Below are positions 1 through 64,000 of a stretch of DNA of 64,000 nucleotides, one piece after another (the first letter of the stretch is position 1; each line of letters starts with the position of its first letter). A program made the position numbers and the translations under genes. The notes below the pieces were generated by a model that searched no databases, was not told the DNA's origin, and worked only from the letters and a program-made list of their open reading frames with translations. This stretch comes from Nocardioides sp. (GTDB lineage Bacteria > Actinomycetota > Actinomycetes > Propionibacteriales > Nocardioidaceae). The stretch covers positions 1 through 64,000 of the forward strand of contig NZ_JAURVJ010000044.1 in NCBI RefSeq assembly GCF_030655615.1, given 5' to 3'.

Positions 1-397
1 GCAGGAACGCGCCGCCGGAGTCGACGAGGTAGACGCACGGCAGCCGGTTCTCCGCCGCGACGGCCTGCGCGCGCAGGTGCTTCTTGACCGTCATCGGGTA
101 GTAGGTGCCGCCCTTGACCGTCGCGTCGTTGGCCACCACGACCACCTCGCGCCCGTGGACGCGGCCGATGCCGGTGACGACGCCCGCGGCCGGGACGCCC
201 CCGCCGTACATCTCGGTCGCGGCGAGCGGGCTCAGCTCGAGGAACGGGCTGCCGGGGTCGAGGAGCCGGTCGACGCGGTCGCGCACCAGCAGCTTGCCGC
301 GGTCGGTGTGCTTGGTGCGGGCGGCGTCGCTGCCGCCGCGTCGTACGACGGCCAGCCGCTCGCGCAGGTCGTCGACGAGCTCTCTGAGGTCGGACAC
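1..397 (-). CDS. Acyl-CoA carboxylase beta (carboxyltransferase) subunit, 3' part beyond window
   Basis: Only the first ~132 codons are in the window; the gene runs off the left edge. The N-terminus ([20 protein letters not shown]) continues through [20 protein letters not shown] and [20 protein letters not shown] to [11 protein letters not shown]. That is the start of a carboxyltransferase beta subunit of the propionyl-/methylcrotonyl-CoA carboxylase family, where a biotin-borne carboxyl group is transferred to an acyl-CoA. Methylcrotonyl-CoA carboxylase of leucine breakdown is my favoured assignment, but the substrate cannot be settled from this fragment. The start is GTG at 397 (VSDLRELV). 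There is no Shine-Dalgarno, but a TAACCT -10-like hexamer lies six bases upstream, which suggests a leaderless transcript. It shares a 19-bp upstream element with the TetR gene at 5327. Confidence 0.85.
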
Positions 398-402
398 CTC
401 GT

Positions 403-422
403 CAGGTTAGCGATCGTTAACC
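403..422 (-). promoter_or_regulatory. Operator/promoter element shared with the TetR gene at 5327
   Basis: Read on the minus strand this is GTTAACGATCGCTAACCTG, a near-palindrome. It ends in TAACCT, a TANNNT-type -10 hexamer, six bases before the GTG of the carboxylase. An identical 19-mer sits at 5303-5321 at the same distance from another GTG start. The simplest reading is a repressor site overlapping the -10 of two leaderless promoters. Confidence 0.7.
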
Positions 423-452
423 AACCCGTCCATCGATCGGCCCCCGGAGACA

Positions 453-481
453 TTGTCGGGTTTGTCGATCTACTTTAGGTT
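453..481 (+). promoter_or_regulatory. Candidate promoter of metY-metX
   Basis: TTGTCG at 453-458 and TAGGTT at 476-481 are separated by 17 bp, a plausible sigma-70-type promoter facing metY. The predicted transcript would start near 488 and include the AGGAG ribosome site at 498-502. Assigned by eye only. Confidence 0.4.
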
Positions 482-511
482 GACTACCCCGAGCCCACAG
501 GAGTGCCGCCC

Positions 512-1798
512 ATGACCTACCGCCCCGAGACCCTCACCGTCCACGCCGGACAGGAGGAGGCGGACCCGACGACCAACGCCCGGGCCGTGCCGATCTACCA
601 GACGACGTCCTACGTCTTCGACGACACCGAGCACGCCGCCAACCTGTTCTCGCTGGCCGTGCCGGGCAACATCTACACGCGCATCATGAACCCGACCCAG
701 TCGGTCTTCGAGGAGCGGATCACCCAGCTCGAGGGCGGCGTCGGCTCGCTGGCGACGGCGTCCGGGTCGGCCGCGACGACCTACGCCGTCCTCAACCTCG
801 CCGGCACGGGCGACAACATCGTCGCACTCTCGACGCTCTACGGCGGCACCTATGCGCTCTTCGCCCACACCCTGCCGCAGTTCGGCATCACGGTGCGGTT
901 CGTCGACCCCGAGGACCCGGCCGGCCTGGCCGCCCACGTCGACGACCGCACCCGGCTCGTCTTCGCCGAGACCATCGGCAACCCCAAGATCAACGTCGTC
1001 GACATCCGCGCGTGGGCCGACGCCGCCCACGCCCAGGGCCTGCCGCTGATCGTCGACAACACCGCGCCGACGCCCTTCCTGGCCCGGGTCTTCGACCACG
1101 GCGCCGACGTCGCGGTGCACTCCGCGACCAAGTACATCGGCGGCCACGGCACCTCGATCGGCGGCATCATCGTCGACTCCGGCAACTTCGACTGGGCCGC
1201 GCACGCCGAGCGGTTCCCCGGCCTGACCGGGCCCGACGCGGCCTACCACGGCGTCGTCTGGACCGAGGCCGTCGGCAACCTCGCCTACATCATCCGGGCG
1301 CGGACGGTGCTGCTGCGCAACACCGGCGCGGCCATCACGCCGATGAACTCGTGGCTGTTCCTGCAGGGCCTCGAGACGCTCCACCTGCGCATGGAGCGCC
1401 ACAGCGCCAACGCCCTGACGGTCGCGGAGTACCTGTCGAACCACTCCGAGGTCTCCTGGGTGAGCTATCCCGGGCTGTCCGACAGCCCCTACAAGGAGGT
1501 CGCCGACCGCATCCTCACCGGTCGCGGGTACGGCGGGCTCGTCAGCTTCGGCCTCAAGTCGGGACGGACCGGCGGCACGAGGTTCATCGAGGCGCTCGAG
1601 CTCTTCTCCCACCTCGCCAACATCGGCGACGCCAAGTCGCTGGCCATCCACAACGCCACGACGACCCACTCGCAGCTCACGCCCGAGGAGCTCGAGGCGG
1701 CCGGCGTGCCGGAGGACATGGTGCGGCTCTCGATCGGCATCGAGCACGTCGAGGACCTGGTCGCCGACCTCGAGCAGGCGCTGGCCGCCAGCAAGTGA
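512..1798 (+). CDS. metY: O-acetylhomoserine sulfhydrylase (MetY)
   Basis: 428-aa PLP enzyme of the Cys/Met-metabolism family, making homocysteine from O-acetylhomoserine and sulfide in the cytoplasm. The sequence opens YRPETLTVHAGQEEADPTTN. It has the family landmarks TTSYVFDDTEHAANLF, YTRIMNPT and the PLP-lysine region VHSATKYIGGHGT (Lys near residue 210). Length is normal for the family. The ORF track starts at GTG 503, but CAGGAG at 497-502 is correctly spaced only for ATG 512, so I use 512. It overlaps metX by four bases (GTGA), so translation is probably coupled and the two genes supply successive steps of direct-sulfhydrylation methionine synthesis. Confidence 0.95.
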   Translation: MTYRPETLTVHAGQEEADPTTNARAVPIYQTTSYVFDDTEHAANLFSLAVPGNIYTRIMNPTQSVFEERITQLEGGVGSLATASGSAATTYAVLNLAGTGDNIVALSTLYGGTYALFAHTLPQFGITVRFVDPEDPAGLAAHVDDRTRLVFAETIGNPKINVVDIRAWADAAHAQGLPLIVDNTAPTPFLARVFDHGADVAVHSATKYIGGHGTSIGGIIVDSGNFDWAAHAERFPGLTGPDAAYHGVVWTEAVGNLAYIIRARTVLLRNTGAAITPMNSWLFLQGLETLHLRMERHSANALTVAEYLSNHSEVSWVSYPGLSDSPYKEVADRILTGRGYGGLVSFGLKSGRTGGTRFIEALELFSHLANIGDAKSLAIHNATTTHSQLTPEELEAAGVPEDMVRLSIGIEHVEDLVADLEQALAASK

Positions 1799-2901
1799 CC
1801 CTGGCGCCCCTGCCCGCGCAGCGGGTCGTCCTCGCCACCGAGGACGACCCGCTGCGGCTCGAGCACGGGGCCCGGCTCGACCACGTCGAGGTCGCCTACG
1901 AGACCTGGGGTCGTCTCTCCCCCGAGCGTGACAACGCGGTCTTCGTCTGCCACGCGCTCACCGGCGACGCCCACGCCGCCGGCGAGGGCGGGTGGTGGGA
2001 GTCGCTCGTCGGGCCGGGGCGGCCCGTCGACACCGACCGGTTCTTCGTCATCTGCCCCAACCTCCTCGGCGGTTGCCGCGGCACGACCGGGCCGTCGTCT
2101 GTCGACCCGACGACGGGTCGGCCCTGGGGGCTGACCTTCCCGCTCTTCACGGTGCACGACCTGGTGTCGGTGCACCGCCGGCTGCTCGCCCACCTCGGGA
2201 TCACCCGTCTCCACGCCGCCGTCGGCGGCTCGCTCGGCGGGATGCAGGTGCTGCAGTGGGCGGTCGACGACCCGGGGGCGATCGACCGGGCGCTGCTCGT
2301 CGCGGCGTCGTCCCGGCTGACGGCGCAGAACATCGCGTTCTCGGCGGTCGCGCGTGACGCCATCCTCCACGACCCCGACTTCCAGGGCGGCGCCTACGCC
2401 GGCACCGGACGTCGGCCCGACCGCGGGCTCGCCGTCGCCCGGCGGATGGCCCACATCACCTACGTGTCGGAGGAGTCGCTCGAGGCCAAGTTCGGCCGCG
2501 CCCGGGTGGCCTCTGCCCCCGACGGTCCGCCCCAGCACGAGACCGACTTCCAGGTCGAGGCCTACCTCGACCACCAGGCCGAGGTCTTCCTCGCCCGCTT
2601 CGACGCGCTGTCCTACCTCTACCTGACCCGGGTGATGGACTACTTCGACCCGTTCGCCGACGCGGGTGCGGCCGCGCGGGCGGGGTCCGGCGGCACCCGC
2701 TTCCTGCACGTCTCCTTCGACACCGACTGGCGCTTCCCGACCGCCCACTCCCGGCGTACGCACGAGCACCTCGACGCCGCCGGCGCCGACTCCCGCCACG
2801 TCGAGGTCGCCTCCCCCTGGGGCCACGACTCGTTCCTCCTCGACCCGCCCGGCTACCACGACGAGGTGCGGGCGTTCCTGGGTGGCGCACCACGAAGTTG
2901 A
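1795..2901 (+). CDS. metX: Homoserine O-acetyltransferase (MetX)
   Basis: 368-aa alpha/beta-hydrolase-fold acetyltransferase making O-acetylhomoserine from homoserine and acetyl-CoA, the substrate of the preceding enzyme. Family motifs in order: YETWGRLSPERDNAVFVCHA, GPGRPVDTDRFFVICPNLLG, the nucleophile elbow GGSLGGMQVLQW (catalytic Ser), the Asp region FDTDWRFP and the catalytic His in WGHDSFLLD. The ORF track runs far upstream because the frame is open through metY. The real start is GTG 1795, overlapping the metY stop as GTGA. All catalytic residues are present and length is normal. Confidence 0.94.
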   Translation: MTLAPLPAQRVVLATEDDPLRLEHGARLDHVEVAYETWGRLSPERDNAVFVCHALTGDAHAAGEGGWWESLVGPGRPVDTDRFFVICPNLLGGCRGTTGPSSVDPTTGRPWGLTFPLFTVHDLVSVHRRLLAHLGITRLHAAVGGSLGGMQVLQWAVDDPGAIDRALLVAASSRLTAQNIAFSAVARDAILHDPDFQGGAYAGTGRRPDRGLAVARRMAHITYVSEESLEAKFGRARVASAPDGPPQHETDFQVEAYLDHQAEVFLARFDALSYLYLTRVMDYFDPFADAGAAARAGSGGTRFLHVSFDTDWRFPTAHSRRTHEHLDAAGADSRHVEVASPWGHDSFLLDPPGYHDEVRAFLGGAPRS

Positions 2902-2914
2902 ACGGTTCGACCCG

Positions 2915-3586
2915 CTAGGACGCGTCCTGTGGGCCCTGAACTGCGCGACTTCGTCGTTCAGCCCCCTGGCCCCGCCCGTAGGCCAGGTCGATGTGGGCGA
3001 GCATGGCCTGCAGGGTGGCCTCGCGCTCGTCGGCGGGCATGGCGCGGAGGGGGCCCTCGATGTTGAGGACGGCGAAGCCGTGGACGGCCGACCAGCAGCC
3101 GATCTCGGCCCCCGGTCGCGACGCCGGGTCGAGATAGCCCACGTCGACCAGGTCGTCGAGAGCGGCGTTGAGCATCGCGAACGGGTCGGCGTCCTCCCCC
3201 TCGGGCTTGTCGTCGAGCCCGGGGACCTCGGGGTAGGCCGTGAAGAGGACCCGGAACAGGCCGGGCTCGGCGAGCGCGTAGTCGACGTAGCCCGCGCCCA
3301 GCTCGATCAGACGCCGCCGGGCACGCAGGACCGGGTCGGTCTCGTCGACCCGGGCCAGCCGGCGCTCCATGGCCTCGACCAGACCGGTGAGCGCCCGCCC
3401 GGCGACGACGTCGACGAGGGCATCACGGTCGGCGAAGTGTCGGTAGGCCGCGTTGTGCGACACCCCGACGCGGCGGGCGAGCTCACGGACGGCGAGGCCG
3501 TCGGGGCCGTGCTCGCGGGCCGCGTCGACAGCGGCGTCCGCGAGGGCCTCGCGGAGGTTGCCGTGGTGGTAGCGGGTCGCCGTCAC
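2915..3586 (-). CDS. TetR-family regulator (WHG-type C-terminal domain)
   Basis: About 223 aa. The N-terminal HTH is clear (RYHHGNLREALADAAVDAA, then VGVSHNAAYRHFADRDAL), followed by a TetR ligand-binding domain of the WHG type (LGAGYVDYALAEPGLFRVLF; ends IDLAYGRGQG). I start it at GTG 3586 (VTATRYHHGN) because homologues begin just before the YHHGNL motif; the track start at 3748 would cross the divergent promoter region. It faces an MFS exporter, with candidate operators between them, so it probably represses that exporter and itself. It ends 13 bp from the convergent metX stop. The effector is unknown. Confidence 0.85.
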   Translation of the reverse strand: MTATRYHHGNLREALADAAVDAAREHGPDGLAVRELARRVGVSHNAAYRHFADRDALVDVVAGRALTGLVEAMERRLARVDETDPVLRARRRLIELGAGYVDYALAEPGLFRVLFTAYPEVPGLDDKPEGEDADPFAMLNAALDDLVDVGYLDPASRPGAEIGCWSAVHGFAVLNIEGPLRAMPADEREATLQAMLAHIDLAYGRGQGAERRSRAVQGPQDAS

Positions 3587-3694
3587 GCTCCGACGATAGG
3601 CCGCGATGTTGTCGGCGTACACATCGCCGATCGTCCGACGACCTGTCCCCCGGCGCCAACCCGGGCAGACCCGGCTCCACCCCCGTCCGCCGAA

Positions 3695-3748
3695 GATGTT
3701 GACACCGCCCACATCACCCGGCATGCTCGATGTTGACAGCAGCAACAT
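3695..3748. promoter_or_regulatory. Repeated GATGTTGACA boxes between TetR and MFS genes
   Basis: GATGTTGACA occurs at 3695-3704 and again at 3729-3738. The second copy is part of an inverted repeat, ATGTTG at 3730-3735 and CAACAT at 3743-3748. The first copy contains TTGACA, a perfect -35 box, 17 bp from CATGCT (3722-3727), a weak -10 facing the exporter. Likely operator sites for the adjacent TetR protein. Confidence 0.5.
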
Positions 3749-3771
3749 TCACCCGAGCAAGGGAGCGGCCG

Positions 3772-5307
3772 ATGTCGCGCAAACCGATGATCCTGGCGAC
3801 CGTCTGCCTGGCGGCGCTCACCATCAACCTCGACACCACCATCGTCAACGTCGCGCTGCCGAGCCTGGCTCGCGAGCTGGACGCGGGCACCCGCGACCTG
3901 CTCTGGGTCGTCGACGGCTACAACCTGGCCTTCGCGGCGCTGGTGCTGGCGATGGGCAGCCTGTCCGACCGGTTCGGCCGGCGTCCGTCGCTCGTCATCG
4001 GTCTCGGCGCCTTCGCGGCCGCCAGCGGCGCGGCCGCGCTCGTCGACAGTGTCGAGGCGCTGATCGCGCTGCGGTTCGTCATGGGCGTGAGCGCCGCGCT
4101 GATCTTCCCGACCACCCTGTCGATCATCGCCAACGCCTTCCCCGAGCGGCGCGAGCGCGCGACCGCCCTCGGCATCTGGGGCGCCGCGGTCGGCGTGGGC
4201 GTGGCCCTCGGCCCGGTCACCGGTGGCCTGCTGCTCGAGCACTTCACCTGGCACAGCGTCTTCTGGGCGCTCGTCCCGGTCGGCCTGGTCGCGATCGGCA
4301 TGACGCTGGCCTTCGTGCCCGAGTCGCGCGACCCGTCCGTCCCCGGCCTCGACCGCCCCGGCCTGCTCGTCTCGATCGCCGCCCTCGGCACCCTGACCTG
4401 GACGATCATCGAGGCCCCCGAGCACGGCTGGACCAGCATCACCACCCTCGCCGGCTTCGCCGTCGCCGCCGCGCTCGTCGCCGCGTTCGTGACGATCGAG
4501 CGCGCCGTCGAGCAGCCGATGCTCGACGTGACGCTGTTCCTCGACCGCCGCTTCAGCGCGGCGAGCGGCGCGGTCACCGTCGCGTTCTTCGCGCTCTTCG
4601 GCTTCATCTTCCTGATCACGCAGTTCTTCCAGTTCGTGCGTGACTACTCGGCGCTCGGCACCGGGCTGCGCATCCTCCCGGTGGCGCTGGCGATCGCGAT
4701 CGCCTCCGTCGCCGGCGGGCAGCTCGCCCCGCGCATCGGGACCAAGGTCGTCGTCACCACCGGGCTGGCCCTGCTGGGCTCGTCGTTCCTCTGGATCTCG
4801 TTCCTCGAGGTCGACGTCTCCTACGCGACGACGATCGTCCCGCAGATGGTGCTGATGGGCCTGGGCATCGGCCTGGTCAGCACCCCCGCGACCGAGTCGA
4901 TCCTGCAGGTCCTCCCGCCCGCCCGAGCCGGGGTCGGCTCGGCCGTCAACGACGCGACGCGCGAGCTCGGCGGCACCCTCGGGGTCGCCGTGGTCGGGTC
5001 GCTGTTCGCCTCCCTGTACGGCGACCGCCTCGCCGCGCTCCTGGACGGCCGGGTCGACTCCTCCACCCTCGAGCGGGCCCGCGACTCCGTCGGCTTCTCC
5101 GACGCGCTGGCCGCCCGGGTGCCCGGCGTCACCGACGCGATGAACGCGGCCTTCCTCGACGGGCTGTCGGCCGGCTGCGTGGTCATCGGGCTGCTCTGCC
5201 TGGTCGCCGCAGCGGTCGCGGCGGTCGCGCTCCCCGGCACCCGCTACGACCCGGTCGCCGAGGGCGAGCTCGTCGAGCCCGCCGAGACGGTCCCCTCGAC
5301 GCGTTAA
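3772..5307 (+). CDS. MFS drug exporter, DHA2 family (14 TM segments)
   Basis: 511-aa integral membrane protein. The first helix carries LDTTIVNVALPSLARELD, the DHA2 signature, followed by DRFGRRPSLVIG (MFS loop 2-3 motif) and GAAVGVGVALGPVTGGLL (antiporter motif C). Alternating hydrophobic stretches to the C-terminus fit 14 helices. Proton-driven efflux of drugs or other small molecules is expected; the substrate cannot be read from sequence. ATG 3772 is preferred over the track's GTG 3730 because GGGAG lies just upstream and MSRKPMILATVC begins right before helix 1. Divergent TetR gene and repeated boxes suggest repression by that regulator. Confidence 0.9.
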   Translation: MSRKPMILATVCLAALTINLDTTIVNVALPSLARELDAGTRDLLWVVDGYNLAFAALVLAMGSLSDRFGRRPSLVIGLGAFAAASGAAALVDSVEALIALRFVMGVSAALIFPTTLSIIANAFPERRERATALGIWGAAVGVGVALGPVTGGLLLEHFTWHSVFWALVPVGLVAIGMTLAFVPESRDPSVPGLDRPGLLVSIAALGTLTWTIIEAPEHGWTSITTLAGFAVAAALVAAFVTIERAVEQPMLDVTLFLDRRFSAASGAVTVAFFALFGFIFLITQFFQFVRDYSALGTGLRILPVALAIAIASVAGGQLAPRIGTKVVVTTGLALLGSSFLWISFLEVDVSYATTIVPQMVLMGLGIGLVSTPATESILQVLPPARAGVGSAVNDATRELGGTLGVAVVGSLFASLYGDRLAALLDGRVDSSTLERARDSVGFSDALAARVPGVTDAMNAAFLDGLSAGCVVIGLLCLVAAAVAAVALPGTRYDPVAEGELVEPAETVPSTR

Positions 5308-5321
5308 CGATCGCTAACCTG
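5303..5321 (+). promoter_or_regulatory. Second copy of the 19-bp element, at the TetR start
   Basis: GTTAACGATCGCTAACCTG, identical to the minus-strand sequence at 403-421. TAACCT is again at the -10 position, with six bases before GTG 5327, consistent with a leaderless, autoregulated promoter. The left end overlaps the MFS stop codon. Confidence 0.7.
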
Positions 5322-5326
5322 GGACG

Positions 5327-5887
5327 GTGACCGAGGCCGTGCTCACCCGCCGCGAACAGATCCTGGCCACCGCCGCCGGGCTATTCGCGGCGCGTGGGTT
5401 CCACGGGGTCTCGGTCGCCGAGCTCGGCACCGCCTGCGGGATCTCGGGGCCGGCGCTCTACAAGCACTTCGCCTCCAAGGACGCCGTGCTCGCCGAGATG
5501 CTGATCGGCATCAGCGAGCGCCTGCTCGCCGTCGGTCGCGACCGCGTCACCGCGGCGGCCGGGCCACGGGAGGCCGTCGCCGCGCTCGTCGACTGGCACG
5601 TCGACTTCGCGCTGCGTGACCAGGCGCTGATCGTCGTCCAGGACCGCGACTGGTCGTCGCTGCCGGACGCCGCGCGGGAGGAGGTGCGCTGGCTGCAGCG
5701 CGAGTACGTCGACCTGTGGGCCGCCCAGCTGCGCCTCGTCGACCCCACGCGCGGTCGCGACGAGGCCCGGGCGCAGGCGCACGCGACGTTCGGGCTGATC
5801 AACTCCACGCCGCACAGCGGGAAGCTGCCCGACGGGGCGATGCACGACCTCCTGGTCGCCATGGCGATGCGCGCCCTGCTCGGCTGA
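5327..5887 (+). CDS. TetR-family regulator, probable repressor of the acyl-CoA carboxylase genes
   Basis: 186 aa. N-terminal HTH TRREQILATAAGLFAARGFH followed by GISGPALYKHFASKDAVLAE is a textbook TetR DNA-binding domain. The C-terminal half has DWHVDFALRDQALIVVQDRDW, a pattern I associate with regulators next to branched-chain amino-acid or acyl-CoA carboxylase operons in actinobacteria. GTG start; no ribosome site, but a TAACCT hexamer six bases upstream. Its promoter carries exactly the 19-mer found before the carboxylase at 397, the best sequence evidence that it controls both, despite 5 kb of intervening genes. The ligand, perhaps an acyl-CoA, is inferred. Confidence 0.85.
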   Translation: MTEAVLTRREQILATAAGLFAARGFHGVSVAELGTACGISGPALYKHFASKDAVLAEMLIGISERLLAVGRDRVTAAAGPREAVAALVDWHVDFALRDQALIVVQDRDWSSLPDAAREEVRWLQREYVDLWAAQLRLVDPTRGRDEARAQAHATFGLINSTPHSGKLPDGAMHDLLVAMAMRALLG

Positions 5888-5921
5888 CGAGGGCAGCGGG
5901 TCGAGACAGGGTCGAGACAGG

Positions 5922-6635
5922 TCAGAGCAGGTGGTCGATGTGCGCCTCGTCGTCGCCGGCGAGGGTCGCAAGCAGCCGTGCGGCCCGGGCGGCCGCGTCG
6001 ACGGCGGTGTCGAGGGCGGCGCCGTCGAGGTCGTCGGCCGGCTCGGCCGCCGGGACGGTGCGGGCGTGCAGCCGGGCGAGCAGGTCGTCGCGCGGCAGGC
6101 CGCGCAGGTGGAGCAGCACCAGCGGGTCGGCGTCGACCAGCCACGCGACCTGGGAGAGCACGGCGAGCGCGTGGGGACAGGGGTCGAGCCAGCCGACGCA
6201 GGTGCAGGAGGTCTCGAGCTCGGTGCCGAAGGGCAGCAGCTCGACGCCGGCCTCGTCGGCGTGCTCGACCAGGGTGTGCGGCAGCTGGCCGGCGAGCAGG
6301 GACCCGATGCGACCCGCCTCGGCGGCGACGACCTCGACGACGGCCGAGCGGCCCTCGTCGTCGAGCACGGGCAGCCGGCAGTCGACCGTGAACAGGCCGT
6401 GGTCACGGCCGCCGCCCTGGTCGTCGGCGACCGCGGCCACCATCCGGCCGGCGGTGATCGAGATGCCCCCGACGGCACCGGCGCGGGCGAGGGAGCGGCC
6501 CCGGCGCAGGTCGCTCTCGGCGTAGGCGGCCTCCTCGACGGCGCGCACCCACGCCTTGCCCCACCAGGTGGAGGCCCGCGCGGTGCCGCGACGGGCGGCG
6601 ACCGGCGGATGAGAGGCCACGGTCGACCCGGTCAT
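5922..6635 (-). CDS. SWIM zinc-finger protein
   Basis: 237 aa. A SWIM finger (CxC...CxH) is visible at CTCVGWLDPCPHALAVL, near residue 125. The N-terminal part RASTWWGKAWVRAVEEAAYA and RGRSLARAGAVGGISITAGR is typical of actinobacterial SWIM proteins encoded next to a SNF2 helicase. The start is ATG 6635, giving a four-base ATGA overlap with the helicase stop at 6632, so the two are translationally coupled and probably form one complex. The longer track ORF to 6908 only reads through helicase sequence in another frame. A DNA- or nucleic-acid-binding partner role is inferred. Confidence 0.85.
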   Translation of the reverse strand: MTGSTVASHPPVAARRGTARASTWWGKAWVRAVEEAAYAESDLRRGRSLARAGAVGGISITAGRMVAAVADDQGGGRDHGLFTVDCRLPVLDDEGRSAVVEVVAAEAGRIGSLLAGQLPHTLVEHADEAGVELLPFGTELETSCTCVGWLDPCPHALAVLSQVAWLVDADPLVLLHLRGLPRDDLLARLHARTVPAAEPADDLDGAALDTAVDAAARAARLLATLAGDDEAHIDHLL

Positions 6636-9415
6636 CGGTCGAGCTGTCGGTCGGGCTGTCGGTCGGGCTGTCGGTCGGGTCCGCGGAGCTCCACCAGGTC
6701 GCGCAGGTCGTCGTTGCTCAGCTCGGTCAGCGCGGCCTCGCCGCGGCCGAGGACGGCGTCGGCCAGCGCGCGCTTGCGGCTGAGCAGCTCGGCGACCTTC
6801 TCCTCGACGGTGCCGCGCATGATCATCCGGTGCACCTGGACCGGACGGGTCTGGCCGATCCGGTAGGCCCGGTCGGTGGCCTGCTCCTCGACGGCGGGGT
6901 TCCACCACCGGTCGACGTGGACGACGTGGTCGGCGCGGGTGAGGTTGAGGCCGGTGCCGCCGGCCTTGAGCGAGAGCAGGAAGACCGGCACGTCGCCGGC
7001 CTGGAAGCGCGCGACCATCGCCTCGCGGTCACGCACGGGCGTGCCGCCGTGGAGGAACTGGTGGGTGACGCCGGCCCGGTCGAGGTGGGACTCGAGCAGG
7101 CGGCCGAGAGCGACGTACTGGGTGAAGACGAGGACGGAGCCGCCTTCGGCGACGGCGGTCGAGACGAGCTCGTCGAGCAGGTCGAGCTTCTCCGAGCGGC
7201 CGGCGAGGCGGACGGCGCCGGACTGCTTGAGGAACTGCGCCGGGTGGTTGCAGATCTGCTTGAGGCCGGTGAGGAGAGCGAGCACCATGCCGCGGCGGGT
7301 GTCGTCGTCGGCGCGCTCGATGCGCTCCATCGTGTCGCGGACGAACGCCTCGTAGAGCACGACCTGCTCGCGGGTCAGGGTCAGCGGGTGGTCGGTCTCG
7401 GTCTTGGGCGGCAGCTCGGGGGCGATGCCGGGGTCGGACTTGCGGCGGCGCAGCAGGAACGGTCCGACCAGGTCGGCGAACTGGCGCGCCTTGGTCGGCT
7501 CGAGACCCGACTCGATCGGCCCGGCCCAGACCTTGCGGAAGGCGTTGCGGCTGCCGAGCAGGCCGGGTGTCGCCCAGTCGAGGATGGCCCACAGCTCGGT
7601 CAGGTTGTTCTCGACCGGGGTGCCGGTGAGGGCGACGCGGGCGGTGCTGGGGATGGTGCGCAGCTTGCGGGCCGTGGACGACGCGGGGTTCTTGACGTGC
7701 TGGGCCTCGTCGGCGACGACCAGGTCCCACGGGACCCGGGCGAGGTCCTCGGCGCCGACGCGCATCGTGCCGTAGGTGGTCAGCACGAACCCGGTGGCGC
7801 CCTCGAGGTCGCGCTGGGTGCCGTGGAAGCGGCGCGTCTCGACCCCGGGCGCGAACCGGTGGACCTCGGCCTCCCAGTTGCCGAGGAGGCTGGCCGGGCA
7901 GACGACCAGCGTCGGGCCGGTCGCGCCCGCCTCGACGCGGTGGAGGTGGAGCGAGATGAGGGTGACGGTCTTGCCGAGGCCCATGTCGTCGGCCAGGCAC
8001 GCACCGAGCCCGAGGGCCGTGAGGTCGGCCAGCCAGGTGAGGCCGTGGCGCTGGTAGTCGCGCAGGTGGGCGTGGAGGCCGGCCGGCGCGTCGACCGGCT
8101 CGCGGGTGGCGGCGGTGAGCAGGCGCTCGCGCATCGTGAGCAGCGACGCCCCGACGACCACCGAGGTGTCCGTGTCGGGCTCGACCTCGACCACGCCGGT
8201 GAGCGCGGCGGCGATGGCCTGCACCGGCTTGACGGTGCGGATCAGCCGCTTGCGCGCCCGTCGCGCGGTGGCCGGGTCGACGACGGTCCAGGCGCCGCGG
8301 AGCTTGAGCACCGGCGAGGCGGCCGTGGCGAGCTGGTCCATCTCGTGGTCGGTGAGCGGGTCGCCGTGGAGCGCGAGCTGCCACTTGAAGCTGAAGAGCG
8401 TCTCGGTCGACAGCAGCGGCTGGTTGAGCGGCTCCTCGCGCTGGGTGCCGCCGGCCCGCCGGGTGGCGGGGGCGGCGTCGAGGACGGCGCTGGAGGTGAG
8501 GTCGCGACCCAGCGCGCGCGGCCAGAGCACGTCGACCCCGCGCTCGCCGAGCGCCGCGACACCGCCGTCGAGGAGGCTGACCAGCTCGTCGGTGTCGAGG
8601 GTGATCTCGTCGGGCACCCGCAGCGCCAGCAGCCGGTCGAGCGCTGGCCAGGCCTCGGCCGCCGAACGCAGGGCGATGCTCGCATGGGTGCGCGCGCGGT
8701 CGCCGAAGCCGTGGGTCTCGTGGTCGGTGGTGAAGAGCACCGCAGCGTCGCAGAGGTGGAGGGGGTCCTGCTCGTCGTGGACCTGCAGCACGACCCGCAC
8801 CGAGCCCGCGACCAGCTCCTCCTCGTCGGCCTCGACCCGCAGCGAGATGCGCACCAGCTGGGGCAGGTCGGCGGCCGCGGCGACCGTGCGGTGGCGGGCG
8901 ATCCGCGCCTGGAGCCGCTCGGTGAAGTCGGTGGTCGGCACCGGCGCGCGGACGGACGCGCGGCCCGGCGCGCTCGGCGTACGACGGGCGGTGGCGGTGG
9001 CGGTGGCGTTGGCGGTGGCGGGCGGGTGACGCGGCATGGTGTCGGCGATGGCGTCGAGCACCTGGCGCACCAGGGCCGTGGCGTTCGCGGCGTCGAGGTC
9101 GTCGTGGGCGCGCGAGCCGGCCAGCAGCGAGACCCGCTCGGTGTCGCGGGCGTCGAGCGGTGAGATGCGCCAGGCGCCGTCGCCCGGCTCGAACTTGCCG
9201 TCGGCGACCAGGCGCATCCCGAGCAGCACCGCGCCCGACAGCAGCCCCACGCTGGGATGGACGTCGTCGCGACCGCGCGCCCTGGTGAGGACCGGGAGCG
9301 CCGCTCGCATCGGCAGCGCGACGGTGCGGCGGTCGTCGCTGAACTCCACGACGCTGTCGCGCGGCGGGTCGGCCGCGCGGAAGGTCGCGGTGCCGGTGAC
9401 CGGGACGAAGCTCAC
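6632..9415 (-). CDS. SNF2-family DEAD/DEAH-box helicase
   Basis: 927 aa. The N-terminal half looks like the bacterial SNF2-associated domain (DUF3670-type). The ATPase core follows: DDMGLGKTVTLISL (Walker A), VADEAQHVKNP (Walker B, DEAQ) and LTGTPVENNLTELW, then FLLSLKAGGTGLNLTRADHV, DRWWNPAVEEQATDRAYRIG and a C-terminal RGTVEEKVAELLSRK segment. It should be an ATP-driven DNA translocase rather than a strand-separating helicase. GTG start at 9415. The C-terminus ends in a DRQP-type repeat from 12-bp DNA repeats. The downstream SWIM gene overlaps by four bases. This is a backbone gene pair, distinct from the island SNF2 at 56897. Confidence 0.93.
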   Translation of the reverse strand: MSFVPVTGTATFRAADPPRDSVVEFSDDRRTVALPMRAALPVLTRARGRDDVHPSVGLLSGAVLLGMRLVADGKFEPGDGAWRISPLDARDTERVSLLAGSRAHDDLDAANATALVRQVLDAIADTMPRHPPATANATATATARRTPSAPGRASVRAPVPTTDFTERLQARIARHRTVAAAADLPQLVRISLRVEADEEELVAGSVRVVLQVHDEQDPLHLCDAAVLFTTDHETHGFGDRARTHASIALRSAAEAWPALDRLLALRVPDEITLDTDELVSLLDGGVAALGERGVDVLWPRALGRDLTSSAVLDAAPATRRAGGTQREEPLNQPLLSTETLFSFKWQLALHGDPLTDHEMDQLATAASPVLKLRGAWTVVDPATARRARKRLIRTVKPVQAIAAALTGVVEVEPDTDTSVVVGASLLTMRERLLTAATREPVDAPAGLHAHLRDYQRHGLTWLADLTALGLGACLADDMGLGKTVTLISLHLHRVEAGATGPTLVVCPASLLGNWEAEVHRFAPGVETRRFHGTQRDLEGATGFVLTTYGTMRVGAEDLARVPWDLVVADEAQHVKNPASSTARKLRTIPSTARVALTGTPVENNLTELWAILDWATPGLLGSRNAFRKVWAGPIESGLEPTKARQFADLVGPFLLRRRKSDPGIAPELPPKTETDHPLTLTREQVVLYEAFVRDTMERIERADDDTRRGMVLALLTGLKQICNHPAQFLKQSGAVRLAGRSEKLDLLDELVSTAVAEGGSVLVFTQYVALGRLLESHLDRAGVTHQFLHGGTPVRDREAMVARFQAGDVPVFLLSLKAGGTGLNLTRADHVVHVDRWWNPAVEEQATDRAYRIGQTRPVQVHRMIMRGTVEEKVAELLSRKRALADAVLGRGEAALTELSNDDLRDLVELRGPDRQPDRQPDRQLDR
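6643..6678. repeat. 12-bp tandem repeat at the SNF2 C-terminus
   Basis: Three exact copies of GCTGTCGGTCGG in a row, with a degenerate partial copy on the left. In frame they encode the DRQP repeats that end the SNF2 protein. Such a tract can change copy number by slippage without breaking the frame. Confidence 0.85.
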
Positions 9416-9564
9416 GGGCCTCCTTCGGCTGGGTGGACCTCACGACCGTAACGGGCGGCACCGACAGCGAGTTCCGCCCACCGCGACGCCGCGCTGTCCA
9501 CAGGCCCGGAGAGGCCTGTGGAGGACGCCAGCAGCGACCGGGGAACTGGTTCACGCTGGTCGGC

Positions 9565-9993
9565 ATGACTCTCTCGGAACCCTTCCGCCCGTCCATCCGC
9601 ACCCAGGCCGACCTCGAGCACGCCTGGCGCCACCTCATGGAGCCGCTCGGCTTCTCCCGCAGCAGTGTCTGGATGATGCTGCTCGACGCCGACGACCGCC
9701 CCCTCCCCCAGCTCACCGAGGTCGAGGACTGCCACCGGCCGCCCGAGCCCGAGGTGCTGGCCGGGTTCGCCGAGCTCGCCGGCACCCTCGTAGACGACGT
9801 CGCCCCCGGTGGCCGCTGGGCCTTCCTGCTGACCCGGCCCGGCGGGGCGACCGTCACCGACCTCGACCGCGCCTGGGCCAACGGCCTGGTCAGGGCCTGC
9901 CGGGCCGCCGGGGTCCGGACCGAGGTGGTCCACCTGGCGACCGACGTCGACCTCCTGCCGCTGCCCTACGACGCGCTGTCCGGCGCCGCCTGA
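9565..9993 (+). CDS. Conserved hypothetical protein (142 aa)
   Basis: I do not recognise a named family. The protein (MTLSEPFRPSIRTQADLEHA...) is soluble, without signal peptide or membrane helix, and has DTLHLA-like spacing only in a loose sense. Features include HAWRHLMEPLGFSRSSVWMM, an acidic middle and a hydrophobic segment WAFLLTRPGGATVTDLD. It could be a DNA-repair or RadC-associated accessory, but this is a guess. ATG 9565 is chosen over the upstream track start because composition becomes coding there. It is divergent from the SNF2 gene, with about 150 bp between the two starts. Confidence 0.65.
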   Translation: MTLSEPFRPSIRTQADLEHAWRHLMEPLGFSRSSVWMMLLDADDRPLPQLTEVEDCHRPPEPEVLAGFAELAGTLVDDVAPGGRWAFLLTRPGGATVTDLDRAWANGLVRACRAAGVRTEVVHLATDVDLLPLPYDALSGAA

Positions 9994-10003
9994 CTCCCCG
10001 GGG

Positions 10004-10399
10004 TCACCGGGCAGGTACGACGCGCCGGCGGCTGATGCGCCAGCCCCCGGGCGTGAGGACGACCTCGTCCTCGTAGGTCACGGTGCCGGCGGCCCCGTCG
10101 GCCATCACCGACAAGCCCTTCGAGAGCACCGTCACCGTGCCATCGGCGGCCTCGGTGACCACCACGTTGGTGACGTGGTGGCCCGCAGGCTGGTCGCCCG
10201 GCGCCGCCGTGAAGAGGTCGGTGATGTCGGGCAGCCCCCGCACGACGCCCAGGCCGTAGGCCGTGACGTCGTACTCCGCGTCGGACGTCAGCAGCAGGTG
10301 CAGGTCGTCGGTGCGGCGCTGGTCGGCGAGGTGCCCGTGCAGGGCGACGAGCTCGTGCAGCGCGAGCCTGTCGGCGGTCGTGAGCGGCATGCTCGCCAT
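10004..10399 (-). CDS. SnoaL-like / NTF2-fold protein
   Basis: 131 aa. LTTADRLALHELVALHGHLA, TSDAEYDVTAYGLGVVRGL and the beta-rich end YEDEVVLTPGGWRISRRRVV match SnoaL-like, nuclear-transport-factor-2-fold proteins, which act as small-molecule isomerases, cyclases or binding modules. WRISRR near the C-terminus is a good family marker. Either ATG 10399 or ATG 10390 could be the start. It lies 8 bp downstream of the AAA ATPase stop in the same direction and may be co-transcribed with it. The substrate is unknown. Confidence 0.8.
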   Translation of the reverse strand: MASMPLTTADRLALHELVALHGHLADQRRTDDLHLLLTSDAEYDVTAYGLGVVRGLPDITDLFTAAPGDQPAGHHVTNVVVTEAADGTVTVLSKGLSVMADGAAGTVTYEDEVVLTPGGWRISRRRVVPAR

Positions 10400-10407
10400 C
10401 CTGCCCC

Positions 10408-11586
10408 TCAGCCGGCGCTCTCGGCGCGGACGAACGCCGCGAACCCCGGCACGGTGAAGCGGAGGGTGCCCCTGTCGGCGGCCTCGACCAGGCCCTTGTC
10501 GAGCAGGCTGCGCCGCGGCTCGCTGAGGTCGTTGCTGGTGACACCCATCCGATCGGCGATCGCGCCCCGGCGCACCGGGCTCTCCCGGTCGTCGGTGAGC
10601 TCGGCCAGGGCGACGAGGAGGCGGCGCTCACCGGGCGCGGCCTTCGACCACCGGGCGCGGAACATGGTGTCGAGCTCGTCGGCGACGAGCGGACGGGCCC
10701 GGTCGAGCGCGTCGAGCGGCAGCACCGCGCCCTCGTCGGGACCGACCACGCGCCACAGCGCGTCGGCGTAGAGCTGGAGGAAGTAGGGGTAGCCGTCGGC
10801 GATCCGCACGACCTCGGCCGCGAGCTCCGGCTCCCACGTGACCCGGTGGGCGCGGGCCGGACCCTCGAGCACCTCGGCGGCGTCGACGGCCGACAGCCGC
10901 TGCAGGGTGCGGAAGGCGAAGCGCTCGCTGAACGTGACGGCCGCGGTGAGCACGTCCGGGGCGTTGGGCAGGCCGACCGCGAAGACGACGGCCGGCGGCT
11001 CGGGCGTCGACTGCTGCAGCTCCTGCCAGGCGTAGGCCAGGGTGCGCAGGTCCTCACGCGGGGCTGCCTGGACCTCGTCGACGAGCAGGGCGACCCCGGC
11101 CGACCCGCGCTCGCGCGCGGCGATCGCGGCGGCCGACACCAGCTCGGCGAACGCGGTCGAGGCGGCGCCCGAGCCCGGCGTACGACGCGGCTGCACGTCG
11201 ACCTCGACCCCGGCGCTCGCCCCGAGGGCGCCCAGCTCGAGGCTCACGCTCTGGAACCGCTCGCGCAGCGGCGTCCGCGGTCCCACGTCGACGCCGAGCC
11301 CCTCGAGCGCGCGGAGCAGCCCGTGGGTCAGCCCCGCCACCAGGCTCTCGTCGCCGCGCGCGGTGACCCAGACGACGACGGCTCCGGACTGCGCCGCGGC
11401 GTCGCGGACGGCCTTGAGCAGCGAGGTCTTGCCGACCCCGCGGGAGCCGATGTCGACCTGCACCCGGCCGAGGAACCGGCCGTAGGTCGCCATCATCGAC
11501 AGGTCGGCCCGCGCCCTCTCGAGCTGTTCCTCGCGCCCGACCAGCACGGTGGGGGTCTCACCCGGGGTGTAGGGACTCGGCAGCAT
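10408..11586 (-). CDS. AAA-type ATPase with C-terminal winged helix
   Basis: 392 aa. VLVGREEQLERARADL begins an ATPase domain with Walker A GSRGVGKTSLL (around residue 50) and Walker B VALLVDEVQAAPRED. FAVGLPNAPDVLTAAVTFSE is a sensor-like region, and PRRGAIADRMGVTSNDLSEP-type sequence at the C-terminus forms a winged helix. Orc/STAND-like ATPases with this layout act as regulators or replication/defence ATPases; I cannot say which. The ATG 11586 start is one base from a perfect palindrome with 15-bp arms, very AT-rich in this genome, which strongly suggests autoregulation or a binding site for this protein. No ribosome site is obvious. Confidence 0.8.
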   Translation of the reverse strand: MLPSPYTPGETPTVLVGREEQLERARADLSMMATYGRFLGRVQVDIGSRGVGKTSLLKAVRDAAAQSGAVVVWVTARGDESLVAGLTHGLLRALEGLGVDVGPRTPLRERFQSVSLELGALGASAGVEVDVQPRRTPGSGAASTAFAELVSAAAIAARERGSAGVALLVDEVQAAPREDLRTLAYAWQELQQSTPEPPAVVFAVGLPNAPDVLTAAVTFSERFAFRTLQRLSAVDAAEVLEGPARAHRVTWEPELAAEVVRIADGYPYFLQLYADALWRVVGPDEGAVLPLDALDRARPLVADELDTMFRARWSKAAPGERRLLVALAELTDDRESPVRRGAIADRMGVTSNDLSEPRRSLLDKGLVEAADRGTLRFTVPGFAAFVRAESAG

Positions 11587-11587
11587 G

Positions 11588-11625
11588 ATGATTCCTTATG
11601 AAAGTCGTCGTTCATAAGGAATCAT
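11588..11625. promoter_or_regulatory. Perfect 15-bp-arm palindrome upstream of the AAA ATPase
   Basis: Left arm ATGATTCCTTATGAA (11588-11602), 8-bp spacer AGTCGTCG, right arm TTCATAAGGAATCAT (11611-11625). On the minus strand CCTTATGA also occurs twice as a direct repeat 10 bp apart. The element abuts the ATPase start codon. It has no run of T and is not downstream of a gene, so it is an operator rather than a terminator. Confidence 0.8.
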
Positions 11626-11641
11626 AAGGCCGATCCCCGCT

Positions 11642-11667
11642 GACCCGTCGTCGATCTACGACGGGTC
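11642..11667 (-). terminator. Hairpin terminator after the DapB-like oxidoreductase
   Basis: GACCCGTCGT and ACGACGGGTC form a perfect 10-bp stem with a 6-base loop, just past the stop at 11672. There is no strong U-run, as is common in actinobacteria. A related GACCCGTC hairpin occurs at 34463-34488. Confidence 0.65.
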
Positions 11668-11671
11668 GGCG

Positions 11672-12718
11672 TCAGTGCAGGGCGACGCGGCCGGTGATCG
11701 GGGGCAGGTCGGCGAGGGTGACGATGCCGGGGCGGGCGGCGACGACCGACGGGACGGCGTTGGTGACCGGCATGGCGGTGTAGATCATGCCGAGGTCCAT
11801 GAACCCCTCCGGCCAGTCCTTCGGCGGCAGGCAGTGGATGACGGTGCGCATGTTGGGCACCCCGAACACCTGGATGACGTGGCCGTGCGCCAGCGGCTTG
11901 GGCGGGGTGACGTGCTCGCCCATCGTCCAGTTGAAGCCCACCGACACGACGTTGCGGTCGCCGACCCAGCCGCGGTGGTAGCCCATCACGCCGCCCACGG
12001 TGCCGGCCGGGATCTGCATGAACCCGAGGTCGGTGTCGCCGGTGGCGGCGGTGAACTCGACGTCGAACGTGAGCCGGTCGAGCGTCACCCCGAGGGCGTC
12101 GGCCATCATCGCGGCCGACTCGGCGAAGACCTCGCTCTCGCGGCGCACCGACTCGGCCAGGCCGGGGGTGTCCGGGGGCTGCGAGAAGCCCATGGCGGTC
12201 TGCGTGCCGGCCGACTCGTACGTCGAGCAGTCGACCGACTCGGTGATCCGGATCTCGTCGACGCGTTCGCACGACCCGCTGAGGACCATGCCGACGAGGT
12301 TGGTCATGCCGGGGTGGGCGCCCGACCCGAAGATCGACGACCGACCGGTCTCGCAGGCCTCCTCGATCCGGGCCCGGTCCTCGGGGGTCTGCTTGCCGCC
12401 GGTGATCCAGGCTGCGCTGGAGCAGACGTTGACGCCGCTCTCGAGCAGCGCGACCAGGTCGTCGACGTCGGGCCACAGCGGGTTGTAGCAGCAGGCGTCG
12501 GCCCCCAGCGCGACGAGCGCGGCGACGTCGTTGGTCGCGACGACGCCGGTCGGCCCGCGCTCCTCGAGGAGCCCGCAGAGCTCGGCGGCGTCCTTGCCGA
12601 CCTTGCCGGGGCCGTGGGCGTAGACACCGACCAGCTCGAGGTCGGGGCGGGCGATGATGGCGGCGAGGGAGCGCCGTCCGATGTTTCCGGTCGTCCACTG
12701 GATCACGCGCAGGGTCAT
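11672..12718 (-). CDS. NAD(P)-dependent DapB-like amine dehydrogenase family protein
   Basis: 348 aa. The N-terminus RVIQWTTGNIGRRSLAAIIA is a Rossmann nucleotide-binding motif of the dihydrodipicolinate-reductase type, followed by ELVGVYAHGPGKVGKDAAEL. Further landmarks are CCYNPLWPDVDDLVALLESG, SGAHPGMTNLVGMVLSGSCE and PNMRTVIHCLPPKDW. Annotated relatives are called NAD(P)H-dependent amine dehydrogenase family or 2,4-diaminopentanoate-dehydrogenase-like. In actinobacteria such genes often sit near lipid or steroid catabolism, but the substrate here is unknown. Start at ATG 12718; a hairpin follows the stop. Confidence 0.82.
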   Translation of the reverse strand: MTLRVIQWTTGNIGRRSLAAIIARPDLELVGVYAHGPGKVGKDAAELCGLLEERGPTGVVATNDVAALVALGADACCYNPLWPDVDDLVALLESGVNVCSSAAWITGGKQTPEDRARIEEACETGRSSIFGSGAHPGMTNLVGMVLSGSCERVDEIRITESVDCSTYESAGTQTAMGFSQPPDTPGLAESVRRESEVFAESAAMMADALGVTLDRLTFDVEFTAATGDTDLGFMQIPAGTVGGVMGYHRGWVGDRNVVSVGFNWTMGEHVTPPKPLAHGHVIQVFGVPNMRTVIHCLPPKDWPEGFMDLGMIYTAMPVTNAVPSVVAARPGIVTLADLPPITGRVALH

Positions 12719-12739
12719 GCCGCCACCGTAGAACGTGTT

Positions 12740-13690
12740 CTAGTCACCCGACCGGGCCGTCCGGGCCCGGACCCCGGTCACGACGAGGACGACCGCCCCG
12801 AGCACACCCGCCGCGAGCGCCAAGGTCGTCGGGTGGTCCACGGCCAGCGCGGCGAGCGCGACCGGGAGCAGGGTGACCGCCATCGCCACCACGAGCACCC
12901 GAAAGCCGGCGCTGTCGGTGAGGTGGCCGAGGACCGTCCAGCCCGCCATCAGCACCGCCGCCAGCGCGAGCGTCAGGTAGACGTCGTCGGCATGGCTGAC
13001 CGGGACCAGGCCGTCCCCGGCGTCGAGGTCGACGCGCTGGAACTGCCGCGTGAACGCCACGAGCGCGACGACGCCGGTGTAGGTGGCGACCGCTCCCGCC
13101 CCCACGACGACCGCGACCGTGGTCCGCGCGGGCGGGAGCACCCACGCGACCGCCGTCACCGGCACCACGAAGACCACGACGGCGAGCGCGATCGGGACGA
13201 GGCTCGTGTTGAGCGTCGCGTCGCTGAAGCTGTCCTCGAACCCCTGGACGTAGACCACGAACGCACCCGCGACCGCGGCCACCGCCGGCGGGGCGCTCGG
13301 GACCAGGGCGTACGACGCCGCCCCCAGCGCCAGCACCACCGCGCCCGCGACGTAGGCCGTGGCGGTGCCGCCGTCGAGCCCGACCGCCACGACGAGGCCG
13401 GCGGCCAGGGACCCGAGGGCGAGCGGCCAGGGAGCCGCCGCCGCGAGGACGTCGGGGTCGCGGACCAGGGCACGGGCGCCGAAGCCGTAGAGCAGCACCA
13501 AGGCAGCCGCGACGCCGACGCCGTAGACCGTCGGGTCGAGGTCGCCCGAGGCGTTGGTGCGGGCCCGGCTGGCCGAGACCGCGACCGCCGCGGACAGCAG
13601 GGCGGCACCGAGAGCAGTGCTCGCGCTCGTCGTGCGGCGACCGGTCGTGCCGGACGTGCTGGTCGTGCGGGTCGTGCGGGCGGCGGTCAT
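12740..13690 (-). CDS. Polytopic membrane protein, unknown function
   Basis: 316 aa. After a Thr/Arg-rich N-terminus (MTAARTTRTTSTSGTTGRR) the rest is almost wholly hydrophobic, with about nine or ten likely TM helices, for example ALVLLYGFGARALV, LALGSLAAGLVVAVGL, ALAVVVFVVPVTAVAWVLPP and VLVVAMAVTLLPVALAALAV. It resembles uncharacterised actinobacterial integral membrane proteins; I see no transporter signature. The start is ATG 13690; the track ORF to 14152 reads through the neighbouring LLM gene in another frame. It ends 21 bp before the DapB-like gene start on the same strand. Confidence 0.75.
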   Translation of the reverse strand: MTAARTTRTTSTSGTTGRRTTSASTALGAALLSAAVAVSASRARTNASGDLDPTVYGVGVAAALVLLYGFGARALVRDPDVLAAAAPWPLALGSLAAGLVVAVGLDGGTATAYVAGAVVLALGAASYALVPSAPPAVAAVAGAFVVYVQGFEDSFSDATLNTSLVPIALAVVVFVVPVTAVAWVLPPARTTVAVVVGAGAVATYTGVVALVAFTRQFQRVDLDAGDGLVPVSHADDVYLTLALAAVLMAGWTVLGHLTDSAGFRVLVVAMAVTLLPVALAALAVDHPTTLALAAGVLGAVVLVVTGVRARTARSGD

Positions 13691-13713
13691 GCCCGGACAG
13701 TAGGGGCGTCGCC

Positions 13714-14589
13714 TCAGCGCAGGCCGGGCAGCACCTCGCGCGCGACCTCCTCGAGCACCGCCACGTCGCCGGCGTAGGGCTCGTCCGGGCGCGGCCAGTG
13801 GGTGACCAGGTCGGTGAACCCCAGCTCGGCCGCCCGGCCCGCGACCTCCTCGAAGTAGCCGCGGCTGGTCAGCGCGAACCGGCCGCTCCGGTCGATGTGG
13901 GGCGCGGCGTCGGTGAGCAGGTAGCGCGGCGTCGGCCCGCGGCCGGCCGTGGCCAGCGCCTCGTCGAAGGTCGCCGTGGCCGCCGCGAGTCCGGCCCACC
14001 ACTCCTCGTCGGTCTCGACCGTCGGCCCGGTCGTCACCCAGCCGTCGCCGACCCGGGCGGCGAAGCGCAGCGAGCGTGGGCCGTTGGCCGCGACGAGCAG
14101 AGGCGTACGACGCAGCGGGGGCAGGGTGCGCGCGTCGGACGTCGAGAACCACCGTCCCTCGCGGGTCACGTGGTCGCCGTCGCGCAGCGCGACGAGCGTC
14201 TCGGTGAACTCCTGGAACCGGTCGACGCGCTCGCGGACGGTGAGCTCGGGCAGGTCGAGCACGGTGGCGTCGAGGTTGCCGCCGGTGCCGACACCCAGCA
14301 GGAACCGGCCGTCACTGAGGTCCTCGAGCGCCTGGGCGTCGCGGAGCAGCAGGTAGGGATGACGGAAGTTGGGCGAGACGACCAACGTGCCGAGCCCGAT
14401 CCGCGACGTCACCTGGGCCGCGGCGCCCAGCACCGGCGTCGCCGTCGTCCACGGCGACTCGGGGAGTCCGCCCCACACCAGGTGGTCGTAGGTCCAGGCG
14501 TGGTCGAAACCCAGCTCCTCGGCCGCCTGCCAGCGCGGGCGGGCGTCGGCCCAGGGGAGGTCGGTCAGGATCGTGATGCCGAAGCGCAT
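13714..14589 (-). CDS. LLM-class flavin-dependent oxidoreductase (possibly F420)
   Basis: 291 aa, a luciferase-like (beta/alpha)8 barrel. MRFGITILTDLPWADARPRW opens the barrel. GFDHAWTYDHLVWGG, RIGLGTLVVSPNFRHPYLLL and SDGRFLLGVGTGGNLDATVL are the characteristic strand/loop motifs. Relatives use FMN or coenzyme F420 to oxidise or reduce diverse small molecules; actinobacterial members are often F420-dependent, but the cofactor is not provable here. ATG 14589 start. It sits 23 bp upstream of the membrane-protein gene in the same direction. Confidence 0.88.
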   Translation of the reverse strand: MRFGITILTDLPWADARPRWQAAEELGFDHAWTYDHLVWGGLPESPWTTATPVLGAAAQVTSRIGLGTLVVSPNFRHPYLLLRDAQALEDLSDGRFLLGVGTGGNLDATVLDLPELTVRERVDRFQEFTETLVALRDGDHVTREGRWFSTSDARTLPPLRRTPLLVAANGPRSLRFAARVGDGWVTTGPTVETDEEWWAGLAAATATFDEALATAGRGPTPRYLLTDAAPHIDRSGRFALTSRGYFEEVAGRAAELGFTDLVTHWPRPDEPYAGDVAVLEEVAREVLPGLR

Positions 14590-14614
14590 GCTCCGACCTT
14601 AGGACGGGCCGCTC

Positions 14615-16729
<2,115 letters not shown>

Positions 16730-16957
16730 GCCGCCTGTCTACCAGCGGGCGCCGACAGGCGCCCGCGCCCTCCACAGGGCCCGTGATGTAGCCGGAACCC
16801 CCATGCCGTGCGACGGGAGCCGTCCTAGCCTCCCGCCAGGGGGCATCAGGCCGCACGCTGCACCGCCGCGCCCGCGGCCCGCGACCGGTCCAGACCGGTC
16901 AGGCCCCGAACAGGATTCCCCCAGGTTTCCGAAATACCCGTGAGGACAGTGACCGCC

Positions 16958-17167
16958 ATGCGCCAGAAGTCTTCGTCCCGCACCACCGTGACGCTCCACG
17001 AGCTGCCCGCTCCCGCCCCCGTGCTCGCCCCGCTGCCCAGCCCGGTCGCCCCGCTCGCCGAGCGCGACCAGGTCGTCTTCGTGACCAACGCCGTACGCCG
17101 TCGCGGCGGACTGCGCACCCGCGCCGAGCAGCACCGTCGACCGGTGCTCGCCGCGGTCGTGCGCTGA
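16958..17167 (+). CDS. Small paralogous protein 1 (69 aa)
   Basis: No family recognised. The C-terminal ~33 residues (VVFVTNAVRRRGGLRTRAE..., ending RRPVLAAVV) are nearly identical to those of the next gene, while the N-terminal halves differ (here Pro/Ala-rich). The shared half differs at several third codon positions but hardly in protein, so it is under selection as protein. ATG 16958 follows ACCGCC, as does the second copy (ACCGCCATG in both); GTG 16940 is an alternative. No TM segment or signal peptide. Very basic. It could be a nucleic-acid-binding peptide or a peptide-product precursor; neither is shown. Confidence 0.65.
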   Translation: MRQKSSSRTTVTLHELPAPAPVLAPLPSPVAPLAERDQVVFVTNAVRRRGGLRTRAEQHRRPVLAAVVR

Positions 17168-17249
17168 CCTTCTCGTCCCGCGCCGTATCAGGCCCGGGGG
17201 GTGCGGACTCCTCCTCGTGATCACCGTCCCGGACCACGAAGGAACCGCC

Positions 17250-17414
17250 ATGAAGCGCACCGCCCCCGCCCCGTCCCTGACCCTGCGCGACCTCTCGGTC
17301 GCCGACGCCTCCGACGAGCAGGTGGTCTTCGTGACCAACGCCGTACGTCGACGCGGCGGCCTGCGCACCCGCGCCGAGCACCGGCGCCCGGTGCTGGCCG
17401 TCGTCGTCGACTGA
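17250..17414 (+). CDS. Small paralogous protein 2 (54 aa)
   Basis: Tandem partner of the previous gene: MKRTAPAPSLTLRDLSVADA followed by DEQVVFVTNAVRRRGGLRTR and a hydrophobic end RRPVLAVVVD. The ribosome site GAAGGAA at 17238-17244 is well placed for ATG 17250. The tandem arrangement, conserved basic C-terminus and divergent N-terminus suggest duplication followed by divergence. It stops 5 bp before the convergent DUF2470 stop. Function unknown. Confidence 0.7.
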   Translation: MKRTAPAPSLTLRDLSVADASDEQVVFVTNAVRRRGGLRTRAEHRRPVLAVVVD

Positions 17415-17418
17415 CCCG

Positions 17419-17712
17419 TCAGGAGAGGCGGCGCACGGCCTCCTCGTGGAGGGCGACGACCTCGCGACGGATCTCGGTCCGCTCGCTGATCGGGCCGGCC
17501 GGCCAGGCCACGCGCAGCTCGGAGCCGTCGCCACCGCCCTCGTCGACGACGTCGACCCACCAGACGCCGCCGTGCTCGTCGAGGCCGACCATCTCCGCGC
17601 CGGTCGCCTGCGGGCGGCCGAACGCCTGCACGATGCGCAGGTTGTCGTCGCGGTGGTCGTCGTTCATGTGGGCCAGGACGGCGGCCACCACGGCAGGGTC
17701 GAAGTCGGTCAC
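17419..17712 (-). CDS. DUF2470-domain protein
   Basis: 97 aa, a stand-alone DUF2470 domain: AVVAAVLAHMNDDHRDDNLR is the family signature (HMN-D-H-x-D-N), with GLDEHGGVWWVDVVDE and a helical C-terminus ISERTEIRREVVALHEEAVR. The domain usually follows a pyridoxamine-oxidase-like domain in heme-iron utilisation proteins. Alone it may bind a related ligand or partner. GTG start at 17712. A 10-bp repeat tract lies just upstream. Confidence 0.85.
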   Translation of the reverse strand: MTDFDPAVVAAVLAHMNDDHRDDNLRIVQAFGRPQATGAEMVGLDEHGGVWWVDVVDEGGGDGSELRVAWPAGPISERTEIRREVVALHEEAVRRLS

Positions 17713-17720
17713 GCCCCCAG

Positions 17721-17750
17721 GCTACGAGGGGCTACGAGGGGCTACGAGGC
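17721..17750. repeat. Triple 10-bp tandem repeat
   Basis: GCTACGAGGG occurs at 17721 and 17731, and as GCTACGAGGC at 17741. The third unit contains the TAG stop of the next minus-strand gene (17742), so the tract lies between two genes and marks the end of one. Confidence 0.85.
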
Positions 17751-18287
17751 GGCCGGACCCTTGCGCCGCACGTCGGCCACGGACTCCATGGCCGTGCGCA
17801 GCTCGGCGAGCCAGTCGTCCTCGTGCTGACCGACCAGCCGCACGCACCAGGCGAGGGCCTCCGAGCGCGACTTGGCCACGCCCGCGTCGACCAGCGTGTC
17901 GAGCACCAGCCGCTGCGGCTGGCGCAGCCGCGTCATCACGGGTGCGGACACGTGGGTCCACAGCTCCTCCTGGCCGTCGTCCGCGGAGCCGACGACCACG
18001 CCCCACGACACCTTGCGCTCGAAGCGGTGCTCGGCCTCCCGCGCGATGGCGACCCGCGCGTCACGGGTCTCCTCGCGGAAGGCCCGGGCCCGGCCGGCCC
18101 GCGCCTCGGCGCGCTCGGCCTCCGACACCTCCGCGCCCTCGGCCGACAGGGCCACGTCGTCGATCGTCAGCACGACGACGACCTCCTCGCGGTCGGTGCT
18201 CACCCGGGGCGCCACCGTGGTCCACTCCTGCGGGAGGCGACCGGCGAACCAGCCGCGCACCCGTTCCTGCGTCTCGTTTGTAATCAT
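17742..18287 (-). CDS. Hypothetical protein with palindromic start region
   Basis: 181 aa. MITNETQERVRGWFAGRLPQ opens an alpha/beta N-terminus (EVVVVLTIDDVALSAEGAEV). A basic/acidic coiled-coil-like middle (AEARAGRARAFREETRDARV) follows, then a helical C-terminus RLVLDTLVDAGVAKSRSEAL that looks ribbon-helix-helix-like. I know similar uncharacterised actinobacterial proteins beginning MITNET. The ATG at 18287 is immediately preceded by the palindrome TGTAATCATGATTACA, whose half-site TGATTACA is repeated within the first codons. A leaderless transcript and autoregulation are likely. The track ORF to 19172 is only the LuxR gene read in another frame. Confidence 0.75.
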   Translation of the reverse strand: MITNETQERVRGWFAGRLPQEWTTVAPRVSTDREEVVVVLTIDDVALSAEGAEVSEAERAEARAGRARAFREETRDARVAIAREAEHRFERKVSWGVVVGSADDGQEELWTHVSAPVMTRLRQPQRLVLDTLVDAGVAKSRSEALAWCVRLVGQHEDDWLAELRTAMESVADVRRKGPAAS

Positions 18288-18302
18288 GTAATCATGATTA
18301 CA
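18279..18302. promoter_or_regulatory. 16-bp palindrome plus extra half-site at the start of orf 18287
   Basis: TGTAATCATGATTACA is a perfect palindrome at 18287-18302. A third half-site, TGTAATCA, occupies 18279-18286 inside the first codons of the gene. Tandem half-sites over a start codon point to an operator that blocks transcription of a leaderless mRNA. Confidence 0.7.
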
Positions 18303-18315
18303 CGATGGTCCAAGC

Positions 18316-19974
18316 TCAGCCGGCGCGGCGGGCGCTGACCTCCCGCGCGATGGCCGTCCGGCCCGCCAGGTCCCAGCGCATGAGGATGTCGCCGACGTGC
18401 TTCTCGACCGTGCGCGGCGACAGCCCGAGCCGGTCGCTGATGGTGCGGTTGGAGAGGCCGTCGGCCACGAGCTGGGCGACCTCGGCCTGCCGCGGGGTGA
18501 GGGCCGGCCGTGACCCGGCCTCCCCTGGGGCGACGCCCACCACTGCCGGCAGGGCGGCGCGGGTCGCGACGCCGAACGCCGCGAGGACCCGCGACACGTG
18601 CGCGCGCACGGTGTGCTCGGAGACGTGGAGGCGCGTGGCGATCTCGCGGTTGGACGACCCCTCGGCGACCAGCCGGGCCACCTCGGCCTCGCGCGTCGAC
18701 AGGCCCGCCCAGCCGCTCCCGGCCAGCGGTCGCAGCCGCACCCCGATCGGGCGCAGCTCGCGCGACGCCGAGCGACGGGCGGCGCGGTGACCGCGCTCCT
18801 CGGCAGAGGCGACCATGGCCTCGAGCGCGCGCACGGCCGCGACCAGCCCGCCCTCGCCGCGCTGCAGGATGCGGGCCCGGTTGAGGACGATCTCGCCCTC
18901 GGCGTACTCGATGACCCGGTCGACCTGCCGCGCGCGCGCCACCGCGCGCTCGCCCCACGCGACCGCGTCGTCGACACGGTCCTCCGCCAGCGCGAGACGG
19001 CTGAGCAGCCGGGCCACGGTCGAGTCGGCGATCGGTGACGACAGCAGCGGCACGGCCTGGTCGGCCCACGCCCACGCCGCGTCGAGGTCGTCGGCGGCGA
19101 GGGCGAGCACGACGAGCATCTCCAGGCCCAGCGCGCGGTCGACGACGTCGAGGTGGGTGAGGCCCGCATCACCGCCGGCGAGGAGCACCCGGCGGGCGGC
19201 CTCGATGACGTCCCCGAGCGCGATCAGGCCGAACGACGCGAGCATCTGCGAGCCGGCGGTCAGGTGGTCGACCGCGACCGGCGCGTTGCGGTCGACCACG
19301 GCGACCAGCCGGCGTACGTCGGCGGGGTCGGCCTGGTTGCCGCGCACCAGGCAGGCCGTGGCGGCGAGCAGGGCGGCGATCGCGCCGGGCGGGGCCGGCG
19401 GGACGGTCGTGAGCACGGCGTCGGCGGCTGCGAGCTCGCCGCGGAACGCGAGCACGCGCACCCGGCACAGCTGAACCATCGCCCCGAACGGGTGGGCCCG
19501 ACCGTCCAGCACCAGCCAGGTCCACAGGCCGTCGCCGAGCGCCTCGACGAGCGCGGCGGCGAGGTCGAGGCGGGCATGGGCGAGGACACCCTCGACCAGC
19601 AGGTGCGCGGCGAAGCGGCCGAGCGGGGTGGTCACGTCGGGCAGGTCGTCGAGGACGGGGACGAGCGCCAGGTCGCTCGTCGGCGCCGGGTCGCCCGCGG
19701 CCGCCCAGACGACGACGCCCCGGTGCAACCAGCGGGCGGCGTCGTCGTCGGCGTCCGGCGCGGGCAGCGCGGACGCGAGGGTCCGCGCCGAGTCCCAGCG
19801 CGAGGCGAAGGTGTGCCGGAGCGCCTCGAGGGCCGCGTCCCAGACCGGGTCGGAGCTGGCCTCGCCGGGCCACGTGCCCTCGGCCGGCGTGCCCTGGACC
19901 ACCGTGCTCGCGACGACACGGTCCAGCAGCCCCGAGAGCGCGGCCTCCCGGCGCGTGGCGTCCACCGGCTCCAC
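18316..19974 (-). CDS. LuxR-family regulator with two tandem HTH domains
   Basis: 552 aa. The first ~420 residues form an all-helical TPR-like region (ALRHTFASRWDSARTLASAL, AWADQAVPLLSSPIADSTVA). Two LuxR HTH domains follow in tandem: LSTREAEVARLVAEGSSNRE...SEHTVRAHVSRVLAAFGV and LTPRQAEVAQLVADGLSNRT...SPRTVEKHVGDILMRWDL, each with the conserved E-V-A-x-L-V, SNR-I and TV-x-H-V positions. One HTH per protein is the rule. No receiver or ATPase domain is seen, so the signal probably enters through the helical region. GTG start at 19974. Target genes are unknown. Confidence 0.9.
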   Translation of the reverse strand: MEPVDATRREAALSGLLDRVVASTVVQGTPAEGTWPGEASSDPVWDAALEALRHTFASRWDSARTLASALPAPDADDDAARWLHRGVVVWAAAGDPAPTSDLALVPVLDDLPDVTTPLGRFAAHLLVEGVLAHARLDLAAALVEALGDGLWTWLVLDGRAHPFGAMVQLCRVRVLAFRGELAAADAVLTTVPPAPPGAIAALLAATACLVRGNQADPADVRRLVAVVDRNAPVAVDHLTAGSQMLASFGLIALGDVIEAARRVLLAGGDAGLTHLDVVDRALGLEMLVVLALAADDLDAAWAWADQAVPLLSSPIADSTVARLLSRLALAEDRVDDAVAWGERAVARARQVDRVIEYAEGEIVLNRARILQRGEGGLVAAVRALEAMVASAEERGHRAARRSASRELRPIGVRLRPLAGSGWAGLSTREAEVARLVAEGSSNREIATRLHVSEHTVRAHVSRVLAAFGVATRAALPAVVGVAPGEAGSRPALTPRQAEVAQLVADGLSNRTISDRLGLSPRTVEKHVGDILMRWDLAGRTAIAREVSARRAG

Positions 19975-20056
19975 GCTACTTCGTCGTGGCCCTGACGTGG
20001 TCGGATCACCGAGGCGCGGCGGGGGCGGGCGCGGATGCGTCAGCGCCCGCTGACGC

Positions 20057-22027
20057 TCACCAGATCCGAACCCGCTCGGCCGGGTCGAGCCACAGCCCGT
20101 CGCCCTCGACGGTGCCGAAGACCTCGTGGAACTCGTCGAGGTTGCGCACGATGTTGGCGCGGAACTCCGGCGGGCTGTGCGGGTCGACGGTGAGGTACTG
20201 CTGCTCCTGCTCCTTGCGCCGCTTGGTGCGCCAGACGAAGGCCCAGTTGAGGAACAGCGTCGCGCGGCCCTCCTGGGTGACCTCCTCGGCGTGCCGCGCG
20301 CGGTTGATCGCGAAGGCCTTGAGGGCGATGGTCAGCCCGCCGAGGTCGCCGATGTTCTCGCCGACGGTGAGGGAGCCGTTGACCTGCTCGCCGGGGAGGG
20401 CCCGCGGCTCGAAGGCGTCGTACTGCTCGACGAGCGCCTTGGACTTCAGCTCGAAGGCCGCCTTGTCGTCGGGGGTCCACCAGTCGTTGAGGTTGCCGTG
20501 GCCGTCGTACTGCGCACCCTGGTCGTCGAACCCGTGGCCGATCTCGTGGCCGATGACGGCGCCGATGCCGCCGTAGTTCTCGGCCGGCTCGGCGTCGGGG
20601 GCGAAGAACGGCTTCTGCAGGATGCCGGCCGGGAAGCAGATCTCGTTGGTGCCGGGGTTGTAGTAGGCGTTGACGGTCTGCGGCAGCATGAACCACTCGT
20701 CGCGGTCGACCGGCGAGCCGATCTTGCCGAGCTGGCGGTCGGTCTCGAACGCGGAGGCGGCGTAGACGTTGCCGAGCAGGTCGCCGCGGTCGACGGGCAG
20801 CGCGGAGTAGTCGCGGAACTTCTCGGGGTAGCCGATCTTGGGCCGGAAGGTCGAGAGCTTGTCGTAGGCGCGGGCCTTGGTGTCGTCGGTCATCCAGTCG
20901 AGCGTGGCGATGGACTGGCGGTAGGCCTCGAGCAGGTCGGCGACGAGCTCGTCCATCAGCGCCTTGCTGGTCGGCGGGAAGTGGCGGGCGACGTACTGCT
21001 TGCCGACCGCCTCGCCCATCGCGCCCTCGACGAAGCCCACGCCGCGCTTCCAGCGGGCCCGCAGCTCGGGGGTGCCGTTGAGGGTGCGGCCGTAGAAGTC
21101 GAAGTTGGTCTCGACGAAGTCGTCGGTCAGGTAGGCCGCTGCCGAGCGCAGCACGTGGCTGAGCAGCCAGGCCTTCCAGTCCTCGATCGGCACCTCCTCG
21201 AGCACCGTCGACAGGTGCGCGAAGAACGACGGCTGCCGCACGCAGACCTCGGCGATCGTGTCGCGGCTGCCGCCGAGGTTGCGCACGTAGGCGTCCCAGT
21301 CGAACTGGGGGCACAGCGCCACCAGCTCGTCGTAGGTCATCAGGTTGTAGGTCTTCTGCACGTCGCGCGTCTCGGCGCGCTCCCAGTGGCCGGCGGCGAT
21401 CCGGGTGTCGATGCCGAGGACGGTCGCGGCCGCCTCGGGGGCGTTCTCGTGGCGTCCGAGGGCGAGCAGCCGGGTGAGGTAGTCGACGTAGGCCGTCCGC
21501 TTGTCGGCGAACTTGTCGTCGCGGTAGTAGGACTCGTCGGGCAGCCCGAGACCGCCCTGGTAGAGGTTGGTGAGGTAGCGGTCGGAGTTCTTGTCGTCGT
21601 TGTCGATGTACATCCCGAAGATGCCGTGGCCGCCGATGCGCTCGAACTCGCCGAGGAACGCCGCCAGGTCGCGGGTGTCGCGCAGTCCGCCGACCGCGTC
21701 GACGAGCGGCCGCAGCGTCTCGGTGCCGCGGGCGGCGATCGCCTCGGTGTCCATGAACGATGCGAAGAGGTCGCCGATCTTGCGGGCGTCCTCGGCGTCG
21801 GGGTTGCCCGGGTCGTCGGGGTCGACCGGCTGCGCCGCGAGGTCCTCGATGATCGTCTGGACCTGAGCCTCCGCCGCGTCGGCCAGCTGGATGAACGGTC
21901 CCCAGCTCGACCGGTCGTTGGGGATCTCGACCGTGTCGAGCCACCGTCCGTTGACGTGGCCGAACAGGTCGTCCTGGGGGCGGATGCCGAGGTCCATGCC
22001 CTCGCGGGCGTCATCGAGGATGCTCAC
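20057..22027 (-). CDS. M13-family zinc metallopeptidase
   Basis: 656 aa. The zinc site is GAVIGHEIGHGFDDQGAQYD (HExxH, around residue 500) and the third ligand region is GENIGDLGGLTIALKAF. NPGTNEICFPAGILQKPFF and the C-terminal FLNWAFVWRTKRRKEQEQQY also match the neprilysin/PepO family. There is no signal peptide or TM anchor (MSILDDAREGMDLGIRPQDD), so, as in many actinobacteria, it is predicted cytoplasmic or leaderless-secreted. Likely substrates are short peptides. GTG start at 22027. Single gene; neighbours are unrelated. Confidence 0.94.
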   Translation of the reverse strand: MSILDDAREGMDLGIRPQDDLFGHVNGRWLDTVEIPNDRSSWGPFIQLADAAEAQVQTIIEDLAAQPVDPDDPGNPDAEDARKIGDLFASFMDTEAIAARGTETLRPLVDAVGGLRDTRDLAAFLGEFERIGGHGIFGMYIDNDDKNSDRYLTNLYQGGLGLPDESYYRDDKFADKRTAYVDYLTRLLALGRHENAPEAAATVLGIDTRIAAGHWERAETRDVQKTYNLMTYDELVALCPQFDWDAYVRNLGGSRDTIAEVCVRQPSFFAHLSTVLEEVPIEDWKAWLLSHVLRSAAAYLTDDFVETNFDFYGRTLNGTPELRARWKRGVGFVEGAMGEAVGKQYVARHFPPTSKALMDELVADLLEAYRQSIATLDWMTDDTKARAYDKLSTFRPKIGYPEKFRDYSALPVDRGDLLGNVYAASAFETDRQLGKIGSPVDRDEWFMLPQTVNAYYNPGTNEICFPAGILQKPFFAPDAEPAENYGGIGAVIGHEIGHGFDDQGAQYDGHGNLNDWWTPDDKAAFELKSKALVEQYDAFEPRALPGEQVNGSLTVGENIGDLGGLTIALKAFAINRARHAEEVTQEGRATLFLNWAFVWRTKRRKEQEQQYLTVDPHSPPEFRANIVRNLDEFHEVFGTVEGDGLWLDPAERVRIW

Positions 22028-22073
22028 CTCGCGACCCTATCCGGGTGGTGCGCGGGGGCTTAGGGTCCCTGGC

Positions 22074-22361
22074 ATGACCCTCAACGTCGTGGCCACCATC
22101 CCGATCGACCCCGCCCGTGCCGACGAGGCCGGCCCGGCCCTCGCCGAGCTCGCCGCCTCCTCCCGCTCCGACGCCGGGTGCCTGCGCTACGACGTCTTCG
22201 CGTCGACCAGCGTGCCCGGCACCTTCGTCACCGTCGAGGAGTGGGAGGCGCAGTCCGACCTCGACGCCCACATGACCCAGCCCCACGTCGCCAAGGCCTT
22301 CGAGGTCGCGGGTCCGCTGCTGGCGGGCGAGATCGCGATCCACGTGCTGGGCGAGGTCTGA
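22074..22361 (+). CDS. ABM-domain (antibiotic biosynthesis monooxygenase-like) protein
   Basis: 95 aa dimeric alpha/beta-barrel type protein. MTLNVVATIPIDPARADEAG gives the first strand, and SDAGCLRYDVFASTSVPGTF and FVTVEEWEAQSDLDAHMTQP are the classical ABM motifs, ending HVAKAFEVAGPLL. Such proteins oxidise small quinones or act as YgiN-like stress proteins; no specific substrate can be assigned. It is divergent from the M13 gene and stops 2 bp before the convergent GNAT stop. Confidence 0.88.
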   Translation: MTLNVVATIPIDPARADEAGPALAELAASSRSDAGCLRYDVFASTSVPGTFVTVEEWEAQSDLDAHMTQPHVAKAFEVAGPLLAGEIAIHVLGEV

Positions 22362-22363
22362 GC

Positions 22364-22939
22364 TCAGCCGACCTCGGCGGGGGTGGCCGCCGCCGTCCAC
22401 TCGCGCCGGAGGAGGCCGTAGACCCACGAGTCGGACACGTCGCCCTCGACGATGCAGTCCTCGCGCAACGTCCCCTCGAGCACGAACCCGAGCTTCTCCA
22501 GCACCCGGGCCGACGCCGCGTTGCGCGTGTCGGTCTCGGCCTGGACCCGGTTGAGGTCGAGCGTGTCGAACGCCCACTGCACGACGGCGTGCGCGGCCTC
22601 GGTCGCGAAGCCGCGGCCCCACGCCGTCCCGCCGAGGCAGTAGCCCAGGGCAGCGCTGCGGAAGTCCGGGTTCCACCGGCTCAGGCTGCACCACCCCACG
22701 AACGACCCGTCGGAGGCCCGGTCGATGGCCACGCGCACACCACTGCCCTCCTCCGCCAACTGCTCGCACCTCGCGAGGAAGCCGTCGGCGCGGATCGGGT
22801 CCTCCCAGGGCGGTGCGTCCCAGTAGCGGAGCACCTCCGCGTCGCGGTGCAGCGCGAAGAGGGCCTCCGCGTCCGTGCCGACGAAGGGCCGCAGCCGAAG
22901 CCGGGCCGTGGTCAGGGTCGGGGTGGTCAGCGGCGGCAT
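22364..22939 (-). CDS. GNAT N-acetyltransferase (RimJ/RimL type)
   Basis: 191 aa. TARLRLRPFVGTDAEALFAL starts the domain. The acetyl-CoA-binding region is LGYCLGGTAWGRGFATEAAH, and LDLNRVQAETDTRNAASARV with LEKLGFVLEGTLREDCIVEG is the usual C-terminal half of Rim-type acetyltransferases acting on protein N-termini or small amines. Substrate unknown. ATG 22939. A tiny membrane-protein gene lies 5 bp upstream and may be in the same transcript. Confidence 0.9.
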   Translation of the reverse strand: MPPLTTPTLTTARLRLRPFVGTDAEALFALHRDAEVLRYWDAPPWEDPIRADGFLARCEQLAEEGSGVRVAIDRASDGSFVGWCSLSRWNPDFRSAALGYCLGGTAWGRGFATEAAHAVVQWAFDTLDLNRVQAETDTRNAASARVLEKLGFVLEGTLREDCIVEGDVSDSWVYGLLRREWTAAATPAEVG

Positions 22940-22944
22940 GACGG

Positions 22945-23112
22945 TCAGGGCGTCGTACCGCCGCTGCCGTCGCCGACGCCACCGTTGCCGCGGAACCGCG
23001 AGCGCGCCGCGCGGCTGCCGCGCTGGGGACGGAAGCCGGCCAGCAGGATGACCACGACGAAGAGCAGGACCAGCACGGCCAGCCCGGCGAAGAACGCGAC
23101 GAGGAGACTCAT
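22945..23112 (-). CDS. Small single-span membrane protein (55 aa)
   Basis: MSLLVAFFAGLAVLVLLFVV is a strong N-terminal TM helix, followed by a short Arg/Gly-rich tail (FRPQRGSRAARSRFRGNGGV). ATG 23112 is preferred because the helix begins there. No family recognised. The stop is 5 bp from the GNAT start. Confidence 0.6.
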   Translation of the reverse strand: MSLLVAFFAGLAVLVLLFVVVILLAGFRPQRGSRAARSRFRGNGGVGDGSGGTTP

Positions 23113-23152
23113 CGGGCGGTCGTGCTGAGAGGTGACATGTCGGGATCGTAGG

Positions 23153-23674
23153 TCACCTCTGCGCACCGGCGGCGGCGTCGCGTGCGGCCAGGACCTGCTC
23201 GCGCAGGATGTCGGCGTGGCCGCAGTGCTGCGCCAGCTCGCGCAGGACGTGGAGGTAGACCCAGCGCACCGGCAGCGGTCCGCGGCGGTTGCCCTCGACC
23301 AGGTCGTCCACCCCGAGGGGTGCGGCCGCGGCCCGCGAGGCCGCGCAGGCCTCGCGGTAGGCGGCCCGGACCGAGTCGATCGTGTCGTCGGGGTCGAGCC
23401 GGAAGGACTCCTCGGGCCCCTCCGGGCACCCGATCTCGGCCCGGGAGCGGCGGGTGATGGCCTCGTCGAACCACACCTGCTCGACGAACGTCGCGTGCTT
23501 GACGAGCCCGAGCAGCGTGGTGCCGGACGGGACCAGCCGGCGGCGGGCCTCGTCGTCGGTCAGGCCGTCGAGGCAGTCGTGGAGGTCGCGCCGGTGGTCG
23601 TCGAGGAAGAGCTCGAGCTGCTCCCGCAACGGGGCCGCGAAGCTCGCGGGGTCGTGGCTCGAGGCGGTCTCCAT
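23153..23674 (-). CDS. DinB-family protein (DUF664 type)
   Basis: 173 aa four-helix-bundle protein. LREQLELFLDDHRRDLHDCL, RRRLVPSGTTLLGLVKHATF and FVEQVWFDEAITRR are the family pattern, with metal-ligand His residues at LVKHATFVE and RELAQHCGHADILREQ. Actinobacterial members are thought to be mycothiol-dependent transferases or hydrolases. ATG 23674. No operon partner is clear. Confidence 0.88.
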   Translation of the reverse strand: METASSHDPASFAAPLREQLELFLDDHRRDLHDCLDGLTDDEARRRLVPSGTTLLGLVKHATFVEQVWFDEAITRRSRAEIGCPEGPEESFRLDPDDTIDSVRAAYREACAASRAAAAPLGVDDLVEGNRRGPLPVRWVYLHVLRELAQHCGHADILREQVLAARDAAAGAQR

Positions 23675-23745
23675 CCGTCGACCTTAGTGAACGACCCCGC
23701 GGTGGGTCCCGAGGGTGGCGTCGGTCGCACGACCCTCGTGCACCC

Positions 23746-24510
23746 TCAGGGTGCGGGGTGGAAGGCCTCACCGTCGAGCACGGGCACGATGTCACTCACG
23801 TCGGACTCGGCGGCGATCCACACGTCACTCGCGAACCCCTTGTCGACGAGCTCCGCCCCGCTGGCACAGGCGACCAGCTCCTCGCGCAGGTCGTCGCGCG
23901 CGGCGGCGTGGGCCGTCACCGCCAGCCTCGCCTCGGGCGACAGCTCGACACTGCCGTCCAACGACGAGAGCACTGCTCCCGCCCCCCACAGGTCCTCGAC
24001 CGACGGGCGCAACGACCCGTCGGGCCACCGCTCCCCCGCCGGTACGACCGCGACGCGAGCACCGCTCTCGACCTGTGGCCGGAGCCAGGAGCCGACCGCG
24101 CCGGCGTTGCGCAACGAGGCGCCGACCACGACACATCCCAGTCCAGCAAGGGCGAACGCGATCGACGATCCGTTGGGCGACGGCAGCACCACGCGCTCGA
24201 CGCCGTCGACCGCGAGCATCGACGCGGGCGACAGGCTGACGCCGGCCTGGCCCTGACTTGCCTCGAGCCGTCCGACGGCGAGCACGGCGTCGCGCTCGGC
24301 GGCGTACGCCTCGGCCCGCGCGTCCTTCCAGGCGAAGGGATAGACGGTCATGCCGCGGTCGAGCGCGACCGTGAGCGTCGTGGTGAACGACAGCACGTCG
24401 ACCACCACCGCCACGTCGGCGCCGGCCGCCACCGCGGCGCCCCCGGTCGGGCCCCACTCGAGCCGGACGGCCCAGGAGGCCTGTGCGTGGGCGGGGTCAG
24501 TCCCGGACAC
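23746..24510 (-). CDS. ComB-like 2-phosphosulfolactate phosphatase family protein
   Basis: 254 aa. VVVDVLSFTTTLTVALDRGM, VLPSPNGSSIAFALAGLGCV and VVGASLRNAGAVGSWL match the ComB family, whose founding member dephosphorylates 2-phosphosulfolactate in coenzyme M synthesis. Outside methanogens the true substrate is usually unknown, so I name the family only. GTG start at 24510. It overlaps the stop of the upstream quinone oxidoreductase gene by 14 bp, so the two are co-transcribed. Confidence 0.82.
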   Translation of the reverse strand: MSGTDPAHAQASWAVRLEWGPTGGAAVAAGADVAVVVDVLSFTTTLTVALDRGMTVYPFAWKDARAEAYAAERDAVLAVGRLEASQGQAGVSLSPASMLAVDGVERVVLPSPNGSSIAFALAGLGCVVVGASLRNAGAVGSWLRPQVESGARVAVVPAGERWPDGSLRPSVEDLWGAGAVLSSLDGSVELSPEARLAVTAHAAARDDLREELVACASGAELVDKGFASDVWIAAESDVSDIVPVLDGEAFHPAP

Positions 24511-25462
24511 GCACCACCGACTTGCCGAGCGTGCGACGCTCGTCCATGTCGACCAGCGCCTGGCCGAACTCGTCGAGCTCGTAGAGCCTGCCGATCGGCG
24601 GCTTGACGTGGCCGGCCTCGATCATCGGCACCAGCCGCGCCCACTGCTCCTGCATGTAGCCCGGCCGCGTCATGGCGAACGCGCCCCAGCCGACGCCGCG
24701 GACGTCGACGTTGTTGAGCAGCAGCCGGTTGACCTTGACCTGGGGGATGCCCGCGCCGGACGCGAAGCCCAGCACCAGCACGCGGCCCTGGGTCGCGAGC
24801 GAGCGCAGCGAGTCGGTGAAGGCGTCGCCGCCGACGATGTCGGCGACCACATCGACACCGTTGCCGCCGGTGATCTCCCCGACCGCGTCCTTGAAGCCGT
24901 CGAGGAGGACGACGTGATCGGCTCCGGCGTCGGTCGCGGTGGCCTTCTTGGCCTCGGTGCTGACGACGCCGATGACCGTCGCGCCCATGCCCTTGGCGAC
25001 CTGGATCGTCGCGGTGCCGAGACCGCCCGCCGCGCCGTGCACCAGCACGGTCTCGCCGGCCTGCAGACCGCCCCGCTCGTGGAGGGCGAACTCCGCGGTG
25101 AGGTAGTTCATCGGCAGTGCCGCCCCCTCGTCGTAGGACGTGGTGTCGGGCAGCGCGAACGTGAAGATCGCCGGAACGACCGCACGCTCCTGGGCGCCGC
25201 CCCAGCCACCGACGCCCGCGACCCGCTGGCCGGGCTCGAAGCCCGGACCGCTCACGACGGTGCCGGCGACGTCGACGCCGAGCGAGAACGGCATCTCGGG
25301 CTTCATCTGGTACTCACCGCGGCTCAGCAGCAGGTCGGGGAAGCTCACCCCGACCCGGTGCACCTCGATGAGGACGTCGCCCTCCCCCGGGGTGGGCTCG
25401 TCGACCTCGCGGACGACGACGTCGGCGGGACCGGTGGGCGTGACGACCTGGACTGCGCGCAT
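24497..25462 (-). CDS. NADPH:quinone oxidoreductase-like MDR protein
   Basis: 321 aa medium-chain dehydrogenase/reductase. MRAVQVVTPTGPADVVVREV starts the catalytic domain. GVDVAGTVVSGPGFEPGQRV and VLVHGAAGGLGTATIQVAKG (nucleotide-binding GxxGxG) are characteristic of the QOR subgroup, and no zinc ligands are seen. It should reduce quinones or enoyl-type substrates with NADPH. ATG 25462 is used; the track start at 25618 precedes the coding composition. The downstream ComB-like gene overlaps its 3' end. Confidence 0.9.
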   Translation of the reverse strand: MRAVQVVTPTGPADVVVREVDEPTPGEGDVLIEVHRVGVSFPDLLLSRGEYQMKPEMPFSLGVDVAGTVVSGPGFEPGQRVAGVGGWGGAQERAVVPAIFTFALPDTTSYDEGAALPMNYLTAEFALHERGGLQAGETVLVHGAAGGLGTATIQVAKGMGATVIGVVSTEAKKATATDAGADHVVLLDGFKDAVGEITGGNGVDVVADIVGGDAFTDSLRSLATQGRVLVLGFASGAGIPQVKVNRLLLNNVDVRGVGWGAFAMTRPGYMQEQWARLVPMIEAGHVKPPIGRLYELDEFGQALVDMDERRTLGKSVVRVRD

Positions 25463-25562
25463 GCCCACCAACGTAGAGGCCCGCGTATCAGGGCGGTCCC
25501 CTCGTCCCTCCTCCCGGACAGGCGCCCGGCACCAGGTCGGGCCAGCGACAGGAGGAACACCC

Positions 25563-25994
25563 ATGTACACCGCCGACGACTTCCCGGGAGCCGGCAACAT
25601 CCCGTGGCAGCTCCTCATCCGTGCGCGCTACGCCTTCGAGATCGACGCCGTCCTGGCCTCGGTCGTCGTGGCGCGCGTGGGTGCCCTCACCTCGGTCGAC
25701 GTCGCGCGCAAGCTCGTCGACGCAGCCGGCGTCAAGGCCGGCGGCGACAAGGCCGAGCCCGGCGCCGTCCTCGGGGCCCTGCGGGCCACCCTCGACTTCG
25801 ACGACTGGTGCGGCACCAACTGGCCCCGCCGCTGGCCGCCCAAGCCCCGGGGCCGCGACTTCGACGACCTCAGCGACCCGATCGTGCCGCTGGTGGCCGA
25901 GCGGGCGCTCGAGCTGCTCACCGCAGGCGGCAGCCCCGACCTGCAGGGCTCGCTCGGCCAGGTGCTCGCCGAGGTCGGCGGGATCGCGCACTGA
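25563..25994 (+). CDS. Conserved hypothetical protein (143 aa)
   Basis: No named family recognised. MYTADDFPGAGNIPWQLLIR is followed by an amphipathic helix (YAFEIDAVLASVVVARVGAL) and an Asp/Trp-rich segment TLDFDDWCGTNWPRRWPPKP. It appears soluble. The start is firm: GACAGGAGGAACACCCATG puts a strong ribosome site before ATG 25563. It is divergent from the quinone oxidoreductase gene and followed by an alpha/beta hydrolase gene in the same direction. Confidence 0.7.
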   Translation: MYTADDFPGAGNIPWQLLIRARYAFEIDAVLASVVVARVGALTSVDVARKLVDAAGVKAGGDKAEPGAVLGALRATLDFDDWCGTNWPRRWPPKPRGRDFDDLSDPIVPLVAERALELLTAGGSPDLQGSLGQVLAEVGGIAH

Positions 25995-26070
25995 CGGGGT
26001 CGCGCCGACCGAACCGGCGCCGCCGTCGCTCCGAACACCGGGCGTGCGCCTCTCCGACCGCGTCAGCGCG

Positions 26071-26892
26071 ATGACGATGCACGCCTCGGCGCGCTTCACC
26101 GTGCGCTACGGCGCCGACCTCCGCTTCGCCGGCCGGGACCTCCCCCGGCCGGCGAGGCGCCGTTACGCCACCCGCCACGGCGTCGTCACCGGCTGGGAGT
26201 ACGGCGCGCCCGACGCCCCGGCCCTGGTCCACTTCCACGGCGGGGCGTGGCTGATGCGCTACCCACAGATGGACGACTGGTGGTGCCGCTACGTCGCCGC
26301 CACAGCCGGGGTGCGGGTCGTCAACGTCGACTTCCGCACCGGCCCCTACGTCACCTACCCCGTCGCCCAGCACCAGTGCCACGACGTCGCGGCGACGGTC
26401 GCCGAGACGGGTCCGGTGGCCGTCGGCGGCTTCTCCAGCGGCGGCGGCCTCGCGGCCTCGGTGGCCCTCCAGGCCCGCGACCTCGGGTCGTTCGTCCCGC
26501 GGCTGCAGGTGCTCGGCGTACCCGCCCTCGACCTCGCCTCCGACCTGCCGGCGGGCAACGGCATGATCTCGCCGTCGCTGCGGGCCCTGGTGCGCCGTGT
26601 CTACTTCCCCGACCCCGCGACCCGCGCGGAGCCCTACGCCTCCCCGGTGCTGGCGCCCGACCTCACCGGCCTGCCGCCGGCGGTCGTGCTGACCGCCGAG
26701 CGCGACACCCTGCGCCGCGACGGCGACCGCTACGCCGAGCGGCTGCGCGAGGCCGGCGTCGACGTCGTCCACGACGTCACCCCCCGCGCCGACCACTACT
26801 TCCTCACCGAGGATCCCCAGCGGGCCCGGACGACGATGGCCATGGTCGCCGAGCGCGTGCGGTCCGCGCTCACGGAGGAACCTTCCCGTTGA
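26071..26892 (+). CDS. Alpha/beta hydrolase, HSL-type carboxylesterase
   Basis: About 273 aa. The oxyanion-hole motif HFHGGAWLMRYPQMDDWW (HGG), nucleophile elbow VGGFSSGGGLAASVALQ (GFSSGG), acid region VLTAERDTLRRDGDRYAERL and catalytic His in PRADHYFLTEDP are all present, so it should be an active esterase or lipase of the hormone-sensitive-lipase family. The start is uncertain: ATG 26071, ATG 26077 or GTG 26044 are in frame and none has a clear ribosome site. No signal peptide; cytoplasmic. Confidence 0.85.
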   Translation: MTMHASARFTVRYGADLRFAGRDLPRPARRRYATRHGVVTGWEYGAPDAPALVHFHGGAWLMRYPQMDDWWCRYVAATAGVRVVNVDFRTGPYVTYPVAQHQCHDVAATVAETGPVAVGGFSSGGGLAASVALQARDLGSFVPRLQVLGVPALDLASDLPAGNGMISPSLRALVRRVYFPDPATRAEPYASPVLAPDLTGLPPAVVLTAERDTLRRDGDRYAERLREAGVDVVHDVTPRADHYFLTEDPQRARTTMAMVAERVRSALTEEPSR

Positions 26893-26965
26893 CCGCCCGC
26901 CCGGCCGGGCGAAGAGTGCGGGCAGCGGCCCACGTTCCGCGGGCCGCGCTCTCGGGAGGTCCAGC

Positions 26966-28258
26966 ATGTCCGCACGTCGCGTCACCCCCACCGTCCGGCG
27001 CACAGCAGCCGCCGCCGTCCTCGCCGTGGCGACCCTGGGCGTCGCCACCCAGACCGCCCAGGCCCCACCGGCGGCGGCCGACGACCGACCCCCCACGGCG
27101 GTCGCGATGGGCGACTCCTTCATCAGCGGCGAGGGCGCCGGCGACTACGCCGCGGTCGTCGACCAGGCCGGCATCACCCAGGGCTTCCCGGGCTGGGACG
27201 CCGCCAACGCCAACGCCTACTTCTGCCACCGCTCACCCCAAGCCAGCATCGCGGTGGCCGACCTGCCCGGCATCGCCGAGCGCGTCAACATCGCCTGCAG
27301 CGGCGCGCAGCCGCAGGACATGGCCAGCCCGTCGAGCGCCCGCGCGGGTGGCCGCACGGTCGCGGCCCAGATCGACCAGCTCCGCCAGGTCGCCACCACC
27401 CACGACATCGACCTCGTGCTCATCGGCCTCGGGTCCAACAACGCCCACTTCACCTTCGGAACCGTCGCCGCCGAGTGCGCCGGCCGCTTCGTCGGCGACG
27501 GCTACACCGGCTGGTGGGAGGTCTGGATCGACCTCCTCAACTGGATCAACGGCACCGAGCTCGACGAGGACCCGTGCACCGACGCCAACCTGGCCGGGCC
27601 GGAGCAGTTCTCGGCGGCCCAGGCCGACACCACCGCCGCGCTGCGCCAGGTCGTCGACGTCCTCGCCGAGATCGACCCCGACGGCGAGCACCGGATCGTG
27701 CTGCAGGACTACACCAACCCGCTGCCCGAGGCCTACGCCGCCGACTACCTCGAGGAGGACGGCCGCGACGACGAGCGCGACAAGTACCGCGCCCTCGTCG
27801 ACGAGCGCTACGCCGCCGGCTGCCCCATCGACGTCGCCAGCCTCGCGCCCGCGCACCGCTTCAGCCAGGGCCTCGGCGCCATGGTCGCCGGCGCCGCCGA
27901 CACCCTGCGCGCCGAGCGCCCGGGCCTCGACCTCACCTACCTCAGCGTCCAGCACGCCTTCGACGGCGCCCGCCTCTGCGAGGACGCCGGCAGCCCGACC
28001 GGCACCCTCGCCACGCCGCTGCGCGTGATGGACGGACCGACCGGGGTCAAGGTCGAGAGCTTCACGCCCTTCGACAAGCTCGACATCAAGCGGGTCACCG
28101 ACACCTGCTCCGACCACTACCAGACCTGCCAGGAGTCGTGGCACCCCAGCGCCGCCGGCCACCAGGCGCTCGGGCAGTGCCTCGCAGGCGCCTGGACCGC
28201 GGGTGCACCGCGGCTCACCTGCGCCCGTCAGCCCGACGGGACGATCAGCGTCGGCTGA
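26966..28258 (+). CDS. Secreted SGNH/GDSL hydrolase
   Basis: 430 aa with a signal peptide (RRTAAAAVLAVATLGVATQT, cleavage near AQAPPAAA). SGNH blocks: block I VAMGDSFISGEGAG (nucleophile Ser), block II Gly around NIACSGAQPQD, block III LIGLGSNNAHFTFG (Asn) and block V SWHPSAAGHQALGQ (His). Cys-rich loops suggest disulfides in the exported protein. A lipid or carbohydrate esterase acting outside the cell is expected. GGGAGG precedes ATG 26966. It ends 15 bp from the convergent M15 gene. Confidence 0.9.
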   Translation: MSARRVTPTVRRTAAAAVLAVATLGVATQTAQAPPAAADDRPPTAVAMGDSFISGEGAGDYAAVVDQAGITQGFPGWDAANANAYFCHRSPQASIAVADLPGIAERVNIACSGAQPQDMASPSSARAGGRTVAAQIDQLRQVATTHDIDLVLIGLGSNNAHFTFGTVAAECAGRFVGDGYTGWWEVWIDLLNWINGTELDEDPCTDANLAGPEQFSAAQADTTAALRQVVDVLAEIDPDGEHRIVLQDYTNPLPEAYAADYLEEDGRDDERDKYRALVDERYAAGCPIDVASLAPAHRFSQGLGAMVAGAADTLRAERPGLDLTYLSVQHAFDGARLCEDAGSPTGTLATPLRVMDGPTGVKVESFTPFDKLDIKRVTDTCSDHYQTCQESWHPSAAGHQALGQCLAGAWTAGAPRLTCARQPDGTISVG

Positions 28259-28273
28259 CCGTGCCCGGCGGGG

Positions 28274-29527
28274 CTAGCCCGGCGCCTTGAGCTGGGACAG
28301 CTCGAAGTGCATCGGGTCGGTGTAGCCCCAGTCGCCACCCCACGCGAAGCCCCACCGCTTGAAGACCGCGACGACGCCGCGGTCCATCTCGCCGACCGTG
28401 CCACGCTGGTTGCCGGGGACGTTGAGGTCGAGGGCCAGGCCGAACGAGTGGTTGGACAGCGTGGACGAGCCGGCGATGTAGCGCGGGTAGTAGCAGCCGG
28501 CGTACTCCCCCGGGTTGATCTTGTCCTCGAGGCCGAGCTGGACGATCTCGCCGAGCGCGGCCTTGAGCTGGGGCATCAGGAACTTGTTGCAGGTGATGGT
28601 CCCGAGGATCGGCACCGTCTCCTGGACGATGTGGCTGCGCACCCACGCCGGGTCGGGCGCGATCCGGCCGCCACCGATCGGGGTGAAGTTGAAGACACCC
28701 ACGGCGTCGGCGAAGTCGCCGACCAGCACGGCAGAGTCGAAGGCGCCGGGATCGAGTCCGTAGCGGGCGACGGCGTCGAGGTTCTGCACGGTCGCCGCGT
28801 CGCCGACGATACGGGCGATCGGCCCACGCAACGACTCGGGCGCGGTCTGGCCGGTGCTGATGAGCATCGCGTTGTCGGGGACCATACCGAGGGCCTCGCC
28901 GCGCTTGCGGTTGACGACGAGGTCGATCTTCTCGGCCTGCTCGGGGAAGGAGCCGACGTGGACGGTGCCGGAGTCCTCGTCGCTGAGCCGGAGGAACCCC
29001 TGCTCGTCGATCGGCGCCTTCTTCTCGAGGCCCTTGGCCACGGCGACCTCACCGGCCGCGACGCGGTCCCAGGCCTCCTGGAAGTCAGCGTTGCTGGTGA
29101 AGAGCCGGTAGGACGCCGGGTCGACCGCCGCGAGGTTGTAGACCTTGTTCTCCATCGGCACGTTGGCCAGCGAGATCGTGGTCGTGGCGATGACGCCGTC
29201 GATCTTCGAGACCTGCTCGACGAGGTCGGGGTCGAGGGTGTCCTGGGCGGTGATCATGATGTCGGCGACGCCGATCCGCTGGGTGCGCGGGCCGGGCGGG
29301 TCGACGGCGAAGGCCGGGTCGAGGGTGCCCGGGCGCTTCTCGTCCGTGGCGGTGGTGGCGGTGCTGGCGGAGGGCGAGGGTGGCTCCGCCGACGCGGCAC
29401 GAGGGTCGCCGGTGTCGGTGGCCCCCGGGGTGTCGGGGTCGTCAGGACCGAGCGGGCCGGCGGTGCAGGCGCTCGCCAGCAGCACCACCGCCACGGCGGC
29501 GGCGGTCGACACGCGCGACACGTTCAT
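28274..29527 (-). CDS. Lipoprotein with C-terminal M15 (VanY-like) peptidase domain
   Basis: 417 aa. The lipobox VVLLASACTAG near residue 20 predicts a lipid-anchored exported protein. A Pro/Thr-rich linker follows, then a central domain without a known family. The C-terminus TLSNHSFGLALDLNVPGNQR and GFAWGGDWGYTDPMHFELSQ is the zinc-peptidase core of the D-Ala-D-Ala carboxypeptidase M15 family, with His, Asp and His ligands in the usual order. It probably trims peptidoglycan stem peptides. ATG 29527 is chosen because the signal peptide starts there. Confidence 0.88.
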   Translation of the reverse strand: MNVSRVSTAAAVAVVLLASACTAGPLGPDDPDTPGATDTGDPRAASAEPPSPSASTATTATDEKRPGTLDPAFAVDPPGPRTQRIGVADIMITAQDTLDPDLVEQVSKIDGVIATTTISLANVPMENKVYNLAAVDPASYRLFTSNADFQEAWDRVAAGEVAVAKGLEKKAPIDEQGFLRLSDEDSGTVHVGSFPEQAEKIDLVVNRKRGEALGMVPDNAMLISTGQTAPESLRGPIARIVGDAATVQNLDAVARYGLDPGAFDSAVLVGDFADAVGVFNFTPIGGGRIAPDPAWVRSHIVQETVPILGTITCNKFLMPQLKAALGEIVQLGLEDKINPGEYAGCYYPRYIAGSSTLSNHSFGLALDLNVPGNQRGTVGEMDRGVVAVFKRWGFAWGGDWGYTDPMHFELSQLKAPG

Positions 29528-29601
29528 GCACCCTCCCGATGTCGAGGGTATGACGAGCACGCAACTCGGGTGGCCGGTTGGGCCAGCTCTTCGACCGGAG
29601 G

Positions 29602-30189
29602 TCAGCGCAGCACGCGCGCGGCGATCCAGGCGATGTCGTCGGCGGTGGCGTCCGGGGGGCCGCTGGGCTGCATCACGTGGCTGAGCACGACTCGCACGAC
29701 CATGTCGACCGCGGCGTCGAGCCGGTGGGTGTCGAGGGGGACGCCGTAGGGTTCGATCCGCTCGACGATCACGGCCTTGGCAACCACGAGCAGCGACTCG
29801 GCGTGGGTGGTCAGCAGCGGCAGCAGCTCGGTGTCGGCGCCGTGGGTCGCAGAGACGACGGCGTGGAGCAGCGGGTTGTCCTTGGCGTGCTCGAGCACGG
29901 TGCGCGACGCCACCCGGATGGCCTCGACGAGGTCGTCGGGGTGGTCGTCGAAGGACAGCGAGACGACCGCGAGGAAGCGCTCGAGCTCGCGCAGGATCAT
30001 CGCCTCCGCCAGCCCGGGCTTGGTGCCGATCTCGTTGTAGACGGTCTGGCGGCTGACGCCGACGACGTCGGCGAGCTTGGCCATCGTCACCTGCGACCAG
30101 CCGATCTCGCTGGTGAGGCGTACGGCGGCGTCGACGACCCGCTCGCGCGTCGACGTACCGGTCACCCCCGCCGCCGTCGTCCCGCTCAT
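29602..30189 (-). CDS. TetR-family regulator of the alkane hydroxylase locus
   Basis: 195 aa. The HTH is STRERVVDAAVRLTSEIGWS with ADVVGVSRQTVYNEIGTKPG. The C-terminal part has LAEAMILRELERFLAVVSLS. It lies 31 bp downstream of the ferredoxin gene in the same direction as alkB, the arrangement seen for AlkU/AlkX-type regulators of actinobacterial alkB-rubredoxin operons. It probably binds the GGTTTACA/TGTAAACC repeat over the alkB promoter and responds to an alkane product such as a fatty acid or acyl-CoA. ATG 30189. Confidence 0.85.
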   Translation of the reverse strand: MSGTTAAGVTGTSTRERVVDAAVRLTSEIGWSQVTMAKLADVVGVSRQTVYNEIGTKPGLAEAMILRELERFLAVVSLSFDDHPDDLVEAIRVASRTVLEHAKDNPLLHAVVSATHGADTELLPLLTTHAESLLVVAKAVIVERIEPYGVPLDTHRLDAAVDMVVRVVLSHVMQPSGPPDATADDIAWIAARVLR

Positions 30190-30220
30190 GCCGTCCAGGG
30201 TAGGCGGCCTGCGGCGGGAC

Positions 30221-30427
30221 TCAGCCCGTGAGGGTGAGGGCCAGCACCGGGCACGCCTGGGTGGCGGCGTGGACGTGACCGCGGTCGGCGTCGGGGACCT
30301 CCTCGCGCAGGACGGTCATCTCGTCGTCGCCGTCGGCTGACTCCGTGAGCTCGAAGTAGTCCGAGGCCATCGCCTCGCACATGCCGAGGCCCTCGCACCG
30401 GTCGCGGTCGACGCGGATGGTGGCCAT
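30221..30427 (-). CDS. [3Fe-4S]-type ferredoxin
   Basis: 68 aa. MATIRVDRDRCEGLGMCEAM contains C-x5-C with no Cys at the third position of the usual CxxCxxC, and TQACPVLALTL supplies the last Cys. This is the single-cluster [3Fe-4S] pattern of ferredoxins that feed cytochromes P450. Its ATG overlaps the alkB stop by one base (TGATG), so translation is coupled. Pairing with a rubredoxin-fused AlkB is unusual. It may serve a separate monooxygenase or an electron-transfer step not seen here. Confidence 0.88.
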   Translation of the reverse strand: MATIRVDRDRCEGLGMCEAMASDYFELTESADGDDEMTVLREEVPDADRGHVHAATQACPVLALTLTG

Positions 30428-31893
30428 CAGGCGTCCTGCCGGTCGGTGTCGCCGATCGGGACGAAGTCGACCTTCTCGCGGACGCCGCAGTCGGGGCAGC
30501 ACCAGTCGTCGGGGACGTCCTTCCAGGCGGTGCCGGCGGCGAAGCCCTCGAGCTCGTTGCCGACCTCGACCTCGTAGGTGTAGCCGCAGCCGGGGCAGCG
30601 GGCGGCCAGCACCTCCTCGGCGGCGGCGGCCGCGGCGGCCGCGAGAGCGGCGTCCTCGCGGGCGATCCGCTCGGCCTCGAGCACCTCGCTGGGGCGCGGG
30701 TAGCGGGCGAGGTAGGCGGCACGCTTGCGGGGCTGGATGTTGGCCAGCGTGACGTCGCCGCCGAAGTGGCGCACGACGCGCTCGTCCATCACGCGGCGGT
30801 AGACCGGCGGGACCAGCGCCAGGACGATCATGCCGGCGTAGCCGGTCGGCAGCACCGGGCTCTCCTCGAAGTCGCGCAGCGTCTGGTAGCGACGCGTCGG
30901 GTTGGCGTGGTGGTCGCTGTGGCGCTGCAGGTGGTAGAGCAGCACGTTGGTGGCGATGTTGTTGGAGTTCCACGAGTGCGAGGGGTCGACGCGCTCGTAG
31001 CGCTGGCGCTCGCCGGCACCGACCTTCTGGCGCAGCATCCCGTAGTGCTCCATGAAGTTGACGACCTCGAGCAGCGAGAAGCCGACGACGGCCTGGAGGA
31101 CGAGGAACGGCAGGATGCCGACGCCGAGCCACGCGACGAGCCCGCCGAACAGCACCGCCGACATCAGCCACGCGTTGAGGACGTCGTTGCCGAGGTGGAA
31201 CGGGTGGGTCTTCTTGCGGGCGTAGCGCTTCTTCTCGAGGTTCCAGGCGCTCCTGAGGGAACCGATGACGGTGCGCGGCCAGAAGAAGTAGAAGGTCTCG
31301 CCGAGGCGCGAGGACGCGGGGTCCTCGGGGGTGGCGACCCGCACGTGGTGGCCGCGGTTGTGCTCGATGTAGAAGTGGCCGTAGAAGCTCTGGGCCAGGG
31401 CGATCTTGGAGAGCCAGCGCTCGTTGGCCTCGCGCTTGTGGCCGAGCTCGTGGGCGGTGTTGATGCCGATGCCGCCGATGGTGCCGATCGTGATGGCCAG
31501 GCCGATCTTGTCGACGAGGCTGAGCTCACCGAGCCCGAACGGCGCCCCCTTCGCCATCGCGTAGAACGCGGCCACGAAGCCGACGTACTGGATCGGGAGG
31601 AACAGGTAGGTGATCCACCGGTAGTACTTGTCCTTCTCGAGCGCCTCGATCGCGTCGTCGGGCGGGTTGGTGCGGTCGAGGCCGGCGACGAGGTCGATGG
31701 CCGGGACGACGCCCAGCACCACGATCGGCCCGATCCAGAACCACACGCCCCACCCGGTCGCGGCCCACAGGCCGCCCGCGAGGAACGCGAGCGACGGGAC
31801 CACCAGCCCGATCAGCCACAGGTAGCGCTTGCCGTCCTTCCAGGTCTCGCTCGAGCCTGGCGCAACGGTGCTGTTGCGGATCGTGTCGGTCAT
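30427..31893 (-). CDS. alkB: Alkane 1-monooxygenase (AlkB) fused to rubredoxin
   Basis: 488 aa. Membrane domain with the diiron His boxes NTAHELGHKREANE, EHNRGHHVRVATPEDPA and LQRHSDHHANPTRRYQ, plus NFMEHYGMLR. It hydroxylates medium- to long-chain n-alkanes at the terminal carbon. An Ala-rich linker (AALAAAAAAAAEEVLAA) leads to a C-terminal rubredoxin with both iron-ligand pairs (CPGCGYTYE and WCCPDCGV). The fusion is known from actinobacteria and should improve electron delivery. ATG 31893 follows GGAGG. Ferredoxin and TetR genes follow on the same transcript. Confidence 0.95.
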   Translation of the reverse strand: MTDTIRNSTVAPGSSETWKDGKRYLWLIGLVVPSLAFLAGGLWAATGWGVWFWIGPIVVLGVVPAIDLVAGLDRTNPPDDAIEALEKDKYYRWITYLFLPIQYVGFVAAFYAMAKGAPFGLGELSLVDKIGLAITIGTIGGIGINTAHELGHKREANERWLSKIALAQSFYGHFYIEHNRGHHVRVATPEDPASSRLGETFYFFWPRTVIGSLRSAWNLEKKRYARKKTHPFHLGNDVLNAWLMSAVLFGGLVAWLGVGILPFLVLQAVVGFSLLEVVNFMEHYGMLRQKVGAGERQRYERVDPSHSWNSNNIATNVLLYHLQRHSDHHANPTRRYQTLRDFEESPVLPTGYAGMIVLALVPPVYRRVMDERVVRHFGGDVTLANIQPRKRAAYLARYPRPSEVLEAERIAREDAALAAAAAAAAEEVLAARCPGCGYTYEVEVGNELEGFAAGTAWKDVPDDWCCPDCGVREKVDFVPIGDTDRQDA

Positions 31894-31916
31894 CGCGGGC
31901 CTCCTGCGTCCTTGCG

Positions 31917-31955
31917 GGTTTACAGAACCGTAGGTGATGTAAACCGTCTTGACAA
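31917..31955 (-). promoter_or_regulatory. alkB promoter and overlapping operator
   Basis: On the minus strand: TTGTCA (-35, 31950-31955), 17-bp spacer, TACGGT (-10, 31927-31932). The inverted repeat GGTTTACA (31938-31945) and TGTAAACC (31917-31924), with a 13-bp spacer, flanks the -10. A further TTTACAAA half-site lies upstream near 31965-31972. This is a clear repressor-controlled promoter. Confidence 0.8.
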
Positions 31956-32000
31956 GAGGGGTGCGTTTGTAAAGTCGGGTGGGTCGGCGGCCGGCGGAGC

Positions 32001-32070
32001 AGTAACTCACCGTCCGTGCGACTTACCCGCCCGCATTCGGGCGGGCAAGTCCTCCGGACGGTGAGTTACT
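32001..32070. repeat. 70-bp nested inverted repeat
   Basis: The outer 16-bp arms AGTAACTCACCGTCCG (32001-32016) and its complement (32055-32070) are perfect. Inside, ACTT-A-CCCGCCCG pairs with CGGGCGGG-C-AAGT around a CATT loop. It follows the VWA gene stop (32096) and could terminate that transcript, or be a member of an extragenic palindrome family. No second copy was noticed in this window. Confidence 0.75.
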
Positions 32071-32095
32071 TGCGCGCTGCCCGCACGCCGGCCCG

Positions 32096-33706
32096 TCAGC
32101 CCACCCGACGCGCCAGCTCCACGAGGTCGGCCAGCTCGGCGGCGCCGGGCGTGCCCTCGAGCGCGTCGAGCCGCTCGTCGAGGTCGTCGAGGGTGACGCC
32201 GCGGTCGGCGTACGGCGCGGCGCCCTTGAGGACCTGGGCGAGGTCGGCCGCGACCGTGGCGAGCCGCAGCGACGCCGACGGGTCGGCAGCAGGGTCGGCG
32301 GCGACGAGGTCGACCTGGGCCTCCTGGGGCTCGGCCTCGCCGGTGCCGGGTCCGGTGGGCCTCCAGAGCAGCGAGGCCGTGCCGATCCGGGCCCCCGGCT
32401 CGACGCCGTCGGCCACGGTGACCTCGTAGAGCGCGGTCGCGTGGTGCCCGGAGCCGAGCTCGCCGGCGTCGACGCCGAGGTCGGTGAAGTCCTCGTCGGC
32501 GAGGTCGCGGTTCTCGTAGCCGATCAGGCGGTAGGACGACACGACCTCGGGGTCGAAGGCGACCTGGGCGCGCGCCTCGGCGGCCACCGGCACCAGGGTC
32601 GTGGTGAGGTCGGTGCCGAAGAGCTGCTCGGCCTCGTCGTAGGTGTCGACGTAGGAGTAGAAGCCGTCGCCGAGGTCGGCGAGCTGCTCCATCAGGTGGT
32701 CGTTGTAGTTGCCCATGCCGAACCCGACGGTCACGAGGTGGATGCCGTCGGCGCCCTCCTCGGCGATCTTGTCGGTGATCGAGCCGGGCCCGGTGGCGCC
32801 GATGTTGGCGACGCCGTCGGAGCAGAGCACGACGAGGTTGACGGCCTCGGGGTCGAAGGCCGCCCGCGCCTGCTCGTAGCCGAGGGTCAGCCCGCCCTCG
32901 AGGTTGGTGCCGCCGCCGGGCGTGAGCCGCTCGACCGCGTCGAGGATGGCCTCGGTGTCGCTGACGGGCGTCGGCTCGAGGATCGGCGCCGCCTGGTCCT
33001 CGAACGAGACGACCGAGACGGTGTCGTCGTCCTCGAGGCGGTCGGCGAGGAGCGCGAGCGACGACTGCACGAGTCCGAGCCGGTCGCGCACGTCCATGCT
33101 GCCGGAGCGGTCGACGACGAGGGTGACGTTGACGCGCGGGCGGTCGGCCGGGTCGACCTCGCGGGCGCTGACCCCGACCCGGACCACCTGGGTGCCGTCG
33201 TCGAGGGTCGGGGCGAGGCCGCTCTCGGCGACGAGACCGAGGTCGGCGTCGGTGGGCGCCGGGTCGTCGTACGGCACCGCGTTGACCCATTCCTCTGGCC
33301 GGACCGACGCGGCCGGGACGGCGTAGCCGTCGCTGAGCAGGGCGCGGGCGACGCCCAGCGAGCCGGTGTCGACGTCGAGCGCGAAGGTCGACAGCGGGTC
33401 ACGGTCGGTCGGGACGAAGCCGTTGACGCCCGGGTCGACGAACGTGTTGTCCTCGTCCGGGTCGGGCACCTCGGGCACTTCGGGCGCCTCGGGCACGGGC
33501 GCACCGCCGTCCTCGGCCGCGGTGGCGTGGGGCACGGCCCCGCCCGCGGCGGTGTCCTGCTGCGACTCGTCGTAGGACTCGTAGTAGCGCTCGGCGTCGA
33601 CCTCGCTCCCCTCGTCACCCCCCGCGGAGCCGCTGCACCCCGAGACGGCCAGGGCGGTGGTGACGGCCAGTCCGGCCAGGATCGCGGTCGTACGTCGTGT
33701 GGTCAT
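32096..33706 (-). CDS. VWA-domain lipoprotein
   Basis: 536 aa. Lipobox AVSGCSG near residue 25 after TTALAVSGC. An acidic, Glu/Asp/Pro-rich stretch is followed by an N-terminal VWF-associated domain (VPTDRDPLSTFALDVDTGSL) and a von Willebrand A domain with MIDAS motif VTLVVDRSGSMDVRDRL (DxSxS), TPGGGTNLEGGL and LVVLCSDGVANIGATG. A C-terminal DUF3520-like domain follows. It is exported, lipid-anchored and probably mediates metal-dependent binding to a surface or substrate. ATG 33706 is chosen for the signal peptide. A 70-bp hairpin follows the stop. Confidence 0.92.
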   Translation of the reverse strand: MTTRRTTAILAGLAVTTALAVSGCSGSAGGDEGSEVDAERYYESYDESQQDTAAGGAVPHATAAEDGGAPVPEAPEVPEVPDPDEDNTFVDPGVNGFVPTDRDPLSTFALDVDTGSLGVARALLSDGYAVPAASVRPEEWVNAVPYDDPAPTDADLGLVAESGLAPTLDDGTQVVRVGVSAREVDPADRPRVNVTLVVDRSGSMDVRDRLGLVQSSLALLADRLEDDDTVSVVSFEDQAAPILEPTPVSDTEAILDAVERLTPGGGTNLEGGLTLGYEQARAAFDPEAVNLVVLCSDGVANIGATGPGSITDKIAEEGADGIHLVTVGFGMGNYNDHLMEQLADLGDGFYSYVDTYDEAEQLFGTDLTTTLVPVAAEARAQVAFDPEVVSSYRLIGYENRDLADEDFTDLGVDAGELGSGHHATALYEVTVADGVEPGARIGTASLLWRPTGPGTGEAEPQEAQVDLVAADPAADPSASLRLATVAADLAQVLKGAAPYADRGVTLDDLDERLDALEGTPGAAELADLVELARRVG

Positions 33707-33773
33707 GCCGGGTCGGACGCAGCCCGCCGGGCCGGGGTTCCGGCGTGACCCGCACCACCCGCACAATGGACCC

Positions 33774-34454
33774 ATGTCCGACCCGGCACCCATGGCGCGC
33801 TTCGACGCCGATGCGCCCGACGCCGACGAGGTCGGCGAGCGCAACGTGGTGCTCCGGGCCCTGAAGCGGATGCGGGCCGGCATCGTGCTCGTGCCCCTCG
33901 TCGTCGGGCTCCTCGTCGCGGCCAGCATCGGGGCCAGCAAGCTGTGGGCCGACCTGCCCCAGGAGGCCGCGACCGACCCCGACGTCACCTGCTGGAACAA
34001 CACCCAGGCGCCGATCAGCCAGTGCCCCCAGCCGCAGGGCAAGTTCGGCCTGCGGTGGGTCTTCCCCAGCTTCAAGCCCGACGACAGCGACTGCTCGCAG
34101 GTGCGCCGGCGCGACCAGGACAAGGGCCGGCCGTTCGAGTTCGCCTGCAACCAGCGCTACGACCAGCGCCCGGTGGTCATCACCTACAGCGTGCGCACCT
34201 CGCTCGACGAGGGTCTCGCCTTCCTCCGACGCGTCTACGGCGCCAAGCCGGTCTCGGAGGCCGACGGCGAGCGGCTGGTGTTCCGCTCCAGGAAGCCCGG
34301 CGACGACGGGCTCTACCGCGTGACCGTCGCCTACACCGACCACCCGTTCTCGGTCACCGTCGCGGCGCCCGACCCCGACCTGCGCGACACCGCGCTCGAC
34401 GAGCTCGTCCGCTACCGCCCCGCCGAGCAGCTCGTCGTCCGCGCCGGCGCCTGA
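33774..34454 (+). CDS. Single-span membrane protein, unknown
   Basis: 226 aa. A cytoplasmic Asp-rich N-terminus (MSDPAPMARFDADAPDADEV) precedes one TM helix (GIVLVPLVVGLLVAASIGAS). The extracytoplasmic domain has four Cys (DVTCWNNTQAPISQCPQPQG, DSDCSQV, FEFACNQRYD), likely two disulfides, and no domain I recognise. ATG 33774 is divergent from the VWA gene. A hairpin spanning its stop codon serves as terminator. Confidence 0.75.
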   Translation: MSDPAPMARFDADAPDADEVGERNVVLRALKRMRAGIVLVPLVVGLLVAASIGASKLWADLPQEAATDPDVTCWNNTQAPISQCPQPQGKFGLRWVFPSFKPDDSDCSQVRRRDQDKGRPFEFACNQRYDQRPVVITYSVRTSLDEGLAFLRRVYGAKPVSEADGERLVFRSRKPGDDGLYRVTVAYTDHPFSVTVAAPDPDLRDTALDELVRYRPAEQLVVRAGA

Positions 34455-34502
34455 CCCACGCCGACCCGTCCTCGATCGGCGACGGGTCAGCGCGTCGTGG
34501 GT
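34454..34502. terminator. Bidirectional terminator between convergent genes
   Basis: Nested arms: ACCCACG (34454-34460) with CGTGGGT (34496-34502), and GACCCGTC (34463-34470) with GACGGGTC (34481-34488). It lies between the stop of the + gene at 34454 and the malic enzyme stop at 34508. Confidence 0.7.
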
Positions 34503-34507
34503 GAGGA

Positions 34508-35893
<1,386 letters not shown>

Positions 35894-35917
35894 GTCGCCA
35901 CCATGTCACCGACCGTC

Positions 35918-35935
35918 CGTTACGAGCGAGTAACG
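35918..35935. promoter_or_regulatory. Inverted repeat upstream of malic enzyme
   Basis: CGTTAC (35918-35923) and GTAACG (35930-35935), 6-bp spacer, sit 25 bp before the malic enzyme start and before the convergently placed SRPBCC stop. A candidate operator, of the right size for a dimeric regulator. Confidence 0.4.
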
Positions 35936-35955
35936 ACGGGTTGCGGTCGTTGTGG

Positions 35956-36426
35956 TCAGGACACCCCGAGGTGCGCGAGCAGGTTCTTGGAGAACCGGTC
36001 GCCCATCTGGTTGATGACCCCACGCATCGTGGTCCGGACGGCGCCGCCCGAGATCTTGGGCAGCGGCAGGTCGACGCAGATCTCCATGCTCGTCTCGAGC
36101 ATCACGCCGCGCGGGTGGTCGGCGAGGGCGTACCAGCCGTGCACGCCGGCCCGCTCCTTGGCGCCCTGGGGCGGGTCGTGGGTGAACTCGATCCGCTTGC
36201 CCTCCTCGAGCGTCATCCGCTCGGTGAAGGTGGCCGAGAAGCCCTTGCCCAGGACCTGGAGCCCCGACATGTGCCAGATCCAGTGGTCGTCGCCCTGGAC
36301 GGAGATCTTGGCGATGAAGGGCGTGAACCGGGCGACCAGGTCGGGGTCGGTGAGAACCTCCCACACCCGGTCGCGCTCGACGGGGACGACCGCCTCGGCC
36401 GTGGTCGAGGACGAGAACGTGCTCAC
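35956..36426 (-). CDS. SRPBCC-family protein
   Basis: 156 aa START/Bet v1-fold protein. AVVPVERDRVWEVLTDPDLV is the family opening, followed by FTPFIAKISVQGDDHWIWHM, FSATFTERMTLEEGKRIEFT and an amphipathic C-terminal helix MRGVINQMGDRFSKNLLAHL. It binds a hydrophobic ligand; the ligand is unknown. GTG start at 36426, one base from the glutathione peroxidase stop, last gene of a tightly packed four-gene operon. Confidence 0.85.
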   Translation of the reverse strand: MSTFSSSTTAEAVVPVERDRVWEVLTDPDLVARFTPFIAKISVQGDDHWIWHMSGLQVLGKGFSATFTERMTLEEGKRIEFTHDPPQGAKERAGVHGWYALADHPRGVMLETSMEICVDLPLPKISGGAVRTTMRGVINQMGDRFSKNLLAHLGVS

Positions 36427-36427
36427 C

Positions 36428-36910
36428 TCAGGCCTTCAGCGCCTTCTCGATGTCGCCCGCCATCTTCTCGGGCTTGGTCGTCGGCGCGTAGCGGTCGATG
36501 ACCTGGCCGTCCTTGCCGACGAGGTACTTGGTGAAGTTCCACTTGATCTTGCCGCCGAGCAGGCCGCTCTTCTCCTGCTTGAGCCACTGGTAGAGCGGGT
36601 GGGCGTCGTCGCCGTTGACCTCGACCTTGCTCATCATCGGGAAGGTGACGCCGTAGTTCTTCTGGCAGAACGCGCCGATGGTGGCCTCGTCGCCGGGCTC
36701 CTGGTGACCGAACTGGTCGCACGGGAAGCCGAGGATGACGAAGCCCTGCTCGCCGTAGGACTCCCACAGCTTCTGGAGGCCCTCGTACTGCGGGGTGAAG
36801 CCGCACTGCGACGCGGTGTTGACGACCAGCACCACCTGGCCGGCGTAGGCCGACAGGTCGACGGGCTGGCCGTCGAGGGTGGTGGCGCTGAAGTCCTGGA
36901 GTGAGGTCAT
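36428..36910 (-). CDS. Glutathione peroxidase-family thiol peroxidase
   Basis: 160 aa. The peroxidatic Cys sits in VVNTASQCGFTPQYEGLQKL and the second motif is GFPCDQFGHQEPGDEATIGA, with the Trp-Asn motif IKWNFTKYLVGKDG. It carries Cys rather than selenocysteine and, in actinobacteria that lack glutathione, should use thioredoxin or mycoredoxin. ATG 36910 overlaps the upstream membrane-protein stop by four bases (ATGA). Confidence 0.94.
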   Translation of the reverse strand: MTSLQDFSATTLDGQPVDLSAYAGQVVLVVNTASQCGFTPQYEGLQKLWESYGEQGFVILGFPCDQFGHQEPGDEATIGAFCQKNYGVTFPMMSKVEVNGDDAHPLYQWLKQEKSGLLGGKIKWNFTKYLVGKDGQVIDRYAPTTKPEKMAGDIEKALKA

Positions 36911-37560
36911 GCCGACGATTCTGGCAGGCGGCACCGCACCTGCGCAGGCTGCTCGTACCCCACGGGGTTCTCGAACCCGCCGAGGTCGACCCGGACCTCG
37001 CGGTCACCCACGTCGAGCACGACCGCGTCGGCCTCGATCAGGCTGACCTCGCCGGTCACGAGGTAGGTCGTGGGCGTGAGCCGCTCGAGGCGCCCGCCCG
37101 GACGCGCCCGGCGCACGTCCTCGAGCGCGACGAGCGCCAGCGGGCCCGTACGACGGCGCAGCATCAGCACCAGCGCGAGCAGCAGCACGACGTCGGCGAA
37201 GACCGTCAGCCCCACGAGCAGACCGGCGCCGAGCTCGCCGGCGGCGCGGTAGCGGTTGGGCGAGCCCGGCACGACCCGCACCCCGAGCTCGTCGGTCTGC
37301 TCCGCCCGCGCGAAGGCCTCCTCGTCGAGGGCCGCCGTCCACGTCTGCTGGTCGGGGTCGGTCTCGGTGTCGAAGCGGAACTCGACCAGCCCGCCCCGGC
37401 CCGACTCGCGGGTCTGCAGGACGGTCGCGACGACCTCGACGCCGTTGCGGTCGATGTCGCGGCCGACCCAGGCCCCGTGCACGAACGGCAGGTTGACGAC
37501 GGCCAGGAGCAGCAGGACGACGAGGACGCCCTTGTGCCTCAGCCGGCCCACGGCCGCCAC
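36907..37560 (-). CDS. DUF3592-like membrane protein with two TM segments
   Basis: About 217 aa. RHKGVLVVLLLLAVVNLPFV is TM1 and AGLLVGLTVFADVVLLLALV is TM2. Between them is an extracytoplasmic domain (VVATVLQTRESGRGGLVEFR, DPDQQTWTAALDEEAF) of the DUF3592 type, a beta-rich domain of unknown role. After TM2 is a soluble tail. Start is GTG 37560, or GTG 37551. Both lie inside the 3' end of the nitroreductase gene, so translation is probably coupled to it, and ATGA links its stop to glutathione peroxidase. Confidence 0.7.
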   Translation of the reverse strand: MAAVGRLRHKGVLVVLLLLAVVNLPFVHGAWVGRDIDRNGVEVVATVLQTRESGRGGLVEFRFDTETDPDQQTWTAALDEEAFARAEQTDELGVRVVPGSPNRYRAAGELGAGLLVGLTVFADVVLLLALVLMLRRRTGPLALVALEDVRRARPGGRLERLTPTTYLVTGEVSLIEADAVVLDVGDREVRVDLGGFENPVGYEQPAQVRCRLPESSA

Positions 37561-38168
37561 CCGCCGCCCGGGTCGCCCGGGTCGCCCGGGTCGCCCGGGT
37601 CGCCAGCGGTGAACGCGATCTCGCCGAGCGGGCGGCGGGTCCGCTCGCGGTCCTCGCGCTCCCGGTCGCGCTCCGGAACGTCGGCCGGGTCGCCGCGGAC
37701 CCCGATCGCGATGCCCGCCATCAGCCGCACGCTCTCGGGCACGCCGAGCGCGAGAGCGGCCGCGGGCTTGTCGAACCCGGCGAACTGGTGGGTGTGCAGG
37801 CCCATGGCCCGCGCCTGGAGGGTCACGTGGGCCGAGGCCTGCCCGAGGTCGTAGCGCGCGGTGTCGGCGTCCTTGACGTCGACGACCTCGCACCCGGCGA
37901 CCAGGACGAGCGACGCGCGCGGCACCCACCCGGAGTTGCCCCTGCTCAGGTGCGGCACGAACGCGGCGTGCGTGGGGCTGCCCCGCAGCGCGACGACGAA
38001 CCGCCACGGCTGGCTGTTGCCCGCGCTCGGCGACCACGACGCCGCCACGAGCAGGGTGGCGACCTCGGCGGACGTCAGCTCGTGGGCGTCGTCGAAGACG
38101 CTGGGGCTCCACCGCGAGCGCAGCGGCTCGGCCAGGCCCTCGGCGTCGGGCATCGGGGCGTGGCTCAC
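37539..38168 (-). CDS. Nitroreductase-family oxidoreductase
   Basis: 209 aa FMN-dependent nitroreductase fold. LTSAEVATLLVAASWSPSAG with NSQPWRFVVALRG is the FMN-binding signature, followed by SLVLVAGCEVVDVKD, YDLGQASAHVTLQARAMGLH and LALGVPESVRLMAGIAIGVR. The C-terminus has a low-complexity GDP/DPG tract from a 9-bp repeat. GTG 38168 is taken; ATG 38153 is possible. Substrate unknown; reduction of nitro or quinone compounds, or F420/FMN-linked chemistry, is expected. Confidence 0.88.
   Translation of the reverse strand: MSHAPMPDAEGLAEPLRSRWSPSVFDDAHELTSAEVATLLVAASWSPSAGNSQPWRFVVALRGSPTHAAFVPHLSRGNSGWVPRASLVLVAGCEVVDVKDADTARYDLGQASAHVTLQARAMGLHTHQFAGFDKPAAALALGVPESVRLMAGIAIGVRGDPADVPERDREREDRERTRRPLGEIAFTAGDPGDPGDPGDPGGGWRPWAG
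37567..37602. repeat. 9-bp tandem repeat in the nitroreductase C-terminus
   Basis: Four consecutive copies of CCCGGGTCG. In frame they encode DPG triplets near the nitroreductase C-terminus, just before the start of the next gene. Because the unit is a multiple of three, slippage would only vary tail length. Confidence 0.9.
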
Positions 38169-38181
38169 GGCGCGCAGTCTG

Positions 38182-39162
38182 TCAGGGCCACGTCGTGCCG
38201 GTGGCGGCCGCGACGTAGTCGACGAAGGCCCGCCGCTCGGCGGGATCCCGCCGGCGCTGGACCGGGTAGGTGGTCGGGCGCGGCGCCCGGTCGTGCCAGA
38301 AGTGGTGGGTGCCGGAGGAGTCGGGGCGGGTCGCGACGAGCCAGACCGCCGTGTCGGCGCCGCCGGCCGCGTCTCGCAGCAGCGGGCCGATGACCTTCTC
38401 GAAGCCCGGCAGGCTGTCGGTGAGGCCCGCGGTCGCGGCCCAGCCGGGGTGGCAGCTCTCGATGCGCACCTGGCCACCGCGCAGCCGGTCGTTCCAGGCG
38501 TCGACGACCTCGACCTGCATCCGCTTGGTGCGGGCGTAGCCGCGCACGCCGTCGTAGGTCCCGTCGCGGTACTCGATCTCGTCGGGCGTGCTCCGCAGCC
38601 CGGCGCTGTACATCCCGCCCGACGACATCCACACCACGCTGCCCGGGTTGCCGGCCTCGGCGCCCAGGAGCGGGAGCAGCCGCTCGGTCATCAGGTGCGG
38701 CCCGAGCACGTGCACCGCGAGGGCGAGCTCGTGGCCCTGGGCCGACTCGGTCCGCTCGGGGACCATCACGCCCGCGTTGTGGACGAGGCCGCGCAGCGAG
38801 TCCACGCGGCCGGCCAGGTCGTCGCACCAGGCCCGGACGGCGTCGAGGTCACCCACGTCGCAGACCTCCTCGACGAGGTCGGCCGACGGCAGCGACCGGC
38901 GTACGTCGGACACGACGGCGGCGACCTTGTCGGGGTTGCGGCCCAGCACGTGCACGGTCGCCCCGAGCGCCGCGAACAGCGTCACCATGGCCTCGCCGAT
39001 GCCCGACGTCGCACCCGTGACGACCACCCGCCGCCCGGCGAGCGAGCCGGGCTCGGGGTCGGCCGGCCACCAGCGGCGCCGCAGGGCGGGGCCGACCCGG
39101 GTGTAGCCGAGGACGAGGGACCGGTCGAGGGCCCCGTCGAGGAGCGCGGTGAGTGCGGGCAC
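38182..39162 (-). CDS. Short-chain dehydrogenase/reductase
   Basis: 326 aa. A ~45-residue N-terminal extension (TALLDGALDRSLVLGYTRVG) precedes the SDR core: VVVTGATSGIGEAMVTLFAA (cofactor loop TGATSGIG), SLRGLVHNAGVMVPERTESA (NAG), SVVWMSSGGMYSAGL (Ser) and YDGVRGYARTKRMQVEVV (YxxxK). An active NAD(P)-dependent oxidoreductase is expected, acting on hydroxyl or keto groups. GTG 39162 is used since homologues start near VPALTALLDG; the track ATG 39246 would add Arg-rich sequence. It marks the end of the dense backbone before the island. Confidence 0.88.
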   Translation of the reverse strand: MPALTALLDGALDRSLVLGYTRVGPALRRRWWPADPEPGSLAGRRVVVTGATSGIGEAMVTLFAALGATVHVLGRNPDKVAAVVSDVRRSLPSADLVEEVCDVGDLDAVRAWCDDLAGRVDSLRGLVHNAGVMVPERTESAQGHELALAVHVLGPHLMTERLLPLLGAEAGNPGSVVWMSSGGMYSAGLRSTPDEIEYRDGTYDGVRGYARTKRMQVEVVDAWNDRLRGGQVRIESCHPGWAATAGLTDSLPGFEKVIGPLLRDAAGGADTAVWLVATRPDSSGTHHFWHDRAPRPTTYPVQRRRDPAERRAFVDYVAAATGTTWP

Positions 39163-39398
39163 GCTGCCCAATCTACGAAGGGGCAGGTCGAGCGAGGTCG
39201 TGCAACGACGTGCAGAGTGAGAAACCGTCCCCCGCTCTCCCCCCACGGTCGAGCGGGGGACGGCGATTTCAGGCTAACCGAGGGTTTCCGGCCCCGCGCC
39301 ACCCTCAACCCAAACATTTGCTCAAGGGAGACCTCAGGGCGCGGCCGGGTGCGGCGGTGGTTCGGGGTCCCGCTCCGGCTCCCGGCCGGACGACGTCA
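39163..39398. other. Intergenic stretch at the island border; nothing recognised
   Basis: About 236 bp between the SDR start and the gene remnant at 39399. It contains a C-rich segment, CCCCGCTCTCCCCCCACGGTC, and AAACATTTGCTCAAGGGAG, but no open frame with coding character, no tRNA-like fold and no clear promoter that I trust. Confidence 0.5.
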
Positions 39399-39497
39399 GG
39401 ACGTGGCAAGCGCCTCACCGTGACGGTCACCGCGTCGAACCCGGCCCACGTGGGCGGCTCGGCGACCACCGCGGCGGTCACGATCCCGAGGAAGTAG
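39399..39497 (+). pseudogene. 3' remnant of an Ig-like-domain surface protein gene
   Basis: The frame ending at 39497 reads GKRLTVTVTASNPAHVGGSA followed by TTAAVTIPRK and stop. A beta-strand pattern with alternating Val/Thr before a short basic tail is what the last strands of a bacterial Ig-like repeat look like. No start codon or matching upstream sequence is visible, while a strong terminator follows 25 bp later. I read it as the surviving 3' end of a gene cut off when the island arrived or rearranged. Confidence 0.5.
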
Positions 39498-39521
39498 TCC
39501 GGGGCCGGTCCGTCAGCAACG

Positions 39522-39559
39522 GGAACAGGCCAGGAGCCCGAGGGCTCCTGGCCTGTTCC
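39522..39559 (+). terminator. Strong rho-independent-like terminator
   Basis: Perfect 18-bp arms GGAACAGGCCAGGAGCCC (39522-39539) and complement (39542-39559) with a 2-base GA gap, followed by TGTGTGTG. It belongs to the truncated gene ending at 39497. Confidence 0.9.
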
Positions 39560-39611
39560 TGTGTGTGTGAGCGATTCATGTCGGGAGGTCATGGACGGTT
39601 CGCGGTTCGGG

Positions 39612-39809
39612 CTCCCACGAGCCGTTGTGCTTGTCTCCCACGATTCGTTTGTGCAGGTCAGGGCGTTGTGGGCCGTCCACGGGCCGCCCGGTTTGGACGG
39701 TTTGAGCTACGACAGGTGTCCGGGTCCGGTTCTGCTTGCTGTGTTGTTTCGGGAGCTGGACGGGCCGTTTTGTTTGTGGCGTTCGATTGGGGGCGTGGAT
39801 CTCCCACGA
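39612..39809. repeat. Three CTCCCACGA boxes at the left end of the mobile-element candidate
   Basis: CTCCCACGA occurs at 39612-39620, 39635-39643 and 39801-39809, all on the + strand, in a 270-bp stretch with no convincing gene. They are candidate subterminal binding sites for the element's recombinase or transposase. The 108-aa ORF at 39561 crosses a terminator and lacks coding character, so I do not call it. Confidence 0.4.
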
Positions 39810-39827
39810 TCTGTTTTGGGTAATGCG

Positions 39828-39860
39828 AAAGGGACCGTCCCTGGTGGGGACGGTCCCTTT
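39828..39860 (-). terminator. Terminator of the small-protein operon
   Basis: AAAGGGACCGTCCC (39828-39841) and GGGACGGTCCCTTT (39847-39860), loop TGGTG. A perfect 14-bp stem flanked by A/T on both sides, so it works in both directions. It ends the minus-strand operon whose last stop is at 39898. Confidence 0.9.
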
Positions 39861-39897
39861 GTGGTGAAGCTGGTTTGTGGTTGTTGAGGGTGTGCGG

Positions 39898-40269
39898 TCA
39901 AAGGCCGTTCCAGAAGAAGGTGTTCATGCCGGAGTGCATGCCTTTGATGTAGCTGCGGAGTTGGTCGGCGGTGAGGTGGTGGAGGTGTTCGCGTAGCTGT
40001 TCGAGGCGCTCCTGTGCGATTTCGTTTTCGGGGTGGTCGTCGCCGAATCGGCCGAGGGTGACTGAGAGGTCCCAGTCGTGTTCGCCGAGTTCTCGCCAGA
40101 GTGTGTTGGTGGGGTTTTGGTAGAGCGCGATGTTGCGGTTGCATTCCTCGATGAAGTCGAGTGGTGGTGTTGTGAGGGGTGGGATTTCGGGTTGGCCGTC
40201 GATGATTTCTTGCCAGGCTTCGTCGCGGTCTGCGTTGGCATGGTTGGTGTCGAGGTTGTAGTCGCTCAT
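39898..40269 (-). CDS. Small acidic island protein, paralog 1 (123 aa)
   Basis: No named family. After an acidic N-terminus (MSDYNLDTNHANADRDEAWQ) comes a largely helical domain. Its ending, HHLTADQLRSYIKGMHSGMN, aligns with the two genes upstream (EWNEDQLRDFIAGVTRELED and PRMTPDELNNVLDGIHDALL). Shared spacing of the helices and motif indicates one family, present three times in the operon. GGAAAG precedes the ATG by four bases. Last gene of the operon before a perfect terminator. It could be an accessory to recombination or an adaptor; no catalytic motif is seen. Confidence 0.75.
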   Translation of the reverse strand: MSDYNLDTNHANADRDEAWQEIIDGQPEIPPLTTPPLDFIEECNRNIALYQNPTNTLWRELGEHDWDLSVTLGRFGDDHPENEIAQERLEQLREHLHHLTADQLRSYIKGMHSGMNTFFWNGL

Positions 40270-40321
40270 GGGTCTTTCCGGTGGGTTTGTGGGGTGGGTT
40301 GGTTGGGATGGTGGGAGGCGG

Positions 40322-41008
40322 TTATCGACCGTTTGGGTAGATGAGGTCTTCGAGTTCGCGGGTTACGCCCGCGATGAAGTCGCGGAGTTGGTCTTCGTTC
40401 CATTCGATGAGGGGCGCGATGACGTCTTCGACGTTGTCGAAGGCGCGGTTGGCGAGGTCGGGTCGGTTGGAGATGTGGACGAGGGTGGATTCGATGAGGT
40501 GGCGGTACCAGGCGCGTCCGCGCTGGTATTCGGGCATGTGGGTGCCGAATTGGTCGGCGGGTGGTGCGGTGGTCATGGGGCTTCCTTTGGTTTGTTCGGA
40601 CGTTTCGGTGGGGCGGTGGCGCGGTTTGGTTATCGGCTGGTCGGTGGGTGTTGGGTACCGATGAGGCGGCGGTTGTCCGTAGGCCCGACCGGTTGCTTTC
40701 GGACCGGGCGGGAGTGTGCTGGCGTTGTCGCGCAGGTAGGCGCGTTTGCGGTCGACGTTTTGCTCGATTTCGGCGAGGGTTGTCTCGATGAGGCCGGTGA
40801 GCCGAGTTGGGTCAGAGCTCGCGACGGCGTGGGCGACGATTCGTCGTGCTGCTTTGAGGTGGCTGGCCGTTTCGTCTAGCCAGTTCTCGTTGTCGTCGTC
40901 GAGGGCGATGAGTGCGCGGGTGAGGTGGCATTTGAAGTGGATTCCTGCTCCTGTTGCCCAGTCAGCGGGTACGTATCGGCCGTTTGAGTCTTCTTTGTAA
41001 AACCTCAT
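40322..41008 (-). CDS. Island protein with C-terminal paralog-2 domain (228 aa)
   Basis: The N-terminal ~145 residues (MRFYKEDSNGRYVPADWATG; HFKCHLTRALIALDDDNENW) are unrecognised and end in a Pro/Lys/Thr-rich linker. The C-terminal 84 residues (RGRAWYRHLIESTLVHISNR...NEDQLRDFIAGVTRELED) belong to the same family as the flanking small genes. ATG 41008 overlaps the previous stop by four bases (ATGA). Inside, AAGGAAG stands before an in-frame ATG at 40576 (MTTAPPADQFGTHMPEYQRG), exactly as in the sister genes, so an 84-aa product from an internal start is likely too. Function unknown. Confidence 0.7.
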   Translation of the reverse strand: MRFYKEDSNGRYVPADWATGAGIHFKCHLTRALIALDDDNENWLDETASHLKAARRIVAHAVASSDPTRLTGLIETTLAEIEQNVDRKRAYLRDNASTLPPGPKATGRAYGQPPPHRYPTPTDQPITKPRHRPTETSEQTKGSPMTTAPPADQFGTHMPEYQRGRAWYRHLIESTLVHISNRPDLANRAFDNVEDVIAPLIEWNEDQLRDFIAGVTRELEDLIYPNGR

Positions 41009-41379
41009 TCGGGGTCTCCGAATACTCCGAGTACGTCGCGGAAGGGTCGGTTGCCGATTCGGGGTTCGACGATGAGTTCGCCGAGGAGCTCTAGGAGGGC
41101 GTCGTGGATGCCGTCGAGGACGTTGTTGAGTTCGTCGGGGGTCATTCGGGGGAAGGGCCGGATGATGCGGACGAGTTCTTCGAGGTGGTGTTCGTGGAGG
41201 TTGATGTCGTCGTGGGCTTCGGCGATGTCGCGCATGACGGCGATGTAGGCCTGGCCGCGTTCTGCGGGGTGGGTGTAGCCCCAGCGGCCGTGTAGTTCGT
41301 GGTGCTGCGGCTGCCTGGGGTTGTTGGCGGGCTGGTCGGCGGGCTGGTCGGCGGGCTGGTCGGGTTCGTGGTTGGTCAT
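41005..41379 (-). CDS. Small island protein, paralog 3 (124 aa)
   Basis: MTNHEPDQPADQPADQPANN is a low-complexity leader built from a 12-bp DNA repeat. The folded part begins ERGQAYIAVMRDIAEAHDDI and ends PRMTPDELNNVLDGIHDALL, matching the paralog motif, then a C-terminal extension (VEPRIGNRPFRDVLGVFGDP). ATG 41379 is preferred to the track start 41472 because AGAAAGAAG precedes it and the upstream codons look non-coding. It is followed by an ATGA overlap with the next gene. Confidence 0.7.
   Translation of the reverse strand: MTNHEPDQPADQPADQPANNPRQPQHHELHGRWGYTHPAERGQAYIAVMRDIAEAHDDINLHEHHLEELVRIIRPFPRMTPDELNNVLDGIHDALLELLGELIVEPRIGNRPFRDVLGVFGDPE
41331..41363. repeat. 12-bp tandem repeat encoding DQPA units
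   Basis: GCTGGTCGGCGG at 41331-41342 and 41343-41354, followed by GCTGGTCGG. On the minus strand it encodes the DQPADQPADQP leader of paralog 3. Confidence 0.85.
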
Positions 41380-41598
41380 TGGCTTCTTTCTGAGGCGCGG
41401 GTTCTGGGTGTGCGGGTGGGTGGTGTTTGGGCGTGCGGGTCCCGCCGCCGAGCTGCGCGCGGTGCGGTGCACTTGGCGTGCAGCTCGGCGGTGGGGTTGC
41501 GGGGCCCCAGGTGGCTATCGGCCGGTTAGGTCAGTGGCGGCGGCCTGGGGTGCCCTGGTTGTAGGGGCGGGGGTGGCGGTGGTGACTGTTTGGCGGGG

Positions 41599-43770
41599 TC
41601 AGCGGCCCCTTGTGGGGCGGTTGGCGCCGGTTGTGGCGGTGCCGTCGGCGTTGAGGGCGGCGGCTCGTGCCTCGCGGTTGGCTTTGGCGGGTGGGGCGGG
41701 GATGACTCCGCCCTTTGCGGCGACCCTGGCGTCCCAGGACTCCATGACGCGTCGGTTGGTGGTGGCGACGCTCATGGCGATGGCAAGGGCGAAGGGGGCT
41801 GCTTTGCGGGGTGCGATGGCGCCGCGTGAGAGGTTCGCTCCGCCGTGGGGGCGCTTGAGGTAGTTGTTGTATCGCTCGTTGGCTGATCTGGGTGCGGTGT
41901 ACCAGTCCTCGTGTTCCCAGGTGCCGGGCATGAAGTCTTGCCAGGTCTTGAAGACGTCGAGGGGGATGTTGACGCGCATTTTTCCGCTGTCGTTGGAGCA
42001 GCAGGCGGGCCTCTTGTCGAGTGGGAGGTCGACGGGTGGGGCGGGGATTGCGGGGAGGTGGGCGAGGGCGGGGTCGGCGAAGTCGTCGAAGATGCGGCAG
42101 CGTGCGGTGCCTTGGATGGCGGGGCAGATGACGGTGACGCGCATGACGTTGTCGGGTGTGGGTGTGGGGACGCCGGGGTGGGTTTTGCGTTGGCCGCCGC
42201 GTGGGCGGTTGGCGTGTTCTTCGGGTCGTCCGTGGGTGGGCATGGTGGCGGCGGTGATGCGTCGCTCGAGCTTGGCGTGGGCGTCGAGTTCGGGTCCGGG
42301 GAGGAAGTTGCCGTCGTCGTCCTTGGGGATGCGGGGCTTGGTCTTCTCGAGCCATTTGCGGCTTTCGCCGGGGCAGAGGGGTCGGCCGTTGTAGATGTGG
42401 ATGCCGGGGGTGCGCTCGCCGTCGGGGTGGTTGATGGCTCCGACCTCGAAGAGGACGCGGCGGTCTTTGCGGTACTCCATGACCATGCCGTAGTGGCGTG
42501 CGTGGAGCTGGCGGTTGAGGTTGACCGCTTCGGTGTAGCCGCCGTCGACGATGACGTATTGGTTGCGGTTGGAAGGTCTTGGTGCGCGCAGCCGGTTGGT
42601 GTCGATGGCGTCCATGACGGTAAGGGCGGCTGAGCCGAGTCCGCCGGTGGGGTGGTGGATGCTGGCGGCGAGGCACAGGTCTGGGTTGGCGTGGGCCTGG
42701 TCGGGTCGGGATGCGGCGATGCCGAGGGTGACGCCGACGACGGCGGGTGCCATGCCTTTGTGCTGTCGGCTCTTGGCGTGGACTCGTGCGATTTGGTTGC
42801 CTGGTGCGGCGCCCTTGGGGAGGTCGCCGAGGCCGACTACGGCGTGGGTTTCGTCGATGGCGACGTGACCGTGGTGGTTGGCGAGGATCCCTTCGTGGAG
42901 GGGTGTGCCGGGGTGGCGCCGGTCGTTTTCGTGGTGGACGCTGGCGCCGATGATGGCGTTGAGGACCGCCCACTTGAGTTGGCGCTTGGGGATGAGGTCG
43001 GGGTGGGCTGCGGCCCTGGCGACTTCGGTGCGGCTGGGTCGGTCGGTTCCGCGATGGTTGGCGACGATGGGGGTGTCGTCCATGGCGGCGAAGGCTCGCT
43101 GGAACTCTTGCCAGATGCGCTGGTATTCGGCCTTGTTGGCTCGGACGGCCCGGTTGATGTCGGCGTTGGTGACGGGCTGGCCGGGCTTGGGGACTGGTCG
43201 GGCCATGGCGGCGAGGCGTTCGGGGGTGCGGAGGTGGGCGAGGCCGATGGCTGCCATCTGGGCGGGGGTGTAGCGGACCCAGAGGGTGTCGAAGAGTTCT
43301 TTGAGGGAGAACGGCCGGTGGCTGGCGACCATCTCGTACTGGGCGCACAAGAACCCGTGGACGGTGTAGGCGCCGGGTGGGGCTTGGTCGACTTCGACGC
43401 CTGCGCGGTCGGGGTCGTCGGGGTTGGTCGCGTTGCTGACGGTGCTTACCGGCTTGGGAGCGGTCGGCTGAGGCAGGTCGCCCAGGTCCTCCGGGTGACG
43501 CAGGTCGTCCGGGCCCTCCGGGTGACGCAGGTCGTCCGGGGCGTCCGGGTCGGTCGAGTCGTGCGGGTCGGTCGGGGCGTCCGGGTCGTCCAGGTCGTCC
43601 CAGTCGGCCGGGCCGTCCGGGCTATCCGCACCGTTCGGGGCGGGGATGGGCCCTGGGACCTGTCCGAGGAGCTCGGGGACCCGGGCGTGGGCCATGACAG
43701 CGACGGCGTCGGCGAGGAGTGCGTCGGTGTCGTGGTCGGAGACGTGGGTGGCGATGGTGTGGATGCTCAT
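41599..43770 (-). CDS. DDE-transposase-like protein (723 aa)
   Basis: I infer a DDE (RNase H-fold) transposase of the broad IS1182/IS4 type from the order of motifs: HVAIDETHAVVGLG (first Asp), NQYVIVDGGYTEAVNLNRQL (second Asp with the usual D-GY-x-x-x-x-L-x-x-x-L pattern) and SANERYNNYLKRPHGGANLS (Glu plus R/Y-x-x-L-K), then a helical end (AAPFALAIAMSVATTNRRV). The N-terminal ~110 residues have Asp/Pro-rich repeats (DDLRHPEGPDDLRHPED). The ATG at 43770 overlaps the upstream stop (TGATG). It is larger than typical IS transposases and shows no terminal inverted repeats nearby. Codon use differs from the backbone. Confidence 0.65.
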   Translation of the reverse strand: MSIHTIATHVSDHDTDALLADAVAVMAHARVPELLGQVPGPIPAPNGADSPDGPADWDDLDDPDAPTDPHDSTDPDAPDDLRHPEGPDDLRHPEDLGDLPQPTAPKPVSTVSNATNPDDPDRAGVEVDQAPPGAYTVHGFLCAQYEMVASHRPFSLKELFDTLWVRYTPAQMAAIGLAHLRTPERLAAMARPVPKPGQPVTNADINRAVRANKAEYQRIWQEFQRAFAAMDDTPIVANHRGTDRPSRTEVARAAAHPDLIPKRQLKWAVLNAIIGASVHHENDRRHPGTPLHEGILANHHGHVAIDETHAVVGLGDLPKGAAPGNQIARVHAKSRQHKGMAPAVVGVTLGIAASRPDQAHANPDLCLAASIHHPTGGLGSAALTVMDAIDTNRLRAPRPSNRNQYVIVDGGYTEAVNLNRQLHARHYGMVMEYRKDRRVLFEVGAINHPDGERTPGIHIYNGRPLCPGESRKWLEKTKPRIPKDDDGNFLPGPELDAHAKLERRITAATMPTHGRPEEHANRPRGGQRKTHPGVPTPTPDNVMRVTVICPAIQGTARCRIFDDFADPALAHLPAIPAPPVDLPLDKRPACCSNDSGKMRVNIPLDVFKTWQDFMPGTWEHEDWYTAPRSANERYNNYLKRPHGGANLSRGAIAPRKAAPFALAIAMSVATTNRRVMESWDARVAAKGGVIPAPPAKANREARAAALNADGTATTGANRPTRGR

Positions 43771-45101
43771 CAGGCCACCTGCGCCCGGTTGTAGGCCGCG
43801 TCGAAGCACCGGTAGGTGTCGTCGCTGCTGAGGTGCGGCATGTGAACCAGCAGGTCGGAGGGGAGGTTTGAGTCCTTGCCGATGCCTGCGACCTGGCTGA
43901 CCGCGTTGTAGGGGATCCCTGCGACAAGGGCCTGGGTGAGCCAGGTGTGACGCGCCCGGGCGGCCTTGAAGTCAGCGAAGACGGTGCTGCGGGCCCGCAT
44001 CTTCGGCACGAGCGATGAGATGGCGTCTGCACGGTCGGCGAGGAACGTGGGACGGAACAGGTAGTCGTCGAACCGCAGTTCGCGGCTGCGGGTCAGGAGC
44101 CACTGGCCGTACTGGCCGTAGACCGGGACGTGGCGGACCCACATGCCGCCGCTGATCACTTCGAGGACGACACGGCGGCCGACCTGGGTGACCTGGCGGG
44201 CCTTGAAGGCGTGCACCTCGTCGCTTCGGATGCCGCCGCCGAAGGTCAAGGAGAGAAGCGACCGCGATTCGGCCCCGACCCAGTCGTCGATGGCGCAGGC
44301 CGCGGTCCACATGCGGTCTCGTGAGCGGCTGCTGTAGGGCGCGCTGGCTGCCTTGCGGGTCCCTCGACGTCGGGGGGTTCCCTGGCGGGCCAGGCGACGA
44401 AGTTGGGAGGCGTAGGTGTCTCGGGTCTGGTCGGTGACGCCGCTCTTCTCGAAGTTGAGGTAGTCGGCGAGGGCGTCCTCGTTGAGGTCGCGGTCGGGCC
44501 TGAAGGTCGAGTCGGGGGTGTTGTGAAGGCACCACCGCGCGAACGAGGTTCCGATCGTCATCATCGAACGGTCCGAGACGAAGGAGGTGAAGGAGACCTG
44601 GCAGATCAGTTCGATGACGGTGGCCTTCACGGCGGCGACGTCGTGCTTCGGGCCTTCGGGAAACATGGCTTGGAGAGCTGCTCGACGGACGTCGTCACCG
44701 ACGGTGTCGCCCTCGGTCAGGAGCCGGAACTCGGCAGCCTGAGTGCTGGAACCGGCGGCGGTGTCGGTCCGGCCGATCTGTGCCGCCGGTGGGGTGGTGC
44801 CGTGCTCGGTCGTGGCGGTCACGGCTCCGGGTGTCGCCACGGCGGTCGTCCCGGCGGTCGTCCCGGCGGTCGCCCCGGCGGTCGCCGTGTTGGAGGTGTG
44901 GGCTGGGAGGACGACGTCGCCGGAGCCTTCTCGGCCTGTGTTCGATGCCGCCGTCGTGGGCGAGGGGCGATCCGTGGGGGGTGTCGCCACGCTTGAGGCG
45001 GAGGCGGATGCGGCTGCTGCTCGGGCGCGAATCATGGGGTCGTCTGCGTCGCGCTGAGCGATCTGGGCCGGGGTGAGGCGCTTGCGTGCGTTCTTGGTCA
45101 T
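43770..45101 (-). CDS. Tyrosine-recombinase-like protein (443 aa), degenerate catalytic set
   Basis: An Ala/Thr-rich N-terminal ~130 residues is followed by a SAM-like helical domain (ALADYLNFEKSGVTDQTRDT) and a C-terminal domain resembling a tyrosine recombinase. GGGIRSDEVHAFKARQ corresponds to the first catalytic Arg box, ARARHTWLTQALVAGIPYNA to the R-H-T box and DDTYRCFDAAY may contain the Tyr. The His of HxxR appears to be Ala, so activity is uncertain. ATG 45101 overlaps the previous stop by four bases. Low-complexity TAGTTAGTTAV-type repeats occur near residue 75. The co-operonic DDE-type gene makes an unusual two-recombinase element. Confidence 0.6.
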   Translation of the reverse strand: MTKNARKRLTPAQIAQRDADDPMIRARAAAASASASSVATPPTDRPSPTTAASNTGREGSGDVVLPAHTSNTATAGATAGTTAGTTAVATPGAVTATTEHGTTPPAAQIGRTDTAAGSSTQAAEFRLLTEGDTVGDDVRRAALQAMFPEGPKHDVAAVKATVIELICQVSFTSFVSDRSMMTIGTSFARWCLHNTPDSTFRPDRDLNEDALADYLNFEKSGVTDQTRDTYASQLRRLARQGTPRRRGTRKAASAPYSSRSRDRMWTAACAIDDWVGAESRSLLSLTFGGGIRSDEVHAFKARQVTQVGRRVVLEVISGGMWVRHVPVYGQYGQWLLTRSRELRFDDYLFRPTFLADRADAISSLVPKMRARSTVFADFKAARARHTWLTQALVAGIPYNAVSQVAGIGKDSNLPSDLLVHMPHLSSDDTYRCFDAAYNRAQVA

Positions 45102-45409
45102 CGCAGGTCCCCATCGCTGGCAACGGGCGAGCCGTGTCCGAGGTCCGCGAGGTACGCCAGGTACTCGAGGCGCTGCTCGTCGGTCGCCGCTGAACCCGTC
45201 ACGAGGGTGGCGATCCGGGAGAGTTGGTTGCGCCTGGCTCGGCTTACGGTCTGTGCGGCGGGGGGTTCTGCGGACTGCTTGGCCTTGGAGGCGTCGTAGT
45301 CGTCGAGGACGTCCAGGATGAAGCCGGTTGCGGCCAGGGCGTCCAATACGTCGCGGTGCGACCTGTCGACGTTGACCGGCAGAGTCTGTGGAGCGAGAGT
45401 TGTACTCAT
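45098..45409 (-). CDS. First gene of the mobile-element operon (103 aa)
   Basis: No family recognised. Helical and soluble: VNVDRSHRDVLDALAATGFI, DDYDASKAKQSAEPPAAQTV and ATDEQRLEYLAYLADLGHGS. It precedes the recombinase-like gene with an ATGA overlap. A small first gene may be a regulator or targeting partner, but no HTH is obvious. ATG 45409. The 611-bp gap upstream holds a 30-bp palindrome and direct repeats. Confidence 0.7.
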   Translation of the reverse strand: MSTTLAPQTLPVNVDRSHRDVLDALAATGFILDVLDDYDASKAKQSAEPPAAQTVSRARRNQLSRIATLVTGSAATDEQRLEYLAYLADLGHGSPVASDGDLR

Positions 45410-45540
45410 CGAAGCGGTTTCCTAGTTCTGTTTCGGTGGATCCCGGTCCTGGTAAGGCCGGGGTGCAACTTCGGGCAGGCGCGCTGATGCGCCGGTCCGG
45501 GGAGGCGGTCGCCGCGTCAACGGCGGCCGTCTCCTTCGCA

Positions 45541-45570
45541 CCACGATGTAACGGATCCGCTACATCGTGG
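45541..45570. promoter_or_regulatory. 30-bp palindrome in the divergent gap
   Basis: CCACGATGTA (45541-45550) and TACATCGTGG (45561-45570) are perfect 10-bp arms around ACGGATCCGC, itself nearly palindromic (CGGATCCG). Only one base pair in the 30 bp is mismatched. Placed between the divergent recombinase operon and the zinc-ribbon gene, it is a candidate operator or recombination site. Confidence 0.75.
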
Positions 45571-45877
45571 ATGGCGGGTCACAGGCGGGTCAAGCAACCA
45601 CAGACCTGTTATTCGCCCAGCGCACACGTCGTCACCTCGACGTCTGCCCCGTGTCGGCCAGCAGATCCGGCCGGTGACCCGGACCTGCTTGCGGCGACAT
45701 GGGTAAGCCTGCAGCATCGGACGGCCACCGTGCATGAGCTCAAGACCCGACCGTGGCGACACGAATCCGACACCAATCCGGCGCGAGTTCGCGCTGACAT
45801 CCCGCCCTCGTCGGCGCGCGGCCGAACACGGGCGCAACCGCCCGCATTCACGGCGCCCAACCGGCCCGGACGGAACC

Positions 45878-45913
45878 CGCCGCACGAATAGACGGCGAGA
45901 CGCCGCACGAATA
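45878..45913. repeat. Direct repeat pair CGCCGCACGAATA
   Basis: Identical 13-mers at 45878-45890 and 45901-45913, 23 bp apart, about two helical turns. They lie 110-140 bp upstream of the zinc-ribbon gene, with related ACACGAATCC sequence near 45759. The rest of the 45410-46020 gap contains no gene that I can support. Confidence 0.6.
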
Positions 45914-46020
45914 CGACGCGAATTCGCGACACTTACGTCCGGGGCCAGAACCCCGATTACGCGTCCGAAGATCCGGCCAAACGACGTGGCCGATCGCCCC
46001 GCTTCACCACAGGAGTGAGC

Positions 46021-46527
46021 ATGCTTCCCCCCGGCGTCACCTACGACAAGGCCAGACACCCACCCGAGTCAGCCCCCATCGGGGAGCAGCAACTGATCAC
46101 CGCACCGGACGCCGGGCTCAAACGCCGACGAGCAGCCGACGGCACCCCCTACTGCGCCTGCTGCGACGACACCCTGCTCCCCTCCAAAGGGCCCGGACGC
46201 CCCCGCGCCACCTGCGGGGCCTGCACCGAAGACCGCCGCAGAGCCAGGGACACCGCCTACAACGACCGCAAGCAAGCCGAAAGAGCCGCCCGGTCCTCAG
46301 GCGGCCAACCCCACGTCGGCCTCACCCGGGCCGACGTCCAAGAACTCTCCACCCTCATCGACCAACTCTCACTCGCCGTCGGACGGTCCTCGACCCACTT
46401 CCAGTCACAACACGAAGGCACCTGGCAACACGCACTCCTGCTTTGCTCCAAAGACCTCGTCGCCTGGCGCGAAAGCGCCCTCCCACCCGTCGTCACCCGC
46501 CGATACGAAAACACCGACACCGACTGA
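46021..46527 (+). CDS. Zinc-ribbon protein of the mobile element (168 aa)
   Basis: A CxxC...CxxC zinc ribbon is visible at PYCACCDDTLLPSKGPGRPR followed by ATCGACTEDRRRARD, near residues 43-70. A basic helical segment (AYNDRKQAERAARSSGGQPH) and a helical C-terminus (VQELSTLIDQLSLAVGRSST) follow. ATG 46021 is chosen over GTG 46015 because AGGAG is properly spaced for it. Codon use (CAC, CCC, AAC) matches the minus-strand operon, so it likely belongs to the same element, transcribed divergently. A DNA-binding regulator or recombination accessory is plausible. Confidence 0.65.
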   Translation: MLPPGVTYDKARHPPESAPIGEQQLITAPDAGLKRRRAADGTPYCACCDDTLLPSKGPGRPRATCGACTEDRRRARDTAYNDRKQAERAARSSGGQPHVGLTRADVQELSTLIDQLSLAVGRSSTHFQSQHEGTWQHALLLCSKDLVAWRESALPPVVTRRYENTDTD

Positions 46528-46653
46528 CCCTCAGCACCACGCGAGGTCGATTGCTCAACACGGCGGGTGCCCCCCGACGTCAATACGACCACCAAGGCGC
46601 CCAACCGCGACATGTGGTCGACGAGCAGCAGCGGGATCGACCCATTGCGCCCT

Positions 46654-46680
46654 GCGACGTCCACTCATGAGTGACGTCGC
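46654..46680. terminator. Imperfect palindrome between convergent genes
   Basis: GCGACGT...ACGTCGC with a perfect 12-bp core CACTCATGAGTG (46662-46673) and a single unpaired base. It lies between the stops at 46527 (+) and 46781 (-) and could terminate both. As the element's right side is not otherwise marked, it may also be a recombination site. Nothing else is seen in 46528-46780. Confidence 0.45.
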
Positions 46681-46780
46681 GGCCCGAAGGTCTGCGGTTA
46701 GCACGTCGTGTCGTTTGCGGCCTATCCCCCGACCTCACTCCTCGGTTGGGCTTCGACCCCTCGCACACCGCCGAGGTAAC

Positions 46781-47614
46781 TCAGGTGTCGGCGTCCCGCC
46801 GCAACTGTTGACGTCTTTCAATCTCCGAAGGCAACTTGGCTCGGCACTCGCAGCCCTCGCCGAGCGAACAACCCATCGAATGGAACGGGACGTCGAGTTC
46901 GTCCCAGCAGCGAAGCCGGAACCTCGGGCCGGGACCTTCGTCCTCGCTCAGCGGACCACCTACGACCGCAGCACCCGGCCACTTGGCGACCACATGGCGC
47001 ATGAGGAAGAACGCGACTACCTGGTGGCGGCAGTGCGGATCGTCGTTGACCCGGATCATGTCCAAGCTGACTTGCGGAGGTGAAGCCTTTAAATGTCGGA
47101 GCCCAAGAGACACTGATCCCAGCGAATGCCCCGCCCGCATGCAGTGGAGGACCTGCCTCGCGCTCCCCCGCGTCTGCGTCACCGGCGCCCAGTCGGCCTC
47201 AAACTCAAACGCGTCGTACAGAGATGGCGCATCGCCAGGCTGGAATCCAGGAAGCCCGAGGCGCACGCGCGCCGTCTCGGCCGCTACAGGTCCCGCTTCG
47301 CCCAACTCGGACGGGGCATGTTTGTTGGTGGGCCTGGGGAGGCCAGTCTGAGCGGACCAGGACTCCGCTTCAGCGGTACGAAGGTTCGAGTGTCGCAGGG
47401 GGTGCCGTCCGTTCACGGCGCGTGCGAGGTCCGTTGCGAAGCCATGGCGGCGGCTGTCCGGTCGAGTCCAGATGATGCGTATCGGCGATTCGTCTTCGAA
47501 CGCTGAAGTAAGCCACGTCAGTACGCATGCAACGCGTCCGTGCGAGATCAGGACCGCCCCGTCATCCCCGTAAATCAACGACTTCACGAAGCGGACGTCG
47601 AGACCGGGATTCAC
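46781..47614 (-). CDS. GNAT-like hypothetical protein (277 aa)
   Basis: The N-terminal half resembles an acetyltransferase: GRVACVLTWLTSAFEDESPI (strands) then IIWTRPDSRRHGFATDLARA, which fits the R-R-x-G-x-A/T acetyl-CoA loop, and HSNLRTAEAESWSAQTGLPR. The C-terminal half (VSLDMIRVNDDPHCRHQVVA) may be a second degenerate copy of the same fold. I do not know the substrate. The track start is TTG 47626; GTG 47614 is more likely. Same direction as the ART-like gene 58 bp upstream, so possibly co-transcribed. Confidence 0.55.
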   Translation of the reverse strand: MNPGLDVRFVKSLIYGDDGAVLISHGRVACVLTWLTSAFEDESPIRIIWTRPDSRRHGFATDLARAVNGRHPLRHSNLRTAEAESWSAQTGLPRPTNKHAPSELGEAGPVAAETARVRLGLPGFQPGDAPSLYDAFEFEADWAPVTQTRGSARQVLHCMRAGHSLGSVSLGLRHLKASPPQVSLDMIRVNDDPHCRHQVVAFFLMRHVVAKWPGAAVVGGPLSEDEGPGPRFRLRCWDELDVPFHSMGCSLGEGCECRAKLPSEIERRQQLRRDADT

Positions 47615-47671
47615 GTGCCCAGTCAATCAGAATGAACGACCGCGCCACGGCCGTGCTCGACGACGACAGGC

Positions 47672-48319
47672 TCATATGGACGGTGTGTACAGCTCCAACT
47701 GAAGCTCGCGGGCATCGATGACCCATTCATCCTCAGCACGAGTGTTGTAGCGGGCCAGCACCAGTTGCGGAGGGACGACCGTCGTCCAAACCCCGCCACG
47801 GCTTGCGCCTGCCGTGGCACCAGCAAAGTCAGCGGCAACATGAATGTCGGTCGTCCAGGCCAACCCACGGGCACGTTCAGTCGGTGCTCCACGCCAGACC
47901 TGTGTGGGCGAGGTCGGCTGCTCGAACGGCTCGTCGGGGTCGCATGTGAAACCGACGACCCTGAACGCCGCCACCCAGTCGTCGGTACCGATCGCTGCCT
48001 CCGGCGAGTTGTCCAGGCTCCAAGCCCTAGACAGCGCCCTATCAGCCGCGCGAGGCGCCAGGCAACGTTCAGAGACAGCGGTCAGAGCGATCGTCCGGCA
48101 CGCATTGAGCCATCCAGATTGTGCGCTGTCGTCCTCGCTGCGTTGCGGGACCCCGTCGAGGACTTCGTCGAAGAGCCATTCATCCTTTGCGCCGAAGGAC
48201 CGTGATCCGGCGGCCTGCCTGAGAATCCGATCCAGGAACTGCTGCTCCTCCGGGAGCAGTTCGAATGACGGCACGGCTGATCGTAGGGCGACAGACCCGG
48301 GCGCCACGGCAACGGGCAC
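47672..48319 (-). CDS. ADP-ribosyltransferase-like protein (215 aa)
   Basis: The C-terminal half has an arrangement I recognise from ART-fold proteins in phages and defence islands: TQVWRGAPTERARGLAWTTD (Arg, then Thr-Thr in place of STS), VAADFAGATAGASRGGVWTT and NTRAEDEWVIDARELQLELY (Glu). R-[ST]T-E is the catalytic triad of arginine-type ADP-ribosyltransferases. The N-terminal half is helical (LLPEEQQFLDRILRQAAGSR). A toxin-like role is inferred, and no antitoxin is obvious. GTG start at 48319; a later GTG is possible. Confidence 0.5.
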   Translation of the reverse strand: MPVAVAPGSVALRSAVPSFELLPEEQQFLDRILRQAAGSRSFGAKDEWLFDEVLDGVPQRSEDDSAQSGWLNACRTIALTAVSERCLAPRAADRALSRAWSLDNSPEAAIGTDDWVAAFRVVGFTCDPDEPFEQPTSPTQVWRGAPTERARGLAWTTDIHVAADFAGATAGASRGGVWTTVVPPQLVLARYNTRAEDEWVIDARELQLELYTPSI

Positions 48320-48374
48320 GGGTGTCAGCGGTCAGCACGCTGACTTCTGTCGACGTCCTGTGGATGCTGCGACG

Positions 48375-49292
48375 ATGGTCTCCATGCACGGAGACACGAC
48401 ACCTGATTCCGGGACCGCCGTCGTCGAGCCTGGCCGGGCAGCTTCAGGCCATGGGGTTCTGCGGCTGAGTCACGTGCTCGAGTCCGCCGGTATCGCCGCC
48501 GAGGACGCCATCGTCATCAGGCACGTGTTCAAGACCGATGCGGACCACCTTCGCGGACCCGAGGACCTCGCCGACCGTGACAAGTTGCTTCTCTACACCT
48601 CACGGCAGGGCGTCGACGGCAAGGCGTTCCCAGCCAAGCCGCCGCGTTACTGGATCGTGTGCATCGGTGAAGGCCGCAACGCTCGTCTGATCACCGTCTA
48701 CGACAACCACGGCGAAGTGGAACGCTGGACTGCCGAGGATGGGTTCGAGGGCCGCACTTTCGACCTGCAAGAAACCGACCTGCTCGACACCTACCGACAA
48801 CGGCTGACCATCACCTGGTCCAACCCACGCCGCTGGTGTGTGTACGGCCCCACCGCAGCCAAGGGCGAAGTGGTGTCCCTGGCCGACCCGGTCGCCGAAC
48901 CGTTCCCTGGATTCGACTCCCTCATCTTGACCCAGGCGCAGCTACGCACGGTCGTCAACGACCCGCTCTACCAACACTGGCGCACCGCGCTGGAGTCGGT
49001 TCAAGGCATCTACCTCATGACCGATTCCAGCGACGGCCGCCACTATGTCGGCCAAACCGCTGGGGGCCAACGCATCCTCGGCCGCTGGTCGCAGTACGCA
49101 GGCAACGGGCACGGCGGTAATAAGGAGCTGCTCAGCCTGTTCCGCGACGACCCCCTTCACGCCGAGCACTTCGTCTACAGTCTGCTACGCGTGTTCGGGC
49201 CGTCTGTGGACCCCGAAGTCGTGTACGCCGCCGAGTCTCACTACAAGAACGCACTCATGACCCGACAACCGTTCGGCCTGAACTACAACTAA
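48375..49292 (+). CDS. GIY-YIG nuclease-family protein (305 aa)
   Basis: The C-terminal ~100 residues form a GIY-YIG domain: VQGIYLMTDSSDGRHYVGQT (GIY...YVG), RILGRWSQYAGNGHGGNKEL (Arg) and EVVYAAESHYKNALMTRQPF (Glu) with terminal Asn (GLNYN). The first ~200 residues (VLESAGIAAEDAIVIRHVFK; KPPRYWIVCIGEGRNARLIT) are unknown and may recognise DNA. Such proteins are restriction or homing-type nucleases. ATG 48375 or ATG 48384. It stands alone, divergent from the ART-like gene and convergent with the next. Confidence 0.85.
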   Translation: MVSMHGDTTPDSGTAVVEPGRAASGHGVLRLSHVLESAGIAAEDAIVIRHVFKTDADHLRGPEDLADRDKLLLYTSRQGVDGKAFPAKPPRYWIVCIGEGRNARLITVYDNHGEVERWTAEDGFEGRTFDLQETDLLDTYRQRLTITWSNPRRWCVYGPTAAKGEVVSLADPVAEPFPGFDSLILTQAQLRTVVNDPLYQHWRTALESVQGIYLMTDSSDGRHYVGQTAGGQRILGRWSQYAGNGHGGNKELLSLFRDDPLHAEHFVYSLLRVFGPSVDPEVVYAAESHYKNALMTRQPFGLNYN

Positions 49293-49351
49293 GTGCCGTA
49301 GCAAAACCTGTGATCGACATTCCGGCACACGTCGCGCCTCCCGGCCAACGC

Positions 49352-50068
49352 TCACGCCCGCTCAACGGTGGCGGAGTCCACCCACCGCGCTAGGACGCTG
49401 AAAGCGGCGAGCTGCTCCAACGCGACCTGTTCGTCGACGACCACGATCTCGTGGGACGTGGGGTTGCGGATCCCTGCGTACAGACCTTCCGCAAGAGTTC
49501 GAGCGCCACGGTGAACGCTCTGGTAAGTCTTGCTTCCGTCGTCCTGCATCGGGCGTAGGCGAGGTGCCCCGGGTTTGGGCGCATCGAGAGTGAACGCTTG
49601 GGCAAAGAGGTCTCCCTCAGAGATGTCGCGACGGCTTAGTTTCGCCTGTGCCTCCGTGTTGACCCGAATCGCGGACTGGGTGACAGCCACGGCGTGGTGT
49701 CCGGTTCGCCAGTAGGGAGCTGCAGCCTCCCAAACCCACGGGTGCAACCTTGACGCGTCCATTTCTGGCGCGTCGTCGCCGAGCCTGTCTCGGATCTCGT
49801 CTTCGCGCGTCAACATAAGCCGAGCTCTCGCCGCCCACTCCTGCAAGTGGGTCCAGCGACGTCGCTGCGCGACAGCGGGTTCCTTGGGCCAACCCGGAAT
49901 GACGCGGTCGATGATTTGCTCGACCACATGGGCTTGAGCCGCGGCGTCTGTTGATGAGCCACGTTGGACCGTGCCCATGTAGGCCGCGCTTGCTCGGTCG
50001 TCGGGGACTACCCGAGTGGTGATTGATAGGAAGAGGTCGATCTCACCGATAGCCCAGGTCTTGTCCAT
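49352..50068 (-). CDS. TIGR02391 (Ymh) family protein
   Basis: 238 aa. LHPWVWEAAAPYWRTGHHAV, RRDISEGDLFAQAFTLDAPK and LAEGLYAGIRNPTSHEIVVV match the TIGR02391/Ymh family common in defence islands. RNPTSH is an R-x4-H motif, like the RNase site of HEPN domains, and the region is all-helical, so an RNase-type abortive-infection effector is a fair inference. GGAG lies 8 bp before ATG 50068. The track start 50110 is a TTG without a ribosome site. It stands alone. Confidence 0.8.
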   Translation of the reverse strand: MDKTWAIGEIDLFLSITTRVVPDDRASAAYMGTVQRGSSTDAAAQAHVVEQIIDRVIPGWPKEPAVAQRRRWTHLQEWAARARLMLTREDEIRDRLGDDAPEMDASRLHPWVWEAAAPYWRTGHHAVAVTQSAIRVNTEAQAKLSRRDISEGDLFAQAFTLDAPKPGAPRLRPMQDDGSKTYQSVHRGARTLAEGLYAGIRNPTSHEIVVVDEQVALEQLAAFSVLARWVDSATVERA

Positions 50069-50110
50069 GCGAGTCACTCCGACAGCATGCACGAGGTCAC
50101 CGGCACTCAA

Positions 50111-50411
50111 TTGCGTTAGCCCGGCTCCGACTCGGACGGAGGCTCGCGAGCCACTTATCCGGCCGCTTGACGGTCAGACCCGCGTACTGGTGTGGATGGG
50201 AGACGCTTCACCGACCGCGATGTCGCCAGAGGGCGGCGGGGCGACCTTGCTCCTTAGTTAGGAGCTCTGTCGGCCGCCTCGTTGGATCAGTTGTGCTGAC
50301 TGCATTTGAGGCGTTCCACTCTCGTCACCGCCGCAGCTCGTGGACGGAGAGGGCGGAGGGTTGAACTGACCGACTGTCCGAACCGGGGCGTCCCTCACGT
50401 GCCAGTTTGCT
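50111..50411. other. Intergenic stretch, nothing recognised
   Basis: About 300 bp between the Ymh gene and the small membrane gene. Short ORFs on both strands lack ribosome sites and coding bias. No hairpin, repeat or promoter stood out. Confidence 0.5.
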
Positions 50412-50606
50412 CTAGGTCACAAGTCGAACGAGCTCGCGGATGAGAACCCCGACTCCCGCGCCGCCTCCGACAACGGCTGCAACTGCACCGGAGCTCCTCA
50501 GTACCTTGAGGCGGAGCGTTGGCCCCCAGCCCTGAAGCGCCAGTGCGCGGTTGGTTTTCTCCCGCTCGATGAGCAGGCGATAGAGCACTTCGCGCTTGAC
50601 CATCAT
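50412..50606 (-). CDS. Small membrane protein (63-64 aa)
   Basis: MMVKREVLYRLLIEREKTNR is followed by a TM-like stretch SSGAVAAVVGGGAGVGVLIR. The ribosome site AGAAGGAGACG directly precedes two ATGs (50606 and 50603); the second has better spacing. The gene is divergent from an alternative sigma factor 216 bp away. A membrane-anchored partner or anti-sigma-like role is possible but there is no sequence proof. Confidence 0.6.
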   Translation of the reverse strand: MMVKREVLYRLLIEREKTNRALALQGWGPTLRLKVLRSSGAVAAVVGGGAGVGVLIRELVRLVT

Positions 50607-50706
50607 CGTCTCCTTCTGCGCTCATGGTTGAGGGTTCAGGGGCGAGCCAACTGACTTGTGTCGGCTTTCGTGCCACGTCCCGTGCGCCTCTACAACAACT
50701 AGGGCC

Positions 50707-50727
50707 GGGACAAGCGACATCTGTCCC
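50707..50727. promoter_or_regulatory. Inverted repeat in the divergent sigma-factor promoter region
   Basis: GGGACA (50707-50712) and TGTCCC (50722-50727), 9-bp spacer, midway between the small membrane gene and the sigma gene. TATAAG at about 50792 may be part of the sigma-gene promoter. Function inferred from position. Confidence 0.4.
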
Positions 50728-50822
50728 ACGAAACTTGACTGAAGGTTTTCCTACGTTGGAGGGACGTTTGCGCGAGCGACTGCCCCTATAAGTTTCGCAG
50801 GAGCAGCGACGACGGGGACGGG

Positions 50823-51569
50823 ATGACGACAGCCGGTGCATTGAGGGGAAGCTCTGGCCCTGAGCCAGCAGACCAGCATGCGCTCAATCTGCAGCGCGAT
50901 GGTGTCTGGGTGCTTGCCGTGAAGGAGGCTGGTTACTCGGGAGAGCCATTCGACCTGGGTGCAGACCTACTGATCGGATCGGCGGTCGAGCGCGTCAAGG
51001 CCATGGTCTTGACGGGACGGATGTTCGACGAGTGCGCCCGGCTGGGCCGCCCCGTCCCAAGTGCGACGGCCGGACTGAGACAACTGCGAGCGTGCCCCTC
51101 TGACCTGGACCTGTTGGCGTGGCACGTCGTCGAGCGGGCTTGGGCACGGTTCCTCCGCGACGCTCTGATGAGCTCGAAGTGGAACCCGGAAGGGGGCGCG
51201 ACCCTCGTTCAATGGTTGGTCGGCACCTGCATCCAAGAGTTCAAGGACAGCTACAAGCAATGGCTCCCTGGGTATCTGCGCCGAAGCGACATACTCGTGG
51301 ACCCCACCTCGATGACTGAGCTGTTGACGAACCCCAGCGGCATAGCCGCCGGAAGAGATGCCCCGCCGTTCTACCTAGATGAGGAGGCGGAGGACCTCCT
51401 AGAGCAGCTTCCTGACATCACGCAGCAGACGGTAGTACTGATTGCGCTGGGCTATTCAAAGACCGAGGTCGCAGCGATACTCGGGATCACACCCAGCGCG
51501 GTCCGAAGCCAACTAGCCAGAGCCCGCACTGCTCTCGACGAGCGGTATCCAGGACGGAGGCGGGCATGA
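50823..51569 (+). CDS. Alternative sigma-70-family factor (248 aa)
   Basis: A region-2-like segment (LAWHVVERAWARFLRDALMS; WNPEGGATLVQWLVGTCIQE; DSYKQWLPGYLRR) resembles the Trp-Asn-Pro type of actinobacterial sigma factors. A clear region-4 HTH follows: LEQLPDITQQTVVLIALGYS, KTEVAAILGITPSAVRSQLA and RARTALDE. About 70 N-terminal residues are unassigned. It should direct RNA polymerase to an unknown set of promoters. ATG 50823, weak ribosome site GGGGACGGG. Its stop overlaps the next gene's ATG by four bases (ATGA). Confidence 0.8.
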   Translation: MTTAGALRGSSGPEPADQHALNLQRDGVWVLAVKEAGYSGEPFDLGADLLIGSAVERVKAMVLTGRMFDECARLGRPVPSATAGLRQLRACPSDLDLLAWHVVERAWARFLRDALMSSKWNPEGGATLVQWLVGTCIQEFKDSYKQWLPGYLRRSDILVDPTSMTELLTNPSGIAAGRDAPPFYLDEEAEDLLEQLPDITQQTVVLIALGYSKTEVAAILGITPSAVRSQLARARTALDERYPGRRRA

Positions 51570-52066
51570 GCCCAATAGAGTCCGACATTGCCCCAGATCG
51601 CGCTTTGGTCGCGGGAGCTTCCTTCGCCGAGCCAGCAAACGTGGAGCTGGCAGAGCGCGCGTCTCTGACTCGGATCCGCGGTATGCGACGTGGAGTCGAG
51701 GAAGCCGTCCCCGCCACGGCTGTCGCCCAGCCCGAAGCCCTGCCGACAGAACTCACCGACTTCAACCTGCTCGTGAGCCGCTTCAAGGGCGAGCTGACGG
51801 CTCACTGCTACCGGATGAGCGGGTCCGCGCAGGAGGCTGAGGACCTGGTGCAAGAGACGTTCATGCGGGCTTGGACGCTCAGCTCTACTTTCCGCAACCG
51901 CAGCTCGGTGCGCACCTGGCTTTACCGGATCGCCACCAACGTCTGCCTGACGAACCTCGAACTCAAAGACCGCGCTCCAAAGCCCGCCGAGGTGAAGACC
52001 GAGAGCGGGTATCCATGGCAGCGGGAACTCGTTCAGGAATTCATCGAAGGAGGCCCTGGGGCGTGA
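51566..52066 (+). pseudogene. Truncated ECF sigma factor (region 2 only)
   Basis: 166 aa. LVSRFKGELTAHCYRMSGSA with QEAEDLVQETFMRAWTLSST, then NRSSVRTWLYRIATNVCLTN, is a standard region 2 of ECF41/SigJ-like factors. Normal members continue with region 4 and often a SnoaL domain, about 290-330 aa in all. Here the protein ends 35 residues after region 2 (YPWQRELVQEFIEGGPGA). No region-4 sequence is seen downstream in other frames. It may be a truncated gene, or a short competitor of RNA polymerase. The first ~60 residues are not part of the family. Confidence 0.65.
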
Positions 52067-52310
52067 CGACGGGCGTCCTGCCTCCAATTGCGAGCTTGAC
52101 GCACGTACTGGGATGGGGCGGCCCAACCTGAACCGTGCAGGGCGGCTCAGCAGGCTGGGCGCCGGGCGTGAGCGGCCGCATTGTTGGCAGGCGCTGCGCA
52201 CTTGCTGACCCGCCGGGGTCCGCCTTCGCTACTTCGATTGCCTGGGAAGGTTCCGAATCGTGGCGGGCCATCCGAGCTGCTCGTCGATCCCTAGCCTCGA
52301 TCGCACAAAA

Positions 52311-52342
52311 CGTCGGACCGGGCGTTTCCGCCCGGCCCGACG
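52311..52342 (-). terminator. Rho-independent terminator on the minus strand
   Basis: CGTCGGACCGGGCG (52311-52324), TTTC loop, CGCCCGGCCCGACG (52329-52342): a 14-bp stem with one mismatch, followed on the minus strand by TTTT (complement of AAAA at 52307-52310). It lies about 100 bp downstream of the remnant at 52444-52620, the same remnant-plus-terminator pattern as at 39399-39559. Confidence 0.85.
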
Positions 52343-52386
52343 CTTCCCTCGTCGTGCGCCCCCCTACCGCGCACGAGGGCCCCGGG

Positions 52387-52512
52387 CCTTCAAGGTGCCC
52401 GGGGGTTCGTGGGTCGGCTTCGGTCAGCCGACGTGGTCCCTGCTCAGTCGACTGAGGCCTGAACTGTCGGCAGGAGCAGCGCCGAGTCACCGTGGACCTT
52501 CAAGGTGCCCGG
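52387..52512. repeat. 16-bp direct repeat CCTTCAAGGTGCCCGG
   Basis: Identical copies at 52387-52402 and 52497-52512, 110 bp apart. One lies inside the gene remnant and the other in the downstream non-coding DNA. The first is part of a CCCGGGC/GCCCGGG hairpin. A duplicated end of an integration event is possible; coincidence is not excluded. Confidence 0.6.
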
Positions 52513-52620
52513 CTCGAACTTGCCGTCAGAGCGGCACACGGAGATCGCGAGACGCAGGTGGGCGTCGTCAGGGACCGCGACCCGGGTCGGGAGGAACTCG
52601 ATGAATGCCTGCGCTACGCG
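52444..52620 (-). pseudogene. 3' remnant of an unknown gene
   Basis: Open minus-strand frame of 58 codons reading AFIEFLPTRVAVPDDAHLRL, AISVCRSDGKFEPGTLKVHG and DSALLLPTVQASVD. It has convincing coding texture and ends in a normal stop, but it has no start codon and is preceded by an in-frame stop. It is followed by a good terminator. I read it as the stranded 3' end of a gene destroyed by insertion of the adjacent defence locus. Family not recognised. Not in the ORF track because it lacks a start. Confidence 0.55.
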
Positions 52621-52644
52621 TCACGCGTGGGGACCCTGTGGTGC

Positions 52645-53685
52645 TCAGGTGGCGAGGCGACCGGTCGCGCGGAGCACGTGGACCAGGAAGCCCGCCATTC
52701 GCACGAAGAGGTAGTCCACCTCAAGGTCTTCGACGTGGTCCTTATTCGTTTCGAAGTGGCGGATCTGCATTCGGTTGCCGATCTCGGTGAGATTGCGGGA
52801 CTCTGCGTCGAGGGCATCGCGCATGTAGCCGGAGGCCGCCCGGTCGAGCAGTGCCTTCGCCTGTAGCGCCTTGTTGCTGCCCGGTTCCAGCGTCTTCAGC
52901 CGTTCGAACGCGTCCCACAGTCGCTCCAGCCCTGCCCGCAGGTCATCGGGGTGGCGTGATAGGAAACGAGTGCGGGCCTCCACGATGAGCTCATCCAGTC
53001 GCGCATCGCCGGTGTCCGGCATCAGGTCGGCAACGACTTGTCGCCCTTCCGGGGGGCCGAGACGGGCGATCGTCAGGTCGGCTCGAAGCTCGAAAGCCAC
53101 ACCGCCGCGAGAGAGGAGCTCGTTGACCTCATCGCGATACCTCGAACGTCCGGCCGCACGATCGAACTTGAGCTCGTCATGGCTGAAGAACGGGTGGTAG
53201 CGGGCCTTTGAAGGCTTCGACACGCGCTGGGCCGCGAACTCGATCAGGTCGAAGATCGTCGCCGTCGCGGGTGCCTCCTTCGGCGCAGGCCAGGGCAGCG
53301 AGGGGACCAGTGCCTGAACCGTATCGAAGAAATTCGTACGGTTGGTTCCGATGGTTCCGCGTCCGTCGGGGCACGGTTCGGGGAACGCTTCTGCGAACCA
53401 GTCCGCGTCCAGTTTGACGTTCACCAGGCTGTGAAGTCCCCGCCAGGTCGAGTCGGGAACCTCTGTAGCGGTGCGGGGCACCGTTCCGCCGGTGCGATCG
53501 CTGTAGAACGAAGCGGGAACCATCTGGCCACGTTCGCAGATTCCTGGCCGACACACCTCTTGCGGCCCGGACGGACCGCGTGAGTCCACAGAAATTTCGA
53601 GCATTCGGCAGAGTCCGCATGGTCTGAGCTGGATCGAGATCTGCGATCGGCGGGGCGGGAGGGCCACCCGCTCAGCCCGCTCCAT
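52645..53685 (-). CDS. Hypothetical protein with HEPN-like C-terminus (346 aa)
   Basis: No named family. The N-terminal part has Cys residues (RPCGLCRMLEISVDSRGP; RPGICERGQMVPASFYSD), perhaps a metal site. The middle has KFDRAAGRSRYRDEVNELLS and a strand-rich segment (VAFELRADLTIARLGPPEGR). The helical C-terminus (DDLRAGLERLWDAFERLKTL; SRNLTEIGNRMQIRHFETNK) resembles HEPN/AbiJ-type domains. ATG 53685 is used. ATG 53763 is possible and would share a CATG with the Vsr start. It lies head-to-head with the defence-like operon and may be part of it. Confidence 0.6.
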   Translation of the reverse strand: MERAERVALPPRRSQISIQLRPCGLCRMLEISVDSRGPSGPQEVCRPGICERGQMVPASFYSDRTGGTVPRTATEVPDSTWRGLHSLVNVKLDADWFAEAFPEPCPDGRGTIGTNRTNFFDTVQALVPSLPWPAPKEAPATATIFDLIEFAAQRVSKPSKARYHPFFSHDELKFDRAAGRSRYRDEVNELLSRGGVAFELRADLTIARLGPPEGRQVVADLMPDTGDARLDELIVEARTRFLSRHPDDLRAGLERLWDAFERLKTLEPGSNKALQAKALLDRAASGYMRDALDAESRNLTEIGNRMQIRHFETNKDHVEDLEVDYLFVRMAGFLVHVLRATGRLAT

Positions 53686-53761
53686 CCTCAGGCAACCCGT
53701 GTTGCTGTCGTAGCCATGCTGGGTGAAGTGGGAGGGCTTGCTCTCGGCGTACGGTCGCGAC

Positions 53762-54250
53762 ATGTCTCGTCCCGGGCCGGGTGGTCGACGACCACAGGCA
53801 TCATCGAAAGATGCGACGAGCTCACCTTCTGGCTCGTGGGCCAGCAGTCCTGCGACCCGGAAGGTCATGCTCGGCAACCGGAGGCGCGACACGAAGCCCG
53901 AGTTGCGGGTCCGTAGTCGGCTGCACGCTCGAGGGTTGCGATACCTCGTCGACAAGGCGCCCATCCCGACAGTTCGCAGCCGTGCCGACCTGGTGTTTCG
54001 GGGGTCGCGGGTAGCCGTGTATATCGACGGATGCTTCTGGCATGGGTGCCCTTTACACCACACCGTGGCCAAGTCGAACCAGGACTACTGGGCCGCCAAG
54101 CTTGCAGCGAACCGTGAGCGGGATGAACGGGTAGTGCGGACACTCGAAGCTGCTGGGTGGCTGCCGCTACGGTTCTGGGAACACGAGGATCCGGATTTGG
54201 TGGCCTCCGAGGTCGAAAGGTGCGTGCGCGCTCGGGGCGCATGGAGGTAG
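53762..54250 (+). CDS. vsr: Very-short-patch-repair (Vsr) endonuclease
   Basis: 162 aa. NRRRDTKPELRVRSRLHARG, APIPTVRSRADLVFRGSRVA (catalytic Asp) and VAVYIDGCFWHGCPLHHTVA (zinc-binding Cys/His cluster) followed by SNQDYWAAKL and AGWLPLRFWEHEDPD are the full Vsr signature. It nicks next to T of a T:G mismatch left by deamination of 5-methylcytosine, so it fits the 5mC methyltransferase at 58842. Length is slightly longer than usual owing to a ~35-residue N-terminal extension. ATG 53762 may overlap the divergent start (CATG). Confidence 0.93.
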   Translation: MSRPGPGGRRPQASSKDATSSPSGSWASSPATRKVMLGNRRRDTKPELRVRSRLHARGLRYLVDKAPIPTVRSRADLVFRGSRVAVYIDGCFWHGCPLHHTVAKSNQDYWAAKLAANRERDERVVRTLEAAGWLPLRFWEHEDPDLVASEVERCVRARGAWR

Positions 54251-54668
54251 CCCCGTGCCACTAGGCGGTGGTGGCGCCTTGGTCAGCCGGACGACAACGT
54301 GTCCTGCAAAGCCCGCGTAGAGTGCACAGGACGACCAGCAACAGTGCCAGCTATTCGTTCGCCCTGGCGTTGTCTCCGCCGGGGTTCTTCGTTTGGGCAG
54401 GACCGGTTCGGGTGCGGACGCGACGCGGGTGCAACTTCAAAGGTGGCCTTGACAAGGCGGATACGGCAGTGAACCCTCAAGGTTCAATATCCATCTGCTC
54501 GTGCCTCACCCAGGTGCACGGAGTTTCGGCGCAGCCAGACTGTCTCGATGCTCCCGTCCTAGGTAGCGGTCCGACCGGAGGGGCTTTTTCATACCCAGAG
54601 CACATTGCGGTGTGTTCTGACCGTCCCGCCGATCACCGGCACGGGCTCGTCGACCCCAGGAGGTCAAC
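54251..54668. other. Leader region of the defence-like operon
   Basis: 418 bp without a supported gene. TTGACA (about 54449-54454) is a good -35, but the -10 is unclear. GAACC-CTCAA-GGTTC (54471-54485) is a 15-bp palindrome. It most likely holds the main promoter for the 743-aa and SNF2 genes. The ORF at 54268 is a shadow. Confidence 0.5.
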
Positions 54669-56900
54669 GTGTCCCGCAACATCACCCGCACAGCCAAGTC
54701 CTCGCTCAGCCAGACGAGTAGCGCGGTCTTGCACCCGCTCAGCGATCCAGATCTGGCACCCCCCGCCAGCCGACTCGAGGGCCGCCCGCTCCGGCCAATC
54801 GCCTTCCGACCGGAACGCAGCAGCACCCGGCAGTCAGACGGGGCAGGCCTCACAAAGGTCGGCAGCCGCTTCCGCGACGTGTTCGCCGAGATCCACCACA
54901 TCGACCCCGACGACGTCGATCTCGGTCTCATCAGGCTCATCGAAGCCCTCAACGCCGACACCGACCGCAACCACGCCTTTCTGTCGGCTCCGCAGACAAA
55001 GCGAACCGAGTTCGGGGTTCTCCACCAGGTGCGATTCCTGGTCAACGTCCCGCTCGTCCTGCCATGGCTGACCAACGGCCGCGCACTGCGGCGACTCGGA
55101 TCCGCGCTCGGCGGCCACACCAAGCTCCTGACCACTGCGGTTGACCACGACCGTTACGACTTGCCTGTCATGGAGGTCGACGACGCCGAGGCCGTACTGC
55201 AGATCATCAATGCTCAACGTCACCTCGTGAAGCTCGACTCCTACACCTCAGCGGATCCCAAGAAGCGCAGCCGCATCGACAGCATCGTCCAGTTCGGGGT
55301 CCTTGAGCCGCCCGACATCATGCTCACCCAACTCGTCTCCGGAACCGGGTCGGCCTGGGTAGCCGAGGCCGCAGAAGGCGCACAGCGCTTGTTCTCATCG
55401 CTGCTCGGCCTAGACGCTCTCGCCCTGCGATCCGTTCATACCCTCGCCACTGCCCACTGGTTCGACGGAGGCGGCGCCCGGCTGCGTGACTACGACGCCG
55501 ACGACGTCCGCGCGTTGGAGGAAGCACTGCGGTTCAAGACAACAGCCGCCGCGGGGTACTTCCCCGGGGCCGACCAGGACGTCTGGCTCAACGACGTCGC
55601 CGAGCACAACCCCGCAGCCGTGGCGTTTCAGCTCATGCGAACGATGCCGGTCAACCTCACGTTGCGAGTCCAGCCCGACCCCGTCACCACGGCACAAGAA
55701 CGAAACCCGGTCTCGGCGACCATCCAGGAACTCATCCGCAGCTATCACGTCCCCGGCAAAATGAAGGACGCCTGGCAAGAAGCCGACGTGCACGGCCTAG
55801 TCGCCATCGGCGTCATCGACGAGTTACTCGCACAGCGTCGAGTCTCTCAGGCAGAACGATCGGCGTGGCTGGGCGAGCAGACGTTGCCCTGGGCCGGTCC
55901 CAACGTCGACGGCAACGGAGCGGCGGGCAACCGGTTGATCTCTGCCACCCGCCTAATGGCGGCTATGACCGCCGAAGACGCTGTAGCCGCGACCGAACAC
56001 GACCGCGAACCGTCGTTAAGCGTCGTCAACCGCCTTCTGCGTCAGAACAGCACCAGGGTGCACCCCGACCAGCGCGCCAAGGTCGCCGCGGCGCAGGCCA
56101 TCGCAGCACTACACCTCCACAGCACCGGCGACGAAGCGACCATCGCTGCAGCGCTCGCCGCGACCTTCCGCTCCAACTGGTTCTGGAAGACCAGCGACCA
56201 CACGGGCGTCCCCTGGACCACTCAGCTCATGCGACCCGTCGCCCACTTGGCTGAAGACGCCCAGGCCGAGCGCCGGGCCGCTGGCCAGGATGGAAGTTCC
56301 AATGCCGGGCCCGCCCAGCGAGCGCTCGCCGCCCTGGGAGCGGTCGCTTTGATCGCCAACCCGGGGCTGATCGCCAGCGGCGAAGCGCTGACGCAAACCG
56401 GACGAGGCGGCGGCGGTAAGTCCGCCGACGTCAAGGCCTCGGACCCCAGCGTCCTCCTGCAACGCATGATTCAACACGAGCATGGGATTCACCAGCTTCA
56501 CGACGCGATCAGCGCGCTCACGGCCGCTGCTGAGCCGACCGCTCCGCTCGACCGAAAGTCGCGCGAGGTGCTCGGAGACATCATGCTGCGAGGCATGTGG
56601 TTGGGCAGCAACCGCGACCCCAGCAAAACTCCCCAGGCCGAGTTCGCGCGTCGCCTCCAGGAACTCGCCGACCAGGTCAAGGCATGCGTCGATGAGTCGG
56701 AGGCTCTGCGCGGAGAGACCCCGGACAGCATCCTTGAGGTCGAGCGTGACGAGGACTCACCCGAAGAAGACCCCCTCTACGAGGTAGTGGGCATCAACGA
56801 GCAGACCGCAGAAGACGCGCTGCAGCAGCTGCTCCGGCTCAACGACTTCTTCTCGACCGGCAAGGCCTACGCGAGGGCCGCTGCTCGCATCAGTCGATGA
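54669..56900 (+). CDS. Large uncharacterised protein of the defence-like locus (743 aa)
   Basis: I do not recognise this family. A disordered Ser/Thr-rich N-terminus (NITRTAKSSLSQTSSAVLHP) precedes long helical regions: DVDLGLIRLIEALNADTDRN, FGVLHQVRFLVNVPLVLPWL, QLIRSYHVPGKMKD-like and HPDQRAKVAAAQAIAALHLH. VLQIINAQRHLVKLDSY is reminiscent of, but not the same as, a DGQHR motif. An acidic tail EVERDEDSPEEDPLYEVVGI ends it. AGGAGG five bases before GTG 54669 is a perfect ribosome site. It is coupled to the SNF2 gene by an ATGA overlap, so the two products probably act together. Confidence 0.85.
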   Translation: MSRNITRTAKSSLSQTSSAVLHPLSDPDLAPPASRLEGRPLRPIAFRPERSSTRQSDGAGLTKVGSRFRDVFAEIHHIDPDDVDLGLIRLIEALNADTDRNHAFLSAPQTKRTEFGVLHQVRFLVNVPLVLPWLTNGRALRRLGSALGGHTKLLTTAVDHDRYDLPVMEVDDAEAVLQIINAQRHLVKLDSYTSADPKKRSRIDSIVQFGVLEPPDIMLTQLVSGTGSAWVAEAAEGAQRLFSSLLGLDALALRSVHTLATAHWFDGGGARLRDYDADDVRALEEALRFKTTAAAGYFPGADQDVWLNDVAEHNPAAVAFQLMRTMPVNLTLRVQPDPVTTAQERNPVSATIQELIRSYHVPGKMKDAWQEADVHGLVAIGVIDELLAQRRVSQAERSAWLGEQTLPWAGPNVDGNGAAGNRLISATRLMAAMTAEDAVAATEHDREPSLSVVNRLLRQNSTRVHPDQRAKVAAAQAIAALHLHSTGDEATIAAALAATFRSNWFWKTSDHTGVPWTTQLMRPVAHLAEDAQAERRAAGQDGSSNAGPAQRALAALGAVALIANPGLIASGEALTQTGRGGGGKSADVKASDPSVLLQRMIQHEHGIHQLHDAISALTAAAEPTAPLDRKSREVLGDIMLRGMWLGSNRDPSKTPQAEFARRLQELADQVKACVDESEALRGETPDSILEVERDEDSPEEDPLYEVVGINEQTAEDALQQLLRLNDFFSTGKAYARAAARISR

Positions 56901-58765
56901 GTGACGTGTCGTCTCAAACCTCCGGTTCGATCGATCGTGAAGGGGGGCGACTCCTCGTCGAGTCGCCCCCCGGCATGCCCGCTCCGACCTGGGCCGTAAT
57001 CGCCCAGCGACTGCTGATGTTCGCGCGCGGTTCGGAGATCGGGGCCACGACCATCGCTGTCCCGGTAGACCAGGCGCACCTGCTGCACGAGGTACTCGTC
57101 GAACCCTGGCCCGCCCGCCTGTGGCCGTGGCATTGGTCGACCACTGCAAGAGCGACCACAGACGCAAGCATCGACCTCGCAGCGGCCTTATCGTCCCTCC
57201 TCATCGGCGACCAAGCGCCGTCGGTGCCACACGAGCAGATCGAGAACGATCTCCATGCCGCCGGTTTCAGCCGTCGTCTCCTGCCAGCTCAGATGACCGC
57301 CGTCAGTCGCCTGACGGCAGTTGGCCACGGCGCCAACTTCTCAGTCCCGGGCAGTGGCAAAACCACGATGACGCTCGCCCTGTTCGCGTTGTTGCGGCGA
57401 GCCGGAGTCGTGGACCGGATGCTCGTGGTCGCACCCGCGAGCGCATATGAGGCATGGACCGAAGAGACAAAGGATTGCTTCAACGAGCCGCGCCGCCCTC
57501 GTATCGAGGTCGCTCCGACCTCTCCGAGGAGATCGAGCGACGTCGTCGTCTACAACTATGAACGCGTGGCCATGGGCGCAACGCGTGCCGCAGTCGACGG
57601 GTGGTCGCATGGGCATCGGCTCATGGTCGTTTTCGACGAGGCGCACCGCGCCAAGAAGGGCGAGGACGGCCTCCACGGGATCGGAGCTCGCGATGTCGCA
57701 AGCCTCGCAACCGCAAGGTACGCACTCACCGGCACCCCGATGCCGAACGGTCGAGCGGACCTGGCAGCTGTGCTCGACCTTGTCTGGCCGGGTCATGGTG
57801 ACCGGCTCGCAGATCCGGCCTGCCTCAACGCCGACCGCACATGGGTACGCATCACGAAGGATGACCTCGACCTCGCTGACGCCGTCATCGAGGTTGAGCG
57901 GGTGAGGCTGGACGAGACTCATCGCGCCATTTATGACGCGTTCACGTCTGACCTTTCGCACCGCACGAGCCTGATACAAGCCTTCCCGGCCATCGCCTCT
58001 ACGTCCACAACGCGCCTGCTGGCAACGGCGACCAACCCTGCCCTGTTATTGGGTGGCTCAGGGGACGCCACCTTGGACTGGAGGGACTCCCCGGACCTTC
58101 CCGATACGGTCATGGCAGCGCTCTCTGGGCTCTCGTCCATGGTGCGTCCCACGAAGATCCTTCGTGTGGCACACCATGCGGCCGAACATCGGGCACGTGG
58201 AGACAAGTTGCTGGTGTGGACCAACTTCATCGGCAACGTCCACGAGCTCGCACGTGTTCTAGAACCGTTCGCCCCCGCAGTGGTGACCGGGGAGGTGCCG
58301 GTAAGTGATCCGGGTGCGCCGACCGACCGGGTCCGTGAGCTGCGTCGCTTTCGAGAAGACCCGGACTGTTTCGTCCTCATCGCCACTCCGCAGACGTTGG
58401 GTGAGGGCGTCAGCCTTCACAAGGTGTGTCAGTCGCAGATCCACCTGGATCGCTCCTACAACGCTGGCCTGTTTCTGCAGGCGATCGACCGGACCCATCG
58501 AGTTGGGATGCCTGAGGGGACGACGGCTCAAGTGAGAGTGCTCGTTGCGGAGGACACGATCGATGAGGATGTCGATCGGCGGTTGCGTCTTAAGGTCGAT
58601 CGAATGAATCAGGTCCTAAATGATCCGGCCCTTCGACGTCTCGCGCTGCCTGACGAGGCCGCTCCGGCCGTACGGCCGATGTCGGAGTCCGACATCACGG
58701 GACTCGTAGGCCACCTTCGAAGAGAGACCACGGATACGACCGCGCTTGAGGACGCTGGCAACTAG
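56897..58765 (+). CDS. SNF2-like DEAD/DEAH-box ATPase of the defence-like locus
   Basis: 622 aa. ATPase motifs: NFSVPGSGKTTMTLALFALL (Walker A), RLMVVFDEAHRAKKGEDGLH (DEAH) and ARYALTGTPMPNGRADLAAV (motif III). The second lobe has KLLVWTNFIGNVHELARVLE, VLIATPQTLGEGVSLHKVCQ and LQAIDRTHRVGMPEGTTAQV (motif VI). A short N-terminal ~120-residue domain precedes the core. It should translocate on DNA at the expense of ATP. It starts at ATG 56897 inside the previous stop. It is not close in sequence to the backbone SNF2 at 6632. Confidence 0.9.
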   Translation: MSDVSSQTSGSIDREGGRLLVESPPGMPAPTWAVIAQRLLMFARGSEIGATTIAVPVDQAHLLHEVLVEPWPARLWPWHWSTTARATTDASIDLAAALSSLLIGDQAPSVPHEQIENDLHAAGFSRRLLPAQMTAVSRLTAVGHGANFSVPGSGKTTMTLALFALLRRAGVVDRMLVVAPASAYEAWTEETKDCFNEPRRPRIEVAPTSPRRSSDVVVYNYERVAMGATRAAVDGWSHGHRLMVVFDEAHRAKKGEDGLHGIGARDVASLATARYALTGTPMPNGRADLAAVLDLVWPGHGDRLADPACLNADRTWVRITKDDLDLADAVIEVERVRLDETHRAIYDAFTSDLSHRTSLIQAFPAIASTSTTRLLATATNPALLLGGSGDATLDWRDSPDLPDTVMAALSGLSSMVRPTKILRVAHHAAEHRARGDKLLVWTNFIGNVHELARVLEPFAPAVVTGEVPVSDPGAPTDRVRELRRFREDPDCFVLIATPQTLGEGVSLHKVCQSQIHLDRSYNAGLFLQAIDRTHRVGMPEGTTAQVRVLVAEDTIDEDVDRRLRLKVDRMNQVLNDPALRRLALPDEAAPAVRPMSESDITGLVGHLRRETTDTTALEDAGN

Positions 58766-58805
58766 GGGCGAGTGCCTCAGGGTGGTGTCACCAGGACCGC
58801 CCGGA

Positions 58806-58835
58806 TTGCGTCCAAATTCGGTGCTCGAGTAGCGT
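58806..58835 (+). promoter_or_regulatory. Candidate own promoter of the methyltransferase gene
   Basis: TTGCGT (58806-58811), 18-bp spacer, TAGCGT (58830-58835), then six bases to GTG 58842, with no ribosome site. This is the same layout as the probable leaderless promoters at 403 and 5303. It would let the methyltransferase be made independently of the effector genes. Confidence 0.55.
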
Positions 58836-58841
58836 CGGCCT

Positions 58842-59978
58842 GTGACGACGGCGGAGCGGGAGCAGCAGCATCCGCTCCGCGCGAAAGCCAAGCCCACTGT
58901 CGATCTCCTGCGACCGCGAACGCTCAAGGTGGTCGACTTGTTCGCTGGTTGTGGAGGGCTGTCGTTGGGCGCAGAGATGGCCGCTACCGCTCTTCGTCGT
59001 CGGCTCGACGTGCGGCTTGCGGTCGACTTCGAAGCGGCGGCTACTCAGGTGTATCGATCGAACTTCGCCGCAGCGCGACGTGTCTTAACCAAGCCGGTCG
59101 AAGAAGTCCTGTCAGTTTGGACTGCACCCGAATTGACCGACGGCGAGACCCGCCACGCACGCAGGGTCGGGCGCGTCGATGTGCTCCTGGGTGGCCCGCC
59201 GTGCCAGGGACACAGCAACCTGAACAACCACACGCGGCGCAACGATCCGAAGAACGCGCTGTACCTTTACATGGTTCGCGCTGCCCGTGTGTTCGCCCCG
59301 TCAGCGGTCATCATCGAGAACGTCCCCGCCATCCTCCACGACACCTTCAACGGCTCGAATGTCGTCGAGATCGCAAGGGTCGAGTTGAAAGCCCTCGGAT
59401 ACGAGGTGCACGACCAGGTAATCCCGCTCGTCGACCTGGGTGTGGCACAACGACGGAAGCGTCATGTCTTACTTGCCACCAAGAAACCGACCGATTCTCC
59501 AGCGACAGTCCTTGAGGGGCTGATCGCCGAACCGACGCCGGTCCGTGACCTGCGTTGGGCGATCAAGGATCTCGAGACCGCGTCGGGCGTCGGTTGGGAC
59601 ACGCCACCCAAGGCAAGTCCGGCGAACTCCGAGCGCATGCAGTACCTGGTGGACTCTGGTAATCACGACCTGCCCAATGAGTTGCGGCCCGTGTGCCATC
59701 AGGGCTTGCATTCCTACGTCTCCATGTACGGGCGTCTGAAGTGGGACGAGCCCGCCCAGACGATTACGAGCGGCTTCGGAAGCATCGGTCAGGGCCGGTA
59801 CATGCATCCTGGGCAGAAGCGTGCTCTGACGGCGCATGAGGCAGCACGCATACAGGGGTTCCCTGACTACTTCCGGTTCGGTGAGGTCCAGAAGCGCAGC
59901 GACCTGGCCACGATGATCGGCAACGCAGTCCCACCTCAGCTCTCAGAGCGGATCATCCTCGCGTTGCACGGGTGGTGA
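58842..59978 (+). CDS. DNA (cytosine-5-)-methyltransferase
   Basis: 378 aa. All core motifs are present: VVDLFAGCGGLSLGAEMAAT (I), VLLGGPPCQGHSNLNNH (IV, catalytic Cys), SAVIIENVPAI (VI), QRRKRHVLLATKK (VIII), a target-recognition region, then ARIQGFPDYF (IX) and MIGNAVPPQL (X). It methylates cytosine C5 at an unknown target. A Vsr gene 4.6 kb upstream supports 5mC. GTG 58842 start with a probable leaderless promoter. Likely protects the host from the neighbouring nuclease. Confidence 0.95.
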   Translation: MTTAEREQQHPLRAKAKPTVDLLRPRTLKVVDLFAGCGGLSLGAEMAATALRRRLDVRLAVDFEAAATQVYRSNFAAARRVLTKPVEEVLSVWTAPELTDGETRHARRVGRVDVLLGGPPCQGHSNLNNHTRRNDPKNALYLYMVRAARVFAPSAVIIENVPAILHDTFNGSNVVEIARVELKALGYEVHDQVIPLVDLGVAQRRKRHVLLATKKPTDSPATVLEGLIAEPTPVRDLRWAIKDLETASGVGWDTPPKASPANSERMQYLVDSGNHDLPNELRPVCHQGLHSYVSMYGRLKWDEPAQTITSGFGSIGQGRYMHPGQKRALTAHEAARIQGFPDYFRFGEVQKRSDLATMIGNAVPPQLSERIILALHGW

Positions 59979-60183
59979 TGCCTCACGCGCTAACGGTCTG
60001 ACCCCAAGTCCAGTCCGACCTGACCGCAGCCCCGAATCGAAGTCTCATCTCTGGGCTGCCTTTCCTCTTGTTGGCCCCGGACCAGGTCACTGGCATCTAC
60101 GTTGACGGGGTCAGCCCCCAACCTGCGGCCCGCGGGCGCCCGATCCGCACCGGGACCCGGTCCCACGCGCAGAAAGCTCAAGG

Positions 60184-61941
60184 ATGGACGCACGAGAGCT
60201 CGCGGGGTCCATCGACACAGTCCCCCGTCATCTCCTTATCTGGCGTGACGGACCAGCAGCGCTGCCCAGACTGCTGGCACAAAGCACGCTGGGCCGACTG
60301 CAAGACGAAGAACGCCTGCTACTTTCCGGAATCCCTCCTACGCGCCCGGCAATCGACGAAGTTGAACACGAGAGCCGCAGCGAAAGCCGCGACCGGTGGC
60401 GGCACAACGCCGCCACGCTCGTCAGTTGGCATGCTGAATTCGGCCACATGAGCGCAGCCGAGGACCCGCCAACCATCGAACCTCGGCCCAAGCGTCACAG
60501 TGGGCGCAGGCGTCAGCGAGGGGACGGGCGTCGGCCCGTACGCGTCGCCGACTACGAATCCGCCGTCGAGGCGTCGAGCTCTTGGTGGGAGCTCGATCCG
60601 ATTCGCCTTGGGTTGCGCACCGGCGACATGACCGTTCGGCGCTCTGATGGTCGGCACGTCTGGATTCACAACACTCGGCGCCCTGAAATCGAGGCCCTTG
60701 ACCTCATCCTCGGCTACGTCACCGTCAATGACGCTCCCCCCGCCGAATGGGCTACATCCTCGAACTCAACCACCTCACGCCTCGACCCGATCGATTCCTG
60801 GTTCCACGCGCGACGGCTCGCACCACCTGACGCACCCGGACTGGGACCGCGGCACCCGAAGGCCTTCGACTTGATGAACCGTTTCCCAGTCGCTTTGCGG
60901 ACTCGCGCTTGGCGTCACACCGAAGCCAGACTGATCGATCAAGGCACCACGATCGCTTCCGATACCGATCTCGGTGGGATCACATTCGCTGACGCCCGTA
61001 CTTGCTATTCATTTCTGCTCTCTCAACTTCACCTCAACGAACTCGGTGCCTTCCACTTTGGCACTCCAGAAGCCCTCCTATGGGGCATCCGCCGCGAGCA
61101 CCTCGCCCGCGCCTTGGCGTCCCGGGTCGACCGGGACGCCGCCGAGGCCTTCATTCGCATGCTGACCTTCGTCACGGGAAGGAGCCCGTTGTCGGCGCCG
61201 CTCATCCCCAACGACGGCAAGTTCCTCATCCCCTCCGAGATCGTCTCGCCGATCGGCTACGAACGCACTCTCCTGCGCGCAGCCTCCGCGGACCCGAGTA
61301 TCGCTGGACGTCTCGGCAACGCTCTAGGACGTCGTTCGTCTCGCTGGTCCGAGCGCCTGCGCGCCGTCCCTGGGTCTCAGGTCGCAGAAGGGGTCAAGGT
61401 GCGGGATGCAGGCGGCAGGACGCTCGGAGATCTCGACCAGATTGCTTGGGACGCCCGGCGGCGGCTTCTCGTCGTGTTCGAGACGAAATGGCCAGTCGAT
61501 GCGGCCACCCTCGACGAGAGCTATAAGACCGACGCACAGTTCAGCAAAGGCGCCTCGCAGTTGGTCCGGCTCCGCGACGCGATCCGCGGCGGCGCGGCGG
61601 TCTCTTGGCCGCCAGGGTTCACGATTCCGACAGATCTCGCCGGGATTCGGACCTCGTGGTGGGTGGGGTCAGCACAACAACTCGACAGTCGGGACATCAA
61701 CTTTCCTGACATCCGCACTACGTCGTTGCGGCTGGTCGAGCAACTTCTCCCGGCCGACCATCTCGACGACCTGCTCGAGCGTCTAACGAACTTTCCGTTG
61801 CCGCGAGAAGGCATCGACTTCGAAATGGCCCAGCAGACAGTCCGCGTCGAGGCCCTCTCGATCCATTATCCCGCTATACAGATGATTGGAGAGCGACCTA
61901 CTCCGCCTTCGAACCGCCGGACCCGTCACGGGTGGACGTAG
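60184..61941 (+). CDS. PD-(D/E)XK nuclease-like protein (585 aa)
   Basis: The N-terminal ~370 residues are unrecognised (DGPAALPRLLAQSTLGRLQD; FDLMNRFPVALRTRAWRHTE). In the C-terminal part, GGRTLGDLDQIAWDARRRLL followed by VVFETKWPVDAATL gives D...ExK, the PD-(D/E)XK core, preceded by an acidic residue in GSQVAEGVKVRD. KGASQLVRLRDAIRGG follows. This makes it the best candidate for the DNA-cutting or DNA-binding subunit of the system. The ATG at 60184 has only AAGG one base upstream, so the start is uncertain. A 205-bp gap separates it from the methyltransferase gene. Confidence 0.75.
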   Translation: MDARELAGSIDTVPRHLLIWRDGPAALPRLLAQSTLGRLQDEERLLLSGIPPTRPAIDEVEHESRSESRDRWRHNAATLVSWHAEFGHMSAAEDPPTIEPRPKRHSGRRRQRGDGRRPVRVADYESAVEASSSWWELDPIRLGLRTGDMTVRRSDGRHVWIHNTRRPEIEALDLILGYVTVNDAPPAEWATSSNSTTSRLDPIDSWFHARRLAPPDAPGLGPRHPKAFDLMNRFPVALRTRAWRHTEARLIDQGTTIASDTDLGGITFADARTCYSFLLSQLHLNELGAFHFGTPEALLWGIRREHLARALASRVDRDAAEAFIRMLTFVTGRSPLSAPLIPNDGKFLIPSEIVSPIGYERTLLRAASADPSIAGRLGNALGRRSSRWSERLRAVPGSQVAEGVKVRDAGGRTLGDLDQIAWDARRRLLVVFETKWPVDAATLDESYKTDAQFSKGASQLVRLRDAIRGGAAVSWPPGFTIPTDLAGIRTSWWVGSAQQLDSRDINFPDIRTTSLRLVEQLLPADHLDDLLERLTNFPLPREGIDFEMAQQTVRVEALSIHYPAIQMIGERPTPPSNRRTRHGWT

Positions 61942-62264
61942 GAGCGGCAGGCTCAGCGCCAAATCTGACCCCGACTTGCACGGGGCACGCCCGAAGTTCG
62001 GCACCTTGGACCCGCCTCTCGGATCCGTTTGCTGCGTTCCCCATCCAGCGGCGCCAGTATTTCGGCCCCGACTGCATGAACTCGTTGAATGCGGTGCTTG
62101 CCTGAACTGCGAGACCGGCGCGAGTCGTTCGGCGGGATCTCAGTTTACGCGGCCAGGTCCGACCCTCAACGTGAGGCCCGGTCTGTCACCAGCGACCTTG
62201 CCTCCAGGGAGTGGCCTAAATCGGCACCTGCTCCAGCCAGTCATCGACCCTCTTTAAGCCCACT
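61942..62264. other. Intergenic stretch after the defence-like operon
   Basis: 323 bp. A short open frame reading QRRQYFGPDCMNSLNAVLA and stop (about 62045-62104) might be the end of a decayed gene, but it is too short to support. No hairpin terminator for the 61941 stop was obvious. Confidence 0.4.
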
Positions 62265-62588
62265 TCAGTGGCCCGAACGAACCGCTTCTCGGAACGTGTG
62301 GAAGGCCGCGGCGAACTCGACGTATGACAGGTCGAAGTGATCTGTGGGGGATGCTCGGCCATCTTGCCAAAGCAGGACTTGGACGCGTCCGTCTCCGACG
62401 TGAGAGCTGAGATACCGGTCGTCGCCGATCCCAACGATGTCGATCCTCTCCGGGTCCATGACGTTGTCGGCAAACTGGGCCGGGTCGGGTTCGATCCATC
62501 GAACGATGACCTCGCTACCGGCCGAGATGGTCGTCACCTGGGTTTCAGCGTCCGCTCTGATGATGAACCGACGGCGTTCGCAGGTCAT
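62265..62588 (-). CDS. Hypothetical protein (107 aa)
   Basis: MTCERRRFIIRADAETQVTT begins a small soluble beta-rich protein: GSEVIVRWIEPDPAQFADNV, IDIVGIGDDRYLSSHVGDGR and VQVLLWQDGRASPTDHFDLS. No family recognised. AGGGAG six bases before ATG 62588 gives a good start; the track start at 62624 has none. Located between the defence-like operon and the sce7725 gene, on the minus strand with the latter. Confidence 0.6.
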   Translation of the reverse strand: MTCERRRFIIRADAETQVTTISAGSEVIVRWIEPDPAQFADNVMDPERIDIVGIGDDRYLSSHVGDGRVQVLLWQDGRASPTDHFDLSYVEFAAAFHTFREAVRSGH

Positions 62589-62747
62589 CAAGATCTCCCT
62601 CCAGGGAGGCGGCCGGTGGCGCAACGGATGTCCGGATACTCGGTCCTCGCCGACATGCGTCCGACTGGACGGATTCTCACCACATACCGGTCTCGACGCG
62701 TCCTGCGGCCGGGCAGCTGATGCCTGGTGCCGCGGCCATCGTGTTCA

Positions 62748-63695
62748 TCACGGGAGTCCCATGTAGTCCGCGACCATATGCAGGTGGTGGCTGATCTGCA
62801 GCGACTTGTTCCCCGAAGGGTTTGTCGGTGACGTACCGGCAAGGTACGTGAGGTAGGTGGCGATCGTCGGTGTGGCGGTGAACCGCCCTGGCGTCGCTGC
62901 GATCTGAGCGTTCAAGTGTGCGACCGCTTCGAGGAGTTTGGTCTGGAAGGTGCCGATGTTGCGGTCGGTTTCGTCTGAGACGAAGTGCTCGACCCAGAAC
63001 GAGTCGTCCGTCTCCTTGAACGTGATGTGGATGGCGGCGGCGCCGACGGGGCCGCCGCCGCTGCTGTACTCGCCGGGCAGGATCGTGTAGTCCGAGAAAC
63101 CGACCGAGCTGGCGGTCGCGCCGAGGTGGTTGTTGGCCAACCATTCTGCGCCGTTGTAGTCGGAGTTCCTCGCCTGGGCGTTGAAGTTGTTGATGACCTG
63201 GATCGACGGGCCGATGCTGGTCGCGAGGGCGTGTGCGTTCGCTGAGGTGGCGAACACGGTGACGTTGGCTCCCGCGAGGGCGGCGGCCAGGGCGGTCGGG
63301 TTGAGCTTGCCGGTGGCGAGTACGACTGCGACCGGGTCGGCGCCATGGGCTGTGGCGAAGGCCTGAATCTCGGCCACGGTCGTTCCGGGCCATTCTTTGA
63401 ATGCTGGGCGCAGATGGGCGGAGGCGGCGATCTGTGGGTGGATTGTCGCCGCCCAGTGTGTTTGTGCGGCGGCGTTGGAGAGTTTGTCGAGTGCCGGGTT
63501 CACGATGACGTAGGCACCGAGTCCGGCGGTGGTCAGCCGAGTCAGGGTGCGGCGGAGCTTGTCGGGTTGTACGACGGGCTCGAGGATCGGCCAGATCTGC
63601 TGCGGAGTCCCGAACCGACCGGCGGTGATGTCGAGGGCGCGCAGTTCGGCTTGGCGTGCGTACAGGTACGGAAAGTAGGGCAACGGAGTCTCCAT
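62748..63695 (-). CDS. sce7725-family protein
   Basis: 315 aa. YFPYLYARQAELRALDITAG at the N-terminus, GLGAYVIVNPALDKL and INNFNAQARNSDYNGAEWLA, and SFWVEHFVSDETDRNIGTFQ with SLQISHHLHMVADYMGLP at the end, fit the sce7725 family (beta-protein-like, phage T4 or defence-linked). Its usual partner, an sce7726-family protein, is encoded immediately upstream here. Molecular function is unestablished; a role in phage defence is inferred from context. Confidence 0.75.
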   Translation of the reverse strand: METPLPYFPYLYARQAELRALDITAGRFGTPQQIWPILEPVVQPDKLRRTLTRLTTAGLGAYVIVNPALDKLSNAAAQTHWAATIHPQIAASAHLRPAFKEWPGTTVAEIQAFATAHGADPVAVVLATGKLNPTALAAALAGANVTVFATSANAHALATSIGPSIQVINNFNAQARNSDYNGAEWLANNHLGATASSVGFSDYTILPGEYSSGGGPVGAAAIHITFKETDDSFWVEHFVSDETDRNIGTFQTKLLEAVAHLNAQIAATPGRFTATPTIATYLTYLAGTSPTNPSGNKSLQISHHLHMVADYMGLP

Positions 63696-63736
63696 CGTGG
63701 ACGGATATCCATACTACTTGCCAATATTGCCAGTCA

Positions 63737-64000
63737 TCACTCGAGGGTTGCAGGGTGGGCGGTGAGGCGGCGCATGGTGCGCTCGGCGCTGGTGGGGTTG
63801 AGTGAGGCGCCGTAGGCGAGCGCTCGCAACGATGCGGGGTAATTGGGCCTAGACACGAGGTCGGCGGCGAGGGTTCCGCGTGTCTTCAACGTGGTGACCA
63901 CCTGGTGGTGGGCTTGGTGTCGGTCGAGTTCGGAGAACAGTTCGCGCATCCGCTTCCACGAGTGTCCGCGTGGGATGTCCGCGACGTATCCGGTGGTGCG
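63737..64000 (-). CDS. sce7726-family protein, 5' end beyond window
   Basis: Only the C-terminal ~87 codons are present. The frame remains open to the right edge (TTGYVADIPRGHSWKRMREL, then FSELDRHQAHHQVVTTLKTR and ASLNPTSAERTMRRLTAHPA). The internal ATG at 63949 used by the track is probably not the start. Position directly upstream of the sce7725 gene on the same strand (41 bp) supports assignment to the sce7726 family. Function unknown, often in defence islands. Confidence 0.6.
   Translation of the reverse strand, partial: RTTGYVADIPRGHSWKRMRELFSELDRHQAHHQVVTTLKTRGTLAADLVSRPNYPASLRALAYGASLNPTSAERTMRRLTAHPATLE

Follow-up and report, generated by a model that had tools for sequence, protein, structure and literature searches.

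Gene content and genomic setting

The window analyzed here, a 64,000-nt stretch of a Nocardioides sp. contig (NZ_JAURVJ010000044.1, positions 1 to 64,000), carries a locus of five genes whose positions, order, and strand, as listed in the initial annotation, were confirmed by an ORF check:

53762-54250, + strand: Vsr nuclease (NCBIfam TIGR00632, 115.5 bits versus a cut-off of 97.85), with an alternative in-frame GTG start at 53723
54669-56900, + strand: P0002, a 743-aa protein of an orphan family and the upstream partner of SNF2, with a GTG start and AGGAGG just 5′ of it
56897-58765, + strand: SNF2-family ATPase (Pfam SNF2-rel_dom, 8.4e-12; SNF2 and Helicase_C domains above the Pfam cut-offs)
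58842-59978, + strand: 5mC (C5) DNA methyltransferase (PF00145, 9.6e-48; TIGR00675, 133 bits versus a cut-off of 100.65)
60184-61941, + strand: P0005, an orphan of 585 aa whose sequence includes a D...ExK-like stretch close to the C-terminus

The identities first given to the Vsr nuclease and the SNF2 protein are upheld by the NCBIfam and Pfam cut-offs, respectively, and the SNF2 motifs are intact (FSVPGSGKT, DEAH, LTGTP, GEGVSLH, and QAIDRTHRVG). The methyltransferase, previously described as complete, exceeds both the Pfam and NCBIfam cut-offs and carries all of the expected motifs (DLFAGCGG, PPCQ, ENV, QRR, and GNAVPP). Also as described, the end of P0002 and the start of SNF2 overlap in the sequence ATGA, with the 56897 start residing inside the P0002 gene. 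An RNA element was also considered for the Vsr-P0002 interval, where terminator-like sequences occur at 54361 and 54568, but this idea was dropped, as the region has no Rfam match and a z-score of -0.46.

Between approximately 39.5 kb and the point where the 104.5-kb contig ends, the GC content drops to 61-69%, compared with 72-75% before, and a tyrosine integrase is encoded downstream of the locus at contig positions 81529-82740. Because of this GC drop and the integrase, the proposal that the locus resides in an island holds. Direct repeats of at least 16 bp that might represent the ends of an element were not found between 37.5-41.5 kb and 82-84 kb. Further defense genes occupy the same island. 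Within contig positions 64001-84000, these are a NaeI-type endonuclease (PF09126, 4.2e-26), a C5 methyltransferase, and an N6/N4 methyltransferase (local positions 9993-11105 +, 12224-13207 +, and 13103-14383 -, respectively), adjoined by a second Vsr (local 14812-15663 +). A sce7725-family protein (NF033831, 4e-49) is encoded just 3′ of the locus, at window positions 62748-63695 on the - strand.

P0002 and SNF2 form a conserved pair

An alignment scan of GTDB genomes for the SNF2 family yielded 373 relatives, and among the best 80 of these 373, six were found to have a P0002 homolog encoded directly 5′ of SNF2. The homolog from Microbacterium sp. ASV49 is 54.5% identical to P0002, and those from three Streptomyces and two Pseudonocardiaceae exhibit 25-30% identity. 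With the window included, a P0002 homolog lies directly upstream of an SNF2 gene of the same clade in seven of seven cases, a proportion that is partly built in because the homologs were found through SNF2. Profile searches with P0002 itself recovered a single carrier in the host genus (220 genomes), a single one in the Microbacterium genus (298 genomes), and two each in other groups of 394 and 299 genomes. All of these carriers are genomes already found via SNF2, and thus the family is rare and patchy; a lone P0002 lacking SNF2 was not encountered in any of the four sets. Likewise, an initial search covering 98 other genomes revealed no P0002 relative, nor did plasmids or a GTDB pattern scan, and no relatives were recovered when P0002 or P0005 was used as a single query against collections of genomes, plasmids, phages, and viruses. 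P0002 and SNF2 therefore constitute a genuine conserved pair, and the coupled unit noted initially withstands the synteny check in all seven homologs.

In a phylogenetic tree of SNF2 proteins, the P0002-type representatives (n = 7) are set apart from the others by a branch whose SH-aLRT value is 99, although the root of this tree is uncertain because long branches, including those of the outgroup and the window copy, were flagged. One strain, Streptomyces katrae NRRL B-16271, has a P0002-type locus as well as a locus of the ParB type described below.

Synteny beyond the pair is more limited. In Microbacterium sp. ASV49, the genes for Vsr, P0002, SNF2, and the methyltransferase also lie together (62, 54.5, 52, and 57% identity, respectively), with the Vsr gene on the other strand, but P0005 is missing there, and thus the five-gene arrangement envisaged initially is conserved only as four genes. 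At the five other P0002 loci, the pair is essentially the sole shared neighborhood. Neither Vsr nor a C5 methyltransferase occurs within 10 kb of these five of the seven P0002-SNF2 pairs; two of the five genomes lack any C5 methyltransferase, and three have one or more elsewhere. A link to methylation is therefore not obligatory for the pair.

Wider family of the SNF2 protein and its ParB-type partners

The relatives outside the P0002 clade reveal that the window SNF2 protein belongs to a large family partnered with ParB-type proteins, a relationship that lay beyond the view of the initial annotation. We assembled 89 such loci from the best 80 of the 373 SNF2 matches together with loci found earlier, and in all 89 a ParB-type gene, recognized by a profile built here, adjoins SNF2 on its upstream side. 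A C5 methyltransferase is present within approximately 10 kb in 79 of the 89 loci and Vsr in 76, with an HNH-like gene in 77 and a DUF3883/NOV_C gene in 26; these are counts for the sample rather than rates for the 373 relatives, because members of these loci went into the profiles, the flanks (10 kb at most) are uneven and in some cases truncated, and the sample consists of the highest-scoring loci. As the host genome contains only three Vsr genes in 4.1 Mb, the association of Vsr with SNF2 is far above that expected from chance placement. The HNH-like gene encodes approximately 227 aa, usually lies 5′ of ParB, and combines a wHTH-like start with a CxxC...CxxC region and the consensus LdiaRR; the usual histidine was not seen in the CxxC...CxxC region. 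Plasmid records label some of the ParB-type partners as ParB. At one locus on a Rhizobium plasmid, the gene 5′ of ParB (6510-7376, +) has a match in PADLOC (2.8e-19) to PDLC03501, a model for a type II restriction enzyme.

The window SNF2 protein is 31-39% identical, and across the alignment 31-36% identical, to its counterparts in the ParB-SNF2-methyltransferase-Vsr loci of actinobacteria and alphaproteobacterial plasmids, with which it shares the sequence FSVPG[AS]GKT, and its score of 757.7 against the family profile is that of a protein itself included in the profile. The window locus also resembles these loci in the tight coupling of SNF2 to its upstream gene and in the adjacent C5 methyltransferase and Vsr. 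It differs in that the partner is P0002, which lacks a ParB match, and in that the methyltransferase is distant: whereas the window Vsr is 52-57% identical to several Vsr proteins of ParB-type loci, the methyltransferase is only approximately 26% identical to theirs, and thus the methyltransferase and Vsr were possibly acquired separately. A profile search of the window and the rest of the contig for the HNH-like wHTH gene or a NOV_C/DUF3883 gene returned no match.

P0002 occupies the position of ParB

Neither P0002 nor P0005 matches a family in Pfam, PADLOC, NCBIfam, or PHROGs. An AF2 model of P0002 (pLDDT 73.6) produced no significant fold match, and the two best rows of a viral Foldseek search, both DdrB-like (ParB superfamily), are not significant (E 0.08-0.09). 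The family shares the pattern D...G.xEPP...(E/D)GxxR and is fully conserved only at D204, G210, G237, and R240. A motif resembling that of ParB (IDSIVQFGVLEPP ... AEGAQRLFSSL) was noticed by eye first, and sub-regions for hhalign were picked afterwards; in these windows, chosen post hoc, the P0002 stretch aligns in the expected ParB register with P values of 0.012-0.034 against the core versus 0.3-0.54 for the reversed control. In the full-length model, G237 and R240 are located at the start of a helix that follows a beta hairpin, and this arrangement of a helix after two strands recalls ParB box II. Residues 85-345 modeled alone gave a pLDDT of 40.5.

Assignment of P0002 as a ParB protein was nonetheless rejected. 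Whole-profile hhalign gave a probability of 0.2%, hmmsearch with --max ranked the protein approximately 1000th among non-ParB ORFs, and Foldseek provided no support, and for these reasons P0002 is described by its position, as the protein that takes the place of ParB in a distinct clade. Similarly, P0002 does not match the PHROGs ParB families, whereas the ParB-type partners match them at approximately 1e-5 to 1e-6. The motif and register are consistent with P0002 being what may be a very diverged ParB-like protein. ParB-fold proteins can bind NTPs via a conserved arginine (PMC12704722), and some have been reported as nicking enzymes or NTPases (PMC5512222); these properties make both activities worth considering for P0002 but do not constitute evidence that it has either.

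Proposed function of the locus

From the observed gene content, pairing, clade structure, and linkage of methyltransferase and Vsr across the wider family, we infer a role in defense, and we consider it somewhat probable that the locus is a restriction-modification-like module in which P0002 and SNF2 act on unmodified DNA. The 5mC methyltransferase would mark host DNA as self, and Vsr would repair the T:G mismatches left by 5mC deamination. Repair of deaminated-5mC mispairs is the established role of Vsr (PMC8011034), which in the absence of its methyltransferase may cause damage itself (PMC12907096); Vsr is thus better read as the mismatch-repair companion of the methyltransferase than as an effector. 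P0002 and SNF2 would together form a single ATP-driven unit directed at incoming DNA that lacks the modification. Within this putative division of labor, SNF2 is predicted to track along double-stranded DNA because its motor motifs are present, and P0002, because it holds the position of ParB, may be the recognition or licensing partner of SNF2, perhaps with nicking activity. Against this reading, no nuclease was recognized in the core, and the HNH-like and NOV_C/DUF3883 genes of the wider family are absent from the window locus. Methylation-based discrimination of self from non-self, as suggested initially, agrees with the adjacency of the wider family to 5mC methyltransferases and Vsr, but the pair also occurs in genomes without any 5mC methyltransferase, which argues that it is not strictly gated by methylation.

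This last observation is also the starting point for an alternative that we regard as rather unlikely, though deserving of serious consideration, in which the locus comprises two independent neighbors: a 5mC methyltransferase with Vsr, representing an orphan or remnant restriction-modification system, and a self-contained P0002-SNF2 defense module responding to a cue other than methylation, the two having come together in the island. The occurrence of the pair alone in five genomes, two of them devoid of C5 methyltransferases, would be accommodated by such an arrangement, as would the patchwork nature of the island, which also holds the NaeI-type restriction-modification set. However, the four genes remain together in Microbacterium sp. 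ASV49 at 52-62% identity, and ParB-partnered SNF2 proteins mostly adjoin a C5 methyltransferase and Vsr.

It is improbable that P0005 (or Vsr) serves as the restriction nuclease of a complete five-gene, ATP-dependent restriction-modification system, with P0002-SNF2 as a translocating accessory. P0005 begins 205 bp 3′ of the methyltransferase on the same strand, and the D...ExK core first read in it is visible near the C-terminus (GDLDQIAW...VVFETKWP), but no family or structural tool supports a nuclease assignment. Furthermore, no relative of P0005 was found among 219 genomes of the genus, phages, plasmids, or viral contigs, and none lies beside the closest homologous locus, that of Microbacterium sp. 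ASV49. P0005 is therefore not borne out as a component of the system and, instead of belonging to the core, is probably a passenger or an addition specific to this lineage; of the effector set originally proposed (SNF2, the 743-aa protein, and the nuclease-like protein), the P0002-SNF2 unit is conserved, but no homolog of P0005 was found in these searches. Least probable of all is that the pair has no role in defense but serves its mobile element, for example by handling or transferring DNA or by helping the element to compete with others, P0002 then resembling a partition protein. SNF2 relatives do exist on plasmids, and the window copy lies within an integrase-bearing island, but the genes that recur in the neighborhood encode methyltransferases, Vsr, and nuclease-like proteins and are not those of partition or replication.

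Returning to the restriction-modification-like module, a broader proposal can be offered tentatively. The ParB-SNF2-C5 methyltransferase-Vsr arrangement might represent an undescribed and widespread ATP-dependent system for discriminating self from non-self, in which a ParB-fold nucleotide-binding switch would license SNF2, and in the rare branch represented by the window this switch would have been replaced by a new family able to work even without a methyltransferase. Although restriction combining a methyltransferase with an SNF2 motor is known, pairing with a ParB-type protein in hundreds of species would add a large candidate class of defense systems, and it raises the question of whether the timing of motor action on unmethylated DNA is set by an NTP switch. 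With its P0002 branch, the family would offer a natural partner-swap experiment.

Comparison with known defense systems

The five locus proteins and the sce7725-family neighbor were compared with PADLOC and NCBIfam models. PADLOC model searches, suggested alongside the initial annotation, left P0002 and P0005 unmatched, and the view that no named system fits the locus was sustained, as DISARM, Druantia, Zorya, and MORC operons each fail on their defining components among the scanned proteins. DISARM can likewise include an SNF2-like helicase and a 5mC methylase, but DrmA, DrmB, and DrmC are absent among the scanned proteins, and the DrmD model scores 32.5 bits versus a cut-off of 610. The best PADLOC match of the window methyltransferase is DruM2 of Druantia (2.7e-101), whereas a DruE-type helicase was not matched among these proteins. 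For SNF2, the best PADLOC match is ZorD of Zorya (1.9e-15), but the corresponding NCBIfam score of 22.1 bits versus 1500 marks this as a generic SNF2 match, and ZorA and ZorB are not among the scanned proteins.

Restriction-modification operons with a GHKL (MORC-type) ATPase, an SWI2/SNF2 helicase, a cytosine methylase, Vsr, and sometimes an HNH nuclease have been described (Iyer et al., 2008, PMC2292703). The window locus shares the helicase, methylase, and Vsr with these MORC/paraMORC operons, but none of its five proteins, P0002 included, has a HATPase/GHKL match in Pfam. For the ParB-SNF2-C5 methyltransferase-Vsr arrangement, we found no description in the open-access full text searched and no name in defense libraries, for which the PADLOC release was that of 2023, such that a newer name may exist. 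Judged from gene content, the locus thus compared is apparently a new variation on ATP-dependent restriction-like systems and not a categorically new kind, and the broader family to which it belongs is apparently unnamed.
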